Shown here piece by piece: positions 1 to 64,000 of a stretch of 64,000 nucleotides of DNA (position 1 is the first letter of the stretch; each line of letters begins with the position of its first letter). The position numbers were made by a program, and so were the translations under genes. This DNA comes from an uncultured Bacteroidota bacterium (lineage in GTDB: Bacteria > Bacteroidota > Bacteroidia > Chitinophagales > Chitinophagaceae). Location: NCBI GenBank assembly GCA_903905065.1, contig CAIVEW010000089.1:62001-126000 (forward strand), read 5' to 3'. The notes under the pieces are model-generated. The model was not told the DNA's origin, did no database searches, and saw only the letters and a program-made list of their open reading frames with translations.

Positions 1-1
1 G

Positions 2-769
2 TTCAACGCAGGGCGGGGCTCTGTATTTACCAAGAAAGGGCTGAACGAAATGGATGCTGCACTTATGGACGGCAGCAACCTTGCTGCCGGTGCTGTGGCA
101 GGTGTGCGCAACATAAAGAATCCTATAGTGCTTGCAAAAGAAGTGATGCTGCACTCTGGGCATGTGTTTCTCAGTGGCAGCGGGGCCGGCGAATTTGCAC
201 TCAGCCAGGGAATAGAAATGGCGCCGGATGAATATTTCTTCAACGAATCCCGCTACGATCAGTGGCTGGAGATACGCCATACCAACTACACGCAACTGGA
301 TCATAAAGCCGACAATCTGAAAGGGCATAGCATACCAAATGCCGGTGAGAAATTCGGCACAGTGGGTGCGGTAGCCTGCGATCAACATGGCAATATAGCA
401 GCGGGCACATCTACCGGGGGGATGACCAACAAACGATTTGGCCGCATAGGTGATAGCCCGGTGATAGGCGCCGGCACTTATGCCAACAACGCGACCTGCG
501 CTATCTCCTGCACAGGACATGGAGAGCCGTTTCTACGGGCTGTAGTCGCACATGATATTTCGTGCCTTATGGAATACAAAGGGCTCTCCTTACAAGATGC
601 CTGCAACACGGTGATAAAAGACAAGCTCGTGAAGATAGGCGGCGAGGGCGGCCTGATTGCCGTAGACGCAAAGGGGAATTATACTTTCTGTATTAACTCT
701 GCGGGGATGTACAGGGGAATGAGGAATAGTGAGGGTAAGGAGTTGGTGGCGTTTTATGGTCATTACTAA
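2..769 (+). CDS. isoaspartyl peptidase / type 2 L-asparaginase (5' partial)
   Basis: Ntn-hydrolase of the plant-type asparaginase/isoaspartyl peptidase family, which removes isoaspartyl residues from damaged peptides and hydrolyses asparagine after self-cleavage into two subunits. The catalytic threonine sits in KFGTVGAVACD, about residue 104 of the ORF-track protein. The family block GTSTGGMTNKRFGRIGDSPV follows, as does the GAGTYANN segment that lines the active site. The frame is open leftwards to the window edge and encodes NAGRGSVFT, a conserved stretch upstream of the first ATG. The gene therefore starts before the window and the ATG at 50 is internal. Function is secure; the N-terminus, including any signal peptide, is not visible. 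Confidence 0.93.
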   Translation, partial: FNAGRGSVFTKKGLNEMDAALMDGSNLAAGAVAGVRNIKNPIVLAKEVMLHSGHVFLSGSGAGEFALSQGIEMAPDEYFFNESRYDQWLEIRHTNYTQLDHKADNLKGHSIPNAGEKFGTVGAVACDQHGNIAAGTSTGGMTNKRFGRIGDSPVIGAGTYANNATCAISCTGHGEPFLRAVVAHDISCLMEYKGLSLQDACNTVIKDKLVKIGGEGGLIAVDAKGNYTFCINSAGMYRGMRNSEGKELVAFYGHY

Positions 770-803
770 GATTTTTAGGATGGGAAGATTTTAGGTTGCA
801 TGA

Positions 804-1046
804 GTATGTGTTAATAAACATCTGCTAATAAGAAAAAATAATTTTAAGCGCCCTACCAATAATACCAAGAGAAAATTTCTTGCGCTTAAACTTGCAGCAG
901 AGTCAAAATTGGTAACGAAGGAATCAATGAAAGTATTGAAGGAATTTGAGGATATTGATCTTGATGAAAAGAAGGTGTCTTTTTCTGCGCTTTCTATTGA
1001 TACCAAACGGTTTAAATTTAACCGGGATGAAGCAAATGAAAGGTAA
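804..1046 (+). other. small unassigned reading frame, possible gene remnant
   Basis: An open frame of about 80 codons with a coding-like, lysine-rich composition (KRKFLALKLAAESKLVTKES) and a clean stop. Its first ATG is at base 927 and would give only 39 residues, so either a non-ATG start is used or this is the tail of a decayed gene. It covers most of the gap between the asparaginase gene and the next minus-strand gene. I do not recognise a family. The minus-strand ORF over the same bases looks like a shadow. Confidence 0.22.
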
Positions 1047-1060
1047 GTTTTTACCCGAAA

Positions 1061-1567
1061 TTATTTCAATACAAGATAAAGAAAATAGGACAACGAATAC
1101 GCAACGAAATTTGCGGTGATACTGTATTTTAACGCGAGTTTATAGTTTCTTTCTCCCTTAGTCATCAACAAATAGAATAACGGAAATTCAATTACCAATG
1201 AAGTTATGAAAATAACTGAGAAATAGGCTAACAGGTAAAGGTTGAAGTCATCTGCAAAGAAAAGACGCTCACCGTACATATTGATATCCAATTTTAAAGC
1301 AATAAAAGTAGCTACGATGTACGAAACGGTAAAAGACAGATAATTGCAAGGAATAACAGCGACAAGGCTTAACGGTTTTTTGAATAATTTTTTGATCGTT
1401 AACCATTTTACCAAACCGAAAATTAGGCTTCCAATTGTCAAGTGCACATATAAAAAAACAGGCAAACCAGACATGTAGTGACCTTCAAAATAACCTTTCA
1501 TGTATGGGGCTGCATCAACTGAATAACAGCACAACACCGAAGCCATTGCAAGAAATACTTTTCTCAT
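1061..1567 (-). CDS. hypothetical multi-pass membrane protein with signal peptide
   Basis: A 168-residue protein. It begins with a signal-like segment (MRKVFLAMASVLCCYSVDA) followed by about four hydrophobic helices: a Gly/Leu segment near residue 45, then SLVAVIPCNYLSFTVSYIVA, LYLLAYFSVIFITSLVIEF and a C-terminal ANFVAYSLSYFLYLVLK. Charged loops lie between the helices, so an inner-membrane location is likely. No catalytic motif is visible and I cannot name a family. It lies downstream of the TonB receptor/DUF4249 pair on the same strand, about 30 bases from it, so it could be the last gene of that transcript. Confidence 0.6.
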   Translation of the reverse strand: MRKVFLAMASVLCCYSVDAAPYMKGYFEGHYMSGLPVFLYVHLTIGSLIFGLVKWLTIKKLFKKPLSLVAVIPCNYLSFTVSYIVATFIALKLDINMYGERLFFADDFNLYLLAYFSVIFITSLVIEFPLFYLLMTKGERNYKLALKYSITANFVAYSLSYFLYLVLK

Positions 1568-1594
1568 TAAACGTTGTTCAAATTTTCTAAAACA

Positions 1595-2392
1595 CTATGG
1601 CCGCACAATCAAACTCTTTACACTCGAAGTATGTGCACTAAAATAGCCTAGCGCACCGCCGGTGAGATTGGTGAGGGGGTTTGCTGGTGTGGCCGAGTTT
1701 TGGTTATTGGTTTGCTGCAGTGTTGAGTAATATTGATATACGCTGGAGTCGATACATTCCAGATATACGGCTACGCTGTCCCCAGGACTTAACTGGTCGC
1801 CACCAATTGGCTGATTTACAACCCGTCCGTTAATAAGTGCATCATTGCGCACAATCACATTGTCCGATGCCGTATCGTTCTTATACTCCATGAAATGATA
1901 ATAGTGGTAGTGAACTCCTACCAGCGCCGGATCTGTATACACCGGCACCAGTTGTGGATGCGAGCCGCCAAACGGAGATGGTTTTGTATACAGACTATCC
2001 AATGTCACCAACGGAGGCATGGTTGAGGTTGCAGTGAATACATTATTAGCTGCGTTCACATAGAGCTTGTAGGTATGGCCGGGTGTACCCACAAGTACAT
2101 GAGTAGTATAGTTACCGGGCAACGTCTCTGCAAGCGTATCTGTAACGCCAGCCGTTGCGTCTGTGATCACCACCATAGCTCCACTAACGGCTGGGAATAT
2201 GTTATCCTGGTCGAAGTTGATGGTTTTGGTAATAGTAACGGTATATGTGCCCGCAACATCGGTAACATTTCCTTGCACCACATAGCGCGCTAATGATGAA
2301 TTGAGGTCTACTTTGATCACCTTTTTGCAGGCACTAAACGCGGCAAGCAGCACTATCAGCAAGAAGAAATTTGTTGTTTTATGTAAACTCAT
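1595..2392 (-). CDS. DUF4249 family outer-membrane lipoprotein
   Basis: A 265-residue lipoprotein of the DUF4249 family, usually encoded next to a TonB-dependent receptor and thought to sit on the outer membrane as its accessory. The ATG encoding MSLHKTTNFF is preferred to the longer track ORF because it gives a clean lipoprotein signal with lipobox FSACKK (Cys22) and starts 4 bases after the receptor stop. The extra 43 residues of the track ORF are the receptor tail in another frame. The family-typical N-terminal pattern YVVQGNVTD...TYTVTITKT followed by an Ig-like segment is present. Substrate is unknown. It is almost certainly translated from the same mRNA as the receptor. Confidence 0.85.
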   Translation of the reverse strand: MSLHKTTNFFLLIVLLAAFSACKKVIKVDLNSSLARYVVQGNVTDVAGTYTVTITKTINFDQDNIFPAVSGAMVVITDATAGVTDTLAETLPGNYTTHVLVGTPGHTYKLYVNAANNVFTATSTMPPLVTLDSLYTKPSPFGGSHPQLVPVYTDPALVGVHYHYYHFMEYKNDTASDNVIVRNDALINGRVVNQPIGGDQLSPGDSVAVYLECIDSSVYQYYSTLQQTNNQNSATPANPLTNLTGGALGYFSAHTSSVKSLIVRP

Positions 2393-2396
2393 TTTC

Positions 2397-4712
2397 TTAG
2401 AATTTAAAGTTGTAGGATATAGATGGAACCCAGCGAAACAGAGAATATTGCACGGCCTGCGTTTTGCTGGCATCATTGGGGTCCTGTCGAAAATTAATGA
2501 TGTAAGGATTTTCCCTGCCATATGCGTTGTACAGGCTATACACCAGTTCTGATGTATATTTTTTGTGCGGCTTCAGCTGCTTCGTGAAGCTCAGGTCAAG
2601 ACGGTTGTAGTTGGGCATGCGGTAGCCATCGCGGCTTGTATAATAAAATACGGTCTGGCCGTTGACTTCATACTTTCCACTTGGGAACGTGGCCGCACCG
2701 CCCGTATAAAAAACAAAGTCGGATGAGACAGTCCATTTTTTGTTCAGTTTATAAATACCAACCACGGAGAAATCATGCGTATGGTCCTGCCGGGACGCGT
2801 ACCAATTGTTGTTGTTCACACCGAGCATCTGTATTTCAGAACGCGACAATGTATAAGAAATCCAGCCGGTAAATTTTCCTACCTTCTTCTTAAAATAAAG
2901 CTCCAGTCCGTATGACCTGCCATCTCCATACAGCAGCTTGGAGTCAAGCGGAGTATTATCAAATACATTTGCGCCATCGCGGTAGTCGATCTGGTGCTGC
3001 ATATACTTGAAGTAAGTTTCTGCGCTCAGTTCGTAATCGTCATTTTTAAAGCTGTGGAAATAGCCCAATGTTCCCTGGTCAGCTATTTCCGGTTTTATGT
3101 TGTTATCGCTGCCTACCCATTTGTCGGTAGGATTGGTAGTAGTGGAGTTGGATATCAGGTGCATATACTGCGCGTTACGCGCATAGCCTAATTTCAGCGA
3201 CGATACATCATTTAAAGTATAGCTGGCAGAAACACGCGGCTCGGGTACAACATAGGTTTGCTCTATCTGGCCATTGCCGGCGTGTATCGTATCCCTGACT
3301 GTGCCATCCGGGTTTAGGTCATACAGGTTGGCACCCCCCATTACGGAAAATGCACTTACCCTGATTCCGTAATCAACGTTCAGCCGCGAGCTTGCTTTCC
3401 AGCTATCGGTAATATAGACAGCATTTTCAAGACTGTGGTTGTCGGGCTGGGTGGAATTGGTTATGCCGGTGCCCGTGATGTTGCCCGGCTCGATAGTATG
3501 ATAAACACTACTGAAACCGAAGCGGATAGAATTGCTGGGGTTCGCAAAATACTCCAACTCTTCTTTGAGGTTCCAGTCGCGGATTATCGACTGTATGTTT
3601 GCCGAGATACCGCCCGTGTTGATACCGATGTTATAATCATAGTCGCTATAGATCAGCGAAGTGTTGGAAAAAAGTTTGTCATTGAAGATGTGGTTCCAAC
3701 GCAGCGTACCTGTGGCGTTTCCGTAATTGAGCCCGAAGAGGCCACCAAGACCCAGATCATCCTGGCCGAAATAACCGGAGAGATATATCCTGTCTTTCTT
3801 TCCTAATTTATAATTCAGCTTGGCGTTGAGATCATAGAAATAGAGGGAGCTTTTCTTAAGAGTAGTATCGTGCGAAAGTTTCAGAAAAACGTCGGCATAA
3901 GTGCGCCGTGCGGTAACAAGGAAAGATCCCTCGTCCTTTTGTATTGGGCCTTCCACTTCCAGCTTAGAAGCGATGAGGCCTATGCCCCCGCTAACGTGGT
4001 AACTCTGATCGTTGCCATCATTCATTTTTACATCTAGTACCGACGAAAGGCGGCCACCAAACTGCGCCGGTGCCGTGCCTTTATACAACGTTACATCCTT
4101 TATAGCGTCCGAATTGAATGTAGAGAAGAAACCCAGCAGATGCGAAGGATTATACACAACAGCATCATCAAGCAATATCAGGTTTTGGTCGGCAGCGCCA
4201 CCACGCACATAAAATCCACTGTTGCCGTCGCTCACAGATTGCACGCCGGGGAGCAATTGTATCGTTTTTAGTACATCACGCTCTCCGAATATTACAGGAA
4301 CCGCATTGATCTCTTTAATATCCAGCTTCTCCATACCCATTTGTGCGGAGGTTACCATGTTCACCTTGCTGCTGATGGTCACCGCATTCAGTTGTGTTTC
4401 CTCGGGGACAAGAGCCACATCGAAACCTGATTTTTTGTCAGGAGAAACCTGCAGCTCCTGTTGTTTGTAACCAACGTACTCCACCAGCAATTTGTATGTG
4501 CCTGCCGGGAGGGTAAGTGAATAAAATCCGTATTCATTTGTAGCCGTTCCAATTGCGGGTTTATCTGCAACTTTTACGGTAGCGCCAATGAGTGCCTCAC
4601 CTGTTTTTTTGTCTTTTATGGTACCGCTGATGCTGAATTTAGTTTGTGCTTTAAGTGCACCTGGCAGCAGCAGCACCATAAGGGCAATTACGATCTTGAT
4701 CGGATTATTCAT
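2397..4712 (-). CDS. TonB-dependent receptor with carboxypeptidase-regulatory-like domain
   Basis: A 771-residue outer-membrane receptor that would import a ligand using energy passed on by TonB. In order: a signal peptide (residues 1 to about 22, ending ALKAQ), a carboxypeptidase-regulatory-like Ig domain (SISGTIKDKKTGEALIGATV, about 25-110), a plug domain with VRGGAADQNLILLDDAVVYN (about 130-230), then a beta-barrel ending in an aromatic residue (SYNFKF). The length fits the mid-sized Bacteroidota receptor class rather than the SusC class of about 1000 residues. The DUF4249 lipoprotein gene follows 4 bases downstream. A separate anti-sigma/ECF regulator is not present nearby. The ligand cannot be predicted. 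Confidence 0.93.
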   Translation of the reverse strand: MNNPIKIVIALMVLLLPGALKAQTKFSISGTIKDKKTGEALIGATVKVADKPAIGTATNEYGFYSLTLPAGTYKLLVEYVGYKQQELQVSPDKKSGFDVALVPEETQLNAVTISSKVNMVTSAQMGMEKLDIKEINAVPVIFGERDVLKTIQLLPGVQSVSDGNSGFYVRGGAADQNLILLDDAVVYNPSHLLGFFSTFNSDAIKDVTLYKGTAPAQFGGRLSSVLDVKMNDGNDQSYHVSGGIGLIASKLEVEGPIQKDEGSFLVTARRTYADVFLKLSHDTTLKKSSLYFYDLNAKLNYKLGKKDRIYLSGYFGQDDLGLGGLFGLNYGNATGTLRWNHIFNDKLFSNTSLIYSDYDYNIGINTGGISANIQSIIRDWNLKEELEYFANPSNSIRFGFSSVYHTIEPGNITGTGITNSTQPDNHSLENAVYITDSWKASSRLNVDYGIRVSAFSVMGGANLYDLNPDGTVRDTIHAGNGQIEQTYVVPEPRVSASYTLNDVSSLKLGYARNAQYMHLISNSTTTNPTDKWVGSDNNIKPEIADQGTLGYFHSFKNDDYELSAETYFKYMQHQIDYRDGANVFDNTPLDSKLLYGDGRSYGLELYFKKKVGKFTGWISYTLSRSEIQMLGVNNNNWYASRQDHTHDFSVVGIYKLNKKWTVSSDFVFYTGGAATFPSGKYEVNGQTVFYYTSRDGYRMPNYNRLDLSFTKQLKPHKKYTSELVYSLYNAYGRENPYIINFRQDPNDASKTQAVQYSLFRWVPSISYNFKF

Positions 4713-4952
4713 GCTGAATATCTCTTTATCTCTTTAAAATGATTGTAATGAGTGCGTTAAAACTGTTTTTTATCTAACTATCTAAGTGGAAAGAGCCGCA
4801 AATCTATCGCAGATGTGTTAGAATAAACTGAAATCCGTAGTGCTGGCTAAAAGTTTGAGACGGAATTAACAAATAGTATTAAGATTCTCACCATAACCCT
4901 GATTATTAGAGCTACCTTACACGATTATCTTTTTCATCGAAAAAATAACATC

Positions 4953-5384
4953 ATGCTGCACTTTGTAGAAAACGTAGACCAGATCATTGAGAACATCAGG
5001 ACCATGGAACAATACCTGAACTCAGATAATAAAGCTGAAAAGGAGTTCGCTCGGGACCTGGTAAAAAAAGGACGGTCTATGCTCGTATATAAAGTAAACG
5101 GCGAGAATCACTTTGCACCGGGTCGTTTTCTGGGTTTCAAAAAGAACTCAATGGCAGCCTATCAGGAAGATGAAAAAAGGGAAAGCCGCGATACCAGCCC
5201 CACCATGCAATCTTTAATGGGCAAACCATTTTCTCATGCCGTTATAGAAAAAGAATTTGCCGAATATGCCAATAGCTTCAGGGGAAACACCTTGAAAAGC
5301 AAACGCAAATACTGGCGCGTGAGGAATGATGAGAATAAGTATTTTGAGCTGAACAGTCCAGCTTTGGTTGCCGCTACCGAATAG
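4953..5384 (+). CDS. hypothetical protein, 143 aa
   Basis: A soluble, charged protein with no signal peptide or membrane segment. The N-terminal third is probably helical (VDQIIENIRTMEQYLNSDNKAEKEFARDLVKKG). The C-terminal half contains conserved-looking aromatic and basic residues (KSKRKYWRVRNDENKYFEL). I do not recognise the family. The gene stands alone between the divergent receptor operon and uvrA. An AT-rich leader with TATCTTTTT upstream of the ATG may contain the promoter. The coding-like composition and lack of competing frames support it as a real gene. Confidence 0.6.
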   Translation: MLHFVENVDQIIENIRTMEQYLNSDNKAEKEFARDLVKKGRSMLVYKVNGENHFAPGRFLGFKKNSMAAYQEDEKRESRDTSPTMQSLMGKPFSHAVIEKEFAEYANSFRGNTLKSKRKYWRVRNDENKYFELNSPALVAATE

Positions 5385-5501
5385 TTAATGTTTTGAGCGA
5401 CTACGTTTTAAGCAAACAATCTTCCTTTTCTTCTGGCTTAATCATCCTAAATTTGCTGAGACCATCCATTGTTGAAGCAATGGTGGTTGGGAGAGCAATT
5501 T

Positions 5502-8405
5502 ATGGCAGAGAAGAAAGCAGCAGTTGTAAAAGACGCTAAGAAAAAAGAACCGGTTGTAAAAATCAAGGCAGCCAAGCACATAGAAGGAATATCCGCACCA
5601 GAAGTAGAACATCACACCAATGGCGATAGTCGCCTGGCGCACAGAAGTGATGTGATCTTCATTAAGGGTGCGCGCATGCACAATCTTAAGAATGTAGATG
5701 TAGCCATTCCAAGAAATAAATTTGTAGTAGTTACGGGCGTGAGCGGCAGTGGCAAATCGTCGCTGACTATGGATACGCTTTTTGCCGAAGGCCAGCGGCG
5801 CTATGCAGAGAGCCTCAGCGCATATGCCCGCCAGTTCCTGATGCGGATGGACAAGCCTGATGTGGACTATATTCATGGCATATGCCCCGCAATAGCCATA
5901 GAACAAAAGGTAACTACCCGCACCCCGCGAAGCACTGTAGGCAGTATGACGGAGATCTACGATTATCTGCGGCTGCTGTTTGCACGAATCGGCAAAACGT
6001 ACTCACCAGTTAGCGGAAGGGAAGTGAAGAAGGATACGGTGACAGATGTGGTGGAATTCGTAAAAACGTTACCGGTAGGAGCAAAGGTACAGTTCATAGT
6101 GCCGCTGGTGATGCGCTACAAACGCAGCCTGGAGGAAGAACTGAACATCCTGATGCAAAAAGGTTTCAGCCGTATCTACGTACCCAAAGTAGATGAAAAG
6201 CCAATACGTATAGAAGATGTGCTGAGTGGTGATGTGAAGCTGGGGAAAGTAAAAGCCAACCTGCTCATAGACCGCATTGTTGTTAAGGAACAATTTGACG
6301 AGGATGACCTGCACCGGCTTGCGGATAGCATACAGACGGCCTTTTACGAGAGCGAAGGTGAGTGCCTGGTAGAAGTGGACGGAAAGAAAATACACACATT
6401 CAATAACCGGTTTGAAGCAGACGGGATCCTGTTTGATGAGCCTACGCCTAACCTGTTTTCATTCAACAATCCTTTTGGCGCATGTCCTACCTGCGAGGGT
6501 TTCGGGCAGGTACTGGGAATAGATGAAGGACTGGTGATACCCGATGGCCGGCTGAGTGTGTATGAAGGCGCGGTGGTGTGCTGGAGGGGAGAAAAAATGA
6601 GCGAATGGCAGAAGGAATTTATTAAGGCGTCTGCGAAATACGATTTCCCGATACACAAAGCTGTGGCCGACCTTTCAGACGCGGAACATAAACTCCTTTG
6701 GGAAGGCAATGATAAAGTAAGCGGCATCCGGGATTTCTTTACCATGGTAGAGCAAAACCTCTACAAGGTGCAATACCGTGTGATGCAAGCGCGTTACCGG
6801 GGCCGCACCACTTGTCCCACCTGCAATGGAACGCGATTAAGGAAAGAGGCGATTTACGTGAAAGTCAATGGCGCGACGATCGCAGACCTCATGTTCCGAC
6901 CAGCAGATGAGCTATATGAATGGCTGCAGCAAATAAAACTAAATGAGAACGACACGGCCATCGCAAAACGTATAATGACCGAGGTGAACCAGCGCATGAA
7001 AACATTGCTGGATGTGGGCCTTGGGTATCTTTCATTGAGCCGGCTTGCAAATACACTTTCGGGTGGAGAGAGCCAGCGTATACAGCTTACTAAATTTCTG
7101 GGCAGCAACCTTACCGACTCACTCTATATACTAGACGAGCCGAGCATAGGTCTGCACAGCCGGGACACGGAGCGGCTGATAGGCGTACTGAAAACTTTGC
7201 GCGACCTGGGTAATACCGTAGTAGTTGTAGAGCATGATGAAATGATGATGCGCCATGCCGACTATATTATCGATATGGGGCCGCTGGCCAGCCACCTCGG
7301 TGGCGAAGTTGTGGCAACAGGAACATACAAAGAACTGATAGCCGACAAAAAAAGCCTTACCGGCAAATACCTGAGCGGCGAACTGAAGATAGAACCGCAT
7401 GCGGTAAGCCGAAAGCCCCGCGGACATATTAGAATTGAAGGCTGTAAGCAAAATAACTTAAAGAATATTGACGTTGATTTCCCGCTGAACGTGCTGTGCG
7501 TGGTAACTGGAGTAAGTGGGAGCGGCAAGACCACGTTGGTTAAACAAACGCTATACCCTGCCCTACTGAAGCATTACGGAGAAGGGGCAGACCGGCCCGG
7601 CATATTCAGGAACCTGACCGGCGACCTTAAAAGCATCACGCACATCGAGCATGTGGATCAAAACCCTATAGGTAAGTCATCGCGCAGTAACCCGGTTACC
7701 TACATAAAGGCGTATGACGAGATCAGGAAGCTATATGCGAAACAACCGATAGCGAAAGTGCGCGGCTTTGTGGAAAAGCATTTTTCGTTCAACACGGACG
7801 GTGGCCGCTGCGATACCTGCAAAGGCGAGGGAGAGGTAATCGTGGAGATGCAGTTCCTGGCAGATGTGCACTTACTATGTGAGGTGTGTAAAGGGAAACG
7901 TTTTAAAGAAGAAGTGCTGGAAGTGACTTATCGCGGCAAGAGCATTTATGATGTACTGGAGTTGAGTGTGGACGAAGCCATTGAGTTCTTTGCCGATGAA
8001 AAGAAATTGGCAGGGGCGTTGCAACCGCTCAGCGATGTGGGCCTCGGCTATATAAAACTTGGCCAGAGCAGCGATACCCTCAGCGGCGGCGAGGCGCAGC
8101 GTGTAAAGTTGGCATCCTTCCTGGGCAAGGGCAACCAGAAGGAAAAGGTACTGTTCATTTTTGATGAACCTACTACCGGGCTCCACATGCATGACATCAA
8201 GAAGCTACTGGGCTCTTTTGATGCACTGATAGAGCAAGGCCATTCCATTATAGTAATAGAGCATAATACAGACGTTATCAAATGTGCAGATTGGGTGATA
8301 GACCTGGGCTCGGAAGGCGGTGCAGGAGGGGGGCACCTGCTCTATGAAGGCGCACCAGAGGGACTAAAGAAAGTGAAGGAGAGCTATACGGGCAAGTACA
8401 TGTAA
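5502..8405 (+). CDS. uvrA: excinuclease ABC subunit A (UvrA)
   Basis: DNA-damage recognition ATPase of nucleotide excision repair, which loads UvrB at lesions. About 967 residues from the ATG encoding MAEKKAAVV; the track's TTG start 11 codons upstream is less likely. Two ABC modules are visible: Walker A GVSGSGKSS near residue 80 and GVSGSGKTT near 669, with signature LSGGES near 519 and LSGGEA near 859. Zinc-binding cysteines occur as CPTCEGFG, CPTCNGTRL and the CDTCKGEGE...CEVCKGKRF pair. The region after RRYAESLSAYARQF that carries the UvrB-binding domain is present, so this is a full-length UvrA. A lysine-rich N-terminal extension of about 50 residues precedes the first ABC domain. No uvrB is in the window. 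Confidence 0.95.
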   Translation: MAEKKAAVVKDAKKKEPVVKIKAAKHIEGISAPEVEHHTNGDSRLAHRSDVIFIKGARMHNLKNVDVAIPRNKFVVVTGVSGSGKSSLTMDTLFAEGQRRYAESLSAYARQFLMRMDKPDVDYIHGICPAIAIEQKVTTRTPRSTVGSMTEIYDYLRLLFARIGKTYSPVSGREVKKDTVTDVVEFVKTLPVGAKVQFIVPLVMRYKRSLEEELNILMQKGFSRIYVPKVDEKPIRIEDVLSGDVKLGKVKANLLIDRIVVKEQFDEDDLHRLADSIQTAFYESEGECLVEVDGKKIHTFNNRFEADGILFDEPTPNLFSFNNPFGACPTCEGFGQVLGIDEGLVIPDGRLSVYEGAVVCWRGEKMSEWQKEFIKASAKYDFPIHKAVADLSDAEHKLLWEGNDKVSGIRDFFTMVEQNLYKVQYRVMQARYRGRTTCPTCNGTRLRKEAIYVKVNGATIADLMFRPADELYEWLQQIKLNENDTAIAKRIMTEVNQRMKTLLDVGLGYLSLSRLANTLSGGESQRIQLTKFLGSNLTDSLYILDEPSIGLHSRDTERLIGVLKTLRDLGNTVVVVEHDEMMMRHADYIIDMGPLASHLGGEVVATGTYKELIADKKSLTGKYLSGELKIEPHAVSRKPRGHIRIEGCKQNNLKNIDVDFPLNVLCVVTGVSGSGKTTLVKQTLYPALLKHYGEGADRPGIFRNLTGDLKSITHIEHVDQNPIGKSSRSNPVTYIKAYDEIRKLYAKQPIAKVRGFVEKHFSFNTDGGRCDTCKGEGEVIVEMQFLADVHLLCEVCKGKRFKEEVLEVTYRGKSIYDVLELSVDEAIEFFADEKKLAGALQPLSDVGLGYIKLGQSSDTLSGGEAQRVKLASFLGKGNQKEKVLFIFDEPTTGLHMHDIKKLLGSFDALIEQGHSIIVIEHNTDVIKCADWVIDLGSEGGAGGGHLLYEGAPEGLKKVKESYTGKYM

Positions 8406-8492
8406 TTCAAATTCAAAAGTTAAATGTCTGAATTCAAAACACCGTTGGCAACTTCAAAATCGGGAAAGTATGTATCTTTCTAAAAAAGGATC

Positions 8493-8894
8493 ATGAAAAA
8501 AATACCGCTGTTGCTCGCATTTTTGTTTTCATTTGCTTTCGCGAATTCCTTTGGGCAGGTACCTACCGTTACGCTAGGTAATATTCCCGCAAATGCAAAA
8601 AAGGATGGAAAAATGGTGCCCGTTTACACAACAAGTGACCGGATAATACAGGCTGGTAAATTAAAACCCGGCAATCCCTCAGATAAAATAGAAAGCTATC
8701 TCTTTTCGGTAGCAACCGGCTCTGAGATGTGGGGGCCATTTGAAGGGAAAGGCGCTCAACTATCCGACAAAATGATTAGTCGCTTAAAGGAAACAAAAGG
8801 CCCTGGCGTATTGGTATTTTTTGATGACATAAAAGTGAAACAAGGAGGCGTGGTGAAGATGGCGCGTCCTTTGTCTTTTAAATACGACCAATAA
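8493..8894 (+). CDS. small secreted protein with GldM-C-terminal-like fold
   Basis: A 133-residue protein with a signal peptide (MKKIPLLLAFLFSFAFANSFG). The mature part ends in a pattern like the last domain of GldM, the T9SS/gliding periplasmic ring protein: KETKGPGVLVFFDDIKVK followed by a PLSFKYD strand. It lacks the long GldM helical stalk and any TM helix, so it is a stand-alone domain and not GldM. The adjacent gene is of the same length and plan, suggesting tandem duplication and divergence. The domain assignment is by eye and moderately sure. A periplasmic role is inferred; the partner is unknown. Confidence 0.6.
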   Translation: MKKIPLLLAFLFSFAFANSFGQVPTVTLGNIPANAKKDGKMVPVYTTSDRIIQAGKLKPGNPSDKIESYLFSVATGSEMWGPFEGKGAQLSDKMISRLKETKGPGVLVFFDDIKVKQGGVVKMARPLSFKYDQ

Positions 8895-8913
8895 ATACCA
8901 AGCCGAAACTTTA

Positions 8914-8921
8914 TACTTTTG
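8914..8921 (+). promoter_or_regulatory. possible Bacteroidota -7 promoter box
   Basis: TACTTTTG matches TAnnTTTG, the -7 element recognised by the Bacteroidota primary sigma factor, at a suitable distance from the ATG of the second small secreted protein. No clear -33 TTTG is seen, so this is tentative. Confidence 0.35.
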
Positions 8922-8938
8922 TACTAAACAGATAATTC

Positions 8939-9340
8939 ATGAAAAAGAGCCTGTTACTCGCTTTACTTTTATTGCCTGCGGTGATATCCTTCGGACAGCA
9001 TAAGAAAAACAGCGAAACCGTGGAGGGCAAGTACCCGGTGGTATGGATGGGAAACGTAAGGACGTACTACACCTGCCGGGATTCTATATTAGTAAACCCA
9101 ATGCTGGTAACAGATTCAGTAGGTTGCAAGGTTTCCGGTTTCACCATATCATTGATGGCGCCGGGCCATGATTTTTACGGGCCTATACATGCCAATGGCA
9201 ATGAATTCACGCAGCAGCAGAAAGACCTTGTTAAAGCATGGGATTATAAAGATGTAACACTGTATCTCCAGGACATACACCTCAACTGCCACGAGACCGA
9301 TGCGGTAGCGCATCCTTTCCAGGTGAAATTTGATCATTGA
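8939..9340 (+). CDS. small secreted protein, paralogue of the preceding gene
   Basis: A 133-residue protein with a signal peptide (MKKSLLLALLLLPAVISFG), the same length as its upstream neighbour and the same C-terminal plan: a short helix (TQQQKDLVKAWDYKD), then VTLYLQDIHLNC and a terminal PFQVKFDH strand. This resembles the end of GldM_C domains. Three cysteines in the mature part (TCRD, GCKV, NCHE) could form a disulfide, which the neighbour lacks. A TACTTTTG element matching the Bacteroidota -7 consensus lies 18 bases before the ATG, so it may have its own promoter. Function unknown. Confidence 0.6.
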   Translation: MKKSLLLALLLLPAVISFGQHKKNSETVEGKYPVVWMGNVRTYYTCRDSILVNPMLVTDSVGCKVSGFTISLMAPGHDFYGPIHANGNEFTQQQKDLVKAWDYKDVTLYLQDIHLNCHETDAVAHPFQVKFDH

Positions 9341-9480
9341 TCGTGGTGAAAAAGGTCCCTCGCAAAGGCGCTATGGAGCAATTCCCATATATTGTTTTTA
9401 AGATCGCCAGGCGCAAGTAAAGTGTTTTTTGCAAAGACCAGCGGTACTTTTCGAAACTACTGTAACGGCATATAATACGT

Positions 9481-9505
9481 AGAGACGTTGCACGGCAACG
9501 TCTCT
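9481..9505. repeat. perfect REP-like hairpin
   Basis: An 11-bp perfect stem (AGAGACGTTGC) around a 3-base loop, in the gap between two convergent genes. Such short palindromes often recur in intergenic DNA and can act as bidirectional terminators. There is no long T-tract, so it may be a repetitive element rather than a strong terminator. Confidence 0.6.
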
Positions 9506-9536
9506 GTATCATCAAGCGAAAATATTTTCTAGCAAA

Positions 9537-10610
9537 TTATATCCCTACACGCAAGTGAGCAATATCCGCCAGGCGTTTTTCGGCTATTCGCATAGCGGCA
9601 AGCTGTGTGTGTACTTTTTCAGTCTCTGCTAGATGGAAAATATCCAGTGTGCGGTTGTATATCTTACCCACGGTGCTTAACGCACGTTCGCGGTTGTAAC
9701 CGTCCAGTTCTATACTTATGTTGATGATGCCACCAGCATTGATCAGGAAGTCGGGCACATAATGTATACCTTTCTCAACAAGCATTGGACCATGTACATT
9801 TTCATCGGCAAGCTGGTTGTTGGCAGCACCTGCTATCACCGGGCATTTCATTTTGTTGATGCTTTCGGTGTTCACAGTAGCGCCAAGAGCGCATGGTGCA
9901 TAGATATCAATATCGTGGCTGAAGATGTCGGTGTTTGGTATTACCTCAATAGCGGGATGCTTTTCTTTCGCCTGCTTCAGTTTCGCTTCGCTGATATCAC
10001 ATACCAGCACTTTAGCGCCTTCTTCCACCAGGTGACCCATGAGATACTGGCCCACATTGCCGGCACCCTGTACCAATATTTTCTTACCCGAGAGGGAATC
10101 CTTGCCCCAATGCTTTTTTGCAGCCGCCTTCATGCCCATATATACGCCATATGCAGTAAGCGGTGAAGGGTCTCCGCTGCCGCCCATATAGTCAGGCATA
10201 CCGGTAACAAACTCTGTTTCCATGCCTATATATTCCATATCGGCAGATGAAGTGTTCACGTCCTCAGCGGTAATGTACTTGCCATTCAGGCTGTTTACAA
10301 ACTTCCCATATCGGCGCCAGTAAGCTTCGTTCTTGAGTTTGTGTGCGTCGCCTATCAGTACTGCCTTTCCGCCACCCAGGTTAAGACCGCTTATTGCCGA
10401 CTTATAGGTCATACCACGGCTCAGGCGCAGGGCATCTGTTAAGGCGTGTTCGTGATTATCATAGTTCCACAAACGTGTACCACCTAGTGATGGCCCAAGC
10501 GTGGTGTTATGTATAGCGATGATTGCGTTGAGGCCTGTATGCGGGTCCTGGCAGAATACTACCTGCTCGTGCCCCATACTATGCATTTGTTCTAATACGG
10601 ATTGCTGCAT
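9537..10610 (-). CDS. Glu/Leu/Phe/Val dehydrogenase (leucine dehydrogenase type)
   Basis: An NAD(P)-dependent amino-acid dehydrogenase catalysing reversible oxidative deamination, most like leucine/branched-chain amino acid dehydrogenases. The substrate domain has GPSLGGTRLWNY and the catalytic-lysine motif LNLGGGKAVLIGD. The NAD domain has the Rossmann signature VQGAGNVGQYL near residue 188. At 357 residues it matches the short octameric leucine dehydrogenases and not the glutamate dehydrogenases of about 450. Soluble, cytoplasmic. It stands alone, convergent with the small secreted proteins. Exact substrate preference (Leu, Val or Phe) cannot be read from the sequence. Confidence 0.9.
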   Translation of the reverse strand: MQQSVLEQMHSMGHEQVVFCQDPHTGLNAIIAIHNTTLGPSLGGTRLWNYDNHEHALTDALRLSRGMTYKSAISGLNLGGGKAVLIGDAHKLKNEAYWRRYGKFVNSLNGKYITAEDVNTSSADMEYIGMETEFVTGMPDYMGGSGDPSPLTAYGVYMGMKAAAKKHWGKDSLSGKKILVQGAGNVGQYLMGHLVEEGAKVLVCDISEAKLKQAKEKHPAIEVIPNTDIFSHDIDIYAPCALGATVNTESINKMKCPVIAGAANNQLADENVHGPMLVEKGIHYVPDFLINAGGIINISIELDGYNRERALSTVGKIYNRTLDIFHLAETEKVHTQLAAMRIAEKRLADIAHLRVGI

Positions 10611-10802
10611 AATGTCTGATTTAGGGCTGCAAACTAATTAATTTGCGCGTAACTTTTATGTAGCAAAAAATGCAATATGGCACTCGGGTTTTCCAACAAC
10701 GAGCGGAAGGTTTTCTCGCAGAGACGCAAGAGCGCGACTCACTCATTATATTTTAAACGCGCAAATGGGCACACAAGGAAAAGCGCAGCCGGCTGAACTG
10801 CC

Positions 10803-11612
10803 CTAATTCAATACAAACTTTATGGGCAGCGTAAACAGTACCTTTACGGGCATTCCGTTTTGCTTGCCGGGTTTCCATTTAGGCATACCGCTGACGATAT
10901 GCAGGGCTTCTTCATCGCATCCGCCACCAATGCTGCGCACTACTTTTGCATTTGTCACTGCACCATCTTCGTTGACTACAAACTCTATCAGCACCTGGCC
11001 CTGGATACCTGCCTCTCTTGCGGGATCGGGATAATGCAGATGTTTGCCCAGATAGTCACCCATGTTCCCAACAAATTCCGGCATTTGTTCCACCCAGCGC
11101 ACAGCCGCATTCTTATTACCGGATGATGAGGAAATGACCCCGCTTCCGGTCCCCGCCTCAGTTGTTGGTACCGAAGAGAGCCCTGTAGAATCGCCGGTTG
11201 TGTTCGAGAGGCCGGGTTGTACGTTGTGAAGGTCTGCCACAGGGGTCATCGTGTTTTCCGTCGGGAGGACATTGTCCACAATTTTTGGCGGTGTAAGGAT
11301 ACGCGAGTTTGCGGTCGGTGGCGGAGATGGCGGCAAGGTATTGGGAGGCGCAGGCGGTGCGGGTGGCAGAATGGTATGAACTTCAGAAAGAACAATAGGC
11401 TTGTCACTGATAAATCTCGCTACGGAATGCGCGCGGTTCAGATCAATAAACGAAAAACAGAACAGCGCGCTGACACCTGCGAGCACGAACGTACCGGCTC
11501 TTTTCATCCTGTTGTCATAGTTTCTACGGAGCTCATAGCCACCGTATGTCTTGTTCCGGTTGTCGAAAATAATGTCGAGGTAGTCGGCATTTAATAGTGT
11601 TGTAGGTTCCAT
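10803..11612 (-). CDS. energy transducer TonB
   Basis: A 269-residue TonB-family protein linking the inner-membrane proton motive force to outer-membrane receptors. A short cytoplasmic head is followed by one TM helix (AGTFVLAGVSALFCFSF, about residues 34-52), then a proline-rich periplasmic spacer (PPAPPAPPNTLPPSPPP) and the C-terminal TonB domain (GQVLIEFVVNEDGAVTNAKV...WKPGKQNGMPVKV). ExbB/ExbD are not adjacent, so this is probably one of several TonB paralogues. It could serve either receptor in the window; that pairing is inference. Confidence 0.9.
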   Translation of the reverse strand: MEPTTLLNADYLDIIFDNRNKTYGGYELRRNYDNRMKRAGTFVLAGVSALFCFSFIDLNRAHSVARFISDKPIVLSEVHTILPPAPPAPPNTLPPSPPPTANSRILTPPKIVDNVLPTENTMTPVADLHNVQPGLSNTTGDSTGLSSVPTTEAGTGSGVISSSSGNKNAAVRWVEQMPEFVGNMGDYLGKHLHYPDPAREAGIQGQVLIEFVVNEDGAVTNAKVVRSIGGGCDEEALHIVSGMPKWKPGKQNGMPVKVLFTLPIKFVLN

Positions 11613-11696
11613 GATAGTGCGTTTATTAAATAGAACCGCGAACAGTTATTTTCCATAAACTTGTACAAACTATTTTCAGCTATTTTTACAACCGAT

Positions 11697-12281
11697 ATGC
11701 CGAACCTCTACATAATAGCGGGCTGCAATGGCGCGGGGAAAACAACCGCCAGTTTCACGATCTTCCCAGACATACTCAATTGCAGGCAGTTTGTGAACGC
11801 GGACAATATTGCTTACGGCCTATCGCCTTTTGACGTGGAAAGCGTGGCGCTGGAAGCTGGCAAGATTATGCTGCAAAGAATTAATGAGCTATTAGTCCTT
11901 GGCGATGATTTCGCAATAGAGACTACCCTTACCACCCGAAGTTATGTTTCATTAATTCAAAAAGCAAAGGGGTTGGGCTATAAGGTGTCCCTGATTTATA
12001 TATGGCTCAATTCGCCGCAACTTGCGATAGAAAGGGTGGCGGAAAGAGTGAAAAATGGCGGGCATAACATACCTACGGACGTGATAGAAAGAAGGTATTT
12101 CCGTGGAGTAAAGAACCTATTTGAGTTGTTCATACCCATCTGCGATTTATGGACGGTGGCAGACAATACCTATGGAAATCTGATCCAGGTAGCAAGTAAA
12201 AATGAAATTGAAAATGTTATAGAAGATGTCGAACTTTGGAATGTAATTAACAAGCAGTTTTATGAATCTAAAACCAGATAA
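11697..12281 (+). CDS. zeta-toxin-like P-loop kinase
   Basis: A 194-residue P-loop protein of the zeta toxin/AAA-ATPase-like family (known members phosphorylate UDP-N-acetylglucosamine). Walker A is IIAGCNGAGKTTASFT near the N-terminus. NADNIAYGLSP and DFAIETTLTTRSY give the acidic and substrate-loop residues typical of the family, and a lid arginine lies in VKNGGHNIPTDVIERRY. The ATG encoding MPNLYIIAG is preferred over the track start because Walker A then sits at the usual distance from the N-terminus. The next gene overlaps it by 20 bases and encodes a small protein often found with this kinase. Toxin activity is not proven; a housekeeping kinase is possible. Confidence 0.75.
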   Translation: MPNLYIIAGCNGAGKTTASFTIFPDILNCRQFVNADNIAYGLSPFDVESVALEAGKIMLQRINELLVLGDDFAIETTLTTRSYVSLIQKAKGLGYKVSLIYIWLNSPQLAIERVAERVKNGGHNIPTDVIERRYFRGVKNLFELFIPICDLWTVADNTYGNLIQVASKNEIENVIEDVELWNVINKQFYESKTR

Positions 12282-12444
12282 TCTTGAACTGTCCAAGAAA
12301 ATAACAGCCGGGTTAAAACTTGCGGTTCGTAGGTTTTTTGAAAAAAAAGCAGCCAATAACGAGTCTGTTGTTATCGGCGACGGTAAAGGCGGGATAATAC
12401 GCGTTCCCGCAAAAGACCTGTTACGAGATTCCGATAAGGAATAA
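12262..12444 (+). CDS. small partner protein of the zeta-like kinase
   Basis: A 60-residue protein whose start overlaps the kinase gene's end, implying coupled translation. The N-terminal half is helical and basic (LSKKITAGLKLAVRRFFEKKAA); the C-terminal half has a short strand-turn-strand (SVVIGDGKGGIIRVPAKDLL). Small proteins of this kind commonly accompany zeta-like kinases in Gram-negative genomes, so it may be the antitoxin or a modulator. No DNA-binding motif is evident. The gene order is toxin first, the reverse of classical epsilon-zeta. The role is inferred from context. Confidence 0.6.
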   Translation: MNLKPDNLELSKKITAGLKLAVRRFFEKKAANNESVVIGDGKGGIIRVPAKDLLRDSDKE

Positions 12445-12453
12445 TTTTTCCAC

Positions 12454-12840
12454 CTACTTCACGTCAAACCACACCTTCTTCTTCTCATTCCACTCACCAT
12501 TATAGTTTATGGTCAGCTCTTCGCCCTTTTTTATATCGCGCACAGCTTGTACATACATGGTATTGTCATCGTAGTTCATAAAGTATTCGCAATTAGAGCG
12601 GTAGGAATGATTGTAAATAGGTATCAGGCCCAGCGCCATGCAGCACATTTCCGCGCCACCGGGTTGCCATTCAAATATATAATCATGCAGCAGCGTTTTG
12701 TCCAGCAACTTCCTGTCCTCGCCGCTCATCACGATCACCGGCGATGTCTCTATAACCGTTTGCGCCTTAATGGGTTTCCGGGCAAATATGCCCCGCCCCT
12801 TGCCTTCTGTTTCGCCTATTGCCACCAATTGTTCAGCCAT
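12454..12840 (-). CDS. SET domain-containing protein
   Basis: A 128-residue stand-alone SET domain, the fold of protein lysine methyltransferases. The N-terminal strand GKGRGIFARKPIKAQTVIE is the SAM-binding start of the domain. The signature pair IYNHSYRSNCEY (the NHS motif of the pseudoknot) and VRDIKKGEELTINYNGEW (the ELTxxY motif) is intact, including the catalytic-region tyrosine. No pre-SET cysteines or post-SET domain are present, which is usual in bacterial versions. The substrate is unknown. It is convergent with the kinase/partner pair, with 9 bases between the stops. Confidence 0.85.
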   Translation of the reverse strand: MAEQLVAIGETEGKGRGIFARKPIKAQTVIETSPVIVMSGEDRKLLDKTLLHDYIFEWQPGGAEMCCMALGLIPIYNHSYRSNCEYFMNYDDNTMYVQAVRDIKKGEELTINYNGEWNEKKKVWFDVK

Positions 12841-12929
12841 ATATCAAGAGTAAATCAGCTAAAATCCTTCCTTATTTAATAAAATAGTATTTTTAGCTGT
12901 CTTTTTATATTTTTACAGCCTAAAGGTAC

Positions 12930-13796
12930 ATGAATATGAATTTCATTAAAAAACCATTGGTTTTTCTTGCGTTTGCTTTGCTGACAATGCCTTCGCACAG
13001 TTTTGCCCAATATCAATTTAACCTCGATCCGTTTGGCAGTTACTTCAAGGACCTCAAACGTTACGAGCTGGGCTTCACGCTTGACGTACCGAGCGGCAAC
13101 ATTAATGGCGTAACAAGAGTAACCGCGCCCTTCATTGGCGACACCACCAACCTTAAAAGAACGCTTACCGGCCAGGGATTCGGCATATCTATCGGTGTTA
13201 CTGCTCCGTTTAAACGAACAGGCCATATCAGCTGCTGGGCAATGGATGTACAGTTGCTGTTGCATTATTATACCTGGTCAAATCTGAACCAGGTTTATGG
13301 TATTGATGGTTCGTTCACAAGCGCAGCTGAGCCGCTTAGCGCTACCTCATACGAAGCAGCGCTGCCACTGGGTATACAATACATGGTCGGCAACGATGCG
13401 GCGGTGCTCACTAAGCGTTTGCCATTCTGCGCATCATTCGGCATTGGCGTTATTCCCCAGATGTATATGACCAACCTGAACGAAGTTTCCACTTATGATA
13501 ACCAGTTCGCGTTCGGCGTAACGCCTTATGCTAAGATCGAAGCCGGCGTTTTCCTGGGTTGGTGCATAAAGGTCAGGCTGATGTATACTTACGGACAGGT
13601 TAATTTATTCGATGCTAATAATGCTATTCCCAGCCAAACCGGCTCTACCGTTCCGATGACAGACGGGCCGTTTGGCTTCTCTACTACCTCTCACTTCATG
13701 GCGAGCCTGATACTGATGCCATTCTCTGGCAAATGGGCCGAAACAAGGTGGTACAACACATACGATACATACAACCAGCACGACAGGCTGAATTAA
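12930..13796 (+). CDS. secreted/outer-membrane beta-rich hypothetical protein
   Basis: A 288-residue protein with a signal peptide (residues 1 to about 28, ending SHSFAQ). The mature protein is rich in alternating aromatic/polar strands (YELGFTLDVPSG, GFGISIGVTAPF, FAFGVTPYAKIEAGVFLGW), as in outer-membrane beta-barrels. I cannot name a family. Two ATGs lie close together (MNMNF); the first is taken. A palindromic intergenic region with a strong hairpin follows the stop and probably ends its transcript. Confidence 0.6.
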   Translation: MNMNFIKKPLVFLAFALLTMPSHSFAQYQFNLDPFGSYFKDLKRYELGFTLDVPSGNINGVTRVTAPFIGDTTNLKRTLTGQGFGISIGVTAPFKRTGHISCWAMDVQLLLHYYTWSNLNQVYGIDGSFTSAAEPLSATSYEAALPLGIQYMVGNDAAVLTKRLPFCASFGIGVIPQMYMTNLNEVSTYDNQFAFGVTPYAKIEAGVFLGWCIKVRLMYTYGQVNLFDANNAIPSQTGSTVPMTDGPFGFSTTSHFMASLILMPFSGKWAETRWYNTYDTYNQHDRLN

Positions 13797-13835
13797 CCTG
13801 CCTGCCGGTTGGCAAGTTCGACAATTCCGAAATTC

Positions 13836-13871
13836 GACAATGCCCTGCAATACGCGGGGCATTGTCTTTTT
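13836..13871 (+). terminator. rho-independent terminator
   Basis: The stem GACAATGCCC/GGGCATTGTC is followed by a TTTTTAT tract on the plus strand, just downstream of the secreted protein gene. Confidence 0.75.
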
Positions 13872-13962
13872 ATAGGCTGAATTAATTCGACAATTTGAAA
13901 GTGCCCAACAAGCCGAAAAGACATTGGGACCGGCGCCAATTCAAATGCTTGCAATACGCAGC

Positions 13963-13990
13963 GCATTGTCTTTTACAGAAAAGACAATGC
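13963..13990 (-). terminator. terminator hairpin for the helicase gene
   Basis: A perfect 12-bp stem GCATTGTCTTTT/AAAAGACAATGC with a 4-base loop, lying downstream of the minus-strand helicase gene. It shares the GACAATGC word with the plus-strand terminator in the same gap. Confidence 0.6.
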
Positions 13991-14052
13991 CACCCAAAAT
14001 GAGTAGCATTGCCAAATTGTCGAATTGCCGAACTTGCCAACCGGCAGGCAGG

Positions 14053-15789
14053 TTATTTCCTCTTCCCTTTATAACCACCGCCGCTGCCGCCGCCATCTCT
14101 GCCGCCATACGCCCGTACGTCACCCGAGAACCTTGGGCCTTGTGGCCTTGGCCTGCCGCCGCGCGATTCACCACCGCCTCCAAAACTGCGTTGTTCTGCT
14201 TCATCAACGCGCACTTTGCGGCCTTTGAATTTCTTATTGGCAAGGTGCTCCATAATGTATTCCGCAGCATCGCCGGGCACATTGAAGAAGCTGCTCATAT
14301 CGCGCACCGTCATGCGGTCTATGGTGTTCGGCTCTATGTCCGTTGATTCCACAATGAACTGTTGCAGTTTCTGCTCATTCAGCCCGTCTTTTTCGCCCAG
14401 GTTAATGAACAGGCGCACATAACGGTTGCCAAAGCTTTTTTCTTTGCCTTCTTTGCGGTCATAACCGGCATTAAGGTCTTCCGTATCCTGGTAAGTTAAG
14501 ATTGTGTCTTTGAGCTGCAGGTATATCAGTTTCCTGATCAGCTCGTCCTTGTCCACGTCCGCAAATGTTTCGTGGATCGTATCACGGTATAGTTTTGCAA
14601 AGTCAGCCCTTGGCTCTGCGGTAGCTATCTGCTCCAGGTAAAAGAACATTTTCTTGCGCACTATTTCAGCCCCATCCGGTATATCGCTCTTATGAAACTT
14701 CTGTTTTACCAGGCGCTCTATCTGGCGGATATTGGATATCTGCTTTGGCGAAACGATAGACATGCATATACCCGACTTACCGGCGCGTGCAGTACGGCCG
14801 CTGCGGTGTGTATATACTTCCGGATCATCAGGCAGCTCGTAATTGATAACGTGGGTAATATCATTTACATCAATTCCGCGGGCGGCAACATCCGTAGCCA
14901 CTATACATTGTAATGCTTTGCTTTTAAAACGCTCCATTACCTTGCTGCGCATTTTCTGGTCCATATCGCCATGCAGCGGACTGGTAGGATAGCCCATTTT
15001 CATCAGCTTCTCAGACACTTCCTGTGCGTCCTGCTTGGTACGGGTAAATATGATACCATATATACCGGGCGTAAAATCAAGCAACCTGCGCAGCGTTTCA
15101 AACCGGTTGTGGTGGTTGGCTACGTAGTACTGGTGGTCAATGTTCTCATTAGTGGTGTTCGCCGCAGCAACTGAAAACTCTTTCCAGTCTTTCATAAAGC
15201 GCTTGGCAATGCCGCGCACTTCATTGCTCATAGTTGCCGAAAAAAGCCAGGTATGCTCACGCGCCGGCGTATTTTTCAATATCAGGTCTATATCCTCGCG
15301 GAAACCCATGTTCAGCATTTCATCTGCCTCATCCAGAACCACATATTGCAGGTGTTCCAAAGACAGCGCCTTGCGCTCCAGCAGATCTATAAGGCGGCCC
15401 GGGGTAGCCACGATCACCTGTGGGTTCGCCCTTACCTCACGCAGTTGCCCGCTGATCGGCACACCGCCATACACCGCGCATACACGCAGCCCGCGCATAT
15501 GGGCGCCATACTTGGTCATTTCCTCCTGTATCTGCATACAGAGCTCCCTCGTGGGGCTCAGTACCAGGCACTGAACATGTTTTACCGCCACATCCACATG
15601 ATGAAGTAATGGTAATCCGTAGGCAGCCGTTTTCCCGGTGCCGGTCTGCGCAAGCCCAATTATGTCTATAGGCTCAGCTAAAAGTTGAGGTATTACTTTT
15701 TGTTGAATAGGAGTAGGTGTCTCAAAGCCAAGGTCAGAAATAGCTCGCGTCAATTCTTCCCGCATGGGGAAGTCTGAAAAAAGATTCAT
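14053..15789 (-). CDS. DEAD-box ATP-dependent RNA helicase
   Basis: A 578-residue RNA helicase. The N-terminal core has Q motif TPIQQKVIP, motif I AQTGTGKTAAYG, Ia PTRELCMQ, II DEADEM and III SAT. The second RecA domain has motif VI HRSGRTARAGKSG. After the core comes a DbpA-type RNA-binding domain (VRLFINLGEKDGL...DMSSFFNVPGDAAEYI, about residues 455-530), then a Gly/Arg-rich tail (GGGGESRGGRPRPQG...GGGYKGKRK). The layout matches the CsdA/DeaD-type helicases that act in ribosome assembly and cold adaptation. The assignment to that branch is inferred from domain order. Cytoplasmic, monocistronic. Confidence 0.93.
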   Translation of the reverse strand: MNLFSDFPMREELTRAISDLGFETPTPIQQKVIPQLLAEPIDIIGLAQTGTGKTAAYGLPLLHHVDVAVKHVQCLVLSPTRELCMQIQEEMTKYGAHMRGLRVCAVYGGVPISGQLREVRANPQVIVATPGRLIDLLERKALSLEHLQYVVLDEADEMLNMGFREDIDLILKNTPAREHTWLFSATMSNEVRGIAKRFMKDWKEFSVAAANTTNENIDHQYYVANHHNRFETLRRLLDFTPGIYGIIFTRTKQDAQEVSEKLMKMGYPTSPLHGDMDQKMRSKVMERFKSKALQCIVATDVAARGIDVNDITHVINYELPDDPEVYTHRSGRTARAGKSGICMSIVSPKQISNIRQIERLVKQKFHKSDIPDGAEIVRKKMFFYLEQIATAEPRADFAKLYRDTIHETFADVDKDELIRKLIYLQLKDTILTYQDTEDLNAGYDRKEGKEKSFGNRYVRLFINLGEKDGLNEQKLQQFIVESTDIEPNTIDRMTVRDMSSFFNVPGDAAEYIMEHLANKKFKGRKVRVDEAEQRSFGGGGESRGGRPRPQGPRFSGDVRAYGGRDGGGSGGGYKGKRK

Positions 15790-16582
15790 TTAATAAAGAA
15801 CTTTAAAAAAAATAATGCGCACCAATTCGGTGAAGCGGGTGCAAAGGTACGGGAATTAAATGAAAAAAAATCGGAATCAATGCTAAACTGGGATAGATGT
15901 CATTGTGAGCATACCCAAATAGGTTACTTCGCTATGTGCTGGTATCAAGCGTCCGTTGTGTCACTCCGTTGTATGTTCTGTTCATCATTGAGCCTTCTTT
16001 ACGCAATAGTGAAAACAGCACTTGGGTGAGTAACATTCTGCCGCGATAATTGCTCACTTTTTTAAAAAAAGCCTTATTGCCCACAATGTGATTGATAACC
16101 AGCGAAGTAGTAAAAGTAATCCACAAATTCTTGCTCAAAAATTGCTCAATTGTTGCTCATTTCTTGCTCAAAAGTTGCCCGCTTTTGCCCTTTGTCTCGT
16201 CCTGAATAGGTCTACACCGGGTTATAAAATCCTGATTTTTGATTACAGTGGAAGCCATGAAACTATGGACGGAAATCTTCCAAATCCACCACAAAGCTAG
16301 TGACGAAAATGATCGCATGCAAAAAAAGAAATCCACATTTTTACGCTTCTTCGCCGTCAGGATTAGAAAATCCTGAAAATGCTGATTCATACAAATTACC
16401 CATTCAATACCTCATGTGGCGTGCAAACGGGATGGCTTAATACATAAACACCTAACAATAGACTACTTGAAATTCTCAAATGCCCCATATTTCCTCATTT
16501 TTTATTTATCGGCAAAGGGGCGTCACTCATTAAATGCAATATAAATATTGCAAAAGCACACTTTGTCCATATCATTCGTATT
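15790..16582. other. long intergenic region with direct repeats and no convincing gene
   Basis: About 790 bases between divergently placed genes. It contains a run of TTGCTCA words (four within about 45 bases near 16,133-16,180) and two short minus-strand frames (around 15932-16138 and 16157-16390). Their predicted peptides look like degraded coding sequence, e.g. VSNYRGRMLLTQVLFSLLRKE and QDFLILTAKKRKNVDFFF. These may be remnants of a mobile or repeated element. The helicase promoter should lie in the first 100 bases. Confidence 0.35.
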
Positions 16583-17458
16583 TTGCAACAAACCAAACCT
16601 TTGAAACGAATATTATTTTCGTTGGCCTTATTGTTTTCTACCCATTTGTATGCTCAGGAACATCATGAATTGGGTGTTATGGGGGGTGTCGCTAATTACT
16701 ATGGTGACCTTCAGCCCAGCCTGTTACCATCTTACGGATATAAGCCTGTTGCAGGAATTGTTTACAAATATTTTATGAACCCGTTCATTGCCTTGCGGTG
16801 TGGAGCTACGTATAATTCCCTTACCGCATCAGACAGCAGGAGTAGTATAACTGAAGACCGCGCACGCAACCTGAGTTTTTCAACCAATGTGTACGAATTG
16901 CATGCGGCGCTTGAAATTAATTTTTTGCCTGTTGAAGTAAAGAAAAAGAAATTCTCCCCTTATATCTTCGGTGGCATAGCGGGGTTTTACTTCAATCCTT
17001 ATGCCTATGATAATAGTGGCAACAAAGTTTTTTTAAAACCACTCGGTACAGAAGGTGAGGGTCTCGCAATGTACCCGGACCGTAAGCAATACAGCCTTGT
17101 AAACATGGCTTTTCCGTTTGGGGGCGGCCTCAAGTTCTTTATGGGTAAACGCATGATGCTCTGCTTAGAAATGGGTTATCGATATACGAATACAGACTAC
17201 CTTGACGACGTAAGCAAATCGTATGTGAACCTGAATGTACTACAGGCAGAAAAAGGGACCTTGGCAGCACAGATGTCTTATCGCGGCAATACAGTAAGTG
17301 GATGGAACGGCAACTATCCTAACTATGGCGTCGCCCGTGGTGATAACCAGGCGAATGACTGGTATTGGTATGGTACTATTTCTCTGAGTGTATTTTTTCA
17401 TTCCTCCGCTTATGATGCCGACTATATAAATACGAAATGCCCGAAGGTGTTCCGGTAA
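16583..17458 (+). CDS. DUF6089-type outer-membrane beta-barrel protein
   Basis: A 291-residue protein with a signal peptide ending THLYAQ. It begins EHHELGVMGGVANYYGDLQPS, typical of DUF6089/porin-like proteins of Bacteroidota. Glycine- and aromatic-rich strands follow (FGGIAGFYFNPYAYD, AFPFGGGLKFFMGKRMMLCLEMGYRYTNTDYLDDVS). No ATG is available: the start is TTG, either the one used here or a second TTG six codons downstream, which gives MKRILFSLALL and is a slightly better signal peptide. Outer-membrane location is likely; function unknown. Confidence 0.75.
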   Translation: MQQTKPLKRILFSLALLFSTHLYAQEHHELGVMGGVANYYGDLQPSLLPSYGYKPVAGIVYKYFMNPFIALRCGATYNSLTASDSRSSITEDRARNLSFSTNVYELHAALEINFLPVEVKKKKFSPYIFGGIAGFYFNPYAYDNSGNKVFLKPLGTEGEGLAMYPDRKQYSLVNMAFPFGGGLKFFMGKRMMLCLEMGYRYTNTDYLDDVSKSYVNLNVLQAEKGTLAAQMSYRGNTVSGWNGNYPNYGVARGDNQANDWYWYGTISLSVFFHSSAYDADYINTKCPKVFR

Positions 17459-17474
17459 GCAGCAGAAAGAAGGG

Positions 17475-17726
17475 TCATTCCTTGATCTCGATCTCCAGTT
17501 TTTTGCCAAATGGTGTGAGCTGAATATATTTTTCCTCCATTGAGTACTTTATCAGCCCGAAGTCCTGCAGTAATCCGAGGTACTGGTCTACTTGCTTGAG
17601 CGGGACGTGCGCTCCCTTTGCCACCAATTTAAAACAATCGGCATGCGCAAATTCTGTTTTGTCGCCACAATGGTGTTTAATGATCGAGAAAACTTTTTTG
17701 AAATTGTTTGCGTTGTCAGTAAGCAT
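17475..17726 (-). CDS. small hypothetical protein with winged-helix-like C-terminus
   Basis: An 83-residue soluble protein. The end of the chain (VDQYLGLLQDFGLIKYSMEEKYIQLTPFGKKLEIEIKE) has the helix followed by two strands seen in winged-helix proteins, with an LTPFGK pattern common in small DNA-binding or RNA-binding wings. The N-terminus is helical with HHCGDK and HADC. It is convergent with the DUF6089 gene. The fold is a guess from pattern; no family name is claimed. Confidence 0.5.
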   Translation of the reverse strand: MLTDNANNFKKVFSIIKHHCGDKTEFAHADCFKLVAKGAHVPLKQVDQYLGLLQDFGLIKYSMEEKYIQLTPFGKKLEIEIKE

Positions 17727-17806
17727 ATCGTTTTTACCTGATAATAAAAATCATTCCACCGTGCCATTTTGAAAATCAACGCCAAGAGCGTATTTTGGAA
17801 ATACAA

Positions 17807-18478
17807 ATGAAACAGGCAATTCCGGTACTCCTATTTGTCCTTTTAGCGACAGGCGCCTATGGTCAGGCCGATAGCGTTCGCGTGTGGAACAAATGGTGCA
17901 GCAGTAAGGATACCCTACTGTTATTTGCCGGGGCGAATAACACTATACAGGTATGCAGCCATACCCTGAAGCCCTCCGAAATGGTTCTTAAACCGGTGGA
18001 TAAAACATTACGCATCGGCAAGCCAGAAGTGAAGGGAGATACGATTTCGGTGCTGGCTATGCCCTACCCTTCGCACAACAAGCCTATGCGGCTAGCTGTG
18101 CTGAATGCCAAAACAAAAAAAGTAATTAAAACGGTCGACTTTTACAGCGATGAGGTACCCGCCCCTGTCGCACGTGTTGGGAACATACAAACCAGTGAGG
18201 CCGTGAGAAAAGACATCCTCGCACAAAACAGCCTGAAGGTTGCATTCCCGAAATCGCTCTACAGCTACCCCTACACTATCAAGCAATATATTTTCAAGAT
18301 ACACACCCCTAAGGGCGGAGCCACTATACCTGTGAATGGCTTCTACTTAACCAGGGACATACTCGCACAGATAAAAGACGCACCCGCAGGAACAATAATG
18401 GAGTTTACGGACATCAAAGCCACCTGCCCGGAATGTGCAACAAGGGATCTCCCGGATATAAAATTGAAGGTGAAATGA
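17807..18478 (+). CDS. secreted protein with GldM-C-like terminal domain
   Basis: 223 residues from the ATG encoding MKQAIPVLLFVLLATGAYGQ, a signal peptide; the track's TTG start four codons earlier is less likely. The C-terminal 75 residues (PYTIKQYIFKIHTPKGG...TRDILAQIKDAPAGTIMEFTDIKA) follow the GldM_C pattern: a strand, a helix, then an FxDIKA strand. The two small proteins at 8.5-9.3 kb show the same pattern. An upstream beta-rich domain (GANNTIQVCSHTLKPSEMVLK) resembles the preceding Ig-like repeat of GldM. The long helical stalk and TM helix of true GldM are absent. A periplasmic adaptor role is conceivable but unproven. Confidence 0.6.
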   Translation: MKQAIPVLLFVLLATGAYGQADSVRVWNKWCSSKDTLLLFAGANNTIQVCSHTLKPSEMVLKPVDKTLRIGKPEVKGDTISVLAMPYPSHNKPMRLAVLNAKTKKVIKTVDFYSDEVPAPVARVGNIQTSEAVRKDILAQNSLKVAFPKSLYSYPYTIKQYIFKIHTPKGGATIPVNGFYLTRDILAQIKDAPAGTIMEFTDIKATCPECATRDLPDIKLKVK

Positions 18479-18620
18479 AACCCCAAATCCCAAAAAAGGG
18501 CTTCGCGGAAGAATATGCTTTAGGCTTATGGCTCACTCTTCAACATTGAGGTTTACCTAAAATCGCCATCACCGGTATAAGCTGAATATTGCAACGATGC
18601 TGATGGGGTATTCCCAAGTG

Positions 18621-18647
18621 AAGCCCCTTCAGGGGCTTGGGGTTTAA
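18621..18647. repeat. GC-rich intergenic palindrome (copy 1)
   Basis: AAGCCCCTTCAGGGG followed by TTGGGGTTTAA. A near-identical copy precedes dnaJ at 24667-24693. It probably also serves as a terminator between the convergent genes on either side. Confidence 0.6.
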
Positions 18648-19606
18648 TACTTCCGGTCAATCACATAATTAACCAGCTCTTCCATTGCCTGGCGTGCGGG
18701 GGTGTCGGGGTATTTGCGAAGGATCATCAACGCTTCTTCTTTGTACTCCTGCATTTTCTTTGCTGCGTAGGTAATCCCTCCCGACTGTTGTACATAACTT
18801 ATTACCTCATTTACCTTCTTCTTATCCGTGCTGTTGTTCTTCACCGTATAGATGACACTGCGCCTCGTTGCCGTATCAGCATGTTGCAACGCATATATCA
18901 GCGGCAGGGTCATTTTCTTCTCTTTTATGTCTATGCCCGTGGGCTTGCCTATGTTGTCCTGGCCATAGTCGAAAAGGTCGTCCTTGATCTGGAATGCAAT
19001 GCCCACTTTTTCGCCGAAGAGCCGGAACGTTTCGGATACAGTTTCATCGGCAGTAGCCGAAAAAGCGCCCGCGGCACAAGCTGATGCCAGCAGCGATGCT
19101 GTCTTTGCGCGGATAATGTCGAAATAGATGCTTTCATCAATATCCAGTTTACGGGCCTTTTCCATCTGCAGCAATTCGCCCTCGCTCATTTCCTTTACCG
19201 CTCTCGACGTGATGTGCAATATCTTGTAGTCACCATTATCAATTGACAACAGCAAGCCTTTTGACAAGAGATAATCACCAACCAATACGGCAATTTTGTT
19301 TTTCCAAAGGGCATTTATGGAGAAGAAGCCCCTGCGCTTCATAGCATCGTCCACTACGTCGTCATGTACCAATGTAGCAGTATGCAGCAGTTCTATGAGC
19401 GCGGCGGCCCGGTAGGTGGCATCGTTTACTCCGCCGGCTATTGTCGCTGAAAGGAATACAAACATAGGGCGCATTTGTTTGCCCTTCCGCTTGATGATGA
19501 ACCGCATGATACGGTCCAGCAATGGATTGGTGCTCTTGACACTTTCCGTAAACTTCTTTTCAAACAATGATAATTCAGTGCCTATTACTTTATTTACGAG
19601 CTCCAT
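18644..19606 (-). CDS. trans-polyprenyl diphosphate synthase
   Basis: A 320-residue all-helical prenyltransferase that condenses isopentenyl diphosphate onto an allylic primer, most likely making the octa-/hepta-prenyl side chain of menaquinone. The first aspartate-rich motif is LVHDDVVDDAMKRRG (DDxxD with the flanking RR) and the second is IAFQIKDDLFDYGQD. The length and the small residues before the first motif (LLHTATLVHDD) fit long-chain synthases. The product chain length is inferred, not read. The divergent gene downstream in the map encodes an OmpA-like protein and is unrelated. Confidence 0.9.
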   Translation of the reverse strand: MELVNKVIGTELSLFEKKFTESVKSTNPLLDRIMRFIIKRKGKQMRPMFVFLSATIAGGVNDATYRAAALIELLHTATLVHDDVVDDAMKRRGFFSINALWKNKIAVLVGDYLLSKGLLLSIDNGDYKILHITSRAVKEMSEGELLQMEKARKLDIDESIYFDIIRAKTASLLASACAAGAFSATADETVSETFRLFGEKVGIAFQIKDDLFDYGQDNIGKPTGIDIKEKKMTLPLIYALQHADTATRRSVIYTVKNNSTDKKKVNEVISYVQQSGGITYAAKKMQEYKEEALMILRKYPDTPARQAMEELVNYVIDRKY

Positions 19607-19846
19607 TTAGTTAAAAAGTTAAAAACCGGTCTGCCGGCATGCAGGGTCGGGACCAAACCGTTTTTTTTTGTAAAAGTCGAAATAAGAATCTGATTAACAG
19701 CAATTTTTTTAGAGGCATATTGTTCCTGCACAATAAAACGCCAAAATAGCGGTTTATTTCATATTACGGCTTGTTTTTTGCTCCCTACAATCATACCTTT
19801 GCTGGTATTTTTATAGTGATAAAAATGCAATATTAACACACCCATT

Positions 19847-21580
19847 ATGCCTGATAAAAAGCATTTATTACTTACCTTTTTCTTCCTGATGCTTGCGTCC
19901 GGTGTCTTCGCGCAAGAAAGCCAGCAGACAGCGCCAGCTGCCGCAGGCACAGGTACAGCCAGTGCTACCCCCGGCAGTATGCAGTGGTCTAACCGCGACA
20001 TGACCTACCGCGGTAAAAATTATGATGTTTTAGACTCCGCATACTATCCTAAATTTCGCCGCAAACAGTTCAAAAAATACATAGACCACCAGGAGATATT
20101 CCCGCCAAAGCCGCGCAACCAATGGGAGATAGGCGGCGGACTGGGCCTCTATAATGTAATAGGCAATGTGCCCACACTGATGCTCTGGCAAAAAGGCGGG
20201 GGCGGTCTGAACGTAAATGTCCGCAAATCGCTGGGGTACATTTTCTCACTACGTATGCAATACATATACGGTGTGGCCAAAAACCTGGACCGACAGCCCA
20301 CGCAGAGTTATGACGCACCGTATACCCAGTTTGGTTATACTCCCCGCGACTATGCTACTTCTGCCCAACCGGCAAACGATGTATACCGTGCTTCGCGCAT
20401 GGAGTCGTCCCAGCTTTCGCTGGATCTTATGTTCAATGCCTACAACATCAACTTCCACCATGCGCGCAACAGTTTGTCGTTCTTTGGCTACATGGGCTTC
20501 GGGGCGCTGGGCTATAAGACACGCATGAACGCACTGGATGGAAATTATATGCCCTATGATTTTGACTCTATAGTAGGTAAGGCCACGAGCAATAACGCAG
20601 TTCGTAAGGCCCTTCAGAAAAAAATGGACAAATCGTATGAGGACGCGGCTGACAATGGCGGCGGCGCCCATATCCTGGACCATAAAACGCTCGACTTTGC
20701 TCCCAGCATAGGCGCTGGTGTTCAGTACCGGATAAATAAGCAATTCAACGTTCAGCTCGAAGAGCGTTATACGTTCCCGTCCGACGCCTACCTTGATGGC
20801 TCCAGGTATGGCAAGCCGTTGGGCAACACGGTAGCGCCGGGGATCCGGTCGGATGCGATCAACTATCTTTCTGTCAGCATTAACTACAATCTGAAAACCA
20901 AGAAGAAATCCGTAGAGCCACTTTACTGGATCAATCCGCTAGACCATTGCTATAGCGAGCTTTCTTATCCCCGGCATATGATACTGCCAAACCCGGTACT
21001 ACCTGATGAAGATGGGGATGGCGTAACTGACCAGTTCGACAAATGCCCGCATACGCCGGCAGGTATAGCAGTGGACTCTCACGGCTGCCCGCTGGATACC
21101 GATGGTGATGGCGTCCCGGACTATAAAGACAAACAACTCATAACCCCTACCGAGTGCCAGCCTGTGGACGCAGATGGCGTAGGTAAATGCCCTTGCCCGG
21201 ATGGCTGCAAAGACATACACGACCCCAACAAATGCGGCAGCATAGGCGCAGGTACGCTGCTCTTCACAGAAAAAACGGATCATATTACGGTCCCGATGGA
21301 AGTGCAACTTTCTACACTGGCCGCACAAATGCAAGGCAACCCTAATTGCAAAGTAGTGATACTGGGCGGCGGTAGCGGTAGCAAAATAAAGGAGCAACAT
21401 TCATGGGAGCATGTAAATGCCGTAATTGAATTCATGAGCGAAAAGAAGAGCATCAGCCGTGATCGTTTTATCTTCAAGTATGGCCAGGAAGGTGATGAAA
21501 ACATTGTTACATTCCGCGCTGCCAACGGAGACGAATCAGGCAGCTCGAATGTGCCTCCTCCACATCCAGACATTAAATAG
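19847..21580 (+). CDS. OmpA-family outer-membrane protein with thrombospondin type 3 repeats
   Basis: A 577-residue protein with a signal peptide (ending SGVFAQ). A beta-barrel-like body runs to about residue 380. Calcium-binding thrombospondin type 3 repeats follow (DEDGDGVTDQFDKCPHTPAG and DTDGDGVPDYKDK, about 385-430), with a cysteine-rich linker (KCPCPDGCKDIHDPNKC). The C-terminal domain resembles an OmpA peptidoglycan-binding fold (TLLFTEKTDHITVPMEVQLSTLAAQM) but is shorter and divergent: the usual NxxLSxxRA motif is replaced by SWEHVNAVIEFM. It may not bind peptidoglycan in the standard way. Confidence 0.82.
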   Translation: MPDKKHLLLTFFFLMLASGVFAQESQQTAPAAAGTGTASATPGSMQWSNRDMTYRGKNYDVLDSAYYPKFRRKQFKKYIDHQEIFPPKPRNQWEIGGGLGLYNVIGNVPTLMLWQKGGGGLNVNVRKSLGYIFSLRMQYIYGVAKNLDRQPTQSYDAPYTQFGYTPRDYATSAQPANDVYRASRMESSQLSLDLMFNAYNINFHHARNSLSFFGYMGFGALGYKTRMNALDGNYMPYDFDSIVGKATSNNAVRKALQKKMDKSYEDAADNGGGAHILDHKTLDFAPSIGAGVQYRINKQFNVQLEERYTFPSDAYLDGSRYGKPLGNTVAPGIRSDAINYLSVSINYNLKTKKKSVEPLYWINPLDHCYSELSYPRHMILPNPVLPDEDGDGVTDQFDKCPHTPAGIAVDSHGCPLDTDGDGVPDYKDKQLITPTECQPVDADGVGKCPCPDGCKDIHDPNKCGSIGAGTLLFTEKTDHITVPMEVQLSTLAAQMQGNPNCKVVILGGGSGSKIKEQHSWEHVNAVIEFMSEKKSISRDRFIFKYGQEGDENIVTFRAANGDESGSSNVPPPHPDIK

Positions 21581-21596
21581 AAAGATATTCCCCGTA

Positions 21597-21632
21597 AAAA
21601 GCAAAGCCGCGAAATTTCGCGGCTTTGCTTTT
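21597..21632 (+). terminator. strong rho-independent terminator
   Basis: The stem AAAAGCAAAGCCGCGAAA pairs perfectly with its complement and runs into a T-tract, just after the OmpA-family gene. Confidence 0.9.
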
Positions 21633-21708
21633 TTATTAGTAATGAATCCGGGCAAAACACCTCTCCGGCTCTTTGCGGTTATGAAAACAAATCGATCAGC
21701 GCTTTCCT

Positions 21709-22191
21709 TTACGGCAGCGCCACGTTAAAAACCCCACTGGTTATTGTATCGGTACCCGCAATAAAGGAGAAATTACCTTTTAAGGCATATGCACTATCAC
21801 TACTTATAGTGATATGACCCGAGTTACCAAAATGACGAAGATTCCCCACATAATACGCTGCAGTGTTGACCGGCGGATCTATCTGGTAGGTACTAGGACC
21901 GGTATAATTGTAGATATTGAACGTTATAGTCGTCGCAGGATTGGTATTGTTCTGTGTGGCCGTTATCAGCAAGTTTTTGGTGCCCGTATCGTTGCCGGAA
22001 TTGAGCACATAATAGCCAAAAGCGGAATATGCCCGCCAGCTCTGTCCATTAATAGTGGCCGTCATTAATACGGTCGAATCAAGATTATTGTTAGGCTGCA
22101 CACTTTTTAGGTTGGCGGGGCCGGCAGCCTTCTTGCAGGCCGGCAACGCCAGGCAAAACGAAATGGGTATAATGAGAAAAAGCCTTTTCAT
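21709..22191 (-). CDS. small lipoprotein (DUF6252-like), paralogue of the next gene
   Basis: 160 residues from the ATG encoding MKRLFLIIPISFCLALPACKK, a lipoprotein signal; the longer track ORF runs back into the upstream gene and is rejected. The mature domain is beta-rich and starts with VLMTATINGQSWRAYSAFGY. It ends GNFSFIAGTDTITSGVFNVALP, the GxFxF...TxGxFxV signature of DUF6252-like proteins. The following minus-strand upstream gene ends the same way. Surface or periplasmic location; function unknown. Confidence 0.7.
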   Translation of the reverse strand: MKRLFLIIPISFCLALPACKKAAGPANLKSVQPNNNLDSTVLMTATINGQSWRAYSAFGYYVLNSGNDTGTKNLLITATQNNTNPATTITFNIYNYTGPSTYQIDPPVNTAAYYVGNLRHFGNSGHITISSDSAYALKGNFSFIAGTDTITSGVFNVALP

Positions 22192-22252
22192 AAACTCTAA
22201 TCCTAACGCTGAAAGGCAGATTTTAGTATAGAAACCGGAATGGGACCATACA

Positions 22253-22720
22253 TTATGGCAGACCAACGGTGAAAAGGCCGTTAGTGATCGCCAGGTTATC
22301 CTGTGTATTGAACGAGAAATAACCAGTGATCGTTGTGGTAGTCACTTTTTGTATAGACACTATACCGCCCAATGCGTAACCCACCGAACTGCCATGGTAA
22401 TAAGTAGCTGACGCCTGCCCCTCCACAATAGAATAAGTGTTGCTAACACCTGTGTAGTTGGTAACAGTAAGCACTATCCTGTCCCGGGGAGATACCGGGT
22501 CTGAAGTGTAGCCGGTAATAATAAGCGTTTTTCCCGTGTCAAGATTTGCATGCTGGGAGTACAAAATAGAAGGAACTGTCCTGGAGGAAATAAAATCATA
22601 AGTTCCGATAGTGGCAGTCAACGAAGGATTAATAGTAAATACCGTTGGTGACGTTTTGACGCAGCCGGAAAAGACCACGCAACTCAATATAGCAACAAAT
22701 AAAAAAAAGCCTTTCTTCAT
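22253..22720 (-). CDS. small lipoprotein (DUF6252-like)
   Basis: A 155-residue lipoprotein with signal and lipobox VVFSGCVKT. The mature part is shorter at its start than the neighbour's and keeps the terminal signature GYFSFNTQDNLAITNGLFTVGLP. The two genes are on the same strand, 61 bases apart, and look like a diverged duplication. No ligand-binding motif can be recognised. Confidence 0.7.
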   Translation of the reverse strand: MKKGFFLFVAILSCVVFSGCVKTSPTVFTINPSLTATIGTYDFISSRTVPSILYSQHANLDTGKTLIITGYTSDPVSPRDRIVLTVTNYTGVSNTYSIVEGQASATYYHGSSVGYALGGIVSIQKVTTTTITGYFSFNTQDNLAITNGLFTVGLP

Positions 22721-22848
22721 ACAAGGATATTTCCGCTAAGATATACAATTTCAAATTCAAAATTCAACATTCAACAAATCGGAGGTCTCTTATAAAAAAC
22801 CCTCCGTTATGCGTCTCAAATCTTTTTAATACATTTCAAAGCCGGAGA

Positions 22849-23718
22849 CTATTGAACGATGGCCTTAGCGGTCCCGTACGCAACGCCGTTGCCCACTTTT
22901 ACCAAGTACATACCGCCCGCCAGGTTTAGTCCCTCAACAGTATGTGTATTTGTACCGGCATGTGTTGCTATGTCTTCAGAACGCACTTTGCGGCCCATCA
23001 TATCATAGATGGTAACACTGTATGTCCCGGCCGTCGCCGCGCTGTAAGACAGAGTTATCTGCCCCGGGGTGCAAGGCCCAATTACCGAAAGTGGCAATAC
23101 CTTGTCATTCTCCGTCTGTACCCCAAGCTTGATTTGCGTGGTGAGTACGTTATCGATCATCCATTGGCCTGAGCCAACGACATCTGCCGAATAGCGGAAC
23201 GCTACAAAAAGCGGCGCATTGGCATAAGGGGTGAGATCGACCTGGTGTGTTTCCCAATCGTTGCCACCTTCATTATCCAAAACAGGTGAGAAGGCGCTGG
23301 TAATATCATTCCAATCCTGGCCGGTATTGGGCAGTGTGCCTGCCTGATATATGCTCGACACCAATACAGAAAGACGGGCGGCATCTAAGGTATACTTTGT
23401 ATCAAACTGAAGATAAATGCTTCCGGTATAGTAGCTGAGGTTTAGCTGTGGGGTAAAAAGCCAGGCGGTATCCACATAGTAAGTAGTTCCATCATAATTA
23501 TTGCACCCTATTCCGGGTGTGCCATTACGGCCACCAACCGGCGCGCAAGACCAGGCTATCTGCGGATCAGAATAAATATCGTATTCGGTCCAATAGGTAG
23601 GGTAATTTTCTCCCAGCACTGCGCAAAATGTATTGAAACGTTCATCTAAAGAGGTAACCTGCGCGTGGGAGCATGATACGGACAGTGCGAATAAGGTGAA
23701 GAGTATAAATTTCTTCAT
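22849..23718 (-). CDS. T9SS type A sorting domain-containing protein (choice-of-anchor J-like)
   Basis: 289 residues from the ATG encoding MKKFILFTLFALSVSCSHAQ, a signal peptide; the track ORF has 15 extra residues. The body resembles a choice-of-anchor J/jelly-roll module (AWLFTPQLNLSYYTGSIYLQFDTKY...DWETHQVDLTPYANAPLFVAFRY). The last 75 residues form a type A sorting domain (TYSVTIYDMMGRKVRSEDI...GGMYLVKV), so the protein should be exported by T9SS and anchored on or released from the surface. No catalytic residues are evident. Confidence 0.82.
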   Translation of the reverse strand: MKKFILFTLFALSVSCSHAQVTSLDERFNTFCAVLGENYPTYWTEYDIYSDPQIAWSCAPVGGRNGTPGIGCNNYDGTTYYVDTAWLFTPQLNLSYYTGSIYLQFDTKYTLDAARLSVLVSSIYQAGTLPNTGQDWNDITSAFSPVLDNEGGNDWETHQVDLTPYANAPLFVAFRYSADVVGSGQWMIDNVLTTQIKLGVQTENDKVLPLSVIGPCTPGQITLSYSAATAGTYSVTIYDMMGRKVRSEDIATHAGTNTHTVEGLNLAGGMYLVKVGNGVAYGTAKAIVQ

Positions 23719-23921
23719 AGGGGAATATTTAGGGGCGAATACGTTATAGTAAGCTAATAGCATCGCAATTTAATTAAATTATCATACTAAAGAATGCCCT
23801 TTTTAATATTTATTTTTAAAGCACTACCTTTTCCACTGAGTACGACATTTTGTCCCAAAAAAGCGTTTGGCAAAATAATTGCGTATTTATATCGGATATG
23901 TTTTTCAAAAAAAATAAGGCT

Positions 23922-24524
23922 ATGAACGACCATACAAAAAACAATAAAAAATCTATGAATGAAAATGCCGACAACATGGCACAAAACGAAGATCTGGATG
24001 AAGCTTTGGCAAATGTGCTGAATTCAGATGATAGTGGTGGTAGGGCCGGAGAAACGCTGAGTGAAGGTGCTGATGAAGAAATAGAAAAACTGGAGGCAGC
24101 TGTGCAGGAGCAAAAAGACAAATACCTGCGCCTGATGGCCGAATTTGACAATTACAAGAGGCGCAACGCAAAGGAAAAAGAAGAACTAAGACTAACAGGT
24201 GGTAAAGACATTGTTTCTTCCCTGCTGGTAGTGCTGGATGATATGGACCGTGCGAGCAAACAACTGGAAACTACAACAGACGTTACGGTGCTGAAAGAAG
24301 GTGTTTCGTTGATATTCAATAAATTGCGAGCCATTTTGCAGCAAAAAGGCCTAAAGGCTATGGAAGCGGTAAATGAAGAATTCAACCCCGACCTGCACGA
24401 AGCGATAACGGAAATACCTGCGCCAAATGAAAAAATGGTAGGTAAAGTAATAGACATGGTGGAACCGGGCTATTATCTTAACGACAAGCTGATAAGGCAC
24501 GCGAAAGTAGTGGTGGGGAAGTAA
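23922..24524 (+). CDS. grpE: nucleotide exchange factor GrpE
   Basis: GrpE exchanges nucleotide on DnaK. About 200 residues from this ATG: an acidic disordered N-terminus, a long coiled-coil (EEIEKLEAAVQEQKDKYLRLMAEFDNYKRR) and a C-terminal beta domain with the family ending FNPDLHEAITEIPAP...GYYLNDKLIRHAKVVVGK. Earlier in-frame starts exist (ATG at 23898, TTG at 23850). This one is chosen because AATAAGG precedes it and the resulting length is typical. dnaJ follows on the same strand about 170 bases on. dnaK is not in the window. Confidence 0.93.
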   Translation: MNDHTKNNKKSMNENADNMAQNEDLDEALANVLNSDDSGGRAGETLSEGADEEIEKLEAAVQEQKDKYLRLMAEFDNYKRRNAKEKEELRLTGGKDIVSSLLVVLDDMDRASKQLETTTDVTVLKEGVSLIFNKLRAILQQKGLKAMEAVNEEFNPDLHEAITEIPAPNEKMVGKVIDMVEPGYYLNDKLIRHAKVVVGK

Positions 24525-24666
24525 CCCCCCGACCCCCTAAAGGGGGAGCGCTTAGCGCTATGTAAGCGTGAGATTCCCGAATTGTAGTTTTTGGGCGTTA
24601 GCGCAAGTATAAAAAATGGTTCCCTGCTGGGGCAGGTTTGAGGAATTTGTTCACAAAAATAAGAGA

Positions 24667-24693
24667 AAGCCCCTTCAGGGGTTTGGGGTTTAA
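24667..24693. repeat. GC-rich intergenic palindrome (copy 2)
   Basis: Near-identical to the element at 18621-18647 (AAGCCCCTTCAGGGG then TTGGGGTTTAA). It abuts the dnaJ start codon, so the dnaJ leader RNA would begin with or contain this hairpin. A related CCCCCTAAAGGGGG hairpin follows grpE at about 24,530. Confidence 0.6.
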
Positions 24694-24695
24694 AA

Positions 24696-25859
24696 ATGGC
24701 AAAACGAGATTATTACGAGATATTAGGTGTGTCAAAGAGTTCGGCTGCTGATGAGATAAAGAAATCTTATCGTAAAATAGCCCTTGAATTTCACCCGGAC
24801 AGGAACCCAGGCAATAAGGAAGCCGAAGAGAAATTTAAGGAGGCTGCCGAAGCATACGATGTGCTCAGCAACCCCGATAAGCGGGCACAATATGATCGCT
24901 TTGGCCATGCAGGTGTAGGCGGCGGTGGTTACGGCCAGGGTGGTCCCGGCGGCATGCGCATGGAAGACATTTTCCAGAATTTCGGTGACGTATTTGGCAA
25001 TGATATGTTTGGCAGTATGTTTGGCGGCGGCGGTGGCGGCCGCAGGCAGGGCACCCGTGGCGCCAACTTGCGTATCAAGCTGAAGATGGACTTCGCAGAG
25101 ATAGCCAACGGAGCCAATAAAAAGATAAAAGTAAAGAAGCACATTACCTGCCAGCAATGCACAGGCAGCGGTGCAAAAGATAAGGGCTCCATACAAACCT
25201 GCAGCACATGCGGCGGATCGGGCCAGGTACGGAGGGTAACAAACACATTCCTTGGCCAGATGCAGACGGTAACTACCTGCCCTACATGCAGTGGCGAGGG
25301 CAGTACCATCACCCAGAAGTGTGCCAATTGCAAAGGCGAAGGCCGTGTATACGGTGAAGAAACGCTGAGCCTGGATATTCCGGCTGGCGTTCAAGACGGT
25401 ATGCAATTAAGTATGCATGGCCGTGGCAATGCCGGCGAGCGTGGCGGCCCTCCGGGCGACCTGCTCCTGCTGGTGGAAGAAGAGAAACATGAATTCCTTT
25501 CCCGTCATGATCTGGACGTAGTGTACCAGCTACATATATCTTTTCCGGAAGCTGTACTGGGTATGCAAGCTGAAGTGCCAACCATAGACGGCAAGGCCAA
25601 AATAAAAGTGCCGCCCGGCACTCAAAGCGGTAAGATCTTCCGCCTGAAAGGCAAGGGGTTCCCTGCTTTCCAGAGCTATGAAAAAGGAGACGAACTGGTG
25701 GAAGTGAATGTTTGGTCGCCACAACACCTTAGCCATGAGGAAAAGGAGATGATGGAGAAGCTCAAAAATTCGCCAAACTTTAAGCCCGGTCCCGGTGCTA
25801 AAGCTGAAAGGGAAGAACGAGGTTTTTTCGATAAGATCAAGGATGCATTTGGAAGCTGA
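24696..25859 (+). CDS. dnaJ: molecular chaperone DnaJ
   Basis: A 387-residue full-length (type I) DnaJ that delivers unfolded protein to DnaK and stimulates its ATPase. J domain with the HPD triad ([11 protein letters not shown]), a Gly/Phe-rich linker ([12 protein letters not shown]) and four zinc-binding repeats: [24 protein letters not shown] and CANCKGEG. The C-terminal substrate-binding domains contain [21 protein letters not shown]. It forms a chaperone pair with grpE upstream, possibly co-transcribed through the palindromic gap. Confidence 0.96.
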
Positions 25860-25946
25860 TATCGTCAAGCATGCTATCTCGTATTTGGTTTGTGCTTCGG
25901 TAAAATTCGGGGCAGCACAGTTCGCCGTTTTTTAATAAATTGCAGC

Positions 25947-26966
25947 ATGAAATGCGCGTGGATAAAGTATTTCCCTGTTATCGGAATCCTGCTTTTTTTT
26001 AGCTGTAACAACAAGAATGGCAATGCGCCTGCATCTAGCAATGACCCCATTTTTTCAAGTGACCCCCGCCTCAAGAACATCACCGACCAGATCAATAAGT
26101 CGCCGAAGGATGCTGCGCTGTATTTTGAGCGTGGGCATATGCTCCATAAAATAAAGCTGGATACCCTGGCGCTAAAAGACTACAAAACGGCCGCCGCGCT
26201 CGATACTACACAGGCGCAATACTTTAGTGCCATTGGCGACCTACTGTTTGAGAACAAAGATGTAACGGGTTCTATAGAATGGATAAAAAAAGCGATAGCA
26301 AAAAACCCGGAGGACCCAAAGGCTCACCTGAAGATAGCAAAGCTGTTCCTCTGCCTCAAAGACTATCCGCATTCGTTCGCGGAGATCAATATCGCGTTGC
26401 GCCATAATCCGCACAATGCGGAAGGGTACTTTCTAAAGGGAATGGTGTACAAAGACATGAAGGACACAGCCCAGGCGATGTCCAGTTTTGAAACCTCAAG
26501 GCAGGAAGATCCGGATTACCGTGACGCTATCATACAGCTCGGCCTGCTGTATAGCGTGAAGAACAATCCCATTGCACTTAAATATTTTGACGACGCTTAC
26601 AATAAGGATAGCTCTGACGTAATGCCCATTTTCGCAAAAGGGGTCTTTTACCAGAATAATAAAGAAGATGCCAAAGCCAAAGAAGAATACAAAAAATGCA
26701 TCCTGAGGAATAACCACTACATCGAGGCATTCTTCAACATAGGGTATATGCTGATGCAGGAAGACTCTATTGAGAAATCTTACCGACAGTATGACCTAGT
26801 TACAAAAATCAGCCCGCTTAATGCTGCAGCTTATTTTAACAGGGGATTATGCAACGAGATGATGAACAAACCTAAAGAAGCCGTAGCTGACTATCGCCAG
26901 GCGCGTGGCCTGGACACCGCTTACGACCGCCCGAAGGAAGCGCTGAAAAGGCTGGGGGTGAAATAA
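25947..26966 (+). CDS. tetratricopeptide-repeat lipoprotein
   Basis: 339 residues from the ATG encoding MKCAWIKYFPVIGILLFFSCNN, whose lipobox puts the lipidated Cys at residue 20; the track start is 19 codons upstream. The mature protein is a run of roughly seven to eight TPR units, e.g. ALYFERGHMLHKIKLDTLALKDYKTAAALD and NPHNAEGYFLKGMVYKDMKDTAQAMSSFETS. It is presumably a periplasmic or outer-membrane scaffold for a protein complex; the partner is unknown. Confidence 0.85.
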   Translation: MKCAWIKYFPVIGILLFFSCNNKNGNAPASSNDPIFSSDPRLKNITDQINKSPKDAALYFERGHMLHKIKLDTLALKDYKTAAALDTTQAQYFSAIGDLLFENKDVTGSIEWIKKAIAKNPEDPKAHLKIAKLFLCLKDYPHSFAEINIALRHNPHNAEGYFLKGMVYKDMKDTAQAMSSFETSRQEDPDYRDAIIQLGLLYSVKNNPIALKYFDDAYNKDSSDVMPIFAKGVFYQNNKEDAKAKEEYKKCILRNNHYIEAFFNIGYMLMQEDSIEKSYRQYDLVTKISPLNAAAYFNRGLCNEMMNKPKEAVADYRQARGLDTAYDRPKEALKRLGVK

Positions 26967-27150
26967 TTCGGCAATGAGACTATTCGGCAATTTGACAATG
27001 CGAATTGGAACATGGAAATAATTTAAAAATTGTTCCCCATGGCTGTCGGGAAGAAAATTTGAAAATGATGCAGAACTTGTCCTGATAGTTAATGGGATGA
27101 AAATGATTGAAATTTTTAGCTTTTGAATTTTAACTTTTGAATTTTAAAAC

Positions 27151-27804
27151 ATGCCGATAATAGCGCCATCAATGCTTTCCGCGGACTTCCTGAACCTGGG
27201 AGCGGAAATAGATATGATAAACGATAGTGAGGCCGACTGGTTTCACCTGGATGTGATGGATGGCCAATTCGTGCCAAATATCAGTTATGGCATGAGCATC
27301 ATCGCGCAGATGAAAAAACGCGCAAAAAAAACCTTTGACGTCCACCTGATGATAGAGCAGCCGGAGCGCTACCTGGCCGAATTTAAAAAGGCAGGTGCAG
27401 ATTATCTCACGGTACACCATGAGACCGGCTATCACATCCACCGCACCCTTACCTCCATAAGAGCACTGGGCATGAAGGCCGGGCTAGCTATAAATCCGCA
27501 TACACCGGTCGAAATGGTGCAGGATATTATTCACGACATCGACCTTCTGCTGGTAATGAGCATTAGCCCTGGTTTTGGTGGCCAACAATTTCTACCGCTC
27601 ACTTTCAGGAAGATCCGGGAAGCTAAAGAACTCATAACTAAAGCCGGAAGCAATACGCTTATTGAGATTGACGGCGGTGTGACCCTGGAAAACGCAACGG
27701 AGATCATTGCTGCCGGCGCCGACGTGCTGGTGGCAGGGAATACGGTGTTTTCTTCCGCTGACCCGAAAGCCACAATAAAAAGTTTAAAGCAGGCGGGGAA
27801 ATAA
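27151..27804 (+). CDS. rpe: ribulose-phosphate 3-epimerase
   Basis: A TIM-barrel enzyme interconverting ribulose 5-phosphate and xylulose 5-phosphate in the pentose phosphate pathway. It has normal length (217 residues) and all family blocks: the start IIAPSMLSADFLNLG, the metal-binding HLDVMDGQFVPNISYG, the DVHLMIEQPERY block, VMSISPGFGGQQF with the catalytic-region residues, and the phosphate-binding IEIDGGV and AGNTVF. The TonB receptor gene begins 28 bases downstream and may be co-transcribed. Confidence 0.96.
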   Translation: MPIIAPSMLSADFLNLGAEIDMINDSEADWFHLDVMDGQFVPNISYGMSIIAQMKKRAKKTFDVHLMIEQPERYLAEFKKAGADYLTVHHETGYHIHRTLTSIRALGMKAGLAINPHTPVEMVQDIIHDIDLLLVMSISPGFGGQQFLPLTFRKIREAKELITKAGSNTLIEIDGGVTLENATEIIAAGADVLVAGNTVFSSADPKATIKSLKQAGK

Positions 27805-27832
27805 AGTTATATTGATCACGTTTAATTGGGGT

Positions 27833-30256
27833 ATGCTTCGGAAACCGGCCTTCTTGTTTGTCTTCTTTCTTTGTTCATGTGTTTGCTCCCTGGCGCAACA
27901 TGCCACGCTGAGTGGCTTTGTGCGGGATGAGAAGGGCAAACCACTTGAATTTGCGATAGTAGCAAATGCTGCCACCGGTATTGGGACCAATACGAACGCC
28001 AAGGGTTTTTACCTTCTTGAAATACCTGCAGAAAAGAACCTGACGATCATTTATTCTTACCAGGGCGAAACCGTGCGCAAAACAATGCAACTGGTTTCGG
28101 GCGAGACGCGTACTCTCGACGTTGCGATCACTGTAAAATCGAATGAGCTGGCAGAGTTTGTACTGAAAGACCCGCGCGCTCGATTTGAAGCCGGCAGTGT
28201 GCTTATAGACCCCACGTTGGCACTCATAAATCCGAGCCCTGACAACAGTATAGAAGGCCTGATAAAACTCGCAGTAGGCTCTCATGATGAACTTACCTCT
28301 CAATATAGTGTACGTGGCGGCAGCTATGACGAGAACCTGGTATATGTGAATGACTTTGAAATATACCGGCCGTTCCTTGTGCGCAGCGGGCAGCAGGAAG
28401 GGCTTAGCTTTATTAACCCCGACCTTGTTGCCAATGTAAACTTCTCTGTAGGCGGCTTCCAGGCCAAGTATGGCGATAAAATGAGTAGTGTGCTTGACGT
28501 AACGTACAAGCGCCCCACTCAATTTGCTGCATCTGTGATGATAAGCCTGCTGGGGGCCAGCCTGCACCTGGAAGGTACCTCCAGGAACCATAAGCTCACC
28601 TATCTTATTGGCGCAAGACAGAAAAGCAATCAGTACCTGTTGCAGTCCCAACCGACGAAGGGTGTGTACAATCCGTCTTTTACGGACCTGCAGGCGCTGG
28701 TGAACTACAAGATCAACAGTAAGTGGGAAGTGGAAGCCATAGCTAACTATGCCCGCAACAGGTTCACTTTCTTCCCTGAAACACAAACGGCCAGCTTTGG
28801 CGTGCTGAACCGGGCATACCAGCTTGACGTATTTTACAACGGTAGCGAGTTCGATCAGTTCGACTCACGATTTGGCGGCATCTCTGCCACTTACCATCCT
28901 ACTGATAGTAAGCTAAAATTAAAGTTCCTTGCATCAGGCTTTCAAACTAATGAATTTGAGACCTACGACATCAACGGCCAGTACTTGTTTGGCGAGTTAC
29001 AAACCGATATGAGTAAGGCTAACTACGGCCAAATAAAAACTTACCTCGGCACGGGCGGCATCCAGGATTTCGCCCGGAACTACCTCACGGTGAATGTGGG
29101 TGATGTGGGGATACGTGGCTCTTACGATGCAAAGAAAAACTTTATACAGTTTGGTGCCAACGGCACGGTCACCAGCATCAGCGATGACCTGCATGAATGG
29201 GAACGTCGCGATTCTGCCGCTTTTACGCAGCCTTATGACCCAGGCTTGTTGCAAATGGCTTATTTCTATCATTCATCTGCCAATTTTAACTACACCCGCC
29301 TTAGTGCATTCGTGCAGGATAATATCCATTTTGACAATGTTGACAGGCTCACGGCTACGGTGGGTGTGCGTTTCAATTACAGTTTTCTCAATAGTGAGTT
29401 CATCACCAGCCCGCGGGTACAACTTGCCTATAAACCGGTATGGGAAAAGGATTGGGTATTTAAATTTTCAACGGGGCTATATGCTCAGCCACCTTTCTAC
29501 CGCGAAATGCGTGACCTGACCGGCGGCATAAACCTGGACCTCAAAGCACAACGATCCTACCAGGCTGTATTGGGCGCAGACCATAATTTCAAGATGTATG
29601 GCAGGCCTTTCAAAATAACCGTAGAGTCTTATTACAAGTATCTTTGGAACCTTGACCCGTATTACTACGACAATGTGCGTATACGCTACACCGGTAAGAA
29701 TGATGCAATAGGCTACGTATATGGCGGCGAGGTGCGCCTGTACGGCGACCTGGTAAAGGATGCAACTTCATGGATCAGCATAGGCATGATGAAAGCCGAG
29801 CAGAAGATAACCGACAGTGCAACTATTCCCGGTTACGCAAATTACTTCCCCCTACCCTCCGATCAGCGGTTCTCGCTCGGGATGTATTTTGAAGACCACC
29901 TGCCACGGAACAAGAACTTTAAGGTGCACATCAGCGCCATCTACGCCACCGGCCTGCCGGTAGGCCCACCTACAGGCCACCTTTACCAGGATGTGTTGCG
30001 CCTGCCCGACTACAAGCGTGTGGACATCGGCTTCTCTGCATTACTGCTGGACTCAAAACGCAAAAACCATCCGGCACACAGTTTCTTCAACAATGTGAAA
30101 AGCATATGGGCCAGCCTGGAGGTTTTTAATCTGCTCGGCATACAGAATACCCTTTCATATACCTGGATACAGGACCAGACGAGTCAGAAGGTATATGCGG
30201 TGCCCAACCGCCTCACATCCCGGCTGCTCAACCTGAAACTGATATTTAATTTTTAA
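27833..30256 (+). CDS. TonB-dependent receptor with carboxypeptidase-regulatory-like domain
   Basis: 807 residues from the ATG encoding MLRKPAFLFVFFLCSCVCSLAQ, a signal peptide; the track's TTG start is 7 codons earlier. The N-terminal Ig-like domain is ATLSGFVRDEKGKPLEFAIV. The plug has the typical SQYSVRGGSYDENLVYVNDFEIYRP but lacks an obvious TonB box before it. The barrel runs to the terminal LKLIFNF with a C-terminal Phe. No SusD or DUF4249 partner is adjacent, so it is an orphan receptor. The ligand is unknown. Confidence 0.92.
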   Translation: MLRKPAFLFVFFLCSCVCSLAQHATLSGFVRDEKGKPLEFAIVANAATGIGTNTNAKGFYLLEIPAEKNLTIIYSYQGETVRKTMQLVSGETRTLDVAITVKSNELAEFVLKDPRARFEAGSVLIDPTLALINPSPDNSIEGLIKLAVGSHDELTSQYSVRGGSYDENLVYVNDFEIYRPFLVRSGQQEGLSFINPDLVANVNFSVGGFQAKYGDKMSSVLDVTYKRPTQFAASVMISLLGASLHLEGTSRNHKLTYLIGARQKSNQYLLQSQPTKGVYNPSFTDLQALVNYKINSKWEVEAIANYARNRFTFFPETQTASFGVLNRAYQLDVFYNGSEFDQFDSRFGGISATYHPTDSKLKLKFLASGFQTNEFETYDINGQYLFGELQTDMSKANYGQIKTYLGTGGIQDFARNYLTVNVGDVGIRGSYDAKKNFIQFGANGTVTSISDDLHEWERRDSAAFTQPYDPGLLQMAYFYHSSANFNYTRLSAFVQDNIHFDNVDRLTATVGVRFNYSFLNSEFITSPRVQLAYKPVWEKDWVFKFSTGLYAQPPFYREMRDLTGGINLDLKAQRSYQAVLGADHNFKMYGRPFKITVESYYKYLWNLDPYYYDNVRIRYTGKNDAIGYVYGGEVRLYGDLVKDATSWISIGMMKAEQKITDSATIPGYANYFPLPSDQRFSLGMYFEDHLPRNKNFKVHISAIYATGLPVGPPTGHLYQDVLRLPDYKRVDIGFSALLLDSKRKNHPAHSFFNNVKSIWASLEVFNLLGIQNTLSYTWIQDQTSQKVYAVPNRLTSRLLNLKLIFNF

Positions 30257-30386
30257 CCCCCGGCCCCCCTAACTTGCCTGTCGGCAGACAGGAGGGGGAG
30301 TTTCCCATGCGATGCAATACATGGAATTCCTAAAACGCTTGCCTGTAAGGCATTTTAGCCATGTTGATAATTTTATCGGAAAAACA

Positions 30387-30417
30387 TTTTGCCGGAAACA
30401 GTATATTCTTATCTTTG
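30387..30417 (+). promoter_or_regulatory. Bacteroidota-type promoter of tRNA-Lys
   Basis: TTTTG, an 18-base spacer, then TATCTTTG, matching the -33/-7 consensus (TTTG ... TAnnTTTG) about 50 bases before the tRNA. It supports assignment of the genome to Bacteroidota. Confidence 0.7.
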
Positions 30418-30465
30418 CGCTCCCAATAACTGGTTTACCAGTCATTGTTTCAGTTCTTATTTTAT

Positions 30466-30538
30466 GATTTCGTAGCTCAGTTGGTAGAGCAATACACTTT
30501 TAATGTATGGGTCTTGGGTTCGAGTCCCAACGGAATCA
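30466..30538 (+). tRNA. tRNA-Lys (anticodon TTT)
   Basis: A 73-nt cloverleaf. The acceptor arms GATTTCG and CGGAATC pair over seven positions with one G-T, and the discriminator is A. The D arm is GCTCAGTTGGTAGAGC. The anticodon stem ATACA/TGTAT encloses loop CTTTTAA with anticodon TTT. The T arm is GGGTTCGAGTCCC in context. No CCA is encoded. An integrase gene follows within 160 bases, so its 3' end is the likely attachment site of the element to the right. Confidence 0.96.
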
Positions 30539-30541
30539 CTT

Positions 30542-30571
30542 GTAAGGGGTTACAGCAATGTAGCCCCTTAC
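30542..30571 (+). terminator. terminator after tRNA-Lys
   Basis: The stem GTAAGGGG/CCCCTTAC, extended by inner TAC/GTA pairs, is followed by CATTTTTA. If the element integrates in the tRNA 3' end, this hairpin belongs to the element side. Confidence 0.6.
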
Positions 30572-30697
30572 TCATTTTTACCTAGCGTTACTTGAAAGGG
30601 TTGATTTTAAAGCATTTATAACAAGGCCCTCTGTTCGAGAGTTTCTACCTTTAGACAGGTTTACACATTGTTAATCGACTAAAAAATCGACCAAATT

Positions 30698-32029
30698 ATG
30701 TGGATACCATTAAAAGCCATAATCGGCAAGAAACCCCGCAAAGACGGCAATTCCCCCATCTACTTCCAGTACTGCTACAGTTCAACAAACAGGACATTGT
30801 TGAATACAGAGATCGCAATACCTAAGCAATATTGGAACAGCAAACGGCAATGTATTTCAAAGCTGTTACCCGGCGAGATCGCGGATTTTGAAATACTGAA
30901 TAGTGAAGTTAGCCGCATCAAAAAAATCATTGAAAAGATCATTGAGTATGGAACGAGCATCAACACGCCCAATATTGGCGTATATGTGAAGAATACCTTC
31001 GATCCACACTTTGATGTAGATACTCTGAAAACTACCCAAGAACCAATTCAGATATACAAGAAAGAGCCAGACTTTTTTGCCGAGATAGATTCGTTTATGA
31101 ACGCCAAGAAAACCACCATCACGGAATATACTCTTGCGACGTTCAGAATAATGAAGCAGCGTTTAGTGGCCTTTGAAGCCTATCGAAATAAAAAAATCAC
31201 CTTTGGTTGTCTCGACTACAATTTCTATTCAGAGCTGATGGACTTTCTTACTTACTACTATGTACAGTCCCGTAAACGGGAGGTCATCTATGGACTAAAG
31301 GCCTCTACTATCGGGAGGACGGTCAAGCAACTTCGCATTTTCATAAGGGATAGAGTTAGACGAAAGGTAATATCTCCCATTGACATGGAAGATTTCAAGG
31401 TGATTGATGAGGAAGCAGACGCAATCTACCTGTCGTATGAAGAAATAGGGAAGATATATTCGCTGGACTTGGCTGACGACCAAACGTTAGAACTATACAG
31501 GGATATGTTTGTATTTGGGAGTCTTACCGGATTGCGTTTCTCCGATTATTCAAGCCTCCAATGGGAGGATTTGCGTAATGGGTTGCTCTATAAAAAAGCG
31601 AAAAAAGTGGACGCATGGGTCATCATTCCGCTGAGAAAGGAGGCAATTGAAATTTTCACTAAGCACTATTCAAAAGGTACACCCAAGATATCAAACCCAG
31701 TATTTAACAAGTACATTAAAGTGATCGCCGAAAAAGCAGGTATTACTAAACTCATTACATTCAGCTATAAGAAAGGAACCAAAAATATCATTGAAACTAA
31801 GCCGAAGTCGAAATGGGTTACCTCCCACACCTGCCGCCGATCTTTCTGCACAAACGAATACCTAGCAGGAACTGAGATCAGCTTGATAATGAAAATCTCC
31901 GGTCATAAAACCCACAAAGATTTTTTTAAGTATATCCGGGTTACTCAAGAAGAAGCCGCCCGTCAAATTCAAGAGATTTGGGTTGCGAGGAATAACATGA
32001 GCGCATTTTCCTTGACCAAAACCGGGTAG
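30698..32029 (+). CDS. tyrosine recombinase / integrase of the element
   Basis: A 443-residue site-specific recombinase of the Bacteroidota integrative-element type. It has an N-terminal arm-binding domain (WIPLKAIIGKKPRKDGNSPI), a SAM-like core-binding domain (about 125-225) and the catalytic domain with SLTGLRFSDYSSLQWEDL (Arg I), SHTCRRSFCT (HxxR), SGHKTHKDF (His III) and the nucleophile tyrosine in FFKYIRVT near residue 411. All catalytic residues look intact. It should catalyse integration and excision at the tRNA-Lys next to it. Confidence 0.93.
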   Translation: MWIPLKAIIGKKPRKDGNSPIYFQYCYSSTNRTLLNTEIAIPKQYWNSKRQCISKLLPGEIADFEILNSEVSRIKKIIEKIIEYGTSINTPNIGVYVKNTFDPHFDVDTLKTTQEPIQIYKKEPDFFAEIDSFMNAKKTTITEYTLATFRIMKQRLVAFEAYRNKKITFGCLDYNFYSELMDFLTYYYVQSRKREVIYGLKASTIGRTVKQLRIFIRDRVRRKVISPIDMEDFKVIDEEADAIYLSYEEIGKIYSLDLADDQTLELYRDMFVFGSLTGLRFSDYSSLQWEDLRNGLLYKKAKKVDAWVIIPLRKEAIEIFTKHYSKGTPKISNPVFNKYIKVIAEKAGITKLITFSYKKGTKNIIETKPKSKWVTSHTCRRSFCTNEYLAGTEISLIMKISGHKTHKDFFKYIRVTQEEAARQIQEIWVARNNMSAFSLTKTG

Positions 32030-32031
32030 TC

Positions 32032-32340
32032 TTATTTATCTTTCTGGATCAGTTTTTCAATGTCATTCCACAGGAAGAATACCCTTGATTTGATCTTATA
32101 CTGCTTTAGTAAACCCTCCTTTACCCACACATGCAACGTCTGCCGGGAGATAGTGAGTATCTTGCAAACCTCGCTTGCTTTGTACAAGGGCTTTTGAGCA
32201 AGCCCTTGTACTTCATAGCTTACGGGCTGTTCCTTGCCTGTTTGGGCTTTTTGCAGTTCGCTTCTGAACAGTTCGCGTACCTTCTCCCAAAGTTCATCAG
32301 GGTCATACGGGAATAACATTGGTGCATACTGGTCTTTCAT
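32032..32340 (-). CDS. helix-turn-helix (MerR/excisionase-like) protein
   Basis: A 102-residue DNA-binding protein whose C-terminal half is a winged helix of the excisionase/MerR type (LYKASEVCKILTISRQTLHVWVKEGLLKQYKIKSR). It is convergent with the integrase (2 bases between stops) and follows the relaxase gene on its own strand. This is the usual position for a recombination directionality factor, so an Xis role is likely but inferred. Confidence 0.75.
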   Translation of the reverse strand: MKDQYAPMLFPYDPDELWEKVRELFRSELQKAQTGKEQPVSYEVQGLAQKPLYKASEVCKILTISRQTLHVWVKEGLLKQYKIKSRVFFLWNDIEKLIQKDK

Positions 32341-32383
32341 ACTGACTATTTTAAAAGTTAAAACATTGCATTCTTATTCGCTT

Positions 32384-33781
32384 CTACCTATCTATTTCAT
32401 CATCGTCTCTGTCCAGGTCGATATCTGGCTTCGTGTCATTTTCATCGTCTAAATCATTCTCCCTGCCTTCCTCAATATCGCTATCTTCTTTAGTATCTCT
32501 GTTGTCATGTGCATCAAGATCCTTATCAGGTGATTGCGAAAGCCCGGTATCAGATTTAAAAGTGCTGCCGTTGCCTTTTGAGGAATCGTTCGCAAGAGAA
32601 GTAGAGAGGGTCGTATCTATGCCCTTTCCCTTTTCAAACTCACTGCTTCGGTTCAACATTTTTTGCTGATAATTCCTTTTCTCGTTGTCGTCCATCCCCT
32701 TTGTAACGTCCTCGTATGTACTCTGTTTTGACGCCTGTTCCTGTTTGTTCAGTTCTGCCAACCGGTTGCTCCGGCCACCGCGCAACTGCTGTATTTCCTT
32801 CAACTCCTTACCTTCCCTTTCTTTTAGCATTTCAAGATCATTTATCCTTTCTTTGAAACCTAAATTGCTAAATCTAAATTTGTGTTCCCCGTCAAACTTT
32901 ACACCCTGCAGTCTGCCATTTCTAAAATATGGCTCATGCCCATGAGTTTGCAACTGACTAAGAAAATGCTCTGTAGAGGTAGACTTTGAGTAAATCGTTT
33001 CGAGCAACCCAAGCAAAATATCCTTATCTACAGAGCGTTCGTGCGTTTTTATATTTTTTTCAACAGCCCTATTTATTTGCATATCCTTTGACCTACCATG
33101 TTCAGGTAAACTATGTACCAATTGGGGGTATTTTTCCTTCTGATACGCCTGCATGGCGAGTTTCTGTTCCTGAAATTGCTGCTTCGACACTCTATTTGCC
33201 AGACCGGTGCAGTATTGGGTGCCGCTTTGAACAAGATGGATATGAATATGCTCCTTATCCTGATGCACCGCCCCGAGGAACAGGCTGTTATCCCCTCTTA
33301 AGGACATATACTTCTGGGCAATGTCCTTTAGTATTCCTTCATTGATTTGCTTAGTATCAAGGTTGGAAAATGAGATAATGTGATGATAGGCTTTCACATT
33401 GTTGTTTCTGACATGCTGCCGCATCTTTTCATTTTCAGTAAATGCTTTTACATATCCCGCTATGCTCCGGGCTCGAATATTCTGCTTAATCAAAATCCCC
33501 GGTAATTTCTGTACAACCTCCTTTTTGTCTTGTTTTAAAATATGCTCTTGAATAAACTTAACCATGTTGCCATCTTTGGCGTGTTCCTTAAATTCTTTCA
33601 TCAGTGCGCTATCATTACGTTCAACCTCCAAATAGTACCGATCTTTTTCTGACAACTTAATCCCCGGAATATATGGTTGCTTATACGGCTTCTCCCTAAC
33701 CGGCTCTATCTTATGGTCGGCAAGCACATATTTTATAAGCTGGTCAACATTACCTTTCCGTGAGAGGCATTTAATTATCAC
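32384..33781 (-). CDS. relaxase / mobilization nuclease (MobB-like)
   Basis: A 465-residue HUH relaxase of the PF03432 type that would nick the element at oriT and lead the strand into the recipient. The N-terminus MIIKCLSRKGNVDQLIKYVL is typical. The metal-binding histidines lie in KEHIHIHLVQSG near residue 180, with an additional HHIISFSN segment. The C-terminal 150 residues are low-complexity and strongly acidic at the end (DIEEGRENDLDDENDTKPD). It starts with GTG, overlapping the stop of the MobC-like gene by 4 bases, so translation is coupled. Confidence 0.85.
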   Translation of the reverse strand: MIIKCLSRKGNVDQLIKYVLADHKIEPVREKPYKQPYIPGIKLSEKDRYYLEVERNDSALMKEFKEHAKDGNMVKFIQEHILKQDKKEVVQKLPGILIKQNIRARSIAGYVKAFTENEKMRQHVRNNNVKAYHHIISFSNLDTKQINEGILKDIAQKYMSLRGDNSLFLGAVHQDKEHIHIHLVQSGTQYCTGLANRVSKQQFQEQKLAMQAYQKEKYPQLVHSLPEHGRSKDMQINRAVEKNIKTHERSVDKDILLGLLETIYSKSTSTEHFLSQLQTHGHEPYFRNGRLQGVKFDGEHKFRFSNLGFKERINDLEMLKEREGKELKEIQQLRGGRSNRLAELNKQEQASKQSTYEDVTKGMDDNEKRNYQQKMLNRSSEFEKGKGIDTTLSTSLANDSSKGNGSTFKSDTGLSQSPDKDLDAHDNRDTKEDSDIEEGRENDLDDENDTKPDIDLDRDDDEIDR

Positions 33782-34260
33782 ACGACAGTTCCTTTAATTT
33801 CCTTCGGGTTGTACAGTTCTTCAATCACCTTCTGTTCCAATGCTGCCATCTGCGATAGTAGCGCCCGCCCTGCTTCAAAAGGCACTCTGTTTTCATCAAA
33901 CAACTTCTGAAGAGCGTTATAGTTCATCGCCAAAAGCTGCCGGATTGTTGCCAAAGCCAACGGATCGGGTGCGAGGTACTGCTTCCTGATATTGGCCAGG
34001 CAACTTTCCTTAATGAAGCGCGTCAGGCTGCGCTTATGCTTTTTTGTTGCTTGGGTCATCTCGGTAGCTTCTGATGCTGTAAGCGATATAGTTATCTGCT
34101 TTTGGGCTTTCCTGTGCCTTTGCCGCCATCTTGCCTTGTATTCGTTCCAATATGCTTTCCGGGCAACAGCAATATCCTGATCGCTCCCCGTTTCTAGCAC
34201 CTTTGTGCTGTGCAGGTAAGCGTAAACACCACTTTTCTTTTTGATAGCCCTTTGCGTCAT
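33778..34260 (-). CDS. MobC-like mobilization accessory protein
   Basis: A 160-residue basic protein. The central segment (ISLTASEATEMTQATKKHKRSLTRFIKESC) looks like a ribbon-helix-helix DNA-binding fold, as in MobC/relaxosome accessory proteins. A helical C-terminus (NYNALQKLFDENRVPFEAGRALLSQMAALEQKVIEELYN) follows. It overlaps by 4 bases with the coupling-protein gene upstream and with the relaxase gene downstream, so the three are a translationally coupled unit. A role in oriT recognition is inferred. Confidence 0.75.
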   Translation of the reverse strand: MTQRAIKKKSGVYAYLHSTKVLETGSDQDIAVARKAYWNEYKARWRQRHRKAQKQITISLTASEATEMTQATKKHKRSLTRFIKESCLANIRKQYLAPDPLALATIRQLLAMNYNALQKLFDENRVPFEAGRALLSQMAALEQKVIEELYNPKEIKGTVV

Positions 34261-35660
34261 TTAAATGGAATTAAAGGCGGTTCAATTATGTTCTTTACTT
34301 GCAATGGATGCGGCGGCAATGAAGACAGCTTCCGTAGCCAAAAGTTTTTGTAATAAGGAAGGGTCTTGCTACGCAGTGGGGCTGAGTTATTTATCAGAAT
34401 AATCGCCTCATTTGCCATCCGCAGCTCATCCACTGACATCAACTCCCGCACTCCTTTTTCTTTACCAGTTTCCTCGTCAATTACTGTGTATTTCCCAAGG
34501 ATATGCGACAGTTCGCGACATGTATGCAACGGCTGTCCAGGCAAATAAATCTGACATCCACAGTTTGTTTTTATTTGGTGTGCCTCGCTTTGCCCATACT
34601 TTGAAATGAGGGCTATTTCGTCTTGCATACACAACGTTAAAGATGAATTAAATTTTCTTATATTTGATATTGTGGTAGACATCGCTGGAAACTTCATTGT
34701 AGCGAATTCGTCTAACAATATGAAAATGCTGCGCTCATCTTTATCAGGTATTCTAGAAAGAATGAAATTGAAAAGACTTTGAAAAAACAAAGCTGACAAA
34801 GGCCGGAAATAAATCAAGTGCTGCAAAGGATTGCAAACGAAAATAGCTACCGGAAAATCAGGATTACGGAGCATGCCGAAATCGATAGTATGAGTTGCCG
34901 TTGTTTTGCATACTTCTTTATCGTTCCACAAATTCAAAGCCACTCTGGTCGAAATTATTATTGACTGCAAAGTTTTGTCACCAACAACAAGCATTGCCTT
35001 ATATGAACTAATTAGCTCAGGGTCAGTTTTTATAAACATTTGGTCAATTTCATGCTCTGTATCGGTTGCGAATTTCTCCAACAGTCTGAGCACGTTCTGC
35101 AGCGTCCGGTATTGTACGTCTGCATAGAATACGAGATACCGTATGAACAATGACAGCAGCATGATGCTACTTTGTTCCCAAAATATTTCCGTTTTCGATT
35201 CACCCATTGCGTTATGAATGATAAGCAGGGCGACCTTTTGAATGTCAGATATAGTTTTGCATTCAAGCAGAGGATTGAACGACTCTGAATGAGTAGCATC
35301 GGAAAAATCAATTCGTAAAATCAAGTAACCTTTTTGGGCTAGATAGCCGCTGGTTCGCTGATAAATCTCTCCTGAAACATCGTTGAAAACAACAGATGAT
35401 TTTCCCCGGGCGATAGACACCGCCGATGAAATAATGACGGTGCTGGACTTACCGCTTCCGGTTGGTCCGAAAAGGGCAATATTGGTCATGGATTGGCTCC
35501 TTGTGATGGCTTTATGTCCCGTTACCGCCACTCCGAGGTTTAACCTGGACAGATGTTCATAATCACTCCCGAAATGCGCGTTGTAGGTATGTACCGACTT
35601 TTTCCGGCCTCCAAGTATAATGATAACCGCAAGGCCTATGCTAATGACACCGTAAATCAT
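34257..35660 (-). CDS. type IV coupling protein (VirD4/TraG/TraD family)
   Basis: 467 residues from the ATG encoding MIYGVISIGLAVIIILGG, one N-terminal TM helix; the track start adds 22 residues. Walker A is ALFGPTGSGKSSTVIIS and Walker B is IFILLDEFATMKFP. It also has the VirD4-type NDVSGEIYQRTSGYLAQKG and CGCQIYLPGQP segments. It would dock the relaxase-DNA complex onto a secretion channel. The gene heads a coupled trio with mobC and relaxase. No pore genes are adjacent, so a partner T4SS must lie beyond the window or come from another element. Confidence 0.88.
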   Translation of the reverse strand: MIYGVISIGLAVIIILGGRKKSVHTYNAHFGSDYEHLSRLNLGVAVTGHKAITRSQSMTNIALFGPTGSGKSSTVIISSAVSIARGKSSVVFNDVSGEIYQRTSGYLAQKGYLILRIDFSDATHSESFNPLLECKTISDIQKVALLIIHNAMGESKTEIFWEQSSIMLLSLFIRYLVFYADVQYRTLQNVLRLLEKFATDTEHEIDQMFIKTDPELISSYKAMLVVGDKTLQSIIISTRVALNLWNDKEVCKTTATHTIDFGMLRNPDFPVAIFVCNPLQHLIYFRPLSALFFQSLFNFILSRIPDKDERSIFILLDEFATMKFPAMSTTISNIRKFNSSLTLCMQDEIALISKYGQSEAHQIKTNCGCQIYLPGQPLHTCRELSHILGKYTVIDEETGKEKGVRELMSVDELRMANEAIILINNSAPLRSKTLPYYKNFWLRKLSSLPPHPLQVKNIIEPPLIPFK

Positions 35661-35824
35661 TTTTTCACAAATTTTAAGATGAACTCGCTGAAGAAAACAC
35701 ATAGTTGACCAGTGCCTTTTAGGCACCAGCCAACTACTAGTAAAGTCAATTTCAGAACGGACAAAAAAAGCTGCGATAATAATTGCAGGACAACATTCCC
35801 ACCTTTTTCATGGCTCATAACAGT

Positions 35825-36571
35825 CTAAGATTTAGTGTTATCAAAAACTATATTTGCCCCAACATGTACCTCCGCACCGGCTTCCTCAAACAGCTTTTTG
35901 TAGAACACGGACATCAACGTGAAGTATTCATTATCCCTATCTGTTTTCGGCTTAAACGAAATCCATATGGTAAGCCCATGCAAATTGCCGGGCTTGCCAT
36001 ACTGAGACAATAATTCTTTTACTTTTTCAGGATGCTTTTTGATCAGGTTGCGATCACTGTCCCTATATATTGAAAAGACACTCGTGTTGTCGCAGCAGTC
36101 CGTGTAGGCAGTAACAGCTTTTACATCTGCTTTTATGGCGGAAATCCTATTTACTTCCTCAATGAAAGGAGCATAGATATTCGATTTCGGATAACCCTTA
36201 TTTTGACCGTTTACTGCATTAATCACAGTATCTACGTTCTGCTCAAACTTGTGTATTTCATTGTCCCTTTCGTCTGGGTTTGACAACAAAAAGAAACGAC
36301 CGGGCAATGCTAAAGTGCGGCTCTCGGTATACTTGAACTCTGAAAACGTGCGAACATTCAGTTGTACGCTCTGCCATTTGTGTTCGGCCAGATTAAGCGG
36401 CTGTAATACATCCATCCGGGTTGGACGTACTATGAACTGTTCCGTCTCATCTACAAGTACCGATTCCGCTACGCTACGGGAATATACCGGGAGGTATGAT
36501 GCATACGAATAGTATGCCCATCCCAATCCTATCAAAAGGATCGCTATTGAACTGTATCTTATTATTTTCAT
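35825..36571 (-). CDS. hypothetical membrane-anchored protein of the mobilization operon
   Basis: A 248-residue protein with an N-terminal TM/signal-anchor (IIRYSSIAILLIGLGWAYYSY). The exported part has no recognised motif but has well-formed strands (WQSVQLNVRTFSEFKYTESRTLALPGRFFLLSNP and GNLHGLTIWISFKPKT). It lies 12 bases downstream of the coiled-coil membrane protein gene and upstream of the coupling-protein gene. Its place in the operon suggests a role in transfer or at the donor envelope. I cannot name a family. Confidence 0.6.
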   Translation of the reverse strand: MKIIRYSSIAILLIGLGWAYYSYASYLPVYSRSVAESVLVDETEQFIVRPTRMDVLQPLNLAEHKWQSVQLNVRTFSEFKYTESRTLALPGRFFLLSNPDERDNEIHKFEQNVDTVINAVNGQNKGYPKSNIYAPFIEEVNRISAIKADVKAVTAYTDCCDNTSVFSIYRDSDRNLIKKHPEKVKELLSQYGKPGNLHGLTIWISFKPKTDRDNEYFTLMSVFYKKLFEEAGAEVHVGANIVFDNTKS

Positions 36572-36583
36572 AAAAGCAGTTTT

Positions 36584-37687
36584 TTAGTTTTTTAATTTAT
36601 TTTCCAATACGTGAACATCCTCTATAGTTTCATTTGCCAGCGGCAAATGAGGGTTCTTGAATGACTGCGGAAACAGTTTATCCGGGCGCTTGGCTACGTT
36701 TTCACTCTTGAACCACCCGACAGCTTCATCGAACATCATATTTACGGTCTCATGCAACTTCTCCTCAGCATGAATAAGACGAGTGCGAAGTTCCACGAAG
36801 AATTCGCGCTCCTTTATTAATATGTCCAGTTCCTGACGCAACCCTTTGCATTTTGCTTCGCTGGTCTTTATTTCCTTCTCTAGCCCCTCGGCTTTGCGCA
36901 TGTCATTGATTTGCGCCTTGGAAGGAAAGTTGAACAGAACGATGAGGCCAGTAGCGACAATAAACAGCATATTGATAGCTACGAATGTGAAAGGGTTCAT
37001 TACAATAAACGGAACATCCGTACCGGCTCCTTTGTGAATGAACCAATACCGGAGCAGCGCCAGGCAGCAGCTTAAAGCAAGAAAACCTGCTATTGCAATG
37101 ATGGTATACACCTTCCGCTTCTTCCTGTCATCAATCTCCTTAATGATCTGCACGGTCGTCTTAACGGCGGATATCTGCGCCAGCCCTATGACCAGACCAA
37201 GACAGAGAGCAATGAGCAGGATATCGCCCAGCTTAAGGAACGCGCTCACCGTCCACAGGCATTCACCGATGGCAAAGACGATGAGCAAGCTGCGCTGCTT
37301 CTTATATGACGCATGGTCGCCGTCAATGAAAATGCGCCCCCGGTCAACTGCAAGCCGATCTTTCCTGTCCGTCTCTGCCTGTATTTCCTTTTCTTTGTTC
37401 TCGATGTTCTGCCCGGCAGTCACAAGGTTCGCCGCTCCCAGTATTCTTTGCACACCACCCTGCAGCTTGATTGATACCTCTTTTTTGAGTTTGTTGTAAA
37501 AACCACGAATTGTGGTTAAGGTGGATTCAAATGACCCGTCCTGTTCGGCAGGAAAATTTTTGGAGGCATAGTTCCCTGCTTCAAAAAGAACTGTTTGCTT
37601 AAACTGTTCGTGCGCTTTTTTCAGGTAGTTTTCTACTGCTACTACCTCGCGCAGGAGAAAGCTCCAGTCTGTAAATTTGAATTTCAT
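36584..37687 (-). CDS. hypothetical coiled-coil multi-TM protein of the mobilization operon
   Basis: A 367-residue protein. An N-terminal amphipathic part (about 1-130) is followed by two pairs of TM helices (SLLIVFAIGECLWTVSAFLKLGDILLIALCLGLVIGLAQ and IIAIAGFLALSCCLALLRYW/FVAINMLFIVATGLIVLF). A coiled-coil (about 265-320, KEIKTSEAKCKGLRQELDILIKEREFF) and a short tail complete it. The layout of helices, membrane block and coiled-coil suggests a membrane scaffold. It is the first gene of the minus-strand transfer operon. Family unknown. Confidence 0.6.
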   Translation of the reverse strand: MKFKFTDWSFLLREVVAVENYLKKAHEQFKQTVLFEAGNYASKNFPAEQDGSFESTLTTIRGFYNKLKKEVSIKLQGGVQRILGAANLVTAGQNIENKEKEIQAETDRKDRLAVDRGRIFIDGDHASYKKQRSLLIVFAIGECLWTVSAFLKLGDILLIALCLGLVIGLAQISAVKTTVQIIKEIDDRKKRKVYTIIAIAGFLALSCCLALLRYWFIHKGAGTDVPFIVMNPFTFVAINMLFIVATGLIVLFNFPSKAQINDMRKAEGLEKEIKTSEAKCKGLRQELDILIKEREFFVELRTRLIHAEEKLHETVNMMFDEAVGWFKSENVAKRPDKLFPQSFKNPHLPLANETIEDVHVLENKLKN

Positions 37688-37791
37688 AAAAATTGATTTT
37701 TGGTTAAAAAAAATAATTAAGTGTTAGAATAATTGCATGATGACCGGTAAAAACTAAGGACAAGTCTTATCTGACTTGCCCTTGGCGAACT

Positions 37792-38025
37792 CTAATCGGA
37801 GTTATTATCCGGAAGCAGTACGGCATATCCCATTATTCCATCAGGGGTCGTTATCCGGTAAACAATCTCATCTGTTACCCGGCAAGGCATGGGCTTCACA
37901 CTCGAATCTTTAATTACATACCCTTTGCCATGATTTAGTTCGCAATACAGCATTCCATCTGCAAACACAAAGAGGCGAATAAACCCTTCCCTGATGGCCT
38001 TGATCTTTTCAGTTAAATGCTCCAT
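37792..38025 (-). CDS. small hypothetical protein
   Basis: A 77-residue soluble protein with a helical start (MEHLTEKIKAIREGFIRLF) and a beta-rich remainder (MLYCELNHGKGYVIKDSS...EIVYRITTPDGIMGYAVLLP). It lies about 100 bases upstream of the transfer operon on the same strand. Not recognised; supported by composition, clean start and lack of competing ORFs. Confidence 0.5.
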   Translation of the reverse strand: MEHLTEKIKAIREGFIRLFVFADGMLYCELNHGKGYVIKDSSVKPMPCRVTDEIVYRITTPDGIMGYAVLLPDNNSD

Positions 38026-38082
38026 TTTATTGATTTTTAAGGTGAAGAAATTGTTTGAAACACGTTGGCGTAAAAGGAAAAA

Positions 38083-38110
38083 GGGCTACGATACATTACG
38101 TATCGAGCCC
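38083..38110 (-). terminator. terminator-like hairpin
   Basis: The stem GGGCT-CGATAC/GTATCG-AGCCC has one bulged A. On the minus strand it is followed by TTTTTCCTTTT. It would stop leftward transcription before the small protein gene. Confidence 0.65.
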
Positions 38111-38165
38111 CTGTAACCATTGAAATATTTTCAATGGCTTGACTATTCCGGTAAGGAACTGTTAC

Positions 38166-38247
38166 TATCTTTGCGTGTCTTCTGTTGGCTCGAATCTCCA
38201 GAATGGCACAATAATAAAAGCCCTAAGCTAGGATTAGCTTGGGGCTT
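38166..38247 (+). ncRNA. possible short RNA: promoter box to terminator hairpin
   Basis: TATCTTTGCG, the same -7 sequence as in front of tRNA-Lys, with a TTGAC 24 bases upstream. It is followed after about 50 bases by a strong hairpin (AAGCCCTAAGCTA/TAGCTTGGGGCTT). No ORF fits. The spacer is longer than the consensus, and the hairpin could equally be a leftward terminator since TTTATTATT follows on the other strand. Rest of the gap 38,026-38,591: nothing further seen. Confidence 0.35.
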
Positions 38248-38591
38248 CTTTGTATCTATATAATATCTTCGCTCTCATGTTGTCAATGCTTAAACATTAT
38301 TTTCACAAAGGTAGATTTTCGTTACACTAACTATCAAAAATGACAGTCGCATACGTTGTTCTTTTATCTCAAAAAATTGAAAGTTGTGGATCGCTAATGG
38401 AAATAGCGAAGTAATATTGTGCAACTAACTTTCGAAAAAATATTCAAGATACTTGTCACTTTGTTAAAACTATAAACATCGAACTGAGCAGTATTAAAAA
38501 CCAAGTGACGTAGATTATACGGGATATCCCTGTTTAATCTACGCGAGTAATAGGTTCCAGAGAGGCAACTAATAATTATTATTGTACACAA

Positions 38592-39620
38592 CTACAATGT
38601 GTGACTTATACTAGCGGTAGCTTCTTCTTTAGAAAGGAATTGAATAAGACTGTCTTCCTTTAATTTATTAAACTGGTACCGGTCAGCCAGTATTTTACCT
38701 AAATCCGTTCTAGGCTTAGTATATATACCAGTGAGGTGTTTGTGGTTATAAAGAAGATAAAAACATTCTTTAAATAGATCATCGAATAAGATCGCACGAC
38801 TTTTGAAATGCTCTTTGGAAGACCAGACAGTTGATACATACAAAGCGTGTGCTGAATTAATATTGTTGACAATGTCATTATTTTCAAAACATTCTGCACT
38901 TTGCATCTTTCCACTCTCAAGTAAAGCAACGAGATTCTTTGCAATTGGGTATAGGATATAAAATCCTACCAATTTATTCGTTATTGTGTCTCGGAGGCCT
39001 CTAAAGATATTTTTGTTATTTTCAAATCTCACCTTTACTTTTTCTAAATCAAACTCAATATATGCATCAAGCTCGGGGTACTGTAGTTTAAGATGCTCAA
39101 TTTCCTCCCAAGTGCACTGCGTAATTTTAAGGCGATTTTTAGTGTCCTCAATTGTTGATTGCAAATGACGAAGTTTTCTATTTTTAGATTCAAAATAACT
39201 CTGTAATTGTTTAAAATTGGCTAGGTCATCAGGCGATTCCGGGATGAAGCCATTTACAACACACTCTATATAGGGATGGCTAAATAAGTAGTAGCAAAAA
39301 AGATTGACCAGTTCTTTCGTGAGTTTTCTCACCGGATCTGATTTTCCAAATAGAACATATAAGTTGTCTTTCCCGCAGCCATGGTTTTCCCCCTTCTTTT
39401 GAAAATAGTCATACAGATCCGGATTTAAATCTTCCAGTCCGTTATGTATGAACCAAACAATTGATTCGCTTAGGTTTTTTATACTAAATCTACTTGTGGT
39501 TACTACACTATATTCTACCTTTGTTTTTATGCGCTCACGGCGTAATTCCATTTCCTCATACTTTGGAATAAGAGCTGATTCAATTTCGTCGCGGGAAATA
39601 CTGAATTTAGTTGTTGTCAT
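38592..39620 (-). CDS. hypothetical protein, 342 aa
   Basis: A soluble, charged protein from the ATG encoding MTTTKFSISRDEIESALIPKY; the track ORF is 13 residues longer. It is predicted to be mostly helical. A conserved-looking centre is FCYYLFSHPYIECVVNGFIPESPDDLANFK, followed by a long helix (YFESKNRKLRHLQSTIEDTKNRL). The region before the stop is helical too (RAILFDDLFKECFYLLYNHKHLTGIY). I looked for RteC, replication and phage-defence signatures and recognised none. Two direct repeats 60 bases upstream suggest it is a regulated gene. Confidence 0.55.
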   Translation of the reverse strand: MTTTKFSISRDEIESALIPKYEEMELRRERIKTKVEYSVVTTSRFSIKNLSESIVWFIHNGLEDLNPDLYDYFQKKGENHGCGKDNLYVLFGKSDPVRKLTKELVNLFCYYLFSHPYIECVVNGFIPESPDDLANFKQLQSYFESKNRKLRHLQSTIEDTKNRLKITQCTWEEIEHLKLQYPELDAYIEFDLEKVKVRFENNKNIFRGLRDTITNKLVGFYILYPIAKNLVALLESGKMQSAECFENNDIVNNINSAHALYVSTVWSSKEHFKSRAILFDDLFKECFYLLYNHKHLTGIYTKPRTDLGKILADRYQFNKLKEDSLIQFLSKEEATASISHTL

Positions 39621-39679
39621 AATAAAAAGTTTAGACCTAAAATTAGGTTTAAAATTCACTATGACAAAATATTATATAT

Positions 39680-39710
39680 TTTGCGACAAGTATTGTTTTC
39701 TTTGCGACAA
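39680..39710. promoter_or_regulatory. two direct repeats TTTGCGACAA, 21 bp apart
   Basis: Identical 10-mers spaced by exactly two helical turns upstream of the 342-residue protein gene. On its coding strand they read TTGTCGCAAA. The spacing suggests a protein bound on one face of the DNA. Confidence 0.5.
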
Positions 39711-39754
39711 ACTTTCTAAAACTTTTGATCTGATAAAGGGCTTTTGTTTCTTGT

Positions 39755-39844
39755 TCAACAACACCCATATAACCCCGCCTTGTATGCACTTCTTGTTCGT
39801 TGGCTCAAACGTTTGCCGCCATCTTCTTTCAGATTCCCCCTCAT
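39755..39844 (-). CDS. possible 29-residue small ORF
   Basis: ATG preceded by a G-run (AAGGGGGGGCTTC), encoding a basic peptide (MRGNLKEDGGKRLSQRTRSA and on) that ends in two cysteines. It lies between the 10-codon minigene terminator and the 342-residue protein gene. Composition is the only support. Confidence 0.2.
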   Translation of the reverse strand: MRGNLKEDGGKRLSQRTRSAYKAGLYGCC

Positions 39845-39936
39845 GAAGCCCCCCCTTGCTCTTGGCTAATACTCCCTACTGTAAAGCGTATTCAGAACTT
39901 TCACCCTATAGCTTATATCCATGCCGGACACACATA

Positions 39937-39966
39937 AAAAGCCAGCTTAATTTCAAGCTGGCTTTT
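39937..39966 (-). terminator. strong terminator of the 10-codon minigene
   Basis: The perfect stem AAAAGCCAGCTT/AAGCTGGCTTTT has a 6-base loop and T-runs on both strands. It lies 26 bases past the minigene stop. Confidence 0.85.
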
Positions 39967-39991
39967 ATACTTCGATTATAGCGAACATGGT

Positions 39992-40024
39992 TTAACCCCA
40001 ACCGCCATCTTTATTTCTAGACAT
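39992..40024 (-). CDS. 10-codon minigene with strong Shine-Dalgarno
   Basis: The reading frame MSRNKDGGWG is preceded at ideal spacing by AAGGGAGGTGAAT, an almost perfect match to the 16S anti-SD. That is rare in this window, where genes start from AT-rich leaders without SD sites. It has its own promoter-like sequence (TTGACA-N17-TATAGT) and its own strong terminator, giving an RNA of about 100 nt. The peptide has no signal sequence. It could be a signalling or leader peptide, or the ORF may be incidental to a small RNA. Not recognised. Confidence 0.5.
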   Translation of the reverse strand: MSRNKDGGWG

Positions 40025-40044
40025 ATTCACCTCCCTTTTTGTTA

Positions 40045-40073
40045 ACTATATACAGGTACAAGTCTATTGTCAA
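40045..40073 (-). promoter_or_regulatory. sigma70-like promoter of the minigene
   Basis: TTGACA, exactly 17 bases, then TATAGT on the minus strand. This matches the proteobacterial/Firmicute consensus rather than the Bacteroidota -33/-7 type. Predicted transcription would begin near 40,038, just ahead of the Shine-Dalgarno. Confidence 0.5.
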
Positions 40074-40236
40074 AGCGAATATATTTTATAATTTTAAATA
40101 AATTTTGAAGATTGATACAGAGAAAACCCTCCATGTCGGACACAATATGTCCAATTTACAGTTCTATTCTATCTTCCGAATTAGGCTGTTATACTAGCCC
40201 CAACTTCCGTCTGCAATTTTGCGCATATTACCGATT

Positions 40237-41202
40237 TTATACTATTTTAACATTAATATAATAACCTTGTTCTGGGTATATAATGCCTTTACAATAAAAT
40301 CTAGTCGAGTGCTTTGTCGGTTGTTCTGTAATAAAGTTATCTAAAGTTCCGGACTTATTCAACTTTATTTTTAATAAGTCCTTAGGATAGTGAACATCGA
40401 CTCTAAGTCCATTATACATTCGTCCAGCCTTAAAATATATTATATTATCGAACCTAACATTATATTTTTTTATTTCCTATCTTTCAACCAAATATTTGTC
40501 GCTCCCACTCAATGGCGTTTTAAATCTGTGAATAATCGCTTTTTCACCAATATCTATTGACTTATCCTCTACAATTTTAGTGCCATCAATAAGAACGTTG
40601 TTCACTTTAACGTATGCAGATGAGTAATGAACGTCGCTTTGATCATCATTCACGTAAGGCATATAGTTTCCAAATTCAAAGAAAAAGGTCTCGTTTTTAT
40701 CATAGGGAATAGCCGTTAGTTTTATCGTCTGGGTGACTTTAATAAAGCCTAATGCGGCATCCTCTACTTCAATATCTATAAGGTGCTCTACGTCGTCGTA
40801 ATACATAACATGATTAGTAGGCAAATATTTCTCTGAAATATCTCTTAGCAGCTTGTCATTAATATTGGGAAATTTATTTTTACAGAGCTCTTGCGATACC
40901 TTACCCCAGTACATTGGCAGATCACTTCGATTGCTTAAATACTTAGGCTCGAAAATAATATTTGTGAGCTCTTCTCTGAATATACGAGTGAATTGATATG
41001 ACTTCACTAAAAAAGTAAAGACCGCTGAGCTGATTAGAATTTTACCCAAACCGTTGCATAATTCTTTTGAGGTCGGAGATTGAAATTCTCCAAATACCGA
41101 ATAGACAAAAAGAGCCATTCCTGTAATTAAAATTAGGAACGGAAGTGCTTTGATCAAACCAGTACCAGTATTAATTAAATTTCTTTCGATGAAAGAATCC
41201 AT
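40237..41202 (-). pseudogene. two-TM membrane protein gene split by an in-frame amber codon
   Basis: The upstream part (241 residues to TAG at 40477-40479) starts MDSFIERNLINTGTGLIKAL. It has two TM helices (LPFLILITGMALFVYSVFG and GKILISSAVFTFLVKSY), then a conserved-looking soluble domain with beta strands (FFFEFGNYMPYVNDDQSDVHYSSAYVKV). The same frame stays open after TAG for about 80 codons (EIKKYNVRFDNIIYFKAGRM...PEQGYYINVKIV) with matching composition; the track lists its end as a separate 60-residue ORF. One base (CAG to TAG) would restore a protein of about 320 residues. It is either a recent nonsense mutation, a sequencing error or a readthrough site. Family unknown. Confidence 0.65.
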
Positions 41203-41246
41203 TTTATATTTTATGTTTCCGGTCAAAGATATACATCTATAGTTAA

Positions 41247-41274
41247 CCCGCAACCGGGAAAAACACCCTTTTTT
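41247..41274 (-). repeat. repeat shared in inverted orientation with 60,414-60,460
   Basis: On the minus strand it reads AAAAAAGGGTGTTTTTCCCG then GGTTGCG. The plus-strand copy at 60.4 kb has the same words with a hairpin inserted between them. It lies just upstream of the split two-TM gene. Confidence 0.5.
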
Positions 41275-41299
41275 CGTAAAAGCCGCCTAATTCGTTTTT

Positions 41300-42060
41300 T
41301 AACGGTTAGTACTGTTGCTTCACATTCCCCCAACTTGCTTAAAGATAGGAAAAAACAATTAGCCTGCTTCGCAGCAGGCTAATGACTGCAAACTCCGCTG
41401 CGCTCTACATGCAGCCCGCCCGCAGGGTAAATGGTATTCGGCATTCTTGCTCGGCAAACAGTGCGCCATGCCTACAACGGCCACATGCCCTGAATCGCTT
41501 TCCTTGAAAGGAAGCAGGGCAAGAGATCGTTGTTCCTGTACGGCCTCGATACCCGATTGCATCTGGGAATCGAGCCTGCAGGACCGGCAGGATCACACTC
41601 TTTGCGGCTCGCTGCGAAAACCTCATAGCGGCTCCCAGGTCTGTAGCTCATGCTCCTCGTTCATTTCAAGCACACCATCCGGCACGCTTTCATTCACTCG
41701 GGCTGGCTCCATCCCTTTCGCCGCTTTCGTATGTGCTCGCCATGCGAGCCACAGGCTCCGTTCCGATTTTCACTTCACAAACCTACGCGTATTTGCATGC
41801 CAACGCAAAAATCTGCACTGTGCGACCTGGCGCTGTCGCGCTTCTCAGGATCGCCCGAGCCTGTGGCACTCGCACACTCTATTCGCTGCGCTCATTCCGT
41901 TTACAGGCGAGCCGCTTCTTGATTGCCCGCAATGGAATATTGCATTCAATCGGGGCTGACGCACGGGCCGCAGGCGCTTTTACCATGCCTGACACACTCA
42001 AGCGCAATGGTATCCTCTCAAGGATATTTAAAGTATTTTCATTGCAATGACTAAATTTAT
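41300..42060. other. GC-rich gene-free island
   Basis: About 700 bases clearly richer in GC than the AT-rich genes around it. It starts with a perfect hairpin (TTAGCCTGCT/AGCAGGCTAA, 41359-41382). Short ORFs exist in several frames on both strands (e.g. 41447-41959), but their peptides are rich in Cys/His/Ser/Arg as expected from random GC-rich frames, so I call none. Words such as TCGCTGCG recur. It may hold a structured RNA, an origin or an oriT; nothing decides between them. Confidence 0.4.
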
Positions 42061-42063
42061 AGC

Positions 42064-42393
42064 ATGGAAGCAACTGCGAAGAAAGCCCAAATGGATTATG
42101 TCACAATTAAGGATGCGGCTAAGATATTGAAAGTGGTTAACCACAAATTGCGGATAAAAATACTGGCGTTGCTTGATGAGGGAAAGCAGCTGATGGTTAC
42201 TGACATCCAAGTAAAGCTGCGCCTGACGCAGTCCGTTACTTCACTGCATCTTTCGATTCTGCGCGAAGCTAATATTGTTACCGCTGAACGGAAAAGCAAG
42301 GCGATGTACTACTCTCTGAACTATGGTCGCATTTCAGATATCCAAACGATTGTAGCCAAATTTGCTATAGTTATTCAACCATCAGCGAATTAG
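42064..42393 (+). CDS. ArsR-family winged-helix regulator
   Basis: A 109-residue DNA-binding protein. The core AAKILKVVNHKLRIKILALLDEGKQLMVTDIQVKLRLTQSVTSLHLSILREANIVTAERKSKAMYYSL is the ArsR-type winged helix, with recognition helix QSVTSLHLSILREA and wing ERKSKAMYY. The usual CxC metal-binding motif is absent, so it is not a classical metal sensor. Its target is unknown; no neighbouring resistance genes are seen. Confidence 0.82.
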   Translation: MEATAKKAQMDYVTIKDAAKILKVVNHKLRIKILALLDEGKQLMVTDIQVKLRLTQSVTSLHLSILREANIVTAERKSKAMYYSLNYGRISDIQTIVAKFAIVIQPSAN

Positions 42394-42419
42394 AGGCTGA
42401 TAACATTTAATGCAGTTTA

Positions 42420-42647
42420 CTATAAAGGTTTGGCCGGCTGAAAATCCTTAGGGCTGCATTCCAGGATTTTTGCGATCTCGTTCAAATGCTGAACGTTATA
42501 TTTCTTATCGTATTTCCCACTTTCGATCATTGCAATAAAACTGGTAGCCATATCAAGCTCAAAGGCAAGCTGTGACTGCGACAAGCCCTTCTGATGGCGT
42601 TTCTCGCGTACTTTCTCTATGACATACTTATCAACTTTGGAAATCAT
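42420..42647 (-). CDS. XRE-family helix-turn-helix protein
   Basis: 75 residues from the ATG encoding MISKVDKYVIEKVREKRHQKG. It is essentially only the five-helix XRE domain (LSQSQLAFELDMATSFIAMIESGKYDKKYNVQHLNEIAKIL). The track start adds 15 residues with no domain. It is convergent with the ArsR gene. A transcriptional regulator within the element. Confidence 0.8.
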   Translation of the reverse strand: MISKVDKYVIEKVREKRHQKGLSQSQLAFELDMATSFIAMIESGKYDKKYNVQHLNEIAKILECSPKDFQPAKPL

Positions 42648-42774
42648 TTCCTGTTCAAAGTATGGCGAGAACAAAAAATAAACAGTCACCAATAGGTAAC
42701 TATTTGAAATAATTACTTACGTTTGTGCCGACAAAAAGTCAAACAATTTTTTCTAACCTTTTAAAAACACGCAA

Positions 42775-43149
42775 ATGAAGAAAGCAACATTGTTTAGTCT
42801 CGCCATTCTCCTGTTCCTCTCAGTTCCCTCGTATGCAGGATTCGTTACGCACCCTCCGGCCCGCCATGTCTCATTCGCGACACTTACGGGCAACGACAAG
42901 CCTGACAACAAAGATGCCGCGCATACAAAGAAAACAGGCCTATATGGAATATTGTCGCTATCCATGGCAGTTATCGGATGCATATGCCCGGTCTCATTGG
43001 CGTTCTTGGCACTCTGCCTGGGCGCTGGAGCAATTGTCCTTGGTTGTATGGGCTTGAACAAAAAGAAGCGTAAGTTGAGAGGTCTCGCTATTGTGGGAAT
43101 CATACTCGGAGCGATTGCCATAATTGGTGGGATAATACTCCTTGCATAA
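42775..43149 (+). CDS. small secreted/membrane protein (DUF4190-like)
   Basis: A 124-residue protein with a signal peptide (MKKATLFSLAILLFLSVPSYAG), a polar linker (about 25-50) and two TM helices (GILSLSMAVIGCICPVSLAFLALCLGAGAIVLGCMGL and GLAIVGIILGAIAIIGGIILLA) separated by a KKKKRKLRG-type loop. The two-helix pattern with a conserved Gly-rich second helix is that of DUF4190/CCC-motif membrane proteins. Function unknown. Confidence 0.65.
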   Translation: MKKATLFSLAILLFLSVPSYAGFVTHPPARHVSFATLTGNDKPDNKDAAHTKKTGLYGILSLSMAVIGCICPVSLAFLALCLGAGAIVLGCMGLNKKKRKLRGLAIVGIILGAIAIIGGIILLA

Positions 43150-43172
43150 AGGGTAAGTTGGAAAAATAGTCA

Positions 43173-43197
43173 CGGCGCAAGGATAATTCTTGCGCCG
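43173..43197 (+). terminator. rho-independent terminator
   Basis: The stem CGGCGCAAG/CTTGCGCCG is followed by TTTCTATTT, just after the DUF4190-like gene. Confidence 0.85.
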
Positions 43198-43209
43198 TTT
43201 CTATTTAGG

Positions 43210-43476
43210 CTATTTGCCCTGCAAACTCTTCTTCCATTTATGCTTTGAAAAGTCGTAGTTAAAAGTTCCTACAAAAAGGTCTGGGCATATCTCCGGCAGT
43301 GTCTTGTGATGAATATTCTCTTCTCCGTGCAGTTCTCGCAATGCTTTCCAGGGATCGGTATAGCTCACCTTTGCGCTGTATCGGAAGTAGCATTTGCGGC
43401 CATCTTCAAATAATCCGAACAGCATGTTGCTTTTCAGCTTGCCGAGTATGATCTCATGCCGCTCCTGTTTTTCCAT
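43210..43476 (-). CDS. small hypothetical protein, 88 aa
   Basis: 88 residues from the ATG encoding MEKQERHEIILGKLKSNMLFGLF; the 43 extra residues of the track ORF are cysteine-rich and lie in non-coding-like sequence. It is a mixed alpha/beta soluble protein (CYFRYSAKVSYTDPWKALRELHGEENIHHKTLPEICPDLFVGTF). No family is recognised. Convergent with the DUF4190-like gene. Confidence 0.5.
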   Translation of the reverse strand: MEKQERHEIILGKLKSNMLFGLFEDGRKCYFRYSAKVSYTDPWKALRELHGEENIHHKTLPEICPDLFVGTFNYDFSKHKWKKSLQGK

Positions 43477-43625
43477 ACCCGATACAAAATAAATGGAAAG
43501 GCACAAATAATTCAAATCTGCTCCCCGATAGCAAAGGTATAGGCCTGCTCCACAAAGGACAAGGTCGGCACTTCGCTTTGCTGCGTTTGTGAATTTGCAC
43601 AACAAAATTTCCAGACTACAACGAC

Positions 43626-43695
43626 TATGGACTGCGGTATCTCATAGCTCGAATTTTCTTGTGTAAAACCTTGCTCCTTTCCTCCGCAGTCCATA
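43626..43695. repeat. 12-bp perfect inverted repeat in an intergenic region
   Basis: TATGGACTGCGG and its exact reverse complement are separated by 46 bases, in the gap between divergent small genes. It could be an RNA stem-loop or a protein-binding/nick-site structure. Confidence 0.5.
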
Positions 43696-43766
43696 TGGCT
43701 TGTCGCTATTGGTAGCATCATTGAGGCGCAGCCGATATGATTTTCACCCTTAAAAGCAAGAACCAT

Positions 43767-43994
43767 ATGGCACAGAACACACTTCATTTATCCCGCCTGA
43801 TGACCATCTCATGGCAAATCCAGAAGGCGAAAGACAAAACCCGCTCAAAGGCGCTCACGGCTGCATGGGCCATATTCTCAAACGAGGATATTACCGTGCA
43901 GTACCTGACCCGCAAGCTGAACCACCACAAGCCGGTCCCGCAGAAAGCAGCCGGGCAGTTCGGCTTATTCACCAACCCGGAACCAATTGCTTAA
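43767..43994 (+). CDS. small hypothetical protein, 75 aa
   Basis: 75 residues from the ATG encoding MAQNTLHLSRLMTISWQIQKA; the track start adds 10 residues. The N-terminal helix and the block TRSKALTAAWAIFSNEDITVQYLTRK resemble small proteins common in Bacteroidota conjugative elements, whose role is unknown. The C-terminus is short and basic (HHKPVPQKAAGQFGLF). A 21-codon ORF follows after 19 bases. Confidence 0.5.
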   Translation: MAQNTLHLSRLMTISWQIQKAKDKTRSKALTAAWAIFSNEDITVQYLTRKLNHHKPVPQKAAGQFGLFTNPEPIA

Positions 43995-44013
43995 CCATAT
44001 AAAATCGACAGTC

Positions 44014-44079
44014 ATGGGACTAACAGGAAGATTGACCGCATTATGTAAAGCTTTACATAATGCGGTTTATGCAAAGTGA
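44014..44079 (+). other. 21-codon ORF that spans a perfect palindrome
   Basis: ATG to TGA encoding an amphipathic-looking peptide (MGLTGRLTALCKALHNAVYA, 21 residues in all). Its middle is the 32-bp palindrome, so the peptide may be incidental. Confidence 0.2.
44035..44066. repeat. 32-bp perfect palindrome with two further half-site copies
   Basis: Centre TTATGTAAAG/CTTTACATAA flanked by ACCGCA/TGCGGT, with no mismatch. The 10-mer recurs at 44084-44093 (TTATGTAAAG) and 44140-44149 (CTTTACATAA), the latter two forming a second inverted pair. It lies between the last small plus-strand gene and the end of a truncated surface-protein gene. It may be a bidirectional terminator, an operator or a recombination site. 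Confidence 0.85.
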
Positions 44080-44213
44080 ATTGTTATGTAAAGCAAGTGT
44101 AGTTGAAACGTTCCTGCTCGTATCAATCCAGAGAAATTACTTTACATAATATTTCCACGTCCTCTCATCACCTCTGGTTAATAAGCATTTTATTTTGTGG
44201 AATTATTCACTTT

Positions 44214-44612
44214 TTAAAATGATTGTATCATGAACAAACACACCAAGAATATTGATGAATTAGTATCTACATATGATATACAGTCTCCCCCTGATGAGCC
44301 GATCAGTTTTGCCCACCGCATTTGCCCCAAACAGTTATAGCTCGTCATCAAAATATTATTAACCGCTCCATAAGGTGTGGCATGAAATGTGTCCGCAGTT
44401 ACAGGATCATCGCCCAGCTGGCTTAACGCATACACATTGCTGTTTGGATCTGTGCACATTCGCTTCACCTGCTCGTTTTGAGCGGACGGCAGAGAACTAA
44501 AATCATAAATCGTGCCGCCGCCACTAGCCCACTTAAATTGTTGCGCATGAGATGGCAACACCAGAGAAAATGTGATAAGGCATATTAAAAAAGTTGTCAA
44601 AATTCCTTTCAT
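44214..44612 (-). pseudogene. truncated copy of the beta-propeller/PKD surface protein
   Basis: 132 residues against 721-723 in the two intact paralogues upstream. The signal peptide and first propeller strands match closely (QQFKWASGGGTIYDFSS, RMCTDPNSNVYALSQLGDDPVTADTF, MTSYNCLGQMRWAKLIGSS). Similarity stops abruptly after about residue 111 (SGGDC), and 20 unrelated residues precede the stop. All later propeller, PKD and sorting domains are lost. The break lies about 130 bases from the palindrome cluster, which may mark the deletion or insertion event. Confidence 0.8.
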
Positions 44613-44631
44613 AGAAATTAGACTGGCAATT

Positions 44632-46803
44632 TTATCCTTTCACTACTTTTACGATATTCCGCGATCCGTCTGTGCCGGTTAATTCAAGTATATACACCCC
44701 TTTCGAACACACCGTTGTTGAGATCGAGCTGCTACCAGCGTTCAAGTTGCCTCGCATCACGCATTCGCCGGTGACGTTAAGCAGACGATAAGTAGTGTTT
44801 TGAGGGATACCCGCAATGTGGAGTTCATTCGTTACCGGGTTGGGGTACACTTCGATGGTGGCGAGAGAAAAACCAGCAACACCCGTTGTACTCACGACAA
44901 CAGTATGGCAAGCCGAATCATTGCCACAGCTAGTATAGGCAGTGACGCACACTGTATAGGTACCGGTAGCCGTATAAGTATGTAAAGCCGTAGAACCGCT
45001 GCCGCTTGTTCCATCTCCATAATTCCACAACACGCTATCCAACCCCAATGTAGTGCCAGTGTACGTAAATCCTATCGTGTGAGTGCCAGTGTCACTAAAA
45101 GATGCAATAGGAGTTGTGCAGATCACGACAACCACATCGCTGCAATGTATATCACTGCCGCAATCTGTATAGACTGTGGCGCAGGCATTGTAGGTGCCAG
45201 AGGAGGCATAGGTGTGCAACGGCGTTGTGCCAGTGGTAGTAGCAGAGCCATCCCCGAAATTCCACACAACGCTGTCTATGCCGGATGTAGTGCCGGTGTA
45301 CGTAAAACCTATAGTATGGGTACCTGTATCCGTATATGCTGCCTCAGGTGAAGATGTGCAACTGCAATCAACGCCGTATTTCATCACAAAGAAATCAGTA
45401 TTGCCGCCGACCGATATATAAGGAGCGGTTATTAGCGGCCCGGCCCAAATACTGTCGGTTACATAACCTCCTATATATATGTTTCCGACCTTATCAGACG
45501 CTGTAGCTGTACCTTGATTATAAAAACCGTCACCATATAAGGATTGTATTGTTTGCAGATCACCTGCGGAATCGACGATAACAAAATATGGAAGCCAATC
45601 CATACCCGGAGGGGTAACGATATTAGCACCACTTTCATCAAGTACCTCTCCTACATAAGTACCAATTGCAGCTACTTTATTATTTGGCAACAGGGTTATG
45701 GAACTGAAAAGGTTTACAGACAGAGTGCCTTCAAAATTTCTAAACCATTCCACATGTCCGTTCGTATCAGCAGTCATAACGACAGACATATCTCCGCCCA
45801 AATGGCTCCTCGAAACGGAATCTCCGTTAAAAGAAAATGTAGCCGATTGTGTACTTCCGCTAAAATGCAAGTGCTTAGCATTATCTAACACTATCCCCGA
45901 AAAAGCGTTATCATCACCGTGCCCGCAAAAATATTGCCAGAGCTTATTTCTGCTTATGTCGAATGCCGCCGCAAAAAATGTATCAACCCCGGCTCCGAAA
46001 GATTGGTTTACTTCGCCATATACATACATTTTGTTGGTGGCGGGATCAATGACCGCACCTCGCACATACCATTCCGAATCTAAATCTAACCTCGTTGCGC
46101 TCAATAACGTTCCCGACGGGGCGTAGGCCATATCATATACACCATAAACGCTGGTAACAGTTGGCGTAAGAGGAGTTCCCGTCGCCTGAACATAGCACAA
46201 ATAATGCATGTTATTAGCACCATCTATTGCAATCGCGTCCGCAAGGCTAGCAACAGCGGTTTCACCGGCAAAGCTATTAGGCCCTACATACCGTATCCAT
46301 TTAAAATGTCCGCTTGTGTCAAACTTTATAAGACCCACTGATAAATAATTAGAAGCAGGAGGCCCAATAGTAGTGTCATTTCCGATATACATTATAGTTC
46401 CTCCTGCACTAAACGAACCCGCCACATAAATATTACCTAGACTGTCTGCCTGCAAACCAAATGGAGTTACGCCGTACCCTGTGTTCTGTAGCAGTTTAGC
46501 CCACCGCATTTGCCCGTTGCAGTTATAGCTTGTTAGCACAACGTTGGGATTCACGCCTATGCTGGTTTCGTTGAATGTATCGGCGAAAACCGGATCATTA
46601 CCGACCTGGCTTAATACATAGATATTCCCATTGGGGTCTGTGCACATGTACTTTACTTGTTCATAATGACCGCTTCCTGATGAAGTTAAATCATAAGCCG
46701 TCCCACCCCCATGCACCCATTGAAATTGCTGCGCATTTAAACTGATAAGAGTTGAAAGACAAGCGATAAGGCACAGTAAAAAAGCTCTCAAAAATTCTTT
46801 CAT
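44632..46803 (-). CDS. surface protein: propeller-like repeats, two PKD domains, T9SS sorting domain
   Basis: A 723-residue exported protein. It has a signal peptide (ending SLNAQ) and a body of SBBP-like repeats typical of beta-propellers (MCTDPNGNIYVLSQVGNDP, LQADSLGNIYVAGSF, VLDNAKHLHFSGSTQSA). Two PKD domains follow (SVVWNFGDGSATTTG and SVLWNYGDGTSGSG, about 505-640), then a type A sorting domain (VYPNPVTNELHIAGIP...GVYILELTG). It should be exported by T9SS to the cell surface. It is the middle of three tandem paralogues and its start lies 18 bases after the next gene's end, so they are co-transcribed. Confidence 0.85.
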   Translation of the reverse strand: MKEFLRAFLLCLIACLSTLISLNAQQFQWVHGGGTAYDLTSSGSGHYEQVKYMCTDPNGNIYVLSQVGNDPVFADTFNETSIGVNPNVVLTSYNCNGQMRWAKLLQNTGYGVTPFGLQADSLGNIYVAGSFSAGGTIMYIGNDTTIGPPASNYLSVGLIKFDTSGHFKWIRYVGPNSFAGETAVASLADAIAIDGANNMHYLCYVQATGTPLTPTVTSVYGVYDMAYAPSGTLLSATRLDLDSEWYVRGAVIDPATNKMYVYGEVNQSFGAGVDTFFAAAFDISRNKLWQYFCGHGDDNAFSGIVLDNAKHLHFSGSTQSATFSFNGDSVSRSHLGGDMSVVMTADTNGHVEWFRNFEGTLSVNLFSSITLLPNNKVAAIGTYVGEVLDESGANIVTPPGMDWLPYFVIVDSAGDLQTIQSLYGDGFYNQGTATASDKVGNIYIGGYVTDSIWAGPLITAPYISVGGNTDFFVMKYGVDCSCTSSPEAAYTDTGTHTIGFTYTGTTSGIDSVVWNFGDGSATTTGTTPLHTYASSGTYNACATVYTDCGSDIHCSDVVVVICTTPIASFSDTGTHTIGFTYTGTTLGLDSVLWNYGDGTSGSGSTALHTYTATGTYTVCVTAYTSCGNDSACHTVVVSTTGVAGFSLATIEVYPNPVTNELHIAGIPQNTTYRLLNVTGECVMRGNLNAGSSSISTTVCSKGVYILELTGTDGSRNIVKVVKG

Positions 46804-46821
46804 AGAAATAAGATTGGTAAT

Positions 46822-48987
46822 TTATCCCTTCACTACCCGTACTATATTCCGCAATCCATCTGCGCCGGTCATTTCAAGAATATACACACCTGCCGAAAGC
46901 GAATTGGTTGAGATAGTGTTCATGCCGACTTTCAGATCGCCCATCATCACACATTCGCCCGTGACGTTCAGCAAGCGGTAACTGGTGTTTTGTGGCACGC
47001 CGGTTACGTATAGTTCATCCTTTGCCGGATTGGGGTATACCTGGACACCACCGAGACAAAGACCGGTCACACCCGTTGTGCTCACGACAACAGTATGGCA
47101 AGCCGAATCGCTCCGACAATTCGTGTATGCAGTCACGCAGACCGTATAAGTGCCTGTAGCGGTGTAAGTATGCAACGGCCCAGTACCAGTGCCGGTTATG
47201 CCGTCCCCGAAATTCCAAACTACGCTGTCTATGCCTGTGGTAGTACCGGTATAGGTGAATCCGATGGTATGAGTGCCGGTATCAGAAAAAGATGCCGTGG
47301 GAGTTACCGTGCAGATCGAAACGGTGACATCTGTGCAGTGCATGTCATTGCCGCAACTTGAATAGACCGTGACGCAAGCGGTATAGTTCCCTGATGCCGT
47401 GTAGGTATGGATCGGGTTTGTGGTGGCTGCGGTCGCAGAGCCATCCCCGAAATTCCAAACCGTGCTATCTATGCCCGAGGTTGTGCCGGTATAGGTGAAG
47501 CCAATTGTTGCCGAGCCGGTGTCTGAATACGCCGCAGTGGGCATGCTCGCACAACTGCAATCCACGCCGTACTTCATTACGAAGAAATCCGTATTGCCGC
47601 CAACGGTGTGATAGGCTGGAATCGTACCGCCCCATGCACTATCGCCCATCTCACCACCGAAATAGATGTTGCCTATGCGATCCGCCGTAACTGCTGTAGC
47701 TACGCCACCGCCATCGGCATACACCTGCTGCATTGTTTCTAAATAGCCCGCCGAATCAAGAACGACAAAATACGGATTATCTGCTGCTGTCGGGGAAGTG
47801 GAAAATGATAATGAAGTTGTTGGATCGAGTACCGTACCAATGAAACCTCCTACAGCCGCTACCTTATTATTCGGCAGTAAGGTTATTGAAGTAAAAGAAT
47901 TCTCAGAAGATGTACTTTCAAATTTTCTAAACCATTCTACATGTCCATTTGTATCAGTAGTCATAACGACGGCCATATTTCCTGCAAAATGGCTTGCGGA
48001 AACTGAATCACCATTAAAGGAGAATGTGGAAGATTGTGTGCCCCCACTAAGATGCAAACGTTTTGCATTATCTAATACTATACCAGAAAATCCATCGTCA
48101 TCGCCATGCCCACATACGTATTGCCAAAGTTTATTCCGGCTCACGTCAAATGCGGCAGCATAAAAAGTATCAACTCCTGCTCCGAAAGACTGGTTTACTT
48201 CGCCATATACATACAGTTTGTTGGTAGCAGGGTCTATGACAGCACCATGCAAATACCATTCCGAATCTAAATCCAACCGCACTGCACTTAACAATGCCCC
48301 GATTGCATTGTAGGTCATATCATAGACGCCGTAAGTGCTGGTAACACCCGGCATAAGTAAAGTACCGGATGTAATGTAACAGAAATAATGCGCATTGTTT
48401 GAGCCATCAAGAGTAATAGGCCCACCATAGACCGAAGTTGCAGCAGCAAATGTGCTTGGGCCAACATAGCGTATCCAGTCAAAGTGGCCGGTTGTATCCA
48501 GTTGAATTAAACCTATTGCTAAAAATTCAGACCCTGTTGCTGCGATTGCAGTATCATATCCGATATGCAATATGCCCCCGCTTGAAACGCCGAGGAAATC
48601 TCCCGCTACATAAATATGCCCAAGACTATCAGCCATAATGCCAAAAGCAGTACAATCGCCAGCAGTCGTGGAGATCAGCTTTGACCATCTCATTTGTCCG
48701 TTGCAGTTATAGCTTGTGATAAGCAGATTTACATCTGCACCATGCGCAAGCCCGTGAAAGGTATCTGCAACAATAGGATCGTTACCGACCTGGCTTAACG
48801 CATAGACATTGCCATTGGGGTCGGTACACATATATTCTGTTTGCTCAGATTCATGTGATGGTAGCGAACTAAAATCCTCAATAGTTCCCCCGCCATGCAC
48901 CCATTTAAATTGCTGCGCCTGTGAAAATGTTATATTCAACAAGAATAAGAAATTGCAAAGCACTATTCTCATTATCCTCTTTTTCAT
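46822..48987 (-). CDS. surface protein paralogue: propeller-like repeats, two PKD domains, T9SS sorting domain
   Basis: 721 residues from the ATG encoding MKKRIMRIVLCNFLFLLNITFSQAQ; the track ORF adds 25 unlikely residues. Same layout as its neighbour: propeller repeats (MCTDPNGNVYALSQVGNDPI, GIMADSLGHIYVAGDF), two PKD domains (STVWNFGDGSATAAT, SVVWNFGDGITGTG) and a type A sorting domain (VYPNPAKDELYVTGVP). Some segments are nearly identical to the neighbour (YVYGEVNQSFGAGVDTF), others have drifted, indicating tandem duplication with possible gene conversion. Confidence 0.85.
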   Translation of the reverse strand: MKKRIMRIVLCNFLFLLNITFSQAQQFKWVHGGGTIEDFSSLPSHESEQTEYMCTDPNGNVYALSQVGNDPIVADTFHGLAHGADVNLLITSYNCNGQMRWSKLISTTAGDCTAFGIMADSLGHIYVAGDFLGVSSGGILHIGYDTAIAATGSEFLAIGLIQLDTTGHFDWIRYVGPSTFAAATSVYGGPITLDGSNNAHYFCYITSGTLLMPGVTSTYGVYDMTYNAIGALLSAVRLDLDSEWYLHGAVIDPATNKLYVYGEVNQSFGAGVDTFYAAAFDVSRNKLWQYVCGHGDDDGFSGIVLDNAKRLHLSGGTQSSTFSFNGDSVSASHFAGNMAVVMTTDTNGHVEWFRKFESTSSENSFTSITLLPNNKVAAVGGFIGTVLDPTTSLSFSTSPTAADNPYFVVLDSAGYLETMQQVYADGGGVATAVTADRIGNIYFGGEMGDSAWGGTIPAYHTVGGNTDFFVMKYGVDCSCASMPTAAYSDTGSATIGFTYTGTTSGIDSTVWNFGDGSATAATTNPIHTYTASGNYTACVTVYSSCGNDMHCTDVTVSICTVTPTASFSDTGTHTIGFTYTGTTTGIDSVVWNFGDGITGTGTGPLHTYTATGTYTVCVTAYTNCRSDSACHTVVVSTTGVTGLCLGGVQVYPNPAKDELYVTGVPQNTSYRLLNVTGECVMMGDLKVGMNTISTNSLSAGVYILEMTGADGLRNIVRVVKG

Positions 48988-49064
48988 AGTTGTGTTTTTG
49001 TATAAAGTTAATACTCTAACGTTAAAACCCCCATCCCTATTGCAGGAATGGAGGGTAATCATGG

Positions 49065-52000
49065 TTAATGTGCCACTACCAACCTTTGTACTTGTAGCGC
49101 CTTGCCGTCTCCCTCCATGCGGATGATGTAAACTCCAGGCATCCAGTTCGCCGTATTTACCATCCAGCTTCCGCTCACTGTATTTGGCATGGTATAGTCT
49201 ATCTTCCTGCCCATAGCATCATAAATAGAGATGCTCTGGTCACTGTTTCCATCAGCGCCATAGTTATAAGAGATCGTCACCATGCTTGACGTTGGATTCG
49301 GGAAGACAAGCATCGCCGTGCTGACGTTTGCTTGCATGCCTGTGCTATTATTCGTCTTCCCTGTATCAGCGGGTGAATGTCCATTCCGTTCTGATACCGA
49401 CCATGGGCAGTTCGGTAAAGGTACCCTCCGTTTGTAGTAACATCTTCTGCCATTGCTGGTGTCGGTAAATATTACCTGTATAGTAACACTGTCCGGCGGC
49501 GGCACTGCAAGTGTTGTAAAAGTCAGCGTCATGGGCGGCTGGACTCCATATGAAGCAAGAATACCAGAGAACGGATCAATAGGACCAATGTCAGTACCTA
49601 GCGTATATATATATCCTCCGCCTGGGCTATACATTGTAATCGTCATGCTGTAGGTTGCAGGGTTAGTTGTGTCGCAGACAATCGCCACATGGAGCGAATC
49701 GCCCTGACACGTATCGCAATGCGCAACCGTAACGTCCATAGTATCGGATATTTTCGCGCACAATCCGTTGTTTAAATTCCACTGATATTCACCACCGCTA
49801 TCTACTACATACGACCCCATGAGACTTGATGTGCCGGACTCCGCTACTATATCATTGCGCAGCCAGGCCCAATAGCTAAACGTAACATCCGGCGGGCCAT
49901 ATAAGGTGATCGGCAACTGTTCCTCACAAAGCGAATAGCAGCCAGTTGGCAGATATGGAAAATACGTATCCGGTGCAAGCGGCACATAAGTATCCGAGGA
50001 ACTAATACAGCCGTACAGATCGGTAAACCATACACGATATGGCCCGCCAGAATAGATATCATCCACAGAATCGGTTGCACCATTGCTCCAATTGTAAAGA
50101 CCGACCCAGGGCGCTATTTCGGATGCCTTCAGTTCCAAATGGTAGGTGTTGCAATCTACCACGGTAACTGGCGATGCTATTACTGGGTTCGGCGGTAGCG
50201 GGTAAATGTTTATGCTGTCTATAGCTGATGTGTCATAGCAGGAAGTGCCTGAAGGTGTATCTGTGATTCCCAAAACCAGCATATACTGGTAGATCGAATC
50301 CGCAGAAAGGCCTGCGTCCACAATGTAGGGCAAAGAGCTTTCAGAATCGATACCACGCCACCATGCATAGGAAACGCCAGCACCTGCATAGCCAGACAGG
50401 TTCACTGTTTGTCCGTAGCAATAGTTTTGCAGGCCATAGATTTGTGCGTTCGGCGGTTGAATGATTTTTACGTATTGTGTGGGATAGAACGTTTGCTGAC
50501 ATTTATAAGAATCAATTACAGTCACCCAATACGAGCCTGACTGATAAACACTGTCAGCGCTCCCAACGGTTCCATTGCTCCATAGATAGATAAATGGCGC
50601 TGTTCCACTTGTTGTTGGAAATATAGCAAAATTTGTGACAAACGGCGCTGCATTAGAACAAACTACACCCCCTCCACCGTAAACACCCGTTAAAGTATTG
50701 TGATAAATTTGTACTGCTTCCGTTGTATCTGCCGTGCAGCCTATGGTATCAGTAACGGTTAGCAACACTGAAAAAGTATGCGGGTTGGTAGTGAATGTTG
50801 GCGACCAACTATATGTTCGCTGGGGATCCTGCAATAGATTAGAAGAGCTATCACCAAAGCTCCAATCGTAAGCAACAATGCCCGCTGTACTAGTGGCAGT
50901 GAATCTTATCGGCACATCCTCGCAGATCGGAGAAAGCGTATCAACAAACGCAGCATGAGGTCTGGCCGGTACAACAATGGGCAATGTAAACGTGCAACTG
51001 AATGTGCCGCCCGGCCGTGTGCCGGAGACTGTTTCGGTAATGTTGTAAGAGCCAATCGGTAGAGCTACGGTGAGGTTTGTCCCGCCGCCTAGTATTGTTC
51101 CGCTGTTATCCCAAACTATGGTGTCTATATGCCACCACGGCACATAGGCAGAATAATCAGTGAGCAGCAGGCTGTCATCTACACCTCCGGCGCATTTCAG
51201 CCGGTATCTGAAATTGGCAATAATACCTACCGTGTCCTGCTTGGTCGTATCTGCAATGCAGACACCGAAAGTCTTGGTAAATTCAAATGTATAAATGCCT
51301 GGTAAACCATAGGTGACTACGGCTATTGCACCGCCACCGGAAGTAGTAAAGCTCGTCGGAACTGTCGCCGGTCCCCATTCGGGACCGGTACCGCCTGTTG
51401 TGCCAGAACCATCCAGAGTTATTGAGTTGCAAATATCCGATGAAGTAACGATGAACGGAGTATCGCAATGAGGGTGAATGTGGAAGCCTCCCGTGTCGCA
51501 CATGGCATGGTTGATATTTACCACCTCGGAAACCCCCGAACAGCCATTGCTTGCGGTGACGGTAAAATAATAATTCTGAGGGCCGCCGGATGCAACATAT
51601 GTGGTATCCGTGGCGCCTGATATCGCCCCCGAACCGTTGTACCATTGGTAATCCAACCCAGTTACGTTATTCGTCACCGTGCCCACTAAGAGTGTGGTCA
51701 AACTGTCGCAACCCAGTATCTCGCCAGAAACACTGGTGTATGCTACCGGTCCTGGCAGAATTGGAATAGCTACCGAGCCACTGCCCGAGAGTGGGCAAGG
51801 CGCAGAGGAATCAGGTATTACTGTTACCCTAACGGTATAGATAATATTGCCGGTTGTCGTATTTAGCGGATACCTGTGCCCTGGCGATACGTTTGTAGTG
51901 GTCGTAGTTGTTGGTGTGCCGTCTCCAAAATCCCAAGTATAACTAATGCCTCCCGTATTCGAGGTAAACACCACCGGAGAATCAGGACATGCTGGCGATG

Positions 52001-55000
52001 GAACGGCAACAATGGTAACTCCCGGCGACGGCTGAACTACCACCGTGAGCGTATCCGATTTTACACTGTCGCATTTATGCACGGTCACGATGATCTTTGC
52101 AGTTGTGGCTGCTGTGACATTGTTCCACAAGATGGTATCAGCGGGCGCATGAGCACCGCGCACCACACTGCCTAAGGTATTCGGAGAGATAATCCAGTCA
52201 TATACTTCGCCGCGAGTGTAGTTGCAAGTATATCCTCTTTTTGAGTTGGCGCACGGCGTCGTATCTCCGGTGATATTTAGCTTGATGCTGTCAGTAGTAA
52301 TATTCACAGTATAGGCAGCGCCCAAACAATATGGCGGGAAAGTGTTCACATGGCTCACCAGCAGCTTCTTTGTGCCGGTGCTCGTCCACGTCACCGTCAC
52401 CGTATTGCCGACCGTTGTTGGGGAGATAATTCCACCAATGGCCTGCCAGGAATATACTGTGCCCGGTATATCGTTCCATGCCTTATAGTTATACAAACGC
52501 CCGAGGCATACGGTGTCAGGGCCGATAACGCTGTCAATCGCGCCCGGTGAACCGAGCACGTCAATGGTCAGTGGATTGGCGCAGAAGCCGCCAGTGGCCG
52601 AAAGCAGGTACGCACCCGGTGTTCCGAAAGTATGGGTGAATGAGCCAGAGCTGCTACCTGTCCCAATAACGCTGCCGGTAAGCACGCTTGATAAAACCCA
52701 GTTGCCGGATGCCCCGCCTGTGAGGTTGTATGTTTCGGTATAACCCTGGCATACCGTGGTTTGCCCGGTTATGGTATCTGGCGGAACTACAGACACTTTG
52801 AACAGCGCATTTCCGCCACACAGTTTTATCCTGTTTTGATACCATCCGTGTATCTCGTATGTGCCGAGGGAATCAAATTGCAGTATAACGGTATGGTCAT
52901 CACGGTAGCCAACGACTGCGCCGGGGTATCCGATGACTCCCCACATATATTGCGTTGCCGCCCAAAGCGGCAGGCTGTATTCATACTGTTCGCCTGCACA
53001 GACCACCGCAGGACCGGTAATGACGGGACTTTGCAATATCACGGGTATCTTTATTGTCGTGGTGTCGGAGCATACGCCGCTGCATCCGGGAGTGGCAAGG
53101 CTCACATAGCCAAAACCATCGGAACCGACATCGTTCCACTTCACAGTGATAGACGCAGTGCCTGAACCGGTTACGATAGTTCCGCCGATCACCGACCAGT
53201 TGTACGTTCCACAAGTAGCTGCCGTACTGTAAGTAGCGGTTTCGCTATCGCACACAATAGCTGCACATTGTATTTTCGGGGCCGGGTCGCTTGATACATT
53301 CAACACTTCGCGCATAGTGTCCGAACAGTTGCAGGCGTTCTTTACGACAAGTGTTACCGTATACGTGCCCGCTGCTGTATACGTATGCGATGGATCAGTT
53401 ATGGCTGTTCCTGTGCCGTCGCCGAAGTTCCATATCCATGACACTATTGGGGATGAAGAATCTGCCGTAGAAAAATCAGTAAATAAAATGTTGTCCGCAA
53501 GGCAATAGCTGGTACTGCCTGTGAAGAAATGCGCATGAGGCTTAGCTATTACTTTTATGCAAGCGATTGTTTCGGCAATGCAATGACTGGCAGTATCATA
53601 GAGTGTGATGGAGGCCGTAGTTCCAAGTGTGGGCCACATCACATCTATACTGTCGCCATAATTTGCGACGATGATACCCCCAACAACGCTCCATGTGAAC
53701 ATGCTGCCGCCGACGCCATTGCCATAATAACGCACAATGGAGCTGTCACATACAAGGATGCATCCCGTATCGGGTAGGATAGTTCCCGGTCCCACAAGAT
53801 CCCCGCCTGTTGCCAGTGTCTGGCAGGCGACGATAAAGTTGGTGGTGATGTACGGGATTTCATTAACGACGATAGCTGTGGTCGCAGTGCCTGTACCACA
53901 TAACGTAGTAGCGGTGTATGTAATCGTTACCGAGCCGGAGGCGATGCCCGTAACTATACCCGTCAAAAAACCTACCGTTGCAATGGCCGCATCACTACTG
54001 GTCCATGTGCCGCCGGTCATTCCATCGCTGAGTGTTATTGTGGAACCGGAGCATACGCCCAATGGGCCGGTAATAGGAAGCAGCGTATTATCATACACTT
54101 TCACTACTCTCGTTACGACTGATGTACCGCAACTATTGACTACGGAATAACTCAAAGTTGCGGTGCCCACAGCAACTCCTGTGGCTACTCCAGATGCAGA
54201 ACCAATGGTAACAATGCCGGTATTCCCGCTACTCCATACCCCACCACTAACAGAATCACTGAATGGAGCGGTAGACCCGACACATAGGGTATCAGTTCCT
54301 GAGATCGGTGGGACAACCGGCAAAGAATCAACAGAAATCGTGTAGGTGACAAAACAGCCTGTGCCTATCGTATAGGTGACTATGGCCGTACCTGTATGCA
54401 GCCCGGTGATCGTGCCGCTGGAACCGTCCACATTAATGGTGGTGCTACCGCTACTCCATGTGCCGCCAGCCGTAGAATCGCTGAGGATTATTCTTGCCAG
54501 CATGCAGACTGAATCTATGCCGTGTATAGGCAATGGCAACGGATTGACAGTAATTACTGCGCCTATATAACAACCCGTCGGAAGTATATATACGATGGTG
54601 TCACCGCCAGGGCTTACTCCCGTTACTGTACCCGAAACGGAGTCTATGGTCGCAATACCTGTGTTGAGGCTTATCCATGTACCGCCCGGGGAGTCATCCG
54701 ATAGCGCTGTTGTGTAGCTAACACAAACGGACAGCGCTCCGGAAATCGCAGATGGTAACGGGTTTACCGTAACAACAGTGGCAACACCGCATCCTGTCGG
54801 AAGTGTGTAACTAATAGTTGTGGTGCCGGAGGTTATACTTGTTACATGCCCCGTAGAGGAGCCGATCGTGGCAACCGAAATGTTATGGCTAGACCACGTA
54901 CCACCAGAGGTGGCATCAGTCAAATTTATCGTGTCGCCAGCGCACAACGGTGCATTTCCCGTAATTATTGCGGGGACGGGGTTTACGGTAACAGGGATCG

Positions 55001-58000
55001 GCAGCATATCAATGCATCCCGGTCCAACTGAAACGGTATAAACCAACGTGGCAGTACCGGCTCCAACGAAAACGATGTCGCCATCAGTAAGTCCGATTGT
55101 TACCACGCTCGTATCGGTACTGGAAAAGCCGCCTCCAGTCGGCGTAACCGTAACTACCACGGTCCCACCCACACAAATATCGAAAGGATAAGGCGGGTCG
55201 GTGGTAATAAAGAACGATGGCATCGGTATAACAGTTACTATCATCGATGCAGTCGCTGATCCGCAAGCATTGAAAGCCGTGTAAGTTACAGTAAGCGTAC
55301 CTGTTGTTACGCTCGTTAGCGTTGTTGCAGAAGTTGTATCCGATGACAGCGTACCGCTTCCCGTACCGGAGACGTCTGTCCATAAAACGGATGTCACGCC
55401 ACCCGGGCCGCTACTAAGACCTGGAGACCCGGTCAAGTTAATGCTGCATCCCAGATGTACAGAATCTAGCCCCAGTATTGTTGCCACCGAGGGTGTTGTT
55501 ATGACGGTAACAACCGTAGTCGTAACACTTGTACAAAAGGTCGGAGCAATACCTGTTGTTGTATAGCTAATAACAGACGTGCCAGCGTGCATTCCGGTTA
55601 CAAGGCCGGTAGATAGTCCAACGGATGCATTTGTGTCACTGCTTGTCCAGGTACCCCCTGATACGGTTTCAGTCAAAGTGGTAGTAGCACCAACGCATAA
55701 AATTGTCGTTCCCGCAATAACACCTGCATTCGGGTGTGGATTTACGGTCACAACATACGTTCTGTCACAGTCAGAGGGAGCAGCCGCAACGTAATGTATA
55801 GTTGCAGTTCCCGCGACAACTCCAGCTACTACGCCGGTCGTGAGTCCAACACTTGCTGTCCCAGGAGAACCGCTGTACCAAGTGCCACCAGTGATGGCAT
55901 CGGCTAGAGTAGTGGTTGATCCAACGCAAACAGCGGATGTACCTGTAATAGCCGCAGACGGATATACGGTAACCGTTGTCGTGATTGAGCAGGCACCTGG
56001 CGAAGTAATATAGCTGATGACTGCGGTTCCTGCACTTATCCCAGTCACAACCCCAGATGTCGAAATAGTTGCAACGCCTGGAAGGGCAGTACTCCATGTG
56101 CCTCCCGTTACATCATCAGTTAATGTAGTTGTTGACCCCTGACATACTGTTTTTGTCCCGTTAATTTCCCCGGGAGATCGAGTGACTGATACGGTATCTG
56201 TCGTTGTCGACGATCCACAAGAGTTTGTAGCGACGCATGAAAATATTTCTATTCCCGAACTAAAACCATAAGTGGCTGCAACAGCAGTACTGCCTGAGTC
56301 AGACAATATAAAACCTACAATACCGGAAGAGAACCAACCAAATGACGTGGCCCCAGTGCCGGTAATTCCTAAATCAAATCCAACACCCGAACAAACCACG
56401 GAGGGGCCTGAAATCAAGCCGACTGTTGGTGTTGAGTTAACAGTTACACATTTCGATGTTGTTACCGGATAGTAGCAAGGGCCATCTAAAGTGGGCGTAG
56501 TTATGCTGGTAATATTAAGACACAGCGTGCCTACTGTAGTTATCAAGCTCCCAGACACCGTAACTCCTATATGTCCTGACGAAGGTATGGTATCCGATCC
56601 TGTTGTCGGCGATCCGGATGGATAGGTTATGGTATAATGGACCACATCTAAATATGTACCGTTTACGACAAAGGTAAAATCAGCGCCTACGCAAGGGTTC
56701 GCGGTAGTCGTAGTAAGGGCTGCCGGCGTAGGTTTAGGGCATACGGCTACGTCTCCGGTGGCTGTTGTGCCACTAGTGCGATATAGTGTAATATTATCAA
56801 TGGAAATACTCTTGTCCATCACAAGTTCTGCATCCTCTATACATATAAAGGTTGTGCCAGAGTATCCGCTTGTAAAATCGAATGCTACTTGATACCAATT
56901 AGGATCACATCCGGGATAAATTCCCGCTCCATAGGTTACATTGATTGTGGTACCGCCACCAAGGCCATTCTCCAATGTTGATCCGCTATGCCCGGCAGCG
57001 CCAATTAATGTGGCAAATTCCGGATATCCAATATGACCAAGAACATCTGCGTCCAAAGGTCGCCAGTATCGATACCAAAAAGAAAAATGGTAGGTTGCTC
57101 CGGGACATAAATCAACAGTCTGACCCCAAAAATAATGCGCATAGTCTCCGGCGGTCCCATGAGCCGACCAAAAATTAAGGCACACATCCCCCGGAGGACT
57201 GCCATCTTCAGATATATATAATGGACATTCCCTACCCGGGTCCATTCCATACGAATTGTTCATGACAATATGGTCAGGACCTTCATCCCCCGCCGAGTGC
57301 GTCGAGCTACAAATGTTTCCATATAGAGTTTCCATACACGGAAATCTATTGCAGATGTCACCTGGCGAGAAGTCCTGATAAAATTCACCGTTGTTTATAA
57401 GATTAGGCCCTTGACAAGTTGCAGTAAGGGTATATGTCTCGCAAATGGAAGCGACCCCAACAGAAAACATAACTCCCGTAGGGTCACCAGTCCCGCTGGA
57501 CGGTGTTGGAAGTGGCAAGCCGGTTGGCGCGGCCCAGCTATATGCGATAGGTACAAACCCGGCAGGATAGGTAACGTGTACTGTGTATGTGTAGGTACTA
57601 CCTGGGCACAGGTTGTCGCCGGAGGGAACTGTAAAGGTCGTATTCGTGCACGGATCATAAATTGGTGGGCACAGAGTTCCAGTAATTGTAGAGGAAGTTG
57701 TTCGTTCACTGCTGTGTGTTCCAAATGTTGCAAAGCAACCGTCAGACAATGTATAGGTGATTGTTACCGCGCCATCGCTAACACCTGTTACATTTCCTGC
57801 CAGGCTAGGCGTAGATGTGTCTGCCGTTGCAGTGGCAACGGTTGTATCGCTACTACTCCAAATGCCTCCGCCAATTAAATTGATGAAGTAATACGGAATG
57901 CCTATAAAAACCGGATCGCCTCCTTCAATTGGATTTGGGGACAAGTTAACTGTTACAGTCGCTGTGGCCGGTGAGCAACCTCCTTCGAGTACATAAGTTA

Positions 58001-60278
58001 TAACACTTGTGCCTGCAGACAAACCCGTAATAGTCCCTGATCCAGAACCAATTGTCGCAATGCTACCATCACTGCTGCTCCATGTGCCGCCTGTGGAACC
58101 ATCACTTAATGTGATCGTTAAGCCTGAGCAAACCGTAAGATAACCACTTATCGATGCCGGAAGCGCATTTACTATGAAAGAAATCATTGCAATGCATCCT
58201 GCTACGGATGTGTAGGTAATTGTCGCACTCCCGTTTTCAATTCCGGCGACTACGCCTGAGCCAGAACCAATGGTGGCAACACTACCGTCGCTACTGCTCC
58301 ATACCCCTCCTGTTGTTGCGTCACTTAACGTCATTGTTGATCCTGCGCATAAAGAGGTTGATCCGGCTATCCCAGCAGGTAGAGCATTGACCGTAAGCGA
58401 TATCGTTGTGATACATCCGGTCCCGGCCATATAAGTAATCGTCGCAGTACCGCCTGCAACTCCAGTTATAATGCCCGATGCAGAGCCGATGGTTGCGATA
58501 GTCCCATCACTGCTGCTCCATGTGCCTCCGGTAGTAGCGTCATTGAGAGTTGTTGCTAACCCTGCACACACAGAAGCTGATCCCGTGATTGCAGCGGGCA
58601 GCGGATTAACAGTTACAATTGCATATACGGGAGTACATGCATCTGCGGGCGCAAACGTAATTGTTGCAGTTCCGGAAGCTACGCCGGTAGCGACTCCTGA
58701 ACCTGAACCTATAGTGGCAATACCAGGGCTACTACTGCTCCAGATTCCGGATATGCTATCGCTCAATGAGGTAGTTAAACCCAGGCATACAGATAAAGTA
58801 CCTGAAATTGCTGTAGGCAACGCAAAGACTGTTACGGTTGCAGTTGCATAGCAGCCAGTGGTGGTATACACATATGATACCGTTGAAGTTCCTCCAACCA
58901 CTCCGGTTACTATGCCAGATGCTGAACCAACAGTTGCAATAGTTACATTACTGCTGCTCCATGTACCACCTCCTGATGCGTCACTCAATGTAGTTGTTTG
59001 GCCCACGCACATGGACATAGTACCCGTAGTAGTAACAGGCACAGGATTGACAGTTACAATTGCAGTCACATAAGGACACCCGCTTGTAGGTGTATAAGTA
59101 ATGGTTGACGTACCCGGAGCTACGCCAATTACGGTTCCGGTAGCTGAGCCAATTGTTGCGTGAGTGGAACTACTGTTTGACCATGTGCCTGCGTTCAGCG
59201 CATCGGTTAATGTCGTCACTGAGCCGACGCAAACGGTTTTTGTTCCCGAGATCGCCGAAGCCAGTGCATTGACCGTCAGTACTGTCGTTATGTAACAGCC
59301 TGTATTAATGGTATAAGTGATCGTCGTTGTGCCAGCGCTCCCTCCAAGCACTGCGCCGCTGAAACTGATCGTTGCAACGGATGTGTTGCTGCTTAGCCAT
59401 GAAGTGGTCGTCGGTGTTGAGTCAGATAAAAATGTGGTATAGCCTACGCAGACGGAGGCCGTGCCATTGATTGGACTAGGGTTGCGGTTGACTGTAATAT
59501 TATAGACAGCAGCGCAGCCAGTAGAAAATGCATAGGTCATGGTCGCATTGCCTGACGCCACGCCTGTTACGATGCCAGTGCCCGAACCAATAGTCGCAGT
59601 AGAGGTATTGCTACTTGTCCATGCTCCACCAGAGGCAAAATCACTGAGCGATATTGTATAACCAACGCAGACTTTTGTTGCCCCTCCAATGCCAGAAGGA
59701 TTTGGATTTAACGTCACAACCGTGGTTGCCTGGCATCCAGTGGTAAGTTTATAGGTAATAGTGACTGTTCCAGTTGAACTACCCTGTCCGGTTACAATGC
59801 CGGTTGAGCCAACTTTAGCGCGTACTGTATTGCTGCTGCTCCAGACTCCGCCAGATGTAGCATCTGTTAGACTTGTAATCCCAGATGTCCCGCATATTTG
59901 AGTGTTGCCGGTTATCCCCGCCGGGACATCATTTACCGTTGCCGTTTTGGTGACATAGCAGCCGCCGGAAACGGTGTAGCTGACAGTGCATGTGCCGGCT
60001 GCTACACCGGTCACTATGCCTGTTGAGCCAATAGCGCCAATAGTTGCATCGCTGCTACTCCATGTGCCGCCGGTTGTGGCATCAGTCAAATTGGTTGTTA
60101 GCCCAACGCATACCGATCCAGTGCCGGTGATAGCAGCCGGAGTTGAGCAGCCATACGAAACACTTCGGATCGACAAGAGAAATAAAAATAAAACAATCGC
60201 TTTGAATTCAAAACTTAGGTAGCTATTTCTTGTGGCGAAGCTACGGACAGAGCGGTTTTCTTTGATATTGGGTTTCAT
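49065..60278 (-). CDS. giant adhesin-like protein with Ig-like repeats, PKD domains and T9SS sorting domain
   Basis: A 3737-residue protein in one uninterrupted frame. It has a long signal peptide (hydrophobic AIVLFLFLLSIRSVSYG). About 11 Big2-like repeats of 72-78 residues follow to about residue 866, each with VCVGxTTxLSDAxxGGTWSS...ATIGSxSGxVTGVxxGTxxITY. A jelly-roll/choice-of-anchor-like module comes next (about 960-1170, NLINNGEFYQDFSPGD). A second block of about ten more divergent repeats runs about 1370-2150, then several PKD-like domains (SWIWNFGDGTGTAI near 2275). The C-terminal type A sorting domain is LVFPNPTSSMVTISYNYG...GVYIIRMEG. An adhesin or matrix role is inferred. It is the likely first gene of the surface-protein cluster. 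Confidence 0.9.
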   Translation of the reverse strand: MKPNIKENRSVRSFATRNSYLSFEFKAIVLFLFLLSIRSVSYGCSTPAAITGTGSVCVGLTTNLTDATTGGTWSSSDATIGAIGSTGIVTGVAAGTCTVSYTVSGGCYVTKTATVNDVPAGITGNTQICGTSGITSLTDATSGGVWSSSNTVRAKVGSTGIVTGQGSSTGTVTITYKLTTGCQATTVVTLNPNPSGIGGATKVCVGYTISLSDFASGGAWTSSNTSTATIGSGTGIVTGVASGNATMTYAFSTGCAAVYNITVNRNPSPINGTASVCVGYTTFLSDSTPTTTSWLSSNTSVATISFSGAVLGGSAGTTTITYTINTGCYITTVLTVNALASAISGTKTVCVGSVTTLTDALNAGTWSNSSSTHATIGSATGTVIGVAPGTSTITYTPTSGCPYVTAIVTVNPVPVTTTGTMSMCVGQTTTLSDASGGGTWSSSNVTIATVGSASGIVTGVVGGTSTVSYVYTTTGCYATATVTVFALPTAISGTLSVCLGLTTSLSDSISGIWSSSSPGIATIGSGSGVATGVASGTATITFAPADACTPVYAIVTVNPLPAAITGSASVCAGLATTLNDATTGGTWSSSDGTIATIGSASGIITGVAGGTATITYMAGTGCITTISLTVNALPAGIAGSTSLCAGSTMTLSDATTGGVWSSSDGSVATIGSGSGVVAGIENGSATITYTSVAGCIAMISFIVNALPASISGYLTVCSGLTITLSDGSTGGTWSSSDGSIATIGSGSGTITGLSAGTSVITYVLEGGCSPATATVTVNLSPNPIEGGDPVFIGIPYYFINLIGGGIWSSSDTTVATATADTSTPSLAGNVTGVSDGAVTITYTLSDGCFATFGTHSSERTTSSTITGTLCPPIYDPCTNTTFTVPSGDNLCPGSTYTYTVHVTYPAGFVPIAYSWAAPTGLPLPTPSSGTGDPTGVMFSVGVASICETYTLTATCQGPNLINNGEFYQDFSPGDICNRFPCMETLYGNICSSTHSAGDEGPDHIVMNNSYGMDPGRECPLYISEDGSPPGDVCLNFWSAHGTAGDYAHYFWGQTVDLCPGATYHFSFWYRYWRPLDADVLGHIGYPEFATLIGAAGHSGSTLENGLGGGTTINVTYGAGIYPGCDPNWYQVAFDFTSGYSGTTFICIEDAELVMDKSISIDNITLYRTSGTTATGDVAVCPKPTPAALTTTTANPCVGADFTFVVNGTYLDVVHYTITYPSGSPTTGSDTIPSSGHIGVTVSGSLITTVGTLCLNITSITTPTLDGPCYYPVTTSKCVTVNSTPTVGLISGPSVVCSGVGFDLGITGTGATSFGWFSSGIVGFILSDSGSTAVAATYGFSSGIEIFSCVATNSCGSSTTTDTVSVTRSPGEINGTKTVCQGSTTTLTDDVTGGTWSTALPGVATISTSGVVTGISAGTAVISYITSPGACSITTTVTVYPSAAITGTSAVCVGSTTTLADAITGGTWYSGSPGTASVGLTTGVVAGVVAGTATIHYVAAAPSDCDRTYVVTVNPHPNAGVIAGTTILCVGATTTLTETVSGGTWTSSDTNASVGLSTGLVTGMHAGTSVISYTTTGIAPTFCTSVTTTVVTVITTPSVATILGLDSVHLGCSINLTGSPGLSSGPGGVTSVLWTDVSGTGSGTLSSDTTSATTLTSVTTGTLTVTYTAFNACGSATASMIVTVIPMPSFFITTDPPYPFDICVGGTVVVTVTPTGGGFSSTDTSVVTIGLTDGDIVFVGAGTATLVYTVSVGPGCIDMLPIPVTVNPVPAIITGNAPLCAGDTINLTDATSGGTWSSHNISVATIGSSTGHVTSITSGTTTISYTLPTGCGVATVVTVNPLPSAISGALSVCVSYTTALSDDSPGGTWISLNTGIATIDSVSGTVTGVSPGGDTIVYILPTGCYIGAVITVNPLPLPIHGIDSVCMLARIILSDSTAGGTWSSGSTTINVDGSSGTITGLHTGTAIVTYTIGTGCFVTYTISVDSLPVVPPISGTDTLCVGSTAPFSDSVSGGVWSSGNTGIVTIGSASGVATGVAVGTATLSYSVVNSCGTSVVTRVVKVYDNTLLPITGPLGVCSGSTITLSDGMTGGTWTSSDAAIATVGFLTGIVTGIASGSVTITYTATTLCGTGTATTAIVVNEIPYITTNFIVACQTLATGGDLVGPGTILPDTGCILVCDSSIVRYYGNGVGGSMFTWSVVGGIIVANYGDSIDVMWPTLGTTASITLYDTASHCIAETIACIKVIAKPHAHFFTGSTSYCLADNILFTDFSTADSSSPIVSWIWNFGDGTGTAITDPSHTYTAAGTYTVTLVVKNACNCSDTMREVLNVSSDPAPKIQCAAIVCDSETATYSTAATCGTYNWSVIGGTIVTGSGTASITVKWNDVGSDGFGYVSLATPGCSGVCSDTTTIKIPVILQSPVITGPAVVCAGEQYEYSLPLWAATQYMWGVIGYPGAVVGYRDDHTVILQFDSLGTYEIHGWYQNRIKLCGGNALFKVSVVPPDTITGQTTVCQGYTETYNLTGGASGNWVLSSVLTGSVIGTGSSSGSFTHTFGTPGAYLLSATGGFCANPLTIDVLGSPGAIDSVIGPDTVCLGRLYNYKAWNDIPGTVYSWQAIGGIISPTTVGNTVTVTWTSTGTKKLLVSHVNTFPPYCLGAAYTVNITTDSIKLNITGDTTPCANSKRGYTCNYTRGEVYDWIISPNTLGSVVRGAHAPADTILWNNVTAATTAKIIVTVHKCDSVKSDTLTVVVQPSPGVTIVAVPSPACPDSPVVFTSNTGGISYTWDFGDGTPTTTTTTNVSPGHRYPLNTTTGNIIYTVRVTVIPDSSAPCPLSGSGSVAIPILPGPVAYTSVSGEILGCDSLTTLLVGTVTNNVTGLDYQWYNGSGAISGATDTTYVASGGPQNYYFTVTASNGCSGVSEVVNINHAMCDTGGFHIHPHCDTPFIVTSSDICNSITLDGSGTTGGTGPEWGPATVPTSFTTSGGGAIAVVTYGLPGIYTFEFTKTFGVCIADTTKQDTVGIIANFRYRLKCAGGVDDSLLLTDYSAYVPWWHIDTIVWDNSGTILGGGTNLTVALPIGSYNITETVSGTRPGGTFSCTFTLPIVVPARPHAAFVDTLSPICEDVPIRFTATSTAGIVAYDWSFGDSSSNLLQDPQRTYSWSPTFTTNPHTFSVLLTVTDTIGCTADTTEAVQIYHNTLTGVYGGGGVVCSNAAPFVTNFAIFPTTSGTAPFIYLWSNGTVGSADSVYQSGSYWVTVIDSYKCQQTFYPTQYVKIIQPPNAQIYGLQNYCYGQTVNLSGYAGAGVSYAWWRGIDSESSLPYIVDAGLSADSIYQYMLVLGITDTPSGTSCYDTSAIDSINIYPLPPNPVIASPVTVVDCNTYHLELKASEIAPWVGLYNWSNGATDSVDDIYSGGPYRVWFTDLYGCISSSDTYVPLAPDTYFPYLPTGCYSLCEEQLPITLYGPPDVTFSYWAWLRNDIVAESGTSSLMGSYVVDSGGEYQWNLNNGLCAKISDTMDVTVAHCDTCQGDSLHVAIVCDTTNPATYSMTITMYSPGGGYIYTLGTDIGPIDPFSGILASYGVQPPMTLTFTTLAVPPPDSVTIQVIFTDTSNGRRCYYKRRVPLPNCPWSVSERNGHSPADTGKTNNSTGMQANVSTAMLVFPNPTSSMVTISYNYGADGNSDQSISIYDAMGRKIDYTMPNTVSGSWMVNTANWMPGVYIIRMEGDGKALQVQRLVVAH

Positions 60279-60593
60279 AAATAATATTTTATTTTTAAAA
60301 GAAATTTTTTTGTGAAAAAACTGCTGATATACAGGTGTTTGTAAACGTATAGAAGCTTATTTAAGAATCCAACTGTTTTTGGTTCTCGTACCTTTGGTAA
60401 TAATTAAATAACTAAAAAAGGGTGTTTTCCCCGTATCAAATACGGGAAAAACCCCGGTTGCGCAGGTCGCAGAATAGTTGTAATTAGACCTCAACGTTTG
60501 GGATAAAATCGTAAGATACTGGCATGAGAAAAGCCCGGTAAATTTTCTTTACCGAGCCTTTTGTTTCGCATGGTGATCATTCACACCTAAATG
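60279..60593. other. leader and control region of the giant gene
   Basis: An AT-rich start region of the giant gene. It is followed by the repeat AAAAAAGGGTGTTTTCCCCG at 60,414, a hairpin CCCGTAT-CAA-ATACGGG, and the terminator of the antirestriction gene. No ORF. Confidence 0.5.
60529..60562 (-). terminator. terminator downstream of the ardC-like gene
   Basis: An imperfect stem (AAAAGCCCGGTAAA against TTTACCGAGCCTTTT) with one mismatch and one bulge, with T-runs on both strands, 30 bases beyond the stop of the antirestriction gene. Confidence 0.65.
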
Positions 60594-61505
60594 TTATTCT
60601 TCTGTCTCTTCTGTTTCCTCCTGTTCAGTCTTTACATTGAGAATAAAGTCAGCGGCTTTCTGCGCAGCGCTGGCAGCGAAGAAGACGAACCGTTTATCAT
60701 TCTTCAATTTCCGCAACCATCCATATATATACGCCGCGCTCTGCTGAAACTGGCTCGTGATACCGGCATGGGATTGCAGGTAGCATGTGCCAATCTCCGC
60801 GATCAACTCTTCCTGCGAATAAGCCTCACCGCCGAACTCTGCCATTTCCGCGATAGTCTTCCTGTTGAGCCTGCTTTCATGCCCTGTGCTATGCACTAGC
60901 TCATGGAACAGCGTGGAGTAATAGGCATCATCGGTCTTGAAGCTCCGTTTCTTCGGCATGTTCACAAAGTCCTCCTTGACGTTGTAGAAGGCGCTTTGCT
61001 CCTTGTGCCGGATCGGCGGGCAATGTGGCATAGCCCTTATGATGCTTTCGCATGACGGCTGCTCAGCTGTCTCGCGTGCCGCAGGCAAATACTTCTCCGG
61101 GATGTTCTCGCACTGTGTGACGTTGAAGACATAGTAATACCGGAGTACCGTTTTCGGCTTCTGTGCGCCTGGTTCCGTTTCCGCTTCCAGTGCTTCCTCC
61201 TTCGGCTTTCGGTTCCAATACACAACCATATGGCCCTTCTCGCCTTTCTTAACTTTGGCCTTGATCTCTCCCAACTGTTGGAAAGTGATGAACAGATTAT
61301 GCTCATAGTCCTCCATCGCAAGGAGCATGAGATTGATGCCCCGGTACTGTCTGCCAGTTATCATGTTCCTCGGGATGCGGCCAGTGTTCCATGGCCGCTG
61401 CCAGGGAATGGTGCCTTTGTTCAGCTGCTCAATGATCCTTTCATTGATGATTCCGTACACATCTTTCTGCGTACCGGCTTTCGCGTTTGGTGTTTGCGTG
61501 TCCAT
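60594..61505 (-). CDS. ArdC-type antirestriction protein with zincin-like metallopeptidase domain
   Basis: A 303-residue protein. The N-terminal ssDNA-binding domain (YGIINERIIEQLNKGTIPWQRPWNTGRIPRNMITGRQYRGINLMLL) is the ArdC/DUF1738 type. The C-terminal metallopeptidase has YYSTLFHELVHSTGHESRLNR with the zinc-binding HExxH and a later glutamate in SQEELIAEIG. Known ArdC proteins protect incoming plasmid DNA from restriction. A glutamate-rich tail (EQEETEETEE) ends it. A palindromic operator lies 84 bases upstream. Typical cargo of conjugative elements. Confidence 0.9.
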   Translation of the reverse strand: MDTQTPNAKAGTQKDVYGIINERIIEQLNKGTIPWQRPWNTGRIPRNMITGRQYRGINLMLLAMEDYEHNLFITFQQLGEIKAKVKKGEKGHMVVYWNRKPKEEALEAETEPGAQKPKTVLRYYYVFNVTQCENIPEKYLPAARETAEQPSCESIIRAMPHCPPIRHKEQSAFYNVKEDFVNMPKKRSFKTDDAYYSTLFHELVHSTGHESRLNRKTIAEMAEFGGEAYSQEELIAEIGTCYLQSHAGITSQFQQSAAYIYGWLRKLKNDKRFVFFAASAAQKAADFILNVKTEQEETEETEE

Positions 61506-61588
61506 GTCATTTTGTTTTTGTTGTTAAAGAGAAAATTTACTTCAGTACCAGTGTAGGAGAAGAAGCAAAGGATATATAGAGAGGAGAA

Positions 61589-61606
61589 ATTCTCATTTAT
61601 GAGAAC
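61589..61606. promoter_or_regulatory. palindromic operator, copy 1
   Basis: ATTCTCATTTATGAGAAC, upstream of the antirestriction gene; one outer base differs from the consensus GTTCTCATwwATGAGAAC. Confidence 0.75.
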
Positions 61607-61642
61607 ATTCGCAGAATATGAAAAAAGCACCCGAAGGTGCTT

Positions 61643-62419
61643 TCAAAATAGCTTCAATTGCGATGCTGGCCCTGTCTGCTTTATATCTTCTGATATGAAA
61701 GCGACAGCTGGCTTCGCTACTTCACTTTTTCGCTCGAATGAATTCTTGTGCAGATGCCACAGCTTTGATTCCTCCTTGTTCTCAATCCTGAATATGCCAA
61801 GCGGAAGAAATGAGATGGCATAACTGATTCGGAAATCGCCGGGACTGAGCGCGTCTCCCCACATGACCTCCGAATGAAACCTGCCGTTCAAGAACAAATT
61901 GAGGGCCGTCATCTTTACGCACGTATGGTCTATATCTATCCCATAGTATTCATGCGCTGGGCCTGCTACCTTCGATCCTGCCAAAAGCATCCGACCGCTA
62001 CCGCAGCAAGGGTCTAGTATCCGCATTGTCTCTTCACTTTCTTTCACGTCACCGCAGACGATTTGTGCCATGAACCGGCAGATGGGCCAGGGCGTAAAAA
62101 ATTGCCCTGAATTCTTCCGGCAGAAATTCTGCTCATAGAAATCGCCGAGCACGTCGTTACCAGACCCGACGTCTAACCGTTCCTCCATTTCGACCGTGAG
62201 CCTGGCAAAGACCTTGGGAAAATGAAACCGCAGATCGTCAGTATTGTACTTGGCGACTGTTTGCAGGTACAGGTCTTCGTAGTGGGATTTACCTGCGCCG
62301 GGTATTTGCGTGACGGCGCACATGGACATGGTAAGGAGATCGTCAAAGGTGGCGCGGAGATCGTAGCGGTAGGCAAAGGATTCCATCATTGTTGCGAACG
62401 TTTCTGTTTTGCTTTTCAT
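61643..62419 (-). CDS. short N6-adenine methylase-like protein lacking the NPPY motif
   Basis: 258 residues. The SAM-binding motif I is clear (RILDPCCGSGRMLLAG near residue 138), with the preceding HsdM-like block NFCRKNSGQFFTPWPICRFMAQIV and motif II/III region EYYGIDIDHTCVKMTALNLFL. The catalytic (N/D)PP(Y/F) motif expected after GDAL is missing; the sequence reads GDALSPGDFRISYAISFLPLG instead. The chain is also much shorter than HsdM. It may bind SAM and DNA without methylating, or be a decoy. Similar short proteins are common on Bacteroidota elements. An operator lies 59 bases upstream. Confidence 0.75.
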   Translation of the reverse strand: MKSKTETFATMMESFAYRYDLRATFDDLLTMSMCAVTQIPGAGKSHYEDLYLQTVAKYNTDDLRFHFPKVFARLTVEMEERLDVGSGNDVLGDFYEQNFCRKNSGQFFTPWPICRFMAQIVCGDVKESEETMRILDPCCGSGRMLLAGSKVAGPAHEYYGIDIDHTCVKMTALNLFLNGRFHSEVMWGDALSPGDFRISYAISFLPLGIFRIENKEESKLWHLHKNSFERKSEVAKPAVAFISEDIKQTGPASQLKLF

Positions 62420-62464
62420 AGAACTTGTTTTTATGAAAAGCCTAGCAACACACTACTTAATAAA

Positions 62465-62505
62465 ATACCCCGGAAAAGTTCTCATTTATGAGAACCCCGG
62501 GGTAT
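62465..62505 (-). terminator. terminator hairpin carrying an operator in its loop
   Basis: The arms ATACCCCGG and CCGGGGTAT enclose the operator, with a TATTTTATT tract on the minus strand, directly after the RuvC-like gene. Confidence 0.7.
62478..62495. promoter_or_regulatory. palindromic operator, copy 2
   Basis: GTTCTCATTTATGAGAAC, a full match, upstream of the methylase-like gene and inside the terminator hairpin of the gene before it. Confidence 0.8.
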
Positions 62506-62506
62506 G

Positions 62507-62977
62507 TTATTTTACCCGTCCGATGTTGTGTGCCGCAAGCACCGCTTCAAAGACCTTGTCGTAATACGGCTTCTTCGCCTCTAGTTCTTTGCGATACAGC
62601 GGCAGCAGTTGAGGGTACTGGTGAGCGATATATGCGAACAGCGCAGCCCTATTGATCTTCTTTTTAGAATCGTGCCGCTTCCGTAAGTCAGATAGCGTAT
62701 AGTACCTGACGGTCATCCCCTCGCTTTCGAAAAGCGCATTCAGCGCACCGATGAGCTGGGCATAGCCGAGAGATCGCGGCATGATGTCCGGAACCTTCAC
62801 CGCTACTTCCCGTATCTTGTGCCGGTGGATGAGCTGCGATAGGCTGTAGAGGATTTCAATGAGCTTTCCGTCCGACCATTTGGCCTTGTACGACTTCACT
62901 CCCCACTTCCGTATTTCCCTGTCCTCTACCAACACAAATCCGCACGAGCGCGTACCTGGGCTTAGGCCAAGTATCAT
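62507..62977 (-). CDS. RuvC-like RNase H-fold protein with altered active site
   Basis: 156 residues with RuvC-like architecture: the first strand MILGLSPGTRSCGFVLV aligns with the RuvC start (LGIDPG), but the first catalytic Asp is Ser. The second acidic position lies near EVAVKVPD. The C-terminal helix KKPYYDKVFEAVLAAHNIG corresponds to the last catalytic helix. Length is close to RuvC (about 170). It is probably a non-cleaving or differently acting member of a Bacteroidota family. Its 3-base spacing and ATG/TGA overlap with the 72-residue gene upstream imply coupling. Confidence 0.65.
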   Translation of the reverse strand: MILGLSPGTRSCGFVLVEDREIRKWGVKSYKAKWSDGKLIEILYSLSQLIHRHKIREVAVKVPDIMPRSLGYAQLIGALNALFESEGMTVRYYTLSDLRKRHDSKKKINRAALFAYIAHQYPQLLPLYRKELEAKKPYYDKVFEAVLAAHNIGRVK

Positions 62978-63192
62978 AGGCTGGAACCGCGATTCTTAAC
63001 TAGGTGCATGTAGTATGCCGCCCGGCTGCGCTTGATGTTCTCCTTCGGCGTGTGCATCACGATCTCCAGTATCTCACGGAGGAATTCTTCGGAGTACTTG
63101 GCGACGATATATTCATGCACACTGAGCGATTTTGTGTCCTGTAATGTGCTTGCGATCTCATAGGCAAAGGTTTTCTTTTCTGCTTCATTCAT
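62974..63192 (-). CDS. small hypothetical protein, 72 aa
   Basis: A 72-residue helical protein (EKKTFAYEIASTLQDTKSLSVHEYIVAKYSEEFLREILEIVM) with a basic C-terminus (ENIKRSRAAYYMHLVKNR). It overlaps the RuvC-like gene by 4 bases and is translated with it. A degenerate operator lies immediately upstream of the start codon. Not recognised. Confidence 0.6.
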   Translation of the reverse strand: MNEAEKKTFAYEIASTLQDTKSLSVHEYIVAKYSEEFLREILEIVMHTPKENIKRSRAAYYMHLVKNRGSSL

Positions 63193-63195
63193 AGA

Positions 63196-63213
63196 GTTCT
63201 CAGATATGGGAAC
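63196..63213. promoter_or_regulatory. palindromic operator, copy 3 (degenerate)
   Basis: GTTCTCAGATATGGGAAC, two positions off the consensus, starting 4 bases before the 72-residue gene, so a bound repressor would block its initiation region. Confidence 0.6.
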
Positions 63214-63307
63214 TTGTTACGTTCCCGATCGTTATTATTTACTAATAATCGAACGTTATGATACCGTAGGTACGAACGATGGTTTTATGCTAAGTTTTTT
63301 GCACGGT

Positions 63308-63325
63308 GTTCTCATAAATGAGAAC
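63308..63325. promoter_or_regulatory. palindromic operator, copy 4
   Basis: GTTCTCATAAATGAGAAC, a full match, between the XRE gene end and the 72-residue gene; with copy 3 it brackets a 95-base promoter region that also has an AT-rich inverted repeat (GTTATTA/TAATAAT). Confidence 0.8.
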
Positions 63326-63341
63326 TTTTAACATAAGTCAC

Positions 63342-63632
63342 TTACGGAGGTTTTTTTCTCTTTTTCTTCCGTTCGACCTTCTTAAACCAGTCTTCTATTT
63401 CCTTGACCGCTTCCTGTCTGAGATCATAAAAGAGTTGGGCTTCGGATGTTTTGTACAATGCAGACAGCTTGTAAAGATTTTTGAGGCCAGGGTAGCGCAA
63501 CCCGTTTTCCCACTCCGAGATGCGGCCTTTGCTTTTCAGGCCCAGTGCGTCCTTTACTTCGTCAAGTGTCAGCCCTGCTTCTAGCCGGGCGATGCGCAGT
63601 TCGTATGGACTGTATCTCGGTCCTTTCTCCAT
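63342..63632 (-). CDS. XRE-family regulator, candidate binder of the operators
   Basis: A 96-residue protein with an N-terminal XRE helix-turn-helix (YELRIARLEAGLTLDEVKDALGLKSKGRISEWENGLRYPGLKNLYKLSALY) and a basic C-terminal tail (WFKKVERKKKRKK). Because it is the only clear DNA-binding protein among the operator-linked genes and has an operator-like site 47 bases upstream of its own start, it is the best candidate for an autoregulating repressor of the cluster. That link is inference. Confidence 0.8.
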   Translation of the reverse strand: MEKGPRYSPYELRIARLEAGLTLDEVKDALGLKSKGRISEWENGLRYPGLKNLYKLSALYKTSEAQLFYDLRQEAVKEIEDWFKKVERKKKRKKPP

Positions 63633-63678
63633 CTATTAAAAAATAACAATTGGGGATCCTTCCGGGCAGACCGGAGAA

Positions 63679-63696
63679 ATTCCTACAAATGAGAAC
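63679..63696. promoter_or_regulatory. palindromic operator, copy 5 (one good half)
   Basis: ATTCCTACAAATGAGAAC; the right half is intact and the left half is degraded. Upstream of the XRE gene. Confidence 0.5.
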
Positions 63697-63834
63697 TGGC
63701 TGTAAAAGAAGATACTGCGGGCAAAAGAAATCCCCGTGATGATGCGAGGAGAACCAGACCGGCAGCTTTGTATGAATTTGTACTTTTATTTTACACGAAA
63801 AATCGCGCGGGTGCGCGGGTGTTGAAGCTGTTTT

Positions 63835-63852
63835 GTTCCCATATATGAGAAC
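63835..63852. promoter_or_regulatory. palindromic operator, copy 6
   Basis: GTTCCCATATATGAGAAC, one substitution in the left arm, 49 bases before the plus-strand gene at the window end. Confidence 0.75.
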
Positions 63853-63865
63853 CGTTGACAGACTG

Positions 63866-63894
63866 TTTACAATCGTACATCTGTATGGTATAGT
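63866..63894 (+). promoter_or_regulatory. sigma70-like promoter, possibly of a leaderless mRNA
   Basis: TTTACA-N17-TATAGT ending 6 bases before the ATG. If used, transcription would start at or next to the start codon. A chance match is possible. Confidence 0.35.
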
Positions 63895-63900
63895 TCAAGT

Positions 63901-64000
63901 ATGAAACCGGTCAATAATTCCATAGCGATCATCCGTCCCAAGCGGCATTTTATGAAATGGGCGAACGTCAATACGCTTGACGAGTGCGAATTTTCCTTTG
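63901..64000 (+). CDS. hypothetical protein (3' partial)
   Basis: An open frame from ATG to the window edge, 33 codons visible (MKPVNNSIAIIRPKRHFMKW and on). It is preceded by an operator copy, so it belongs to the same regulated set but is transcribed the opposite way. Too short to assign; the coding quality looks good. Confidence 0.55.
   Translation, partial: MKPVNNSIAIIRPKRHFMKWANVNTLDECEFSF

Follow-up and report, generated by a model that had tools for sequence, protein, structure and literature searches.

A ten-codon gene belongs to a family of micropeptides encoded behind genes for predicted two-helix membrane proteins in Bacteroidota mobile elements and prophages

Introduction

On the minus strand of a 64,000-nucleotide stretch of DNA from an uncultured Bacteroidota bacterium (hereafter called the window), a frame of only ten codons is enclosed by what appear to be a promoter, a Shine-Dalgarno (SD) sequence and a terminator of its own. 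What such a minigene, here designated minigene B, might encode, and to which of its neighbours it belongs, is the question raised by this locus. An earlier reading made from the sequence alone had proposed a self-contained unit with foreign-looking expression signals, specifying a secreted or intracellular signalling peptide, a leader peptide or a short regulatory RNA. Here we describe minigene B as a member of a hitherto undescribed family of 10–17 residue peptides, the genes of which sit just behind two-helix membrane-protein genes in Bacteroidota mobile elements and prophages. We are highly confident that this two-gene module and its peptide are real, and discuss more tentatively what the peptide may do.

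Results

Minigene B is a complete expression unit

All parts of the self-contained minigene were confirmed on the minus strand between positions 40073 and 39937, exactly where they had first been reported. The promoter TTGACA-N17-TATAGT (40045–40073, with TTGACA at 40073–40068 and TATAGT at 40050–40045) agrees with the consensus hexamers at 11 of 12 positions, with a spacer of 17 nt, and is followed by the extended SD sequence AAGGGAGGTGAAT (40025–40037), by micropeptide gene B itself (39992–40024; ATG at 40024, ten codons encoding MSRNKDGGWG and a TAA stop codon ending at 39992) and by an intrinsic terminator (39937–39966), in which a hairpin with a perfect 12-bp stem and a 6-nt loop is followed by the T tract TTTTTAT. 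When pairing energies were calculated with duplexfold against a Bacteroidota-type 16S tail, this SD was the strongest among the 2,411 ATGs of the window (−17.8 kcal/mol); the host's own 16S end was not found in the draft assembly. The same bases that form the promoter can also be read as a Bacteroidota-type promoter, TTTG (40074–40071)-N20-TATAGTTA, with 8 of 10 matches, so that the description of the signals as foreign-looking is only partly right: the SD is indeed exceptional for Bacteroidota, but the window promoter is ambiguous and the relatives described below use perfect Bacteroidota promoters without any SD.

The promoter hexamers alone are unremarkable, as 39 promoter-like sites were counted in the window versus 33.6 in shuffled sequences. 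The complete cassette of promoter, SD, short open reading frame (ORF) and hairpin was found once in the window and never in 60 dinucleotide shuffles, and this combination is not a product of chance. The predicted transcript of 107 nt folds with a z-score of −4.1, chiefly due to the terminator.

A similar peptide is encoded directly behind a membrane-protein gene

A second ten-codon frame, micropeptide gene A (40194–40226, minus strand), encodes the similar peptide MRKIADGSWG and ends with TAG. It is located 200 nt upstream of minigene B, starts 10 nt past the stop codon of a membrane-protein gene and shows no recognizable promoter or terminator of its own. Among the 502 short ORFs of the window, frame A is by far the best match to MSRNKDGGWG (BLOSUM score 26, the next being 12), and its score was reached in only 1 of 3,000 local and 2 of 300 whole-window shuffles. 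Units A and B align collinearly from the leader to the hairpin region, with a modest, scoring-dependent p of 0.002–0.09 at the DNA level.

The membrane-protein gene occupies 40237–41202 (minus strand; ATG at 41202, 321 codons plus stop). An in-frame TAG at 40479–40477 interrupts it, and a mechanical reading therefore returns two ORFs of 258 and 60 amino acids. As the 60-aa ORF, which frame A follows, is in frame with the preceding 258-aa ORF, and as an intact homologue of 314 aa (L024) spans both halves, the two represent one gene. Further homologues comprised L040 (identical in sequence to L024), L041, L042, L050 and L057, and, from whole genomes, L044/L047, L045 and L046; L044/L047 is probably a single gene split across two contigs, and L046, in which the match is confined to the C-terminal part, is a weak relative. 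Upstream of the membrane-protein gene, a GC-rich stretch without a convincing gene (41383–42050) precedes a strong hairpin (41383–41358).

Hydropathy analysis detected two hydrophobic segments near the N-terminus in all six members tested. An AlphaFold2 model based on a five-sequence alignment consisted of N-terminal helices, the transmembrane (TM) helices being of low to moderate confidence, and a 13-strand beta domain (pLDDT about 80–94); the protein is thus predicted to possess two TM helices and a cytosolic beta domain. The top fold matches were M1 aminopeptidases (E about 1e-7, TM-score about 0.3–0.4), the part matched presumably being their N-terminal beta domain. No family of Pfam, NCBIfam, PADLOC or PHROG fitted above cutoff, and profile searches found no PDB relative. 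L042 adjoins a phage integrase gene, and the neighbours of L041 include phage amidase and holin genes and a HEPN-domain gene. Such surroundings are typical of accessory and defence genes. The HEPN (pEK499_p136) gene, at L041:2209–2718 on the minus strand, adjoins the membrane protein–micropeptide pair in this prophage.

The micropeptide is conserved as a peptide and recurs with the membrane-protein gene

A frame of 10–17 codons was present just behind the gene in all seven distinct homologues with confidently readable ends. The encoded peptides are MDKILYGDTEG (L024/L040), MKTILYGDTEG (L041), MRAIRILQDDTQG (L042), MATNYGNNHVSLDDTWV (L045, for which an alternative ATG two codons earlier is possible), MITNLDINHG (L047), MAEKKINGDMEV (L050) and MRATINDTVIG (L057), and the weak relative L046 carries the candidate peptide MYLTTRELIRDEEYI, the reading of which is ambiguous. 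Their conserved part is the C-terminus, described by D-[TSGMI]-x(1-2)-[GV] and exemplified by ILYGDTEG, QDDTQG, NDTVIG and NGDMEV. Frames of this type occurred in 0.7–4.6% of the shuffles of the downstream sequence, depending on the locus, and behind three of about 152 control genes from outside the family, rates that are only indicative since the motif was defined after the peptides had been seen.

The sequence-only reading had suggested comparing conservation of the peptide with that of the RNA, and the outcome speaks for the peptide. In their last eight codons, L040 and L041 diverge at four positions, all four of them synonymous; the stop codons differ as well, and the 40 nt past the stop show no conservation. 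Among the family members in general, the stretch from the peptide stop codon to the terminator is not conserved, and it is the frame that recurs.

Searches for the peptide itself failed, because these peptides diverge quickly, and the way into the family led through the homologues of the upstream protein. Plasmid and phage records contained no direct nucleotide relative of the minigene, with weak short matches only, and the pattern ATG-N12-GAYGGNDSNTGGGGNTRR found nothing outside the source genome in 396 Bacteroidota genomes. Three viral-contig matches to the peptide pattern and five GTDB matches to an SD version of the pattern were rejected as chance. Likewise, no counterpart of such peptides and no micropeptide antitoxins were found in the freely accessible literature, and neither half of the module has a named family in the libraries and freely accessible literature searched.

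Several relatives transcribe the peptide from a Bacteroidota promoter

In L040, L041 and L042, a perfect promoter of the type TTTG-N19/20-TANNTTTG lies 27–35 nt upstream of the peptide ATG. Such a 10/10 score was obtained at three of 162 gene ends, which were exactly these three, and at none of about 160 controls. L040 and L041 are related and their promoters are therefore not fully independent; that of L042 is placed elsewhere, behind the stop codon of the membrane-protein gene. The promoter preceding the L057 peptide scores 9/10, that of L045 is poor and none could be recognized before the L050 peptide. Terminators were computed after the peptide in L040, L041, L042, L045, L057 and window unit B, a GC-rich hairpin was spotted by eye after that of L050, and no clear terminator was seen in L047. 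In several members, promoter and terminator bound RNAs of about 100–180 nt. The relatives lack an SD, minigene B being the exception.

Taken together, the pairing with the membrane-protein gene, the purely synonymous changes and the separate promoters indicate that the peptide is the conserved product and is made from its own transcript. As far as sequence comparison reaches, the pairing, the conservation at the peptide level and, in several relatives, the separate promoter are established.

A group IIC-type intron fragment follows the terminator

Right behind the terminator of minigene B begins, with GTGTGTCC, a 5′ fragment of a group IIC-type intron, about 200 nt long (39734–39933, minus strand), and Rfam model RF02001 matched at 39850–39692 with 57.5 bits. 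Parts of the region 39943–39734 are mostly 75–93% identical to sequence in several congeneric genomes, one of which contains up to at least five intron-like copies, and nearly all of these copies start directly behind different terminator-like hairpins. Group IIC introns are known to target DNA stem-loops (PMC10190682), and the terminator of the minigene has accordingly served as the target of such an intron. The match to the relatives ends at 39734, and no complete intron was found here, with neither a domain V hit nor a reverse-transcriptase match in the next gene. That the minigene is itself part of a group II intron was rejected, since intron copies elsewhere follow other hairpins and other upstream sequence. 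Behind micropeptide A, the sequence TGTGTCCGACATGGA (approximately 40143–40129, minus strand) shares 14 of 15 positions with TGTGTCCGGCATGGA, the opening bases of the intron fragment at 39932, and its position within unit A corresponds to that of the start of the intron fragment.

Further downstream lies a gene for a protein of 355 aa (38592–39659, minus strand), the family of which was not recognized. In a congener, a related element encodes a TPR protein of at least 500 aa (L039:8887–10386), and the N-terminal part of this protein resembles residues 48–177 of the 355-aa protein (31% identity). A single-sequence AlphaFold model of the 355-aa protein was poor (pLDDT 34). Two copies of TTGTCGCAAA at 39675–39720 (minus strand), upstream of this gene, are possibly an operator. 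The idea that the 355-aa gene encodes a regulator to which the peptides bind was abandoned, since the peptide family does not track that gene. A mobilization block with a TraG/VirD4-type coupling protein occupies 32384–37687 (minus strand) and is shared, with about 72% DNA identity over 35810–37711, by the related element G017:C186, the cargo of which differs. The window also contains a very large ORF of 3,737 codons (49065–60278, minus strand).

Discussion

The findings can be combined in a model of a two-gene module, in which a putative membrane effector, predicted to combine a pair of TM helices with a cytosolic beta-sheet domain, is partnered by a cytosolic peptide of 10–17 residues. The peptide gene, which encodes a conserved acidic C-terminus (D-T/S/G-x-G/V), has its own promoter in several relatives and is usually closed by a terminator. 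The C-terminus of the peptide would bind the beta domain and keep the membrane protein inactive, in the manner of an antitoxin or a safety catch; an infection that halts the synthesis of the short-lived peptide would release the effector, and the membrane would be disabled as in abortive infection. We favour this role of the micropeptide as an antitoxin-like inhibitor with slightly less than even confidence, and infer binding, inhibition, toxicity and defence alike. Transcription of the small partner from a promoter of its own suits an inhibitor that is needed in excess. The intracellular peptide proposed by the sequence-only reading persists here in the form of a ligand of a membrane protein, and a signal between cells is not favoured.

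In the window, the effector gene is broken and both peptide frames are open, an arrangement that is in keeping with an inhibitor but is no proof of one. Of the two copies of the peptide gene, A follows the effector gene, whereas B is equipped with a promoter and a very strong SD; given the stop codon in the effector and the two copies, the local module has probably decayed while the peptide was kept. More specifically, but with less confidence, an unfolded peptide of 10–17 residues acting via its C-terminus may be the dedicated inhibitory ligand of the two-TM effector, with loss of the constantly remade peptide at phage takeover as the trigger. In Bacteroidota, SDs of such strength typify rpsU mRNAs, which ribosomes without bS21 translate preferentially (PMC9976891). 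Extending this by inference to minigene B, it is conceivable, though rather doubtful, that the rpsU-like extended SD of the window peptide ties its synthesis to bS21-lacking ribosomes.

The same pairing and the same conservation of the C-terminus would be expected if the micropeptide were instead an activator or a sensed cue that turns on the membrane protein or signals the state of translation, the membrane protein then acting on the membrane or excluding superinfecting phage, and the prophage surroundings near lysis and integrase genes would agree with such a role. However, a perfect and constitutive-looking peptide promoter would leave such a system permanently on, and the window, in which the larger gene has been lost but the peptides are kept, fits an inhibitor better. 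We therefore regard activation as unlikely.

A short regulatory RNA reaching from within the 3′ end of the membrane gene to the terminator, with the frame secondary or the RNA of dual function, could account for the RNAs delimited by promoter and terminator in several members and for the folding z-score of the window RNA. It is nevertheless improbable, given that the fold signal is largely that of the terminator, that Rfam yielded no match to such an RNA, and that the codons of L040 and L041 are kept, with synonymous changes only in the last eight, but the RNA further downstream shows no conservation; a function of the RNA alone, as had been envisaged, is not supported.

Genes this small can encode exported or modified peptides, as illustrated by mccA of microcin C, which specifies the heptapeptide MRTGNAN (PMC6495379), and a microcin C-like precursor or a pheromone could have the membrane protein as its exporter, receptor or immunity protein. 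We give this explanation little credence, as the peptides lack a leader or signal sequence, which also speaks against the secreted signal suggested at the outset, no modifying enzyme or transporter recurs beside the homologues, and two TM helices with a beta domain are unlike an exporter.

The gene order of promoter, short ORF, terminator and gene, and a weak match to a Thr-leader-like model (18.8 bits versus a family cutoff of 55), would be in line with attenuation, in which peptide B and the terminator control the downstream 355-aa gene (38592–39659). This is very improbable, because the peptide family tracks the upstream and not the downstream gene, no alternative hairpin competes with the terminator, the frame lacks a run of regulatory codons and the gene arrangement at this place differs in a related element; the peptide, for which the sequence-only reading had considered a leader function, belongs with the gene upstream and is followed by a terminator. 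Finally, although hexamer pairs singly occur near chance and short ORFs are common, a fortuitous succession of promoter-, SD- and ORF-like strings before a real terminator has hardly any probability left in view of the absence of cassettes from 60 shuffles, the twin peptide with its rarely reached score and the recurrence of the frame in all confidently read homologues.

Should the inhibitor model be true, the peptides would be among the shortest protein antitoxins known, and, being very small and easily synthesized, they would lend themselves to studying the hold of a disordered peptide on a membrane effector and to direct testing with synthetic peptide. Genes of 10–17 codons fall below the usual annotation cutoffs and such partners are consequently missed; a conserved micropeptide partner of a nameless membrane family illustrates how the second gene of a two-gene module can escape notice.

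Comparison with known systems

In its layout, with two TM helices ahead of a cytosolic beta-rich domain, the module resembles the Panoptes system OptSE (mCpol with OptE/2TM-beta) and Cap15 of CBASS. OptE/2TM-beta is toxic unless its partner gene supplies a small inhibitory ligand (PMC12657218, PMC12657230), whereas the partner here is a gene for a peptide of 10–17 aa. Neither an mCpol nor a CD-NTase was recognized, by eye and in partial Pfam scans, beside L040, L041, L042, L045, L050, L057 or the window gene. Cap15 was not among the 50 best fold matches shown, which are mainly M1 aminopeptidases. The beta domain thus resembles the N-terminal domain of M1 aminopeptidases and not the Cap15/OptE barrel, and the likeness to Panoptes is one of layout only; membership in the S-2TM-beta/Cap15/OptE group was rejected, since the protein has the N-terminal pair of TM helices and the beta domain but matches the Cap15-type barrel in neither sequence nor fold.

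Minigene B shares an exceptionally strong SD with the rpsU mRNAs of Bacteroidota (PMC9976891), but the gene is a different one, and no SD precedes the remaining peptide genes of the family. With mccA of microcin C, a 7-aa precursor (PMC6495379), it has in common a very short gene (7–20 codons) as an independent unit; in contrast, the peptide ends in Gly or Val instead of Asn, it is partnered by a membrane protein, and no MccB/ThiF-like adenylating enzyme was recognized among the neighbours by eye and in partial Pfam scans. An attenuation leader peptide was rejected on account of the conservation with the upstream gene and the lack of a hairpin rivalling the terminator.

Like a type II toxin–antitoxin system, the module is a two-gene unit on mobile elements in which a small adjacent partner is conserved together with a large gene. 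It differs in that the partner, with 10–17 residues, lacks the length needed for folding or for DNA binding, in that the peptide gene lies downstream with its own promoter, and in that the toxicity of the effector is putative. By analogy, the module would work like a toxin–antitoxin pair with an extremely short antitoxin.
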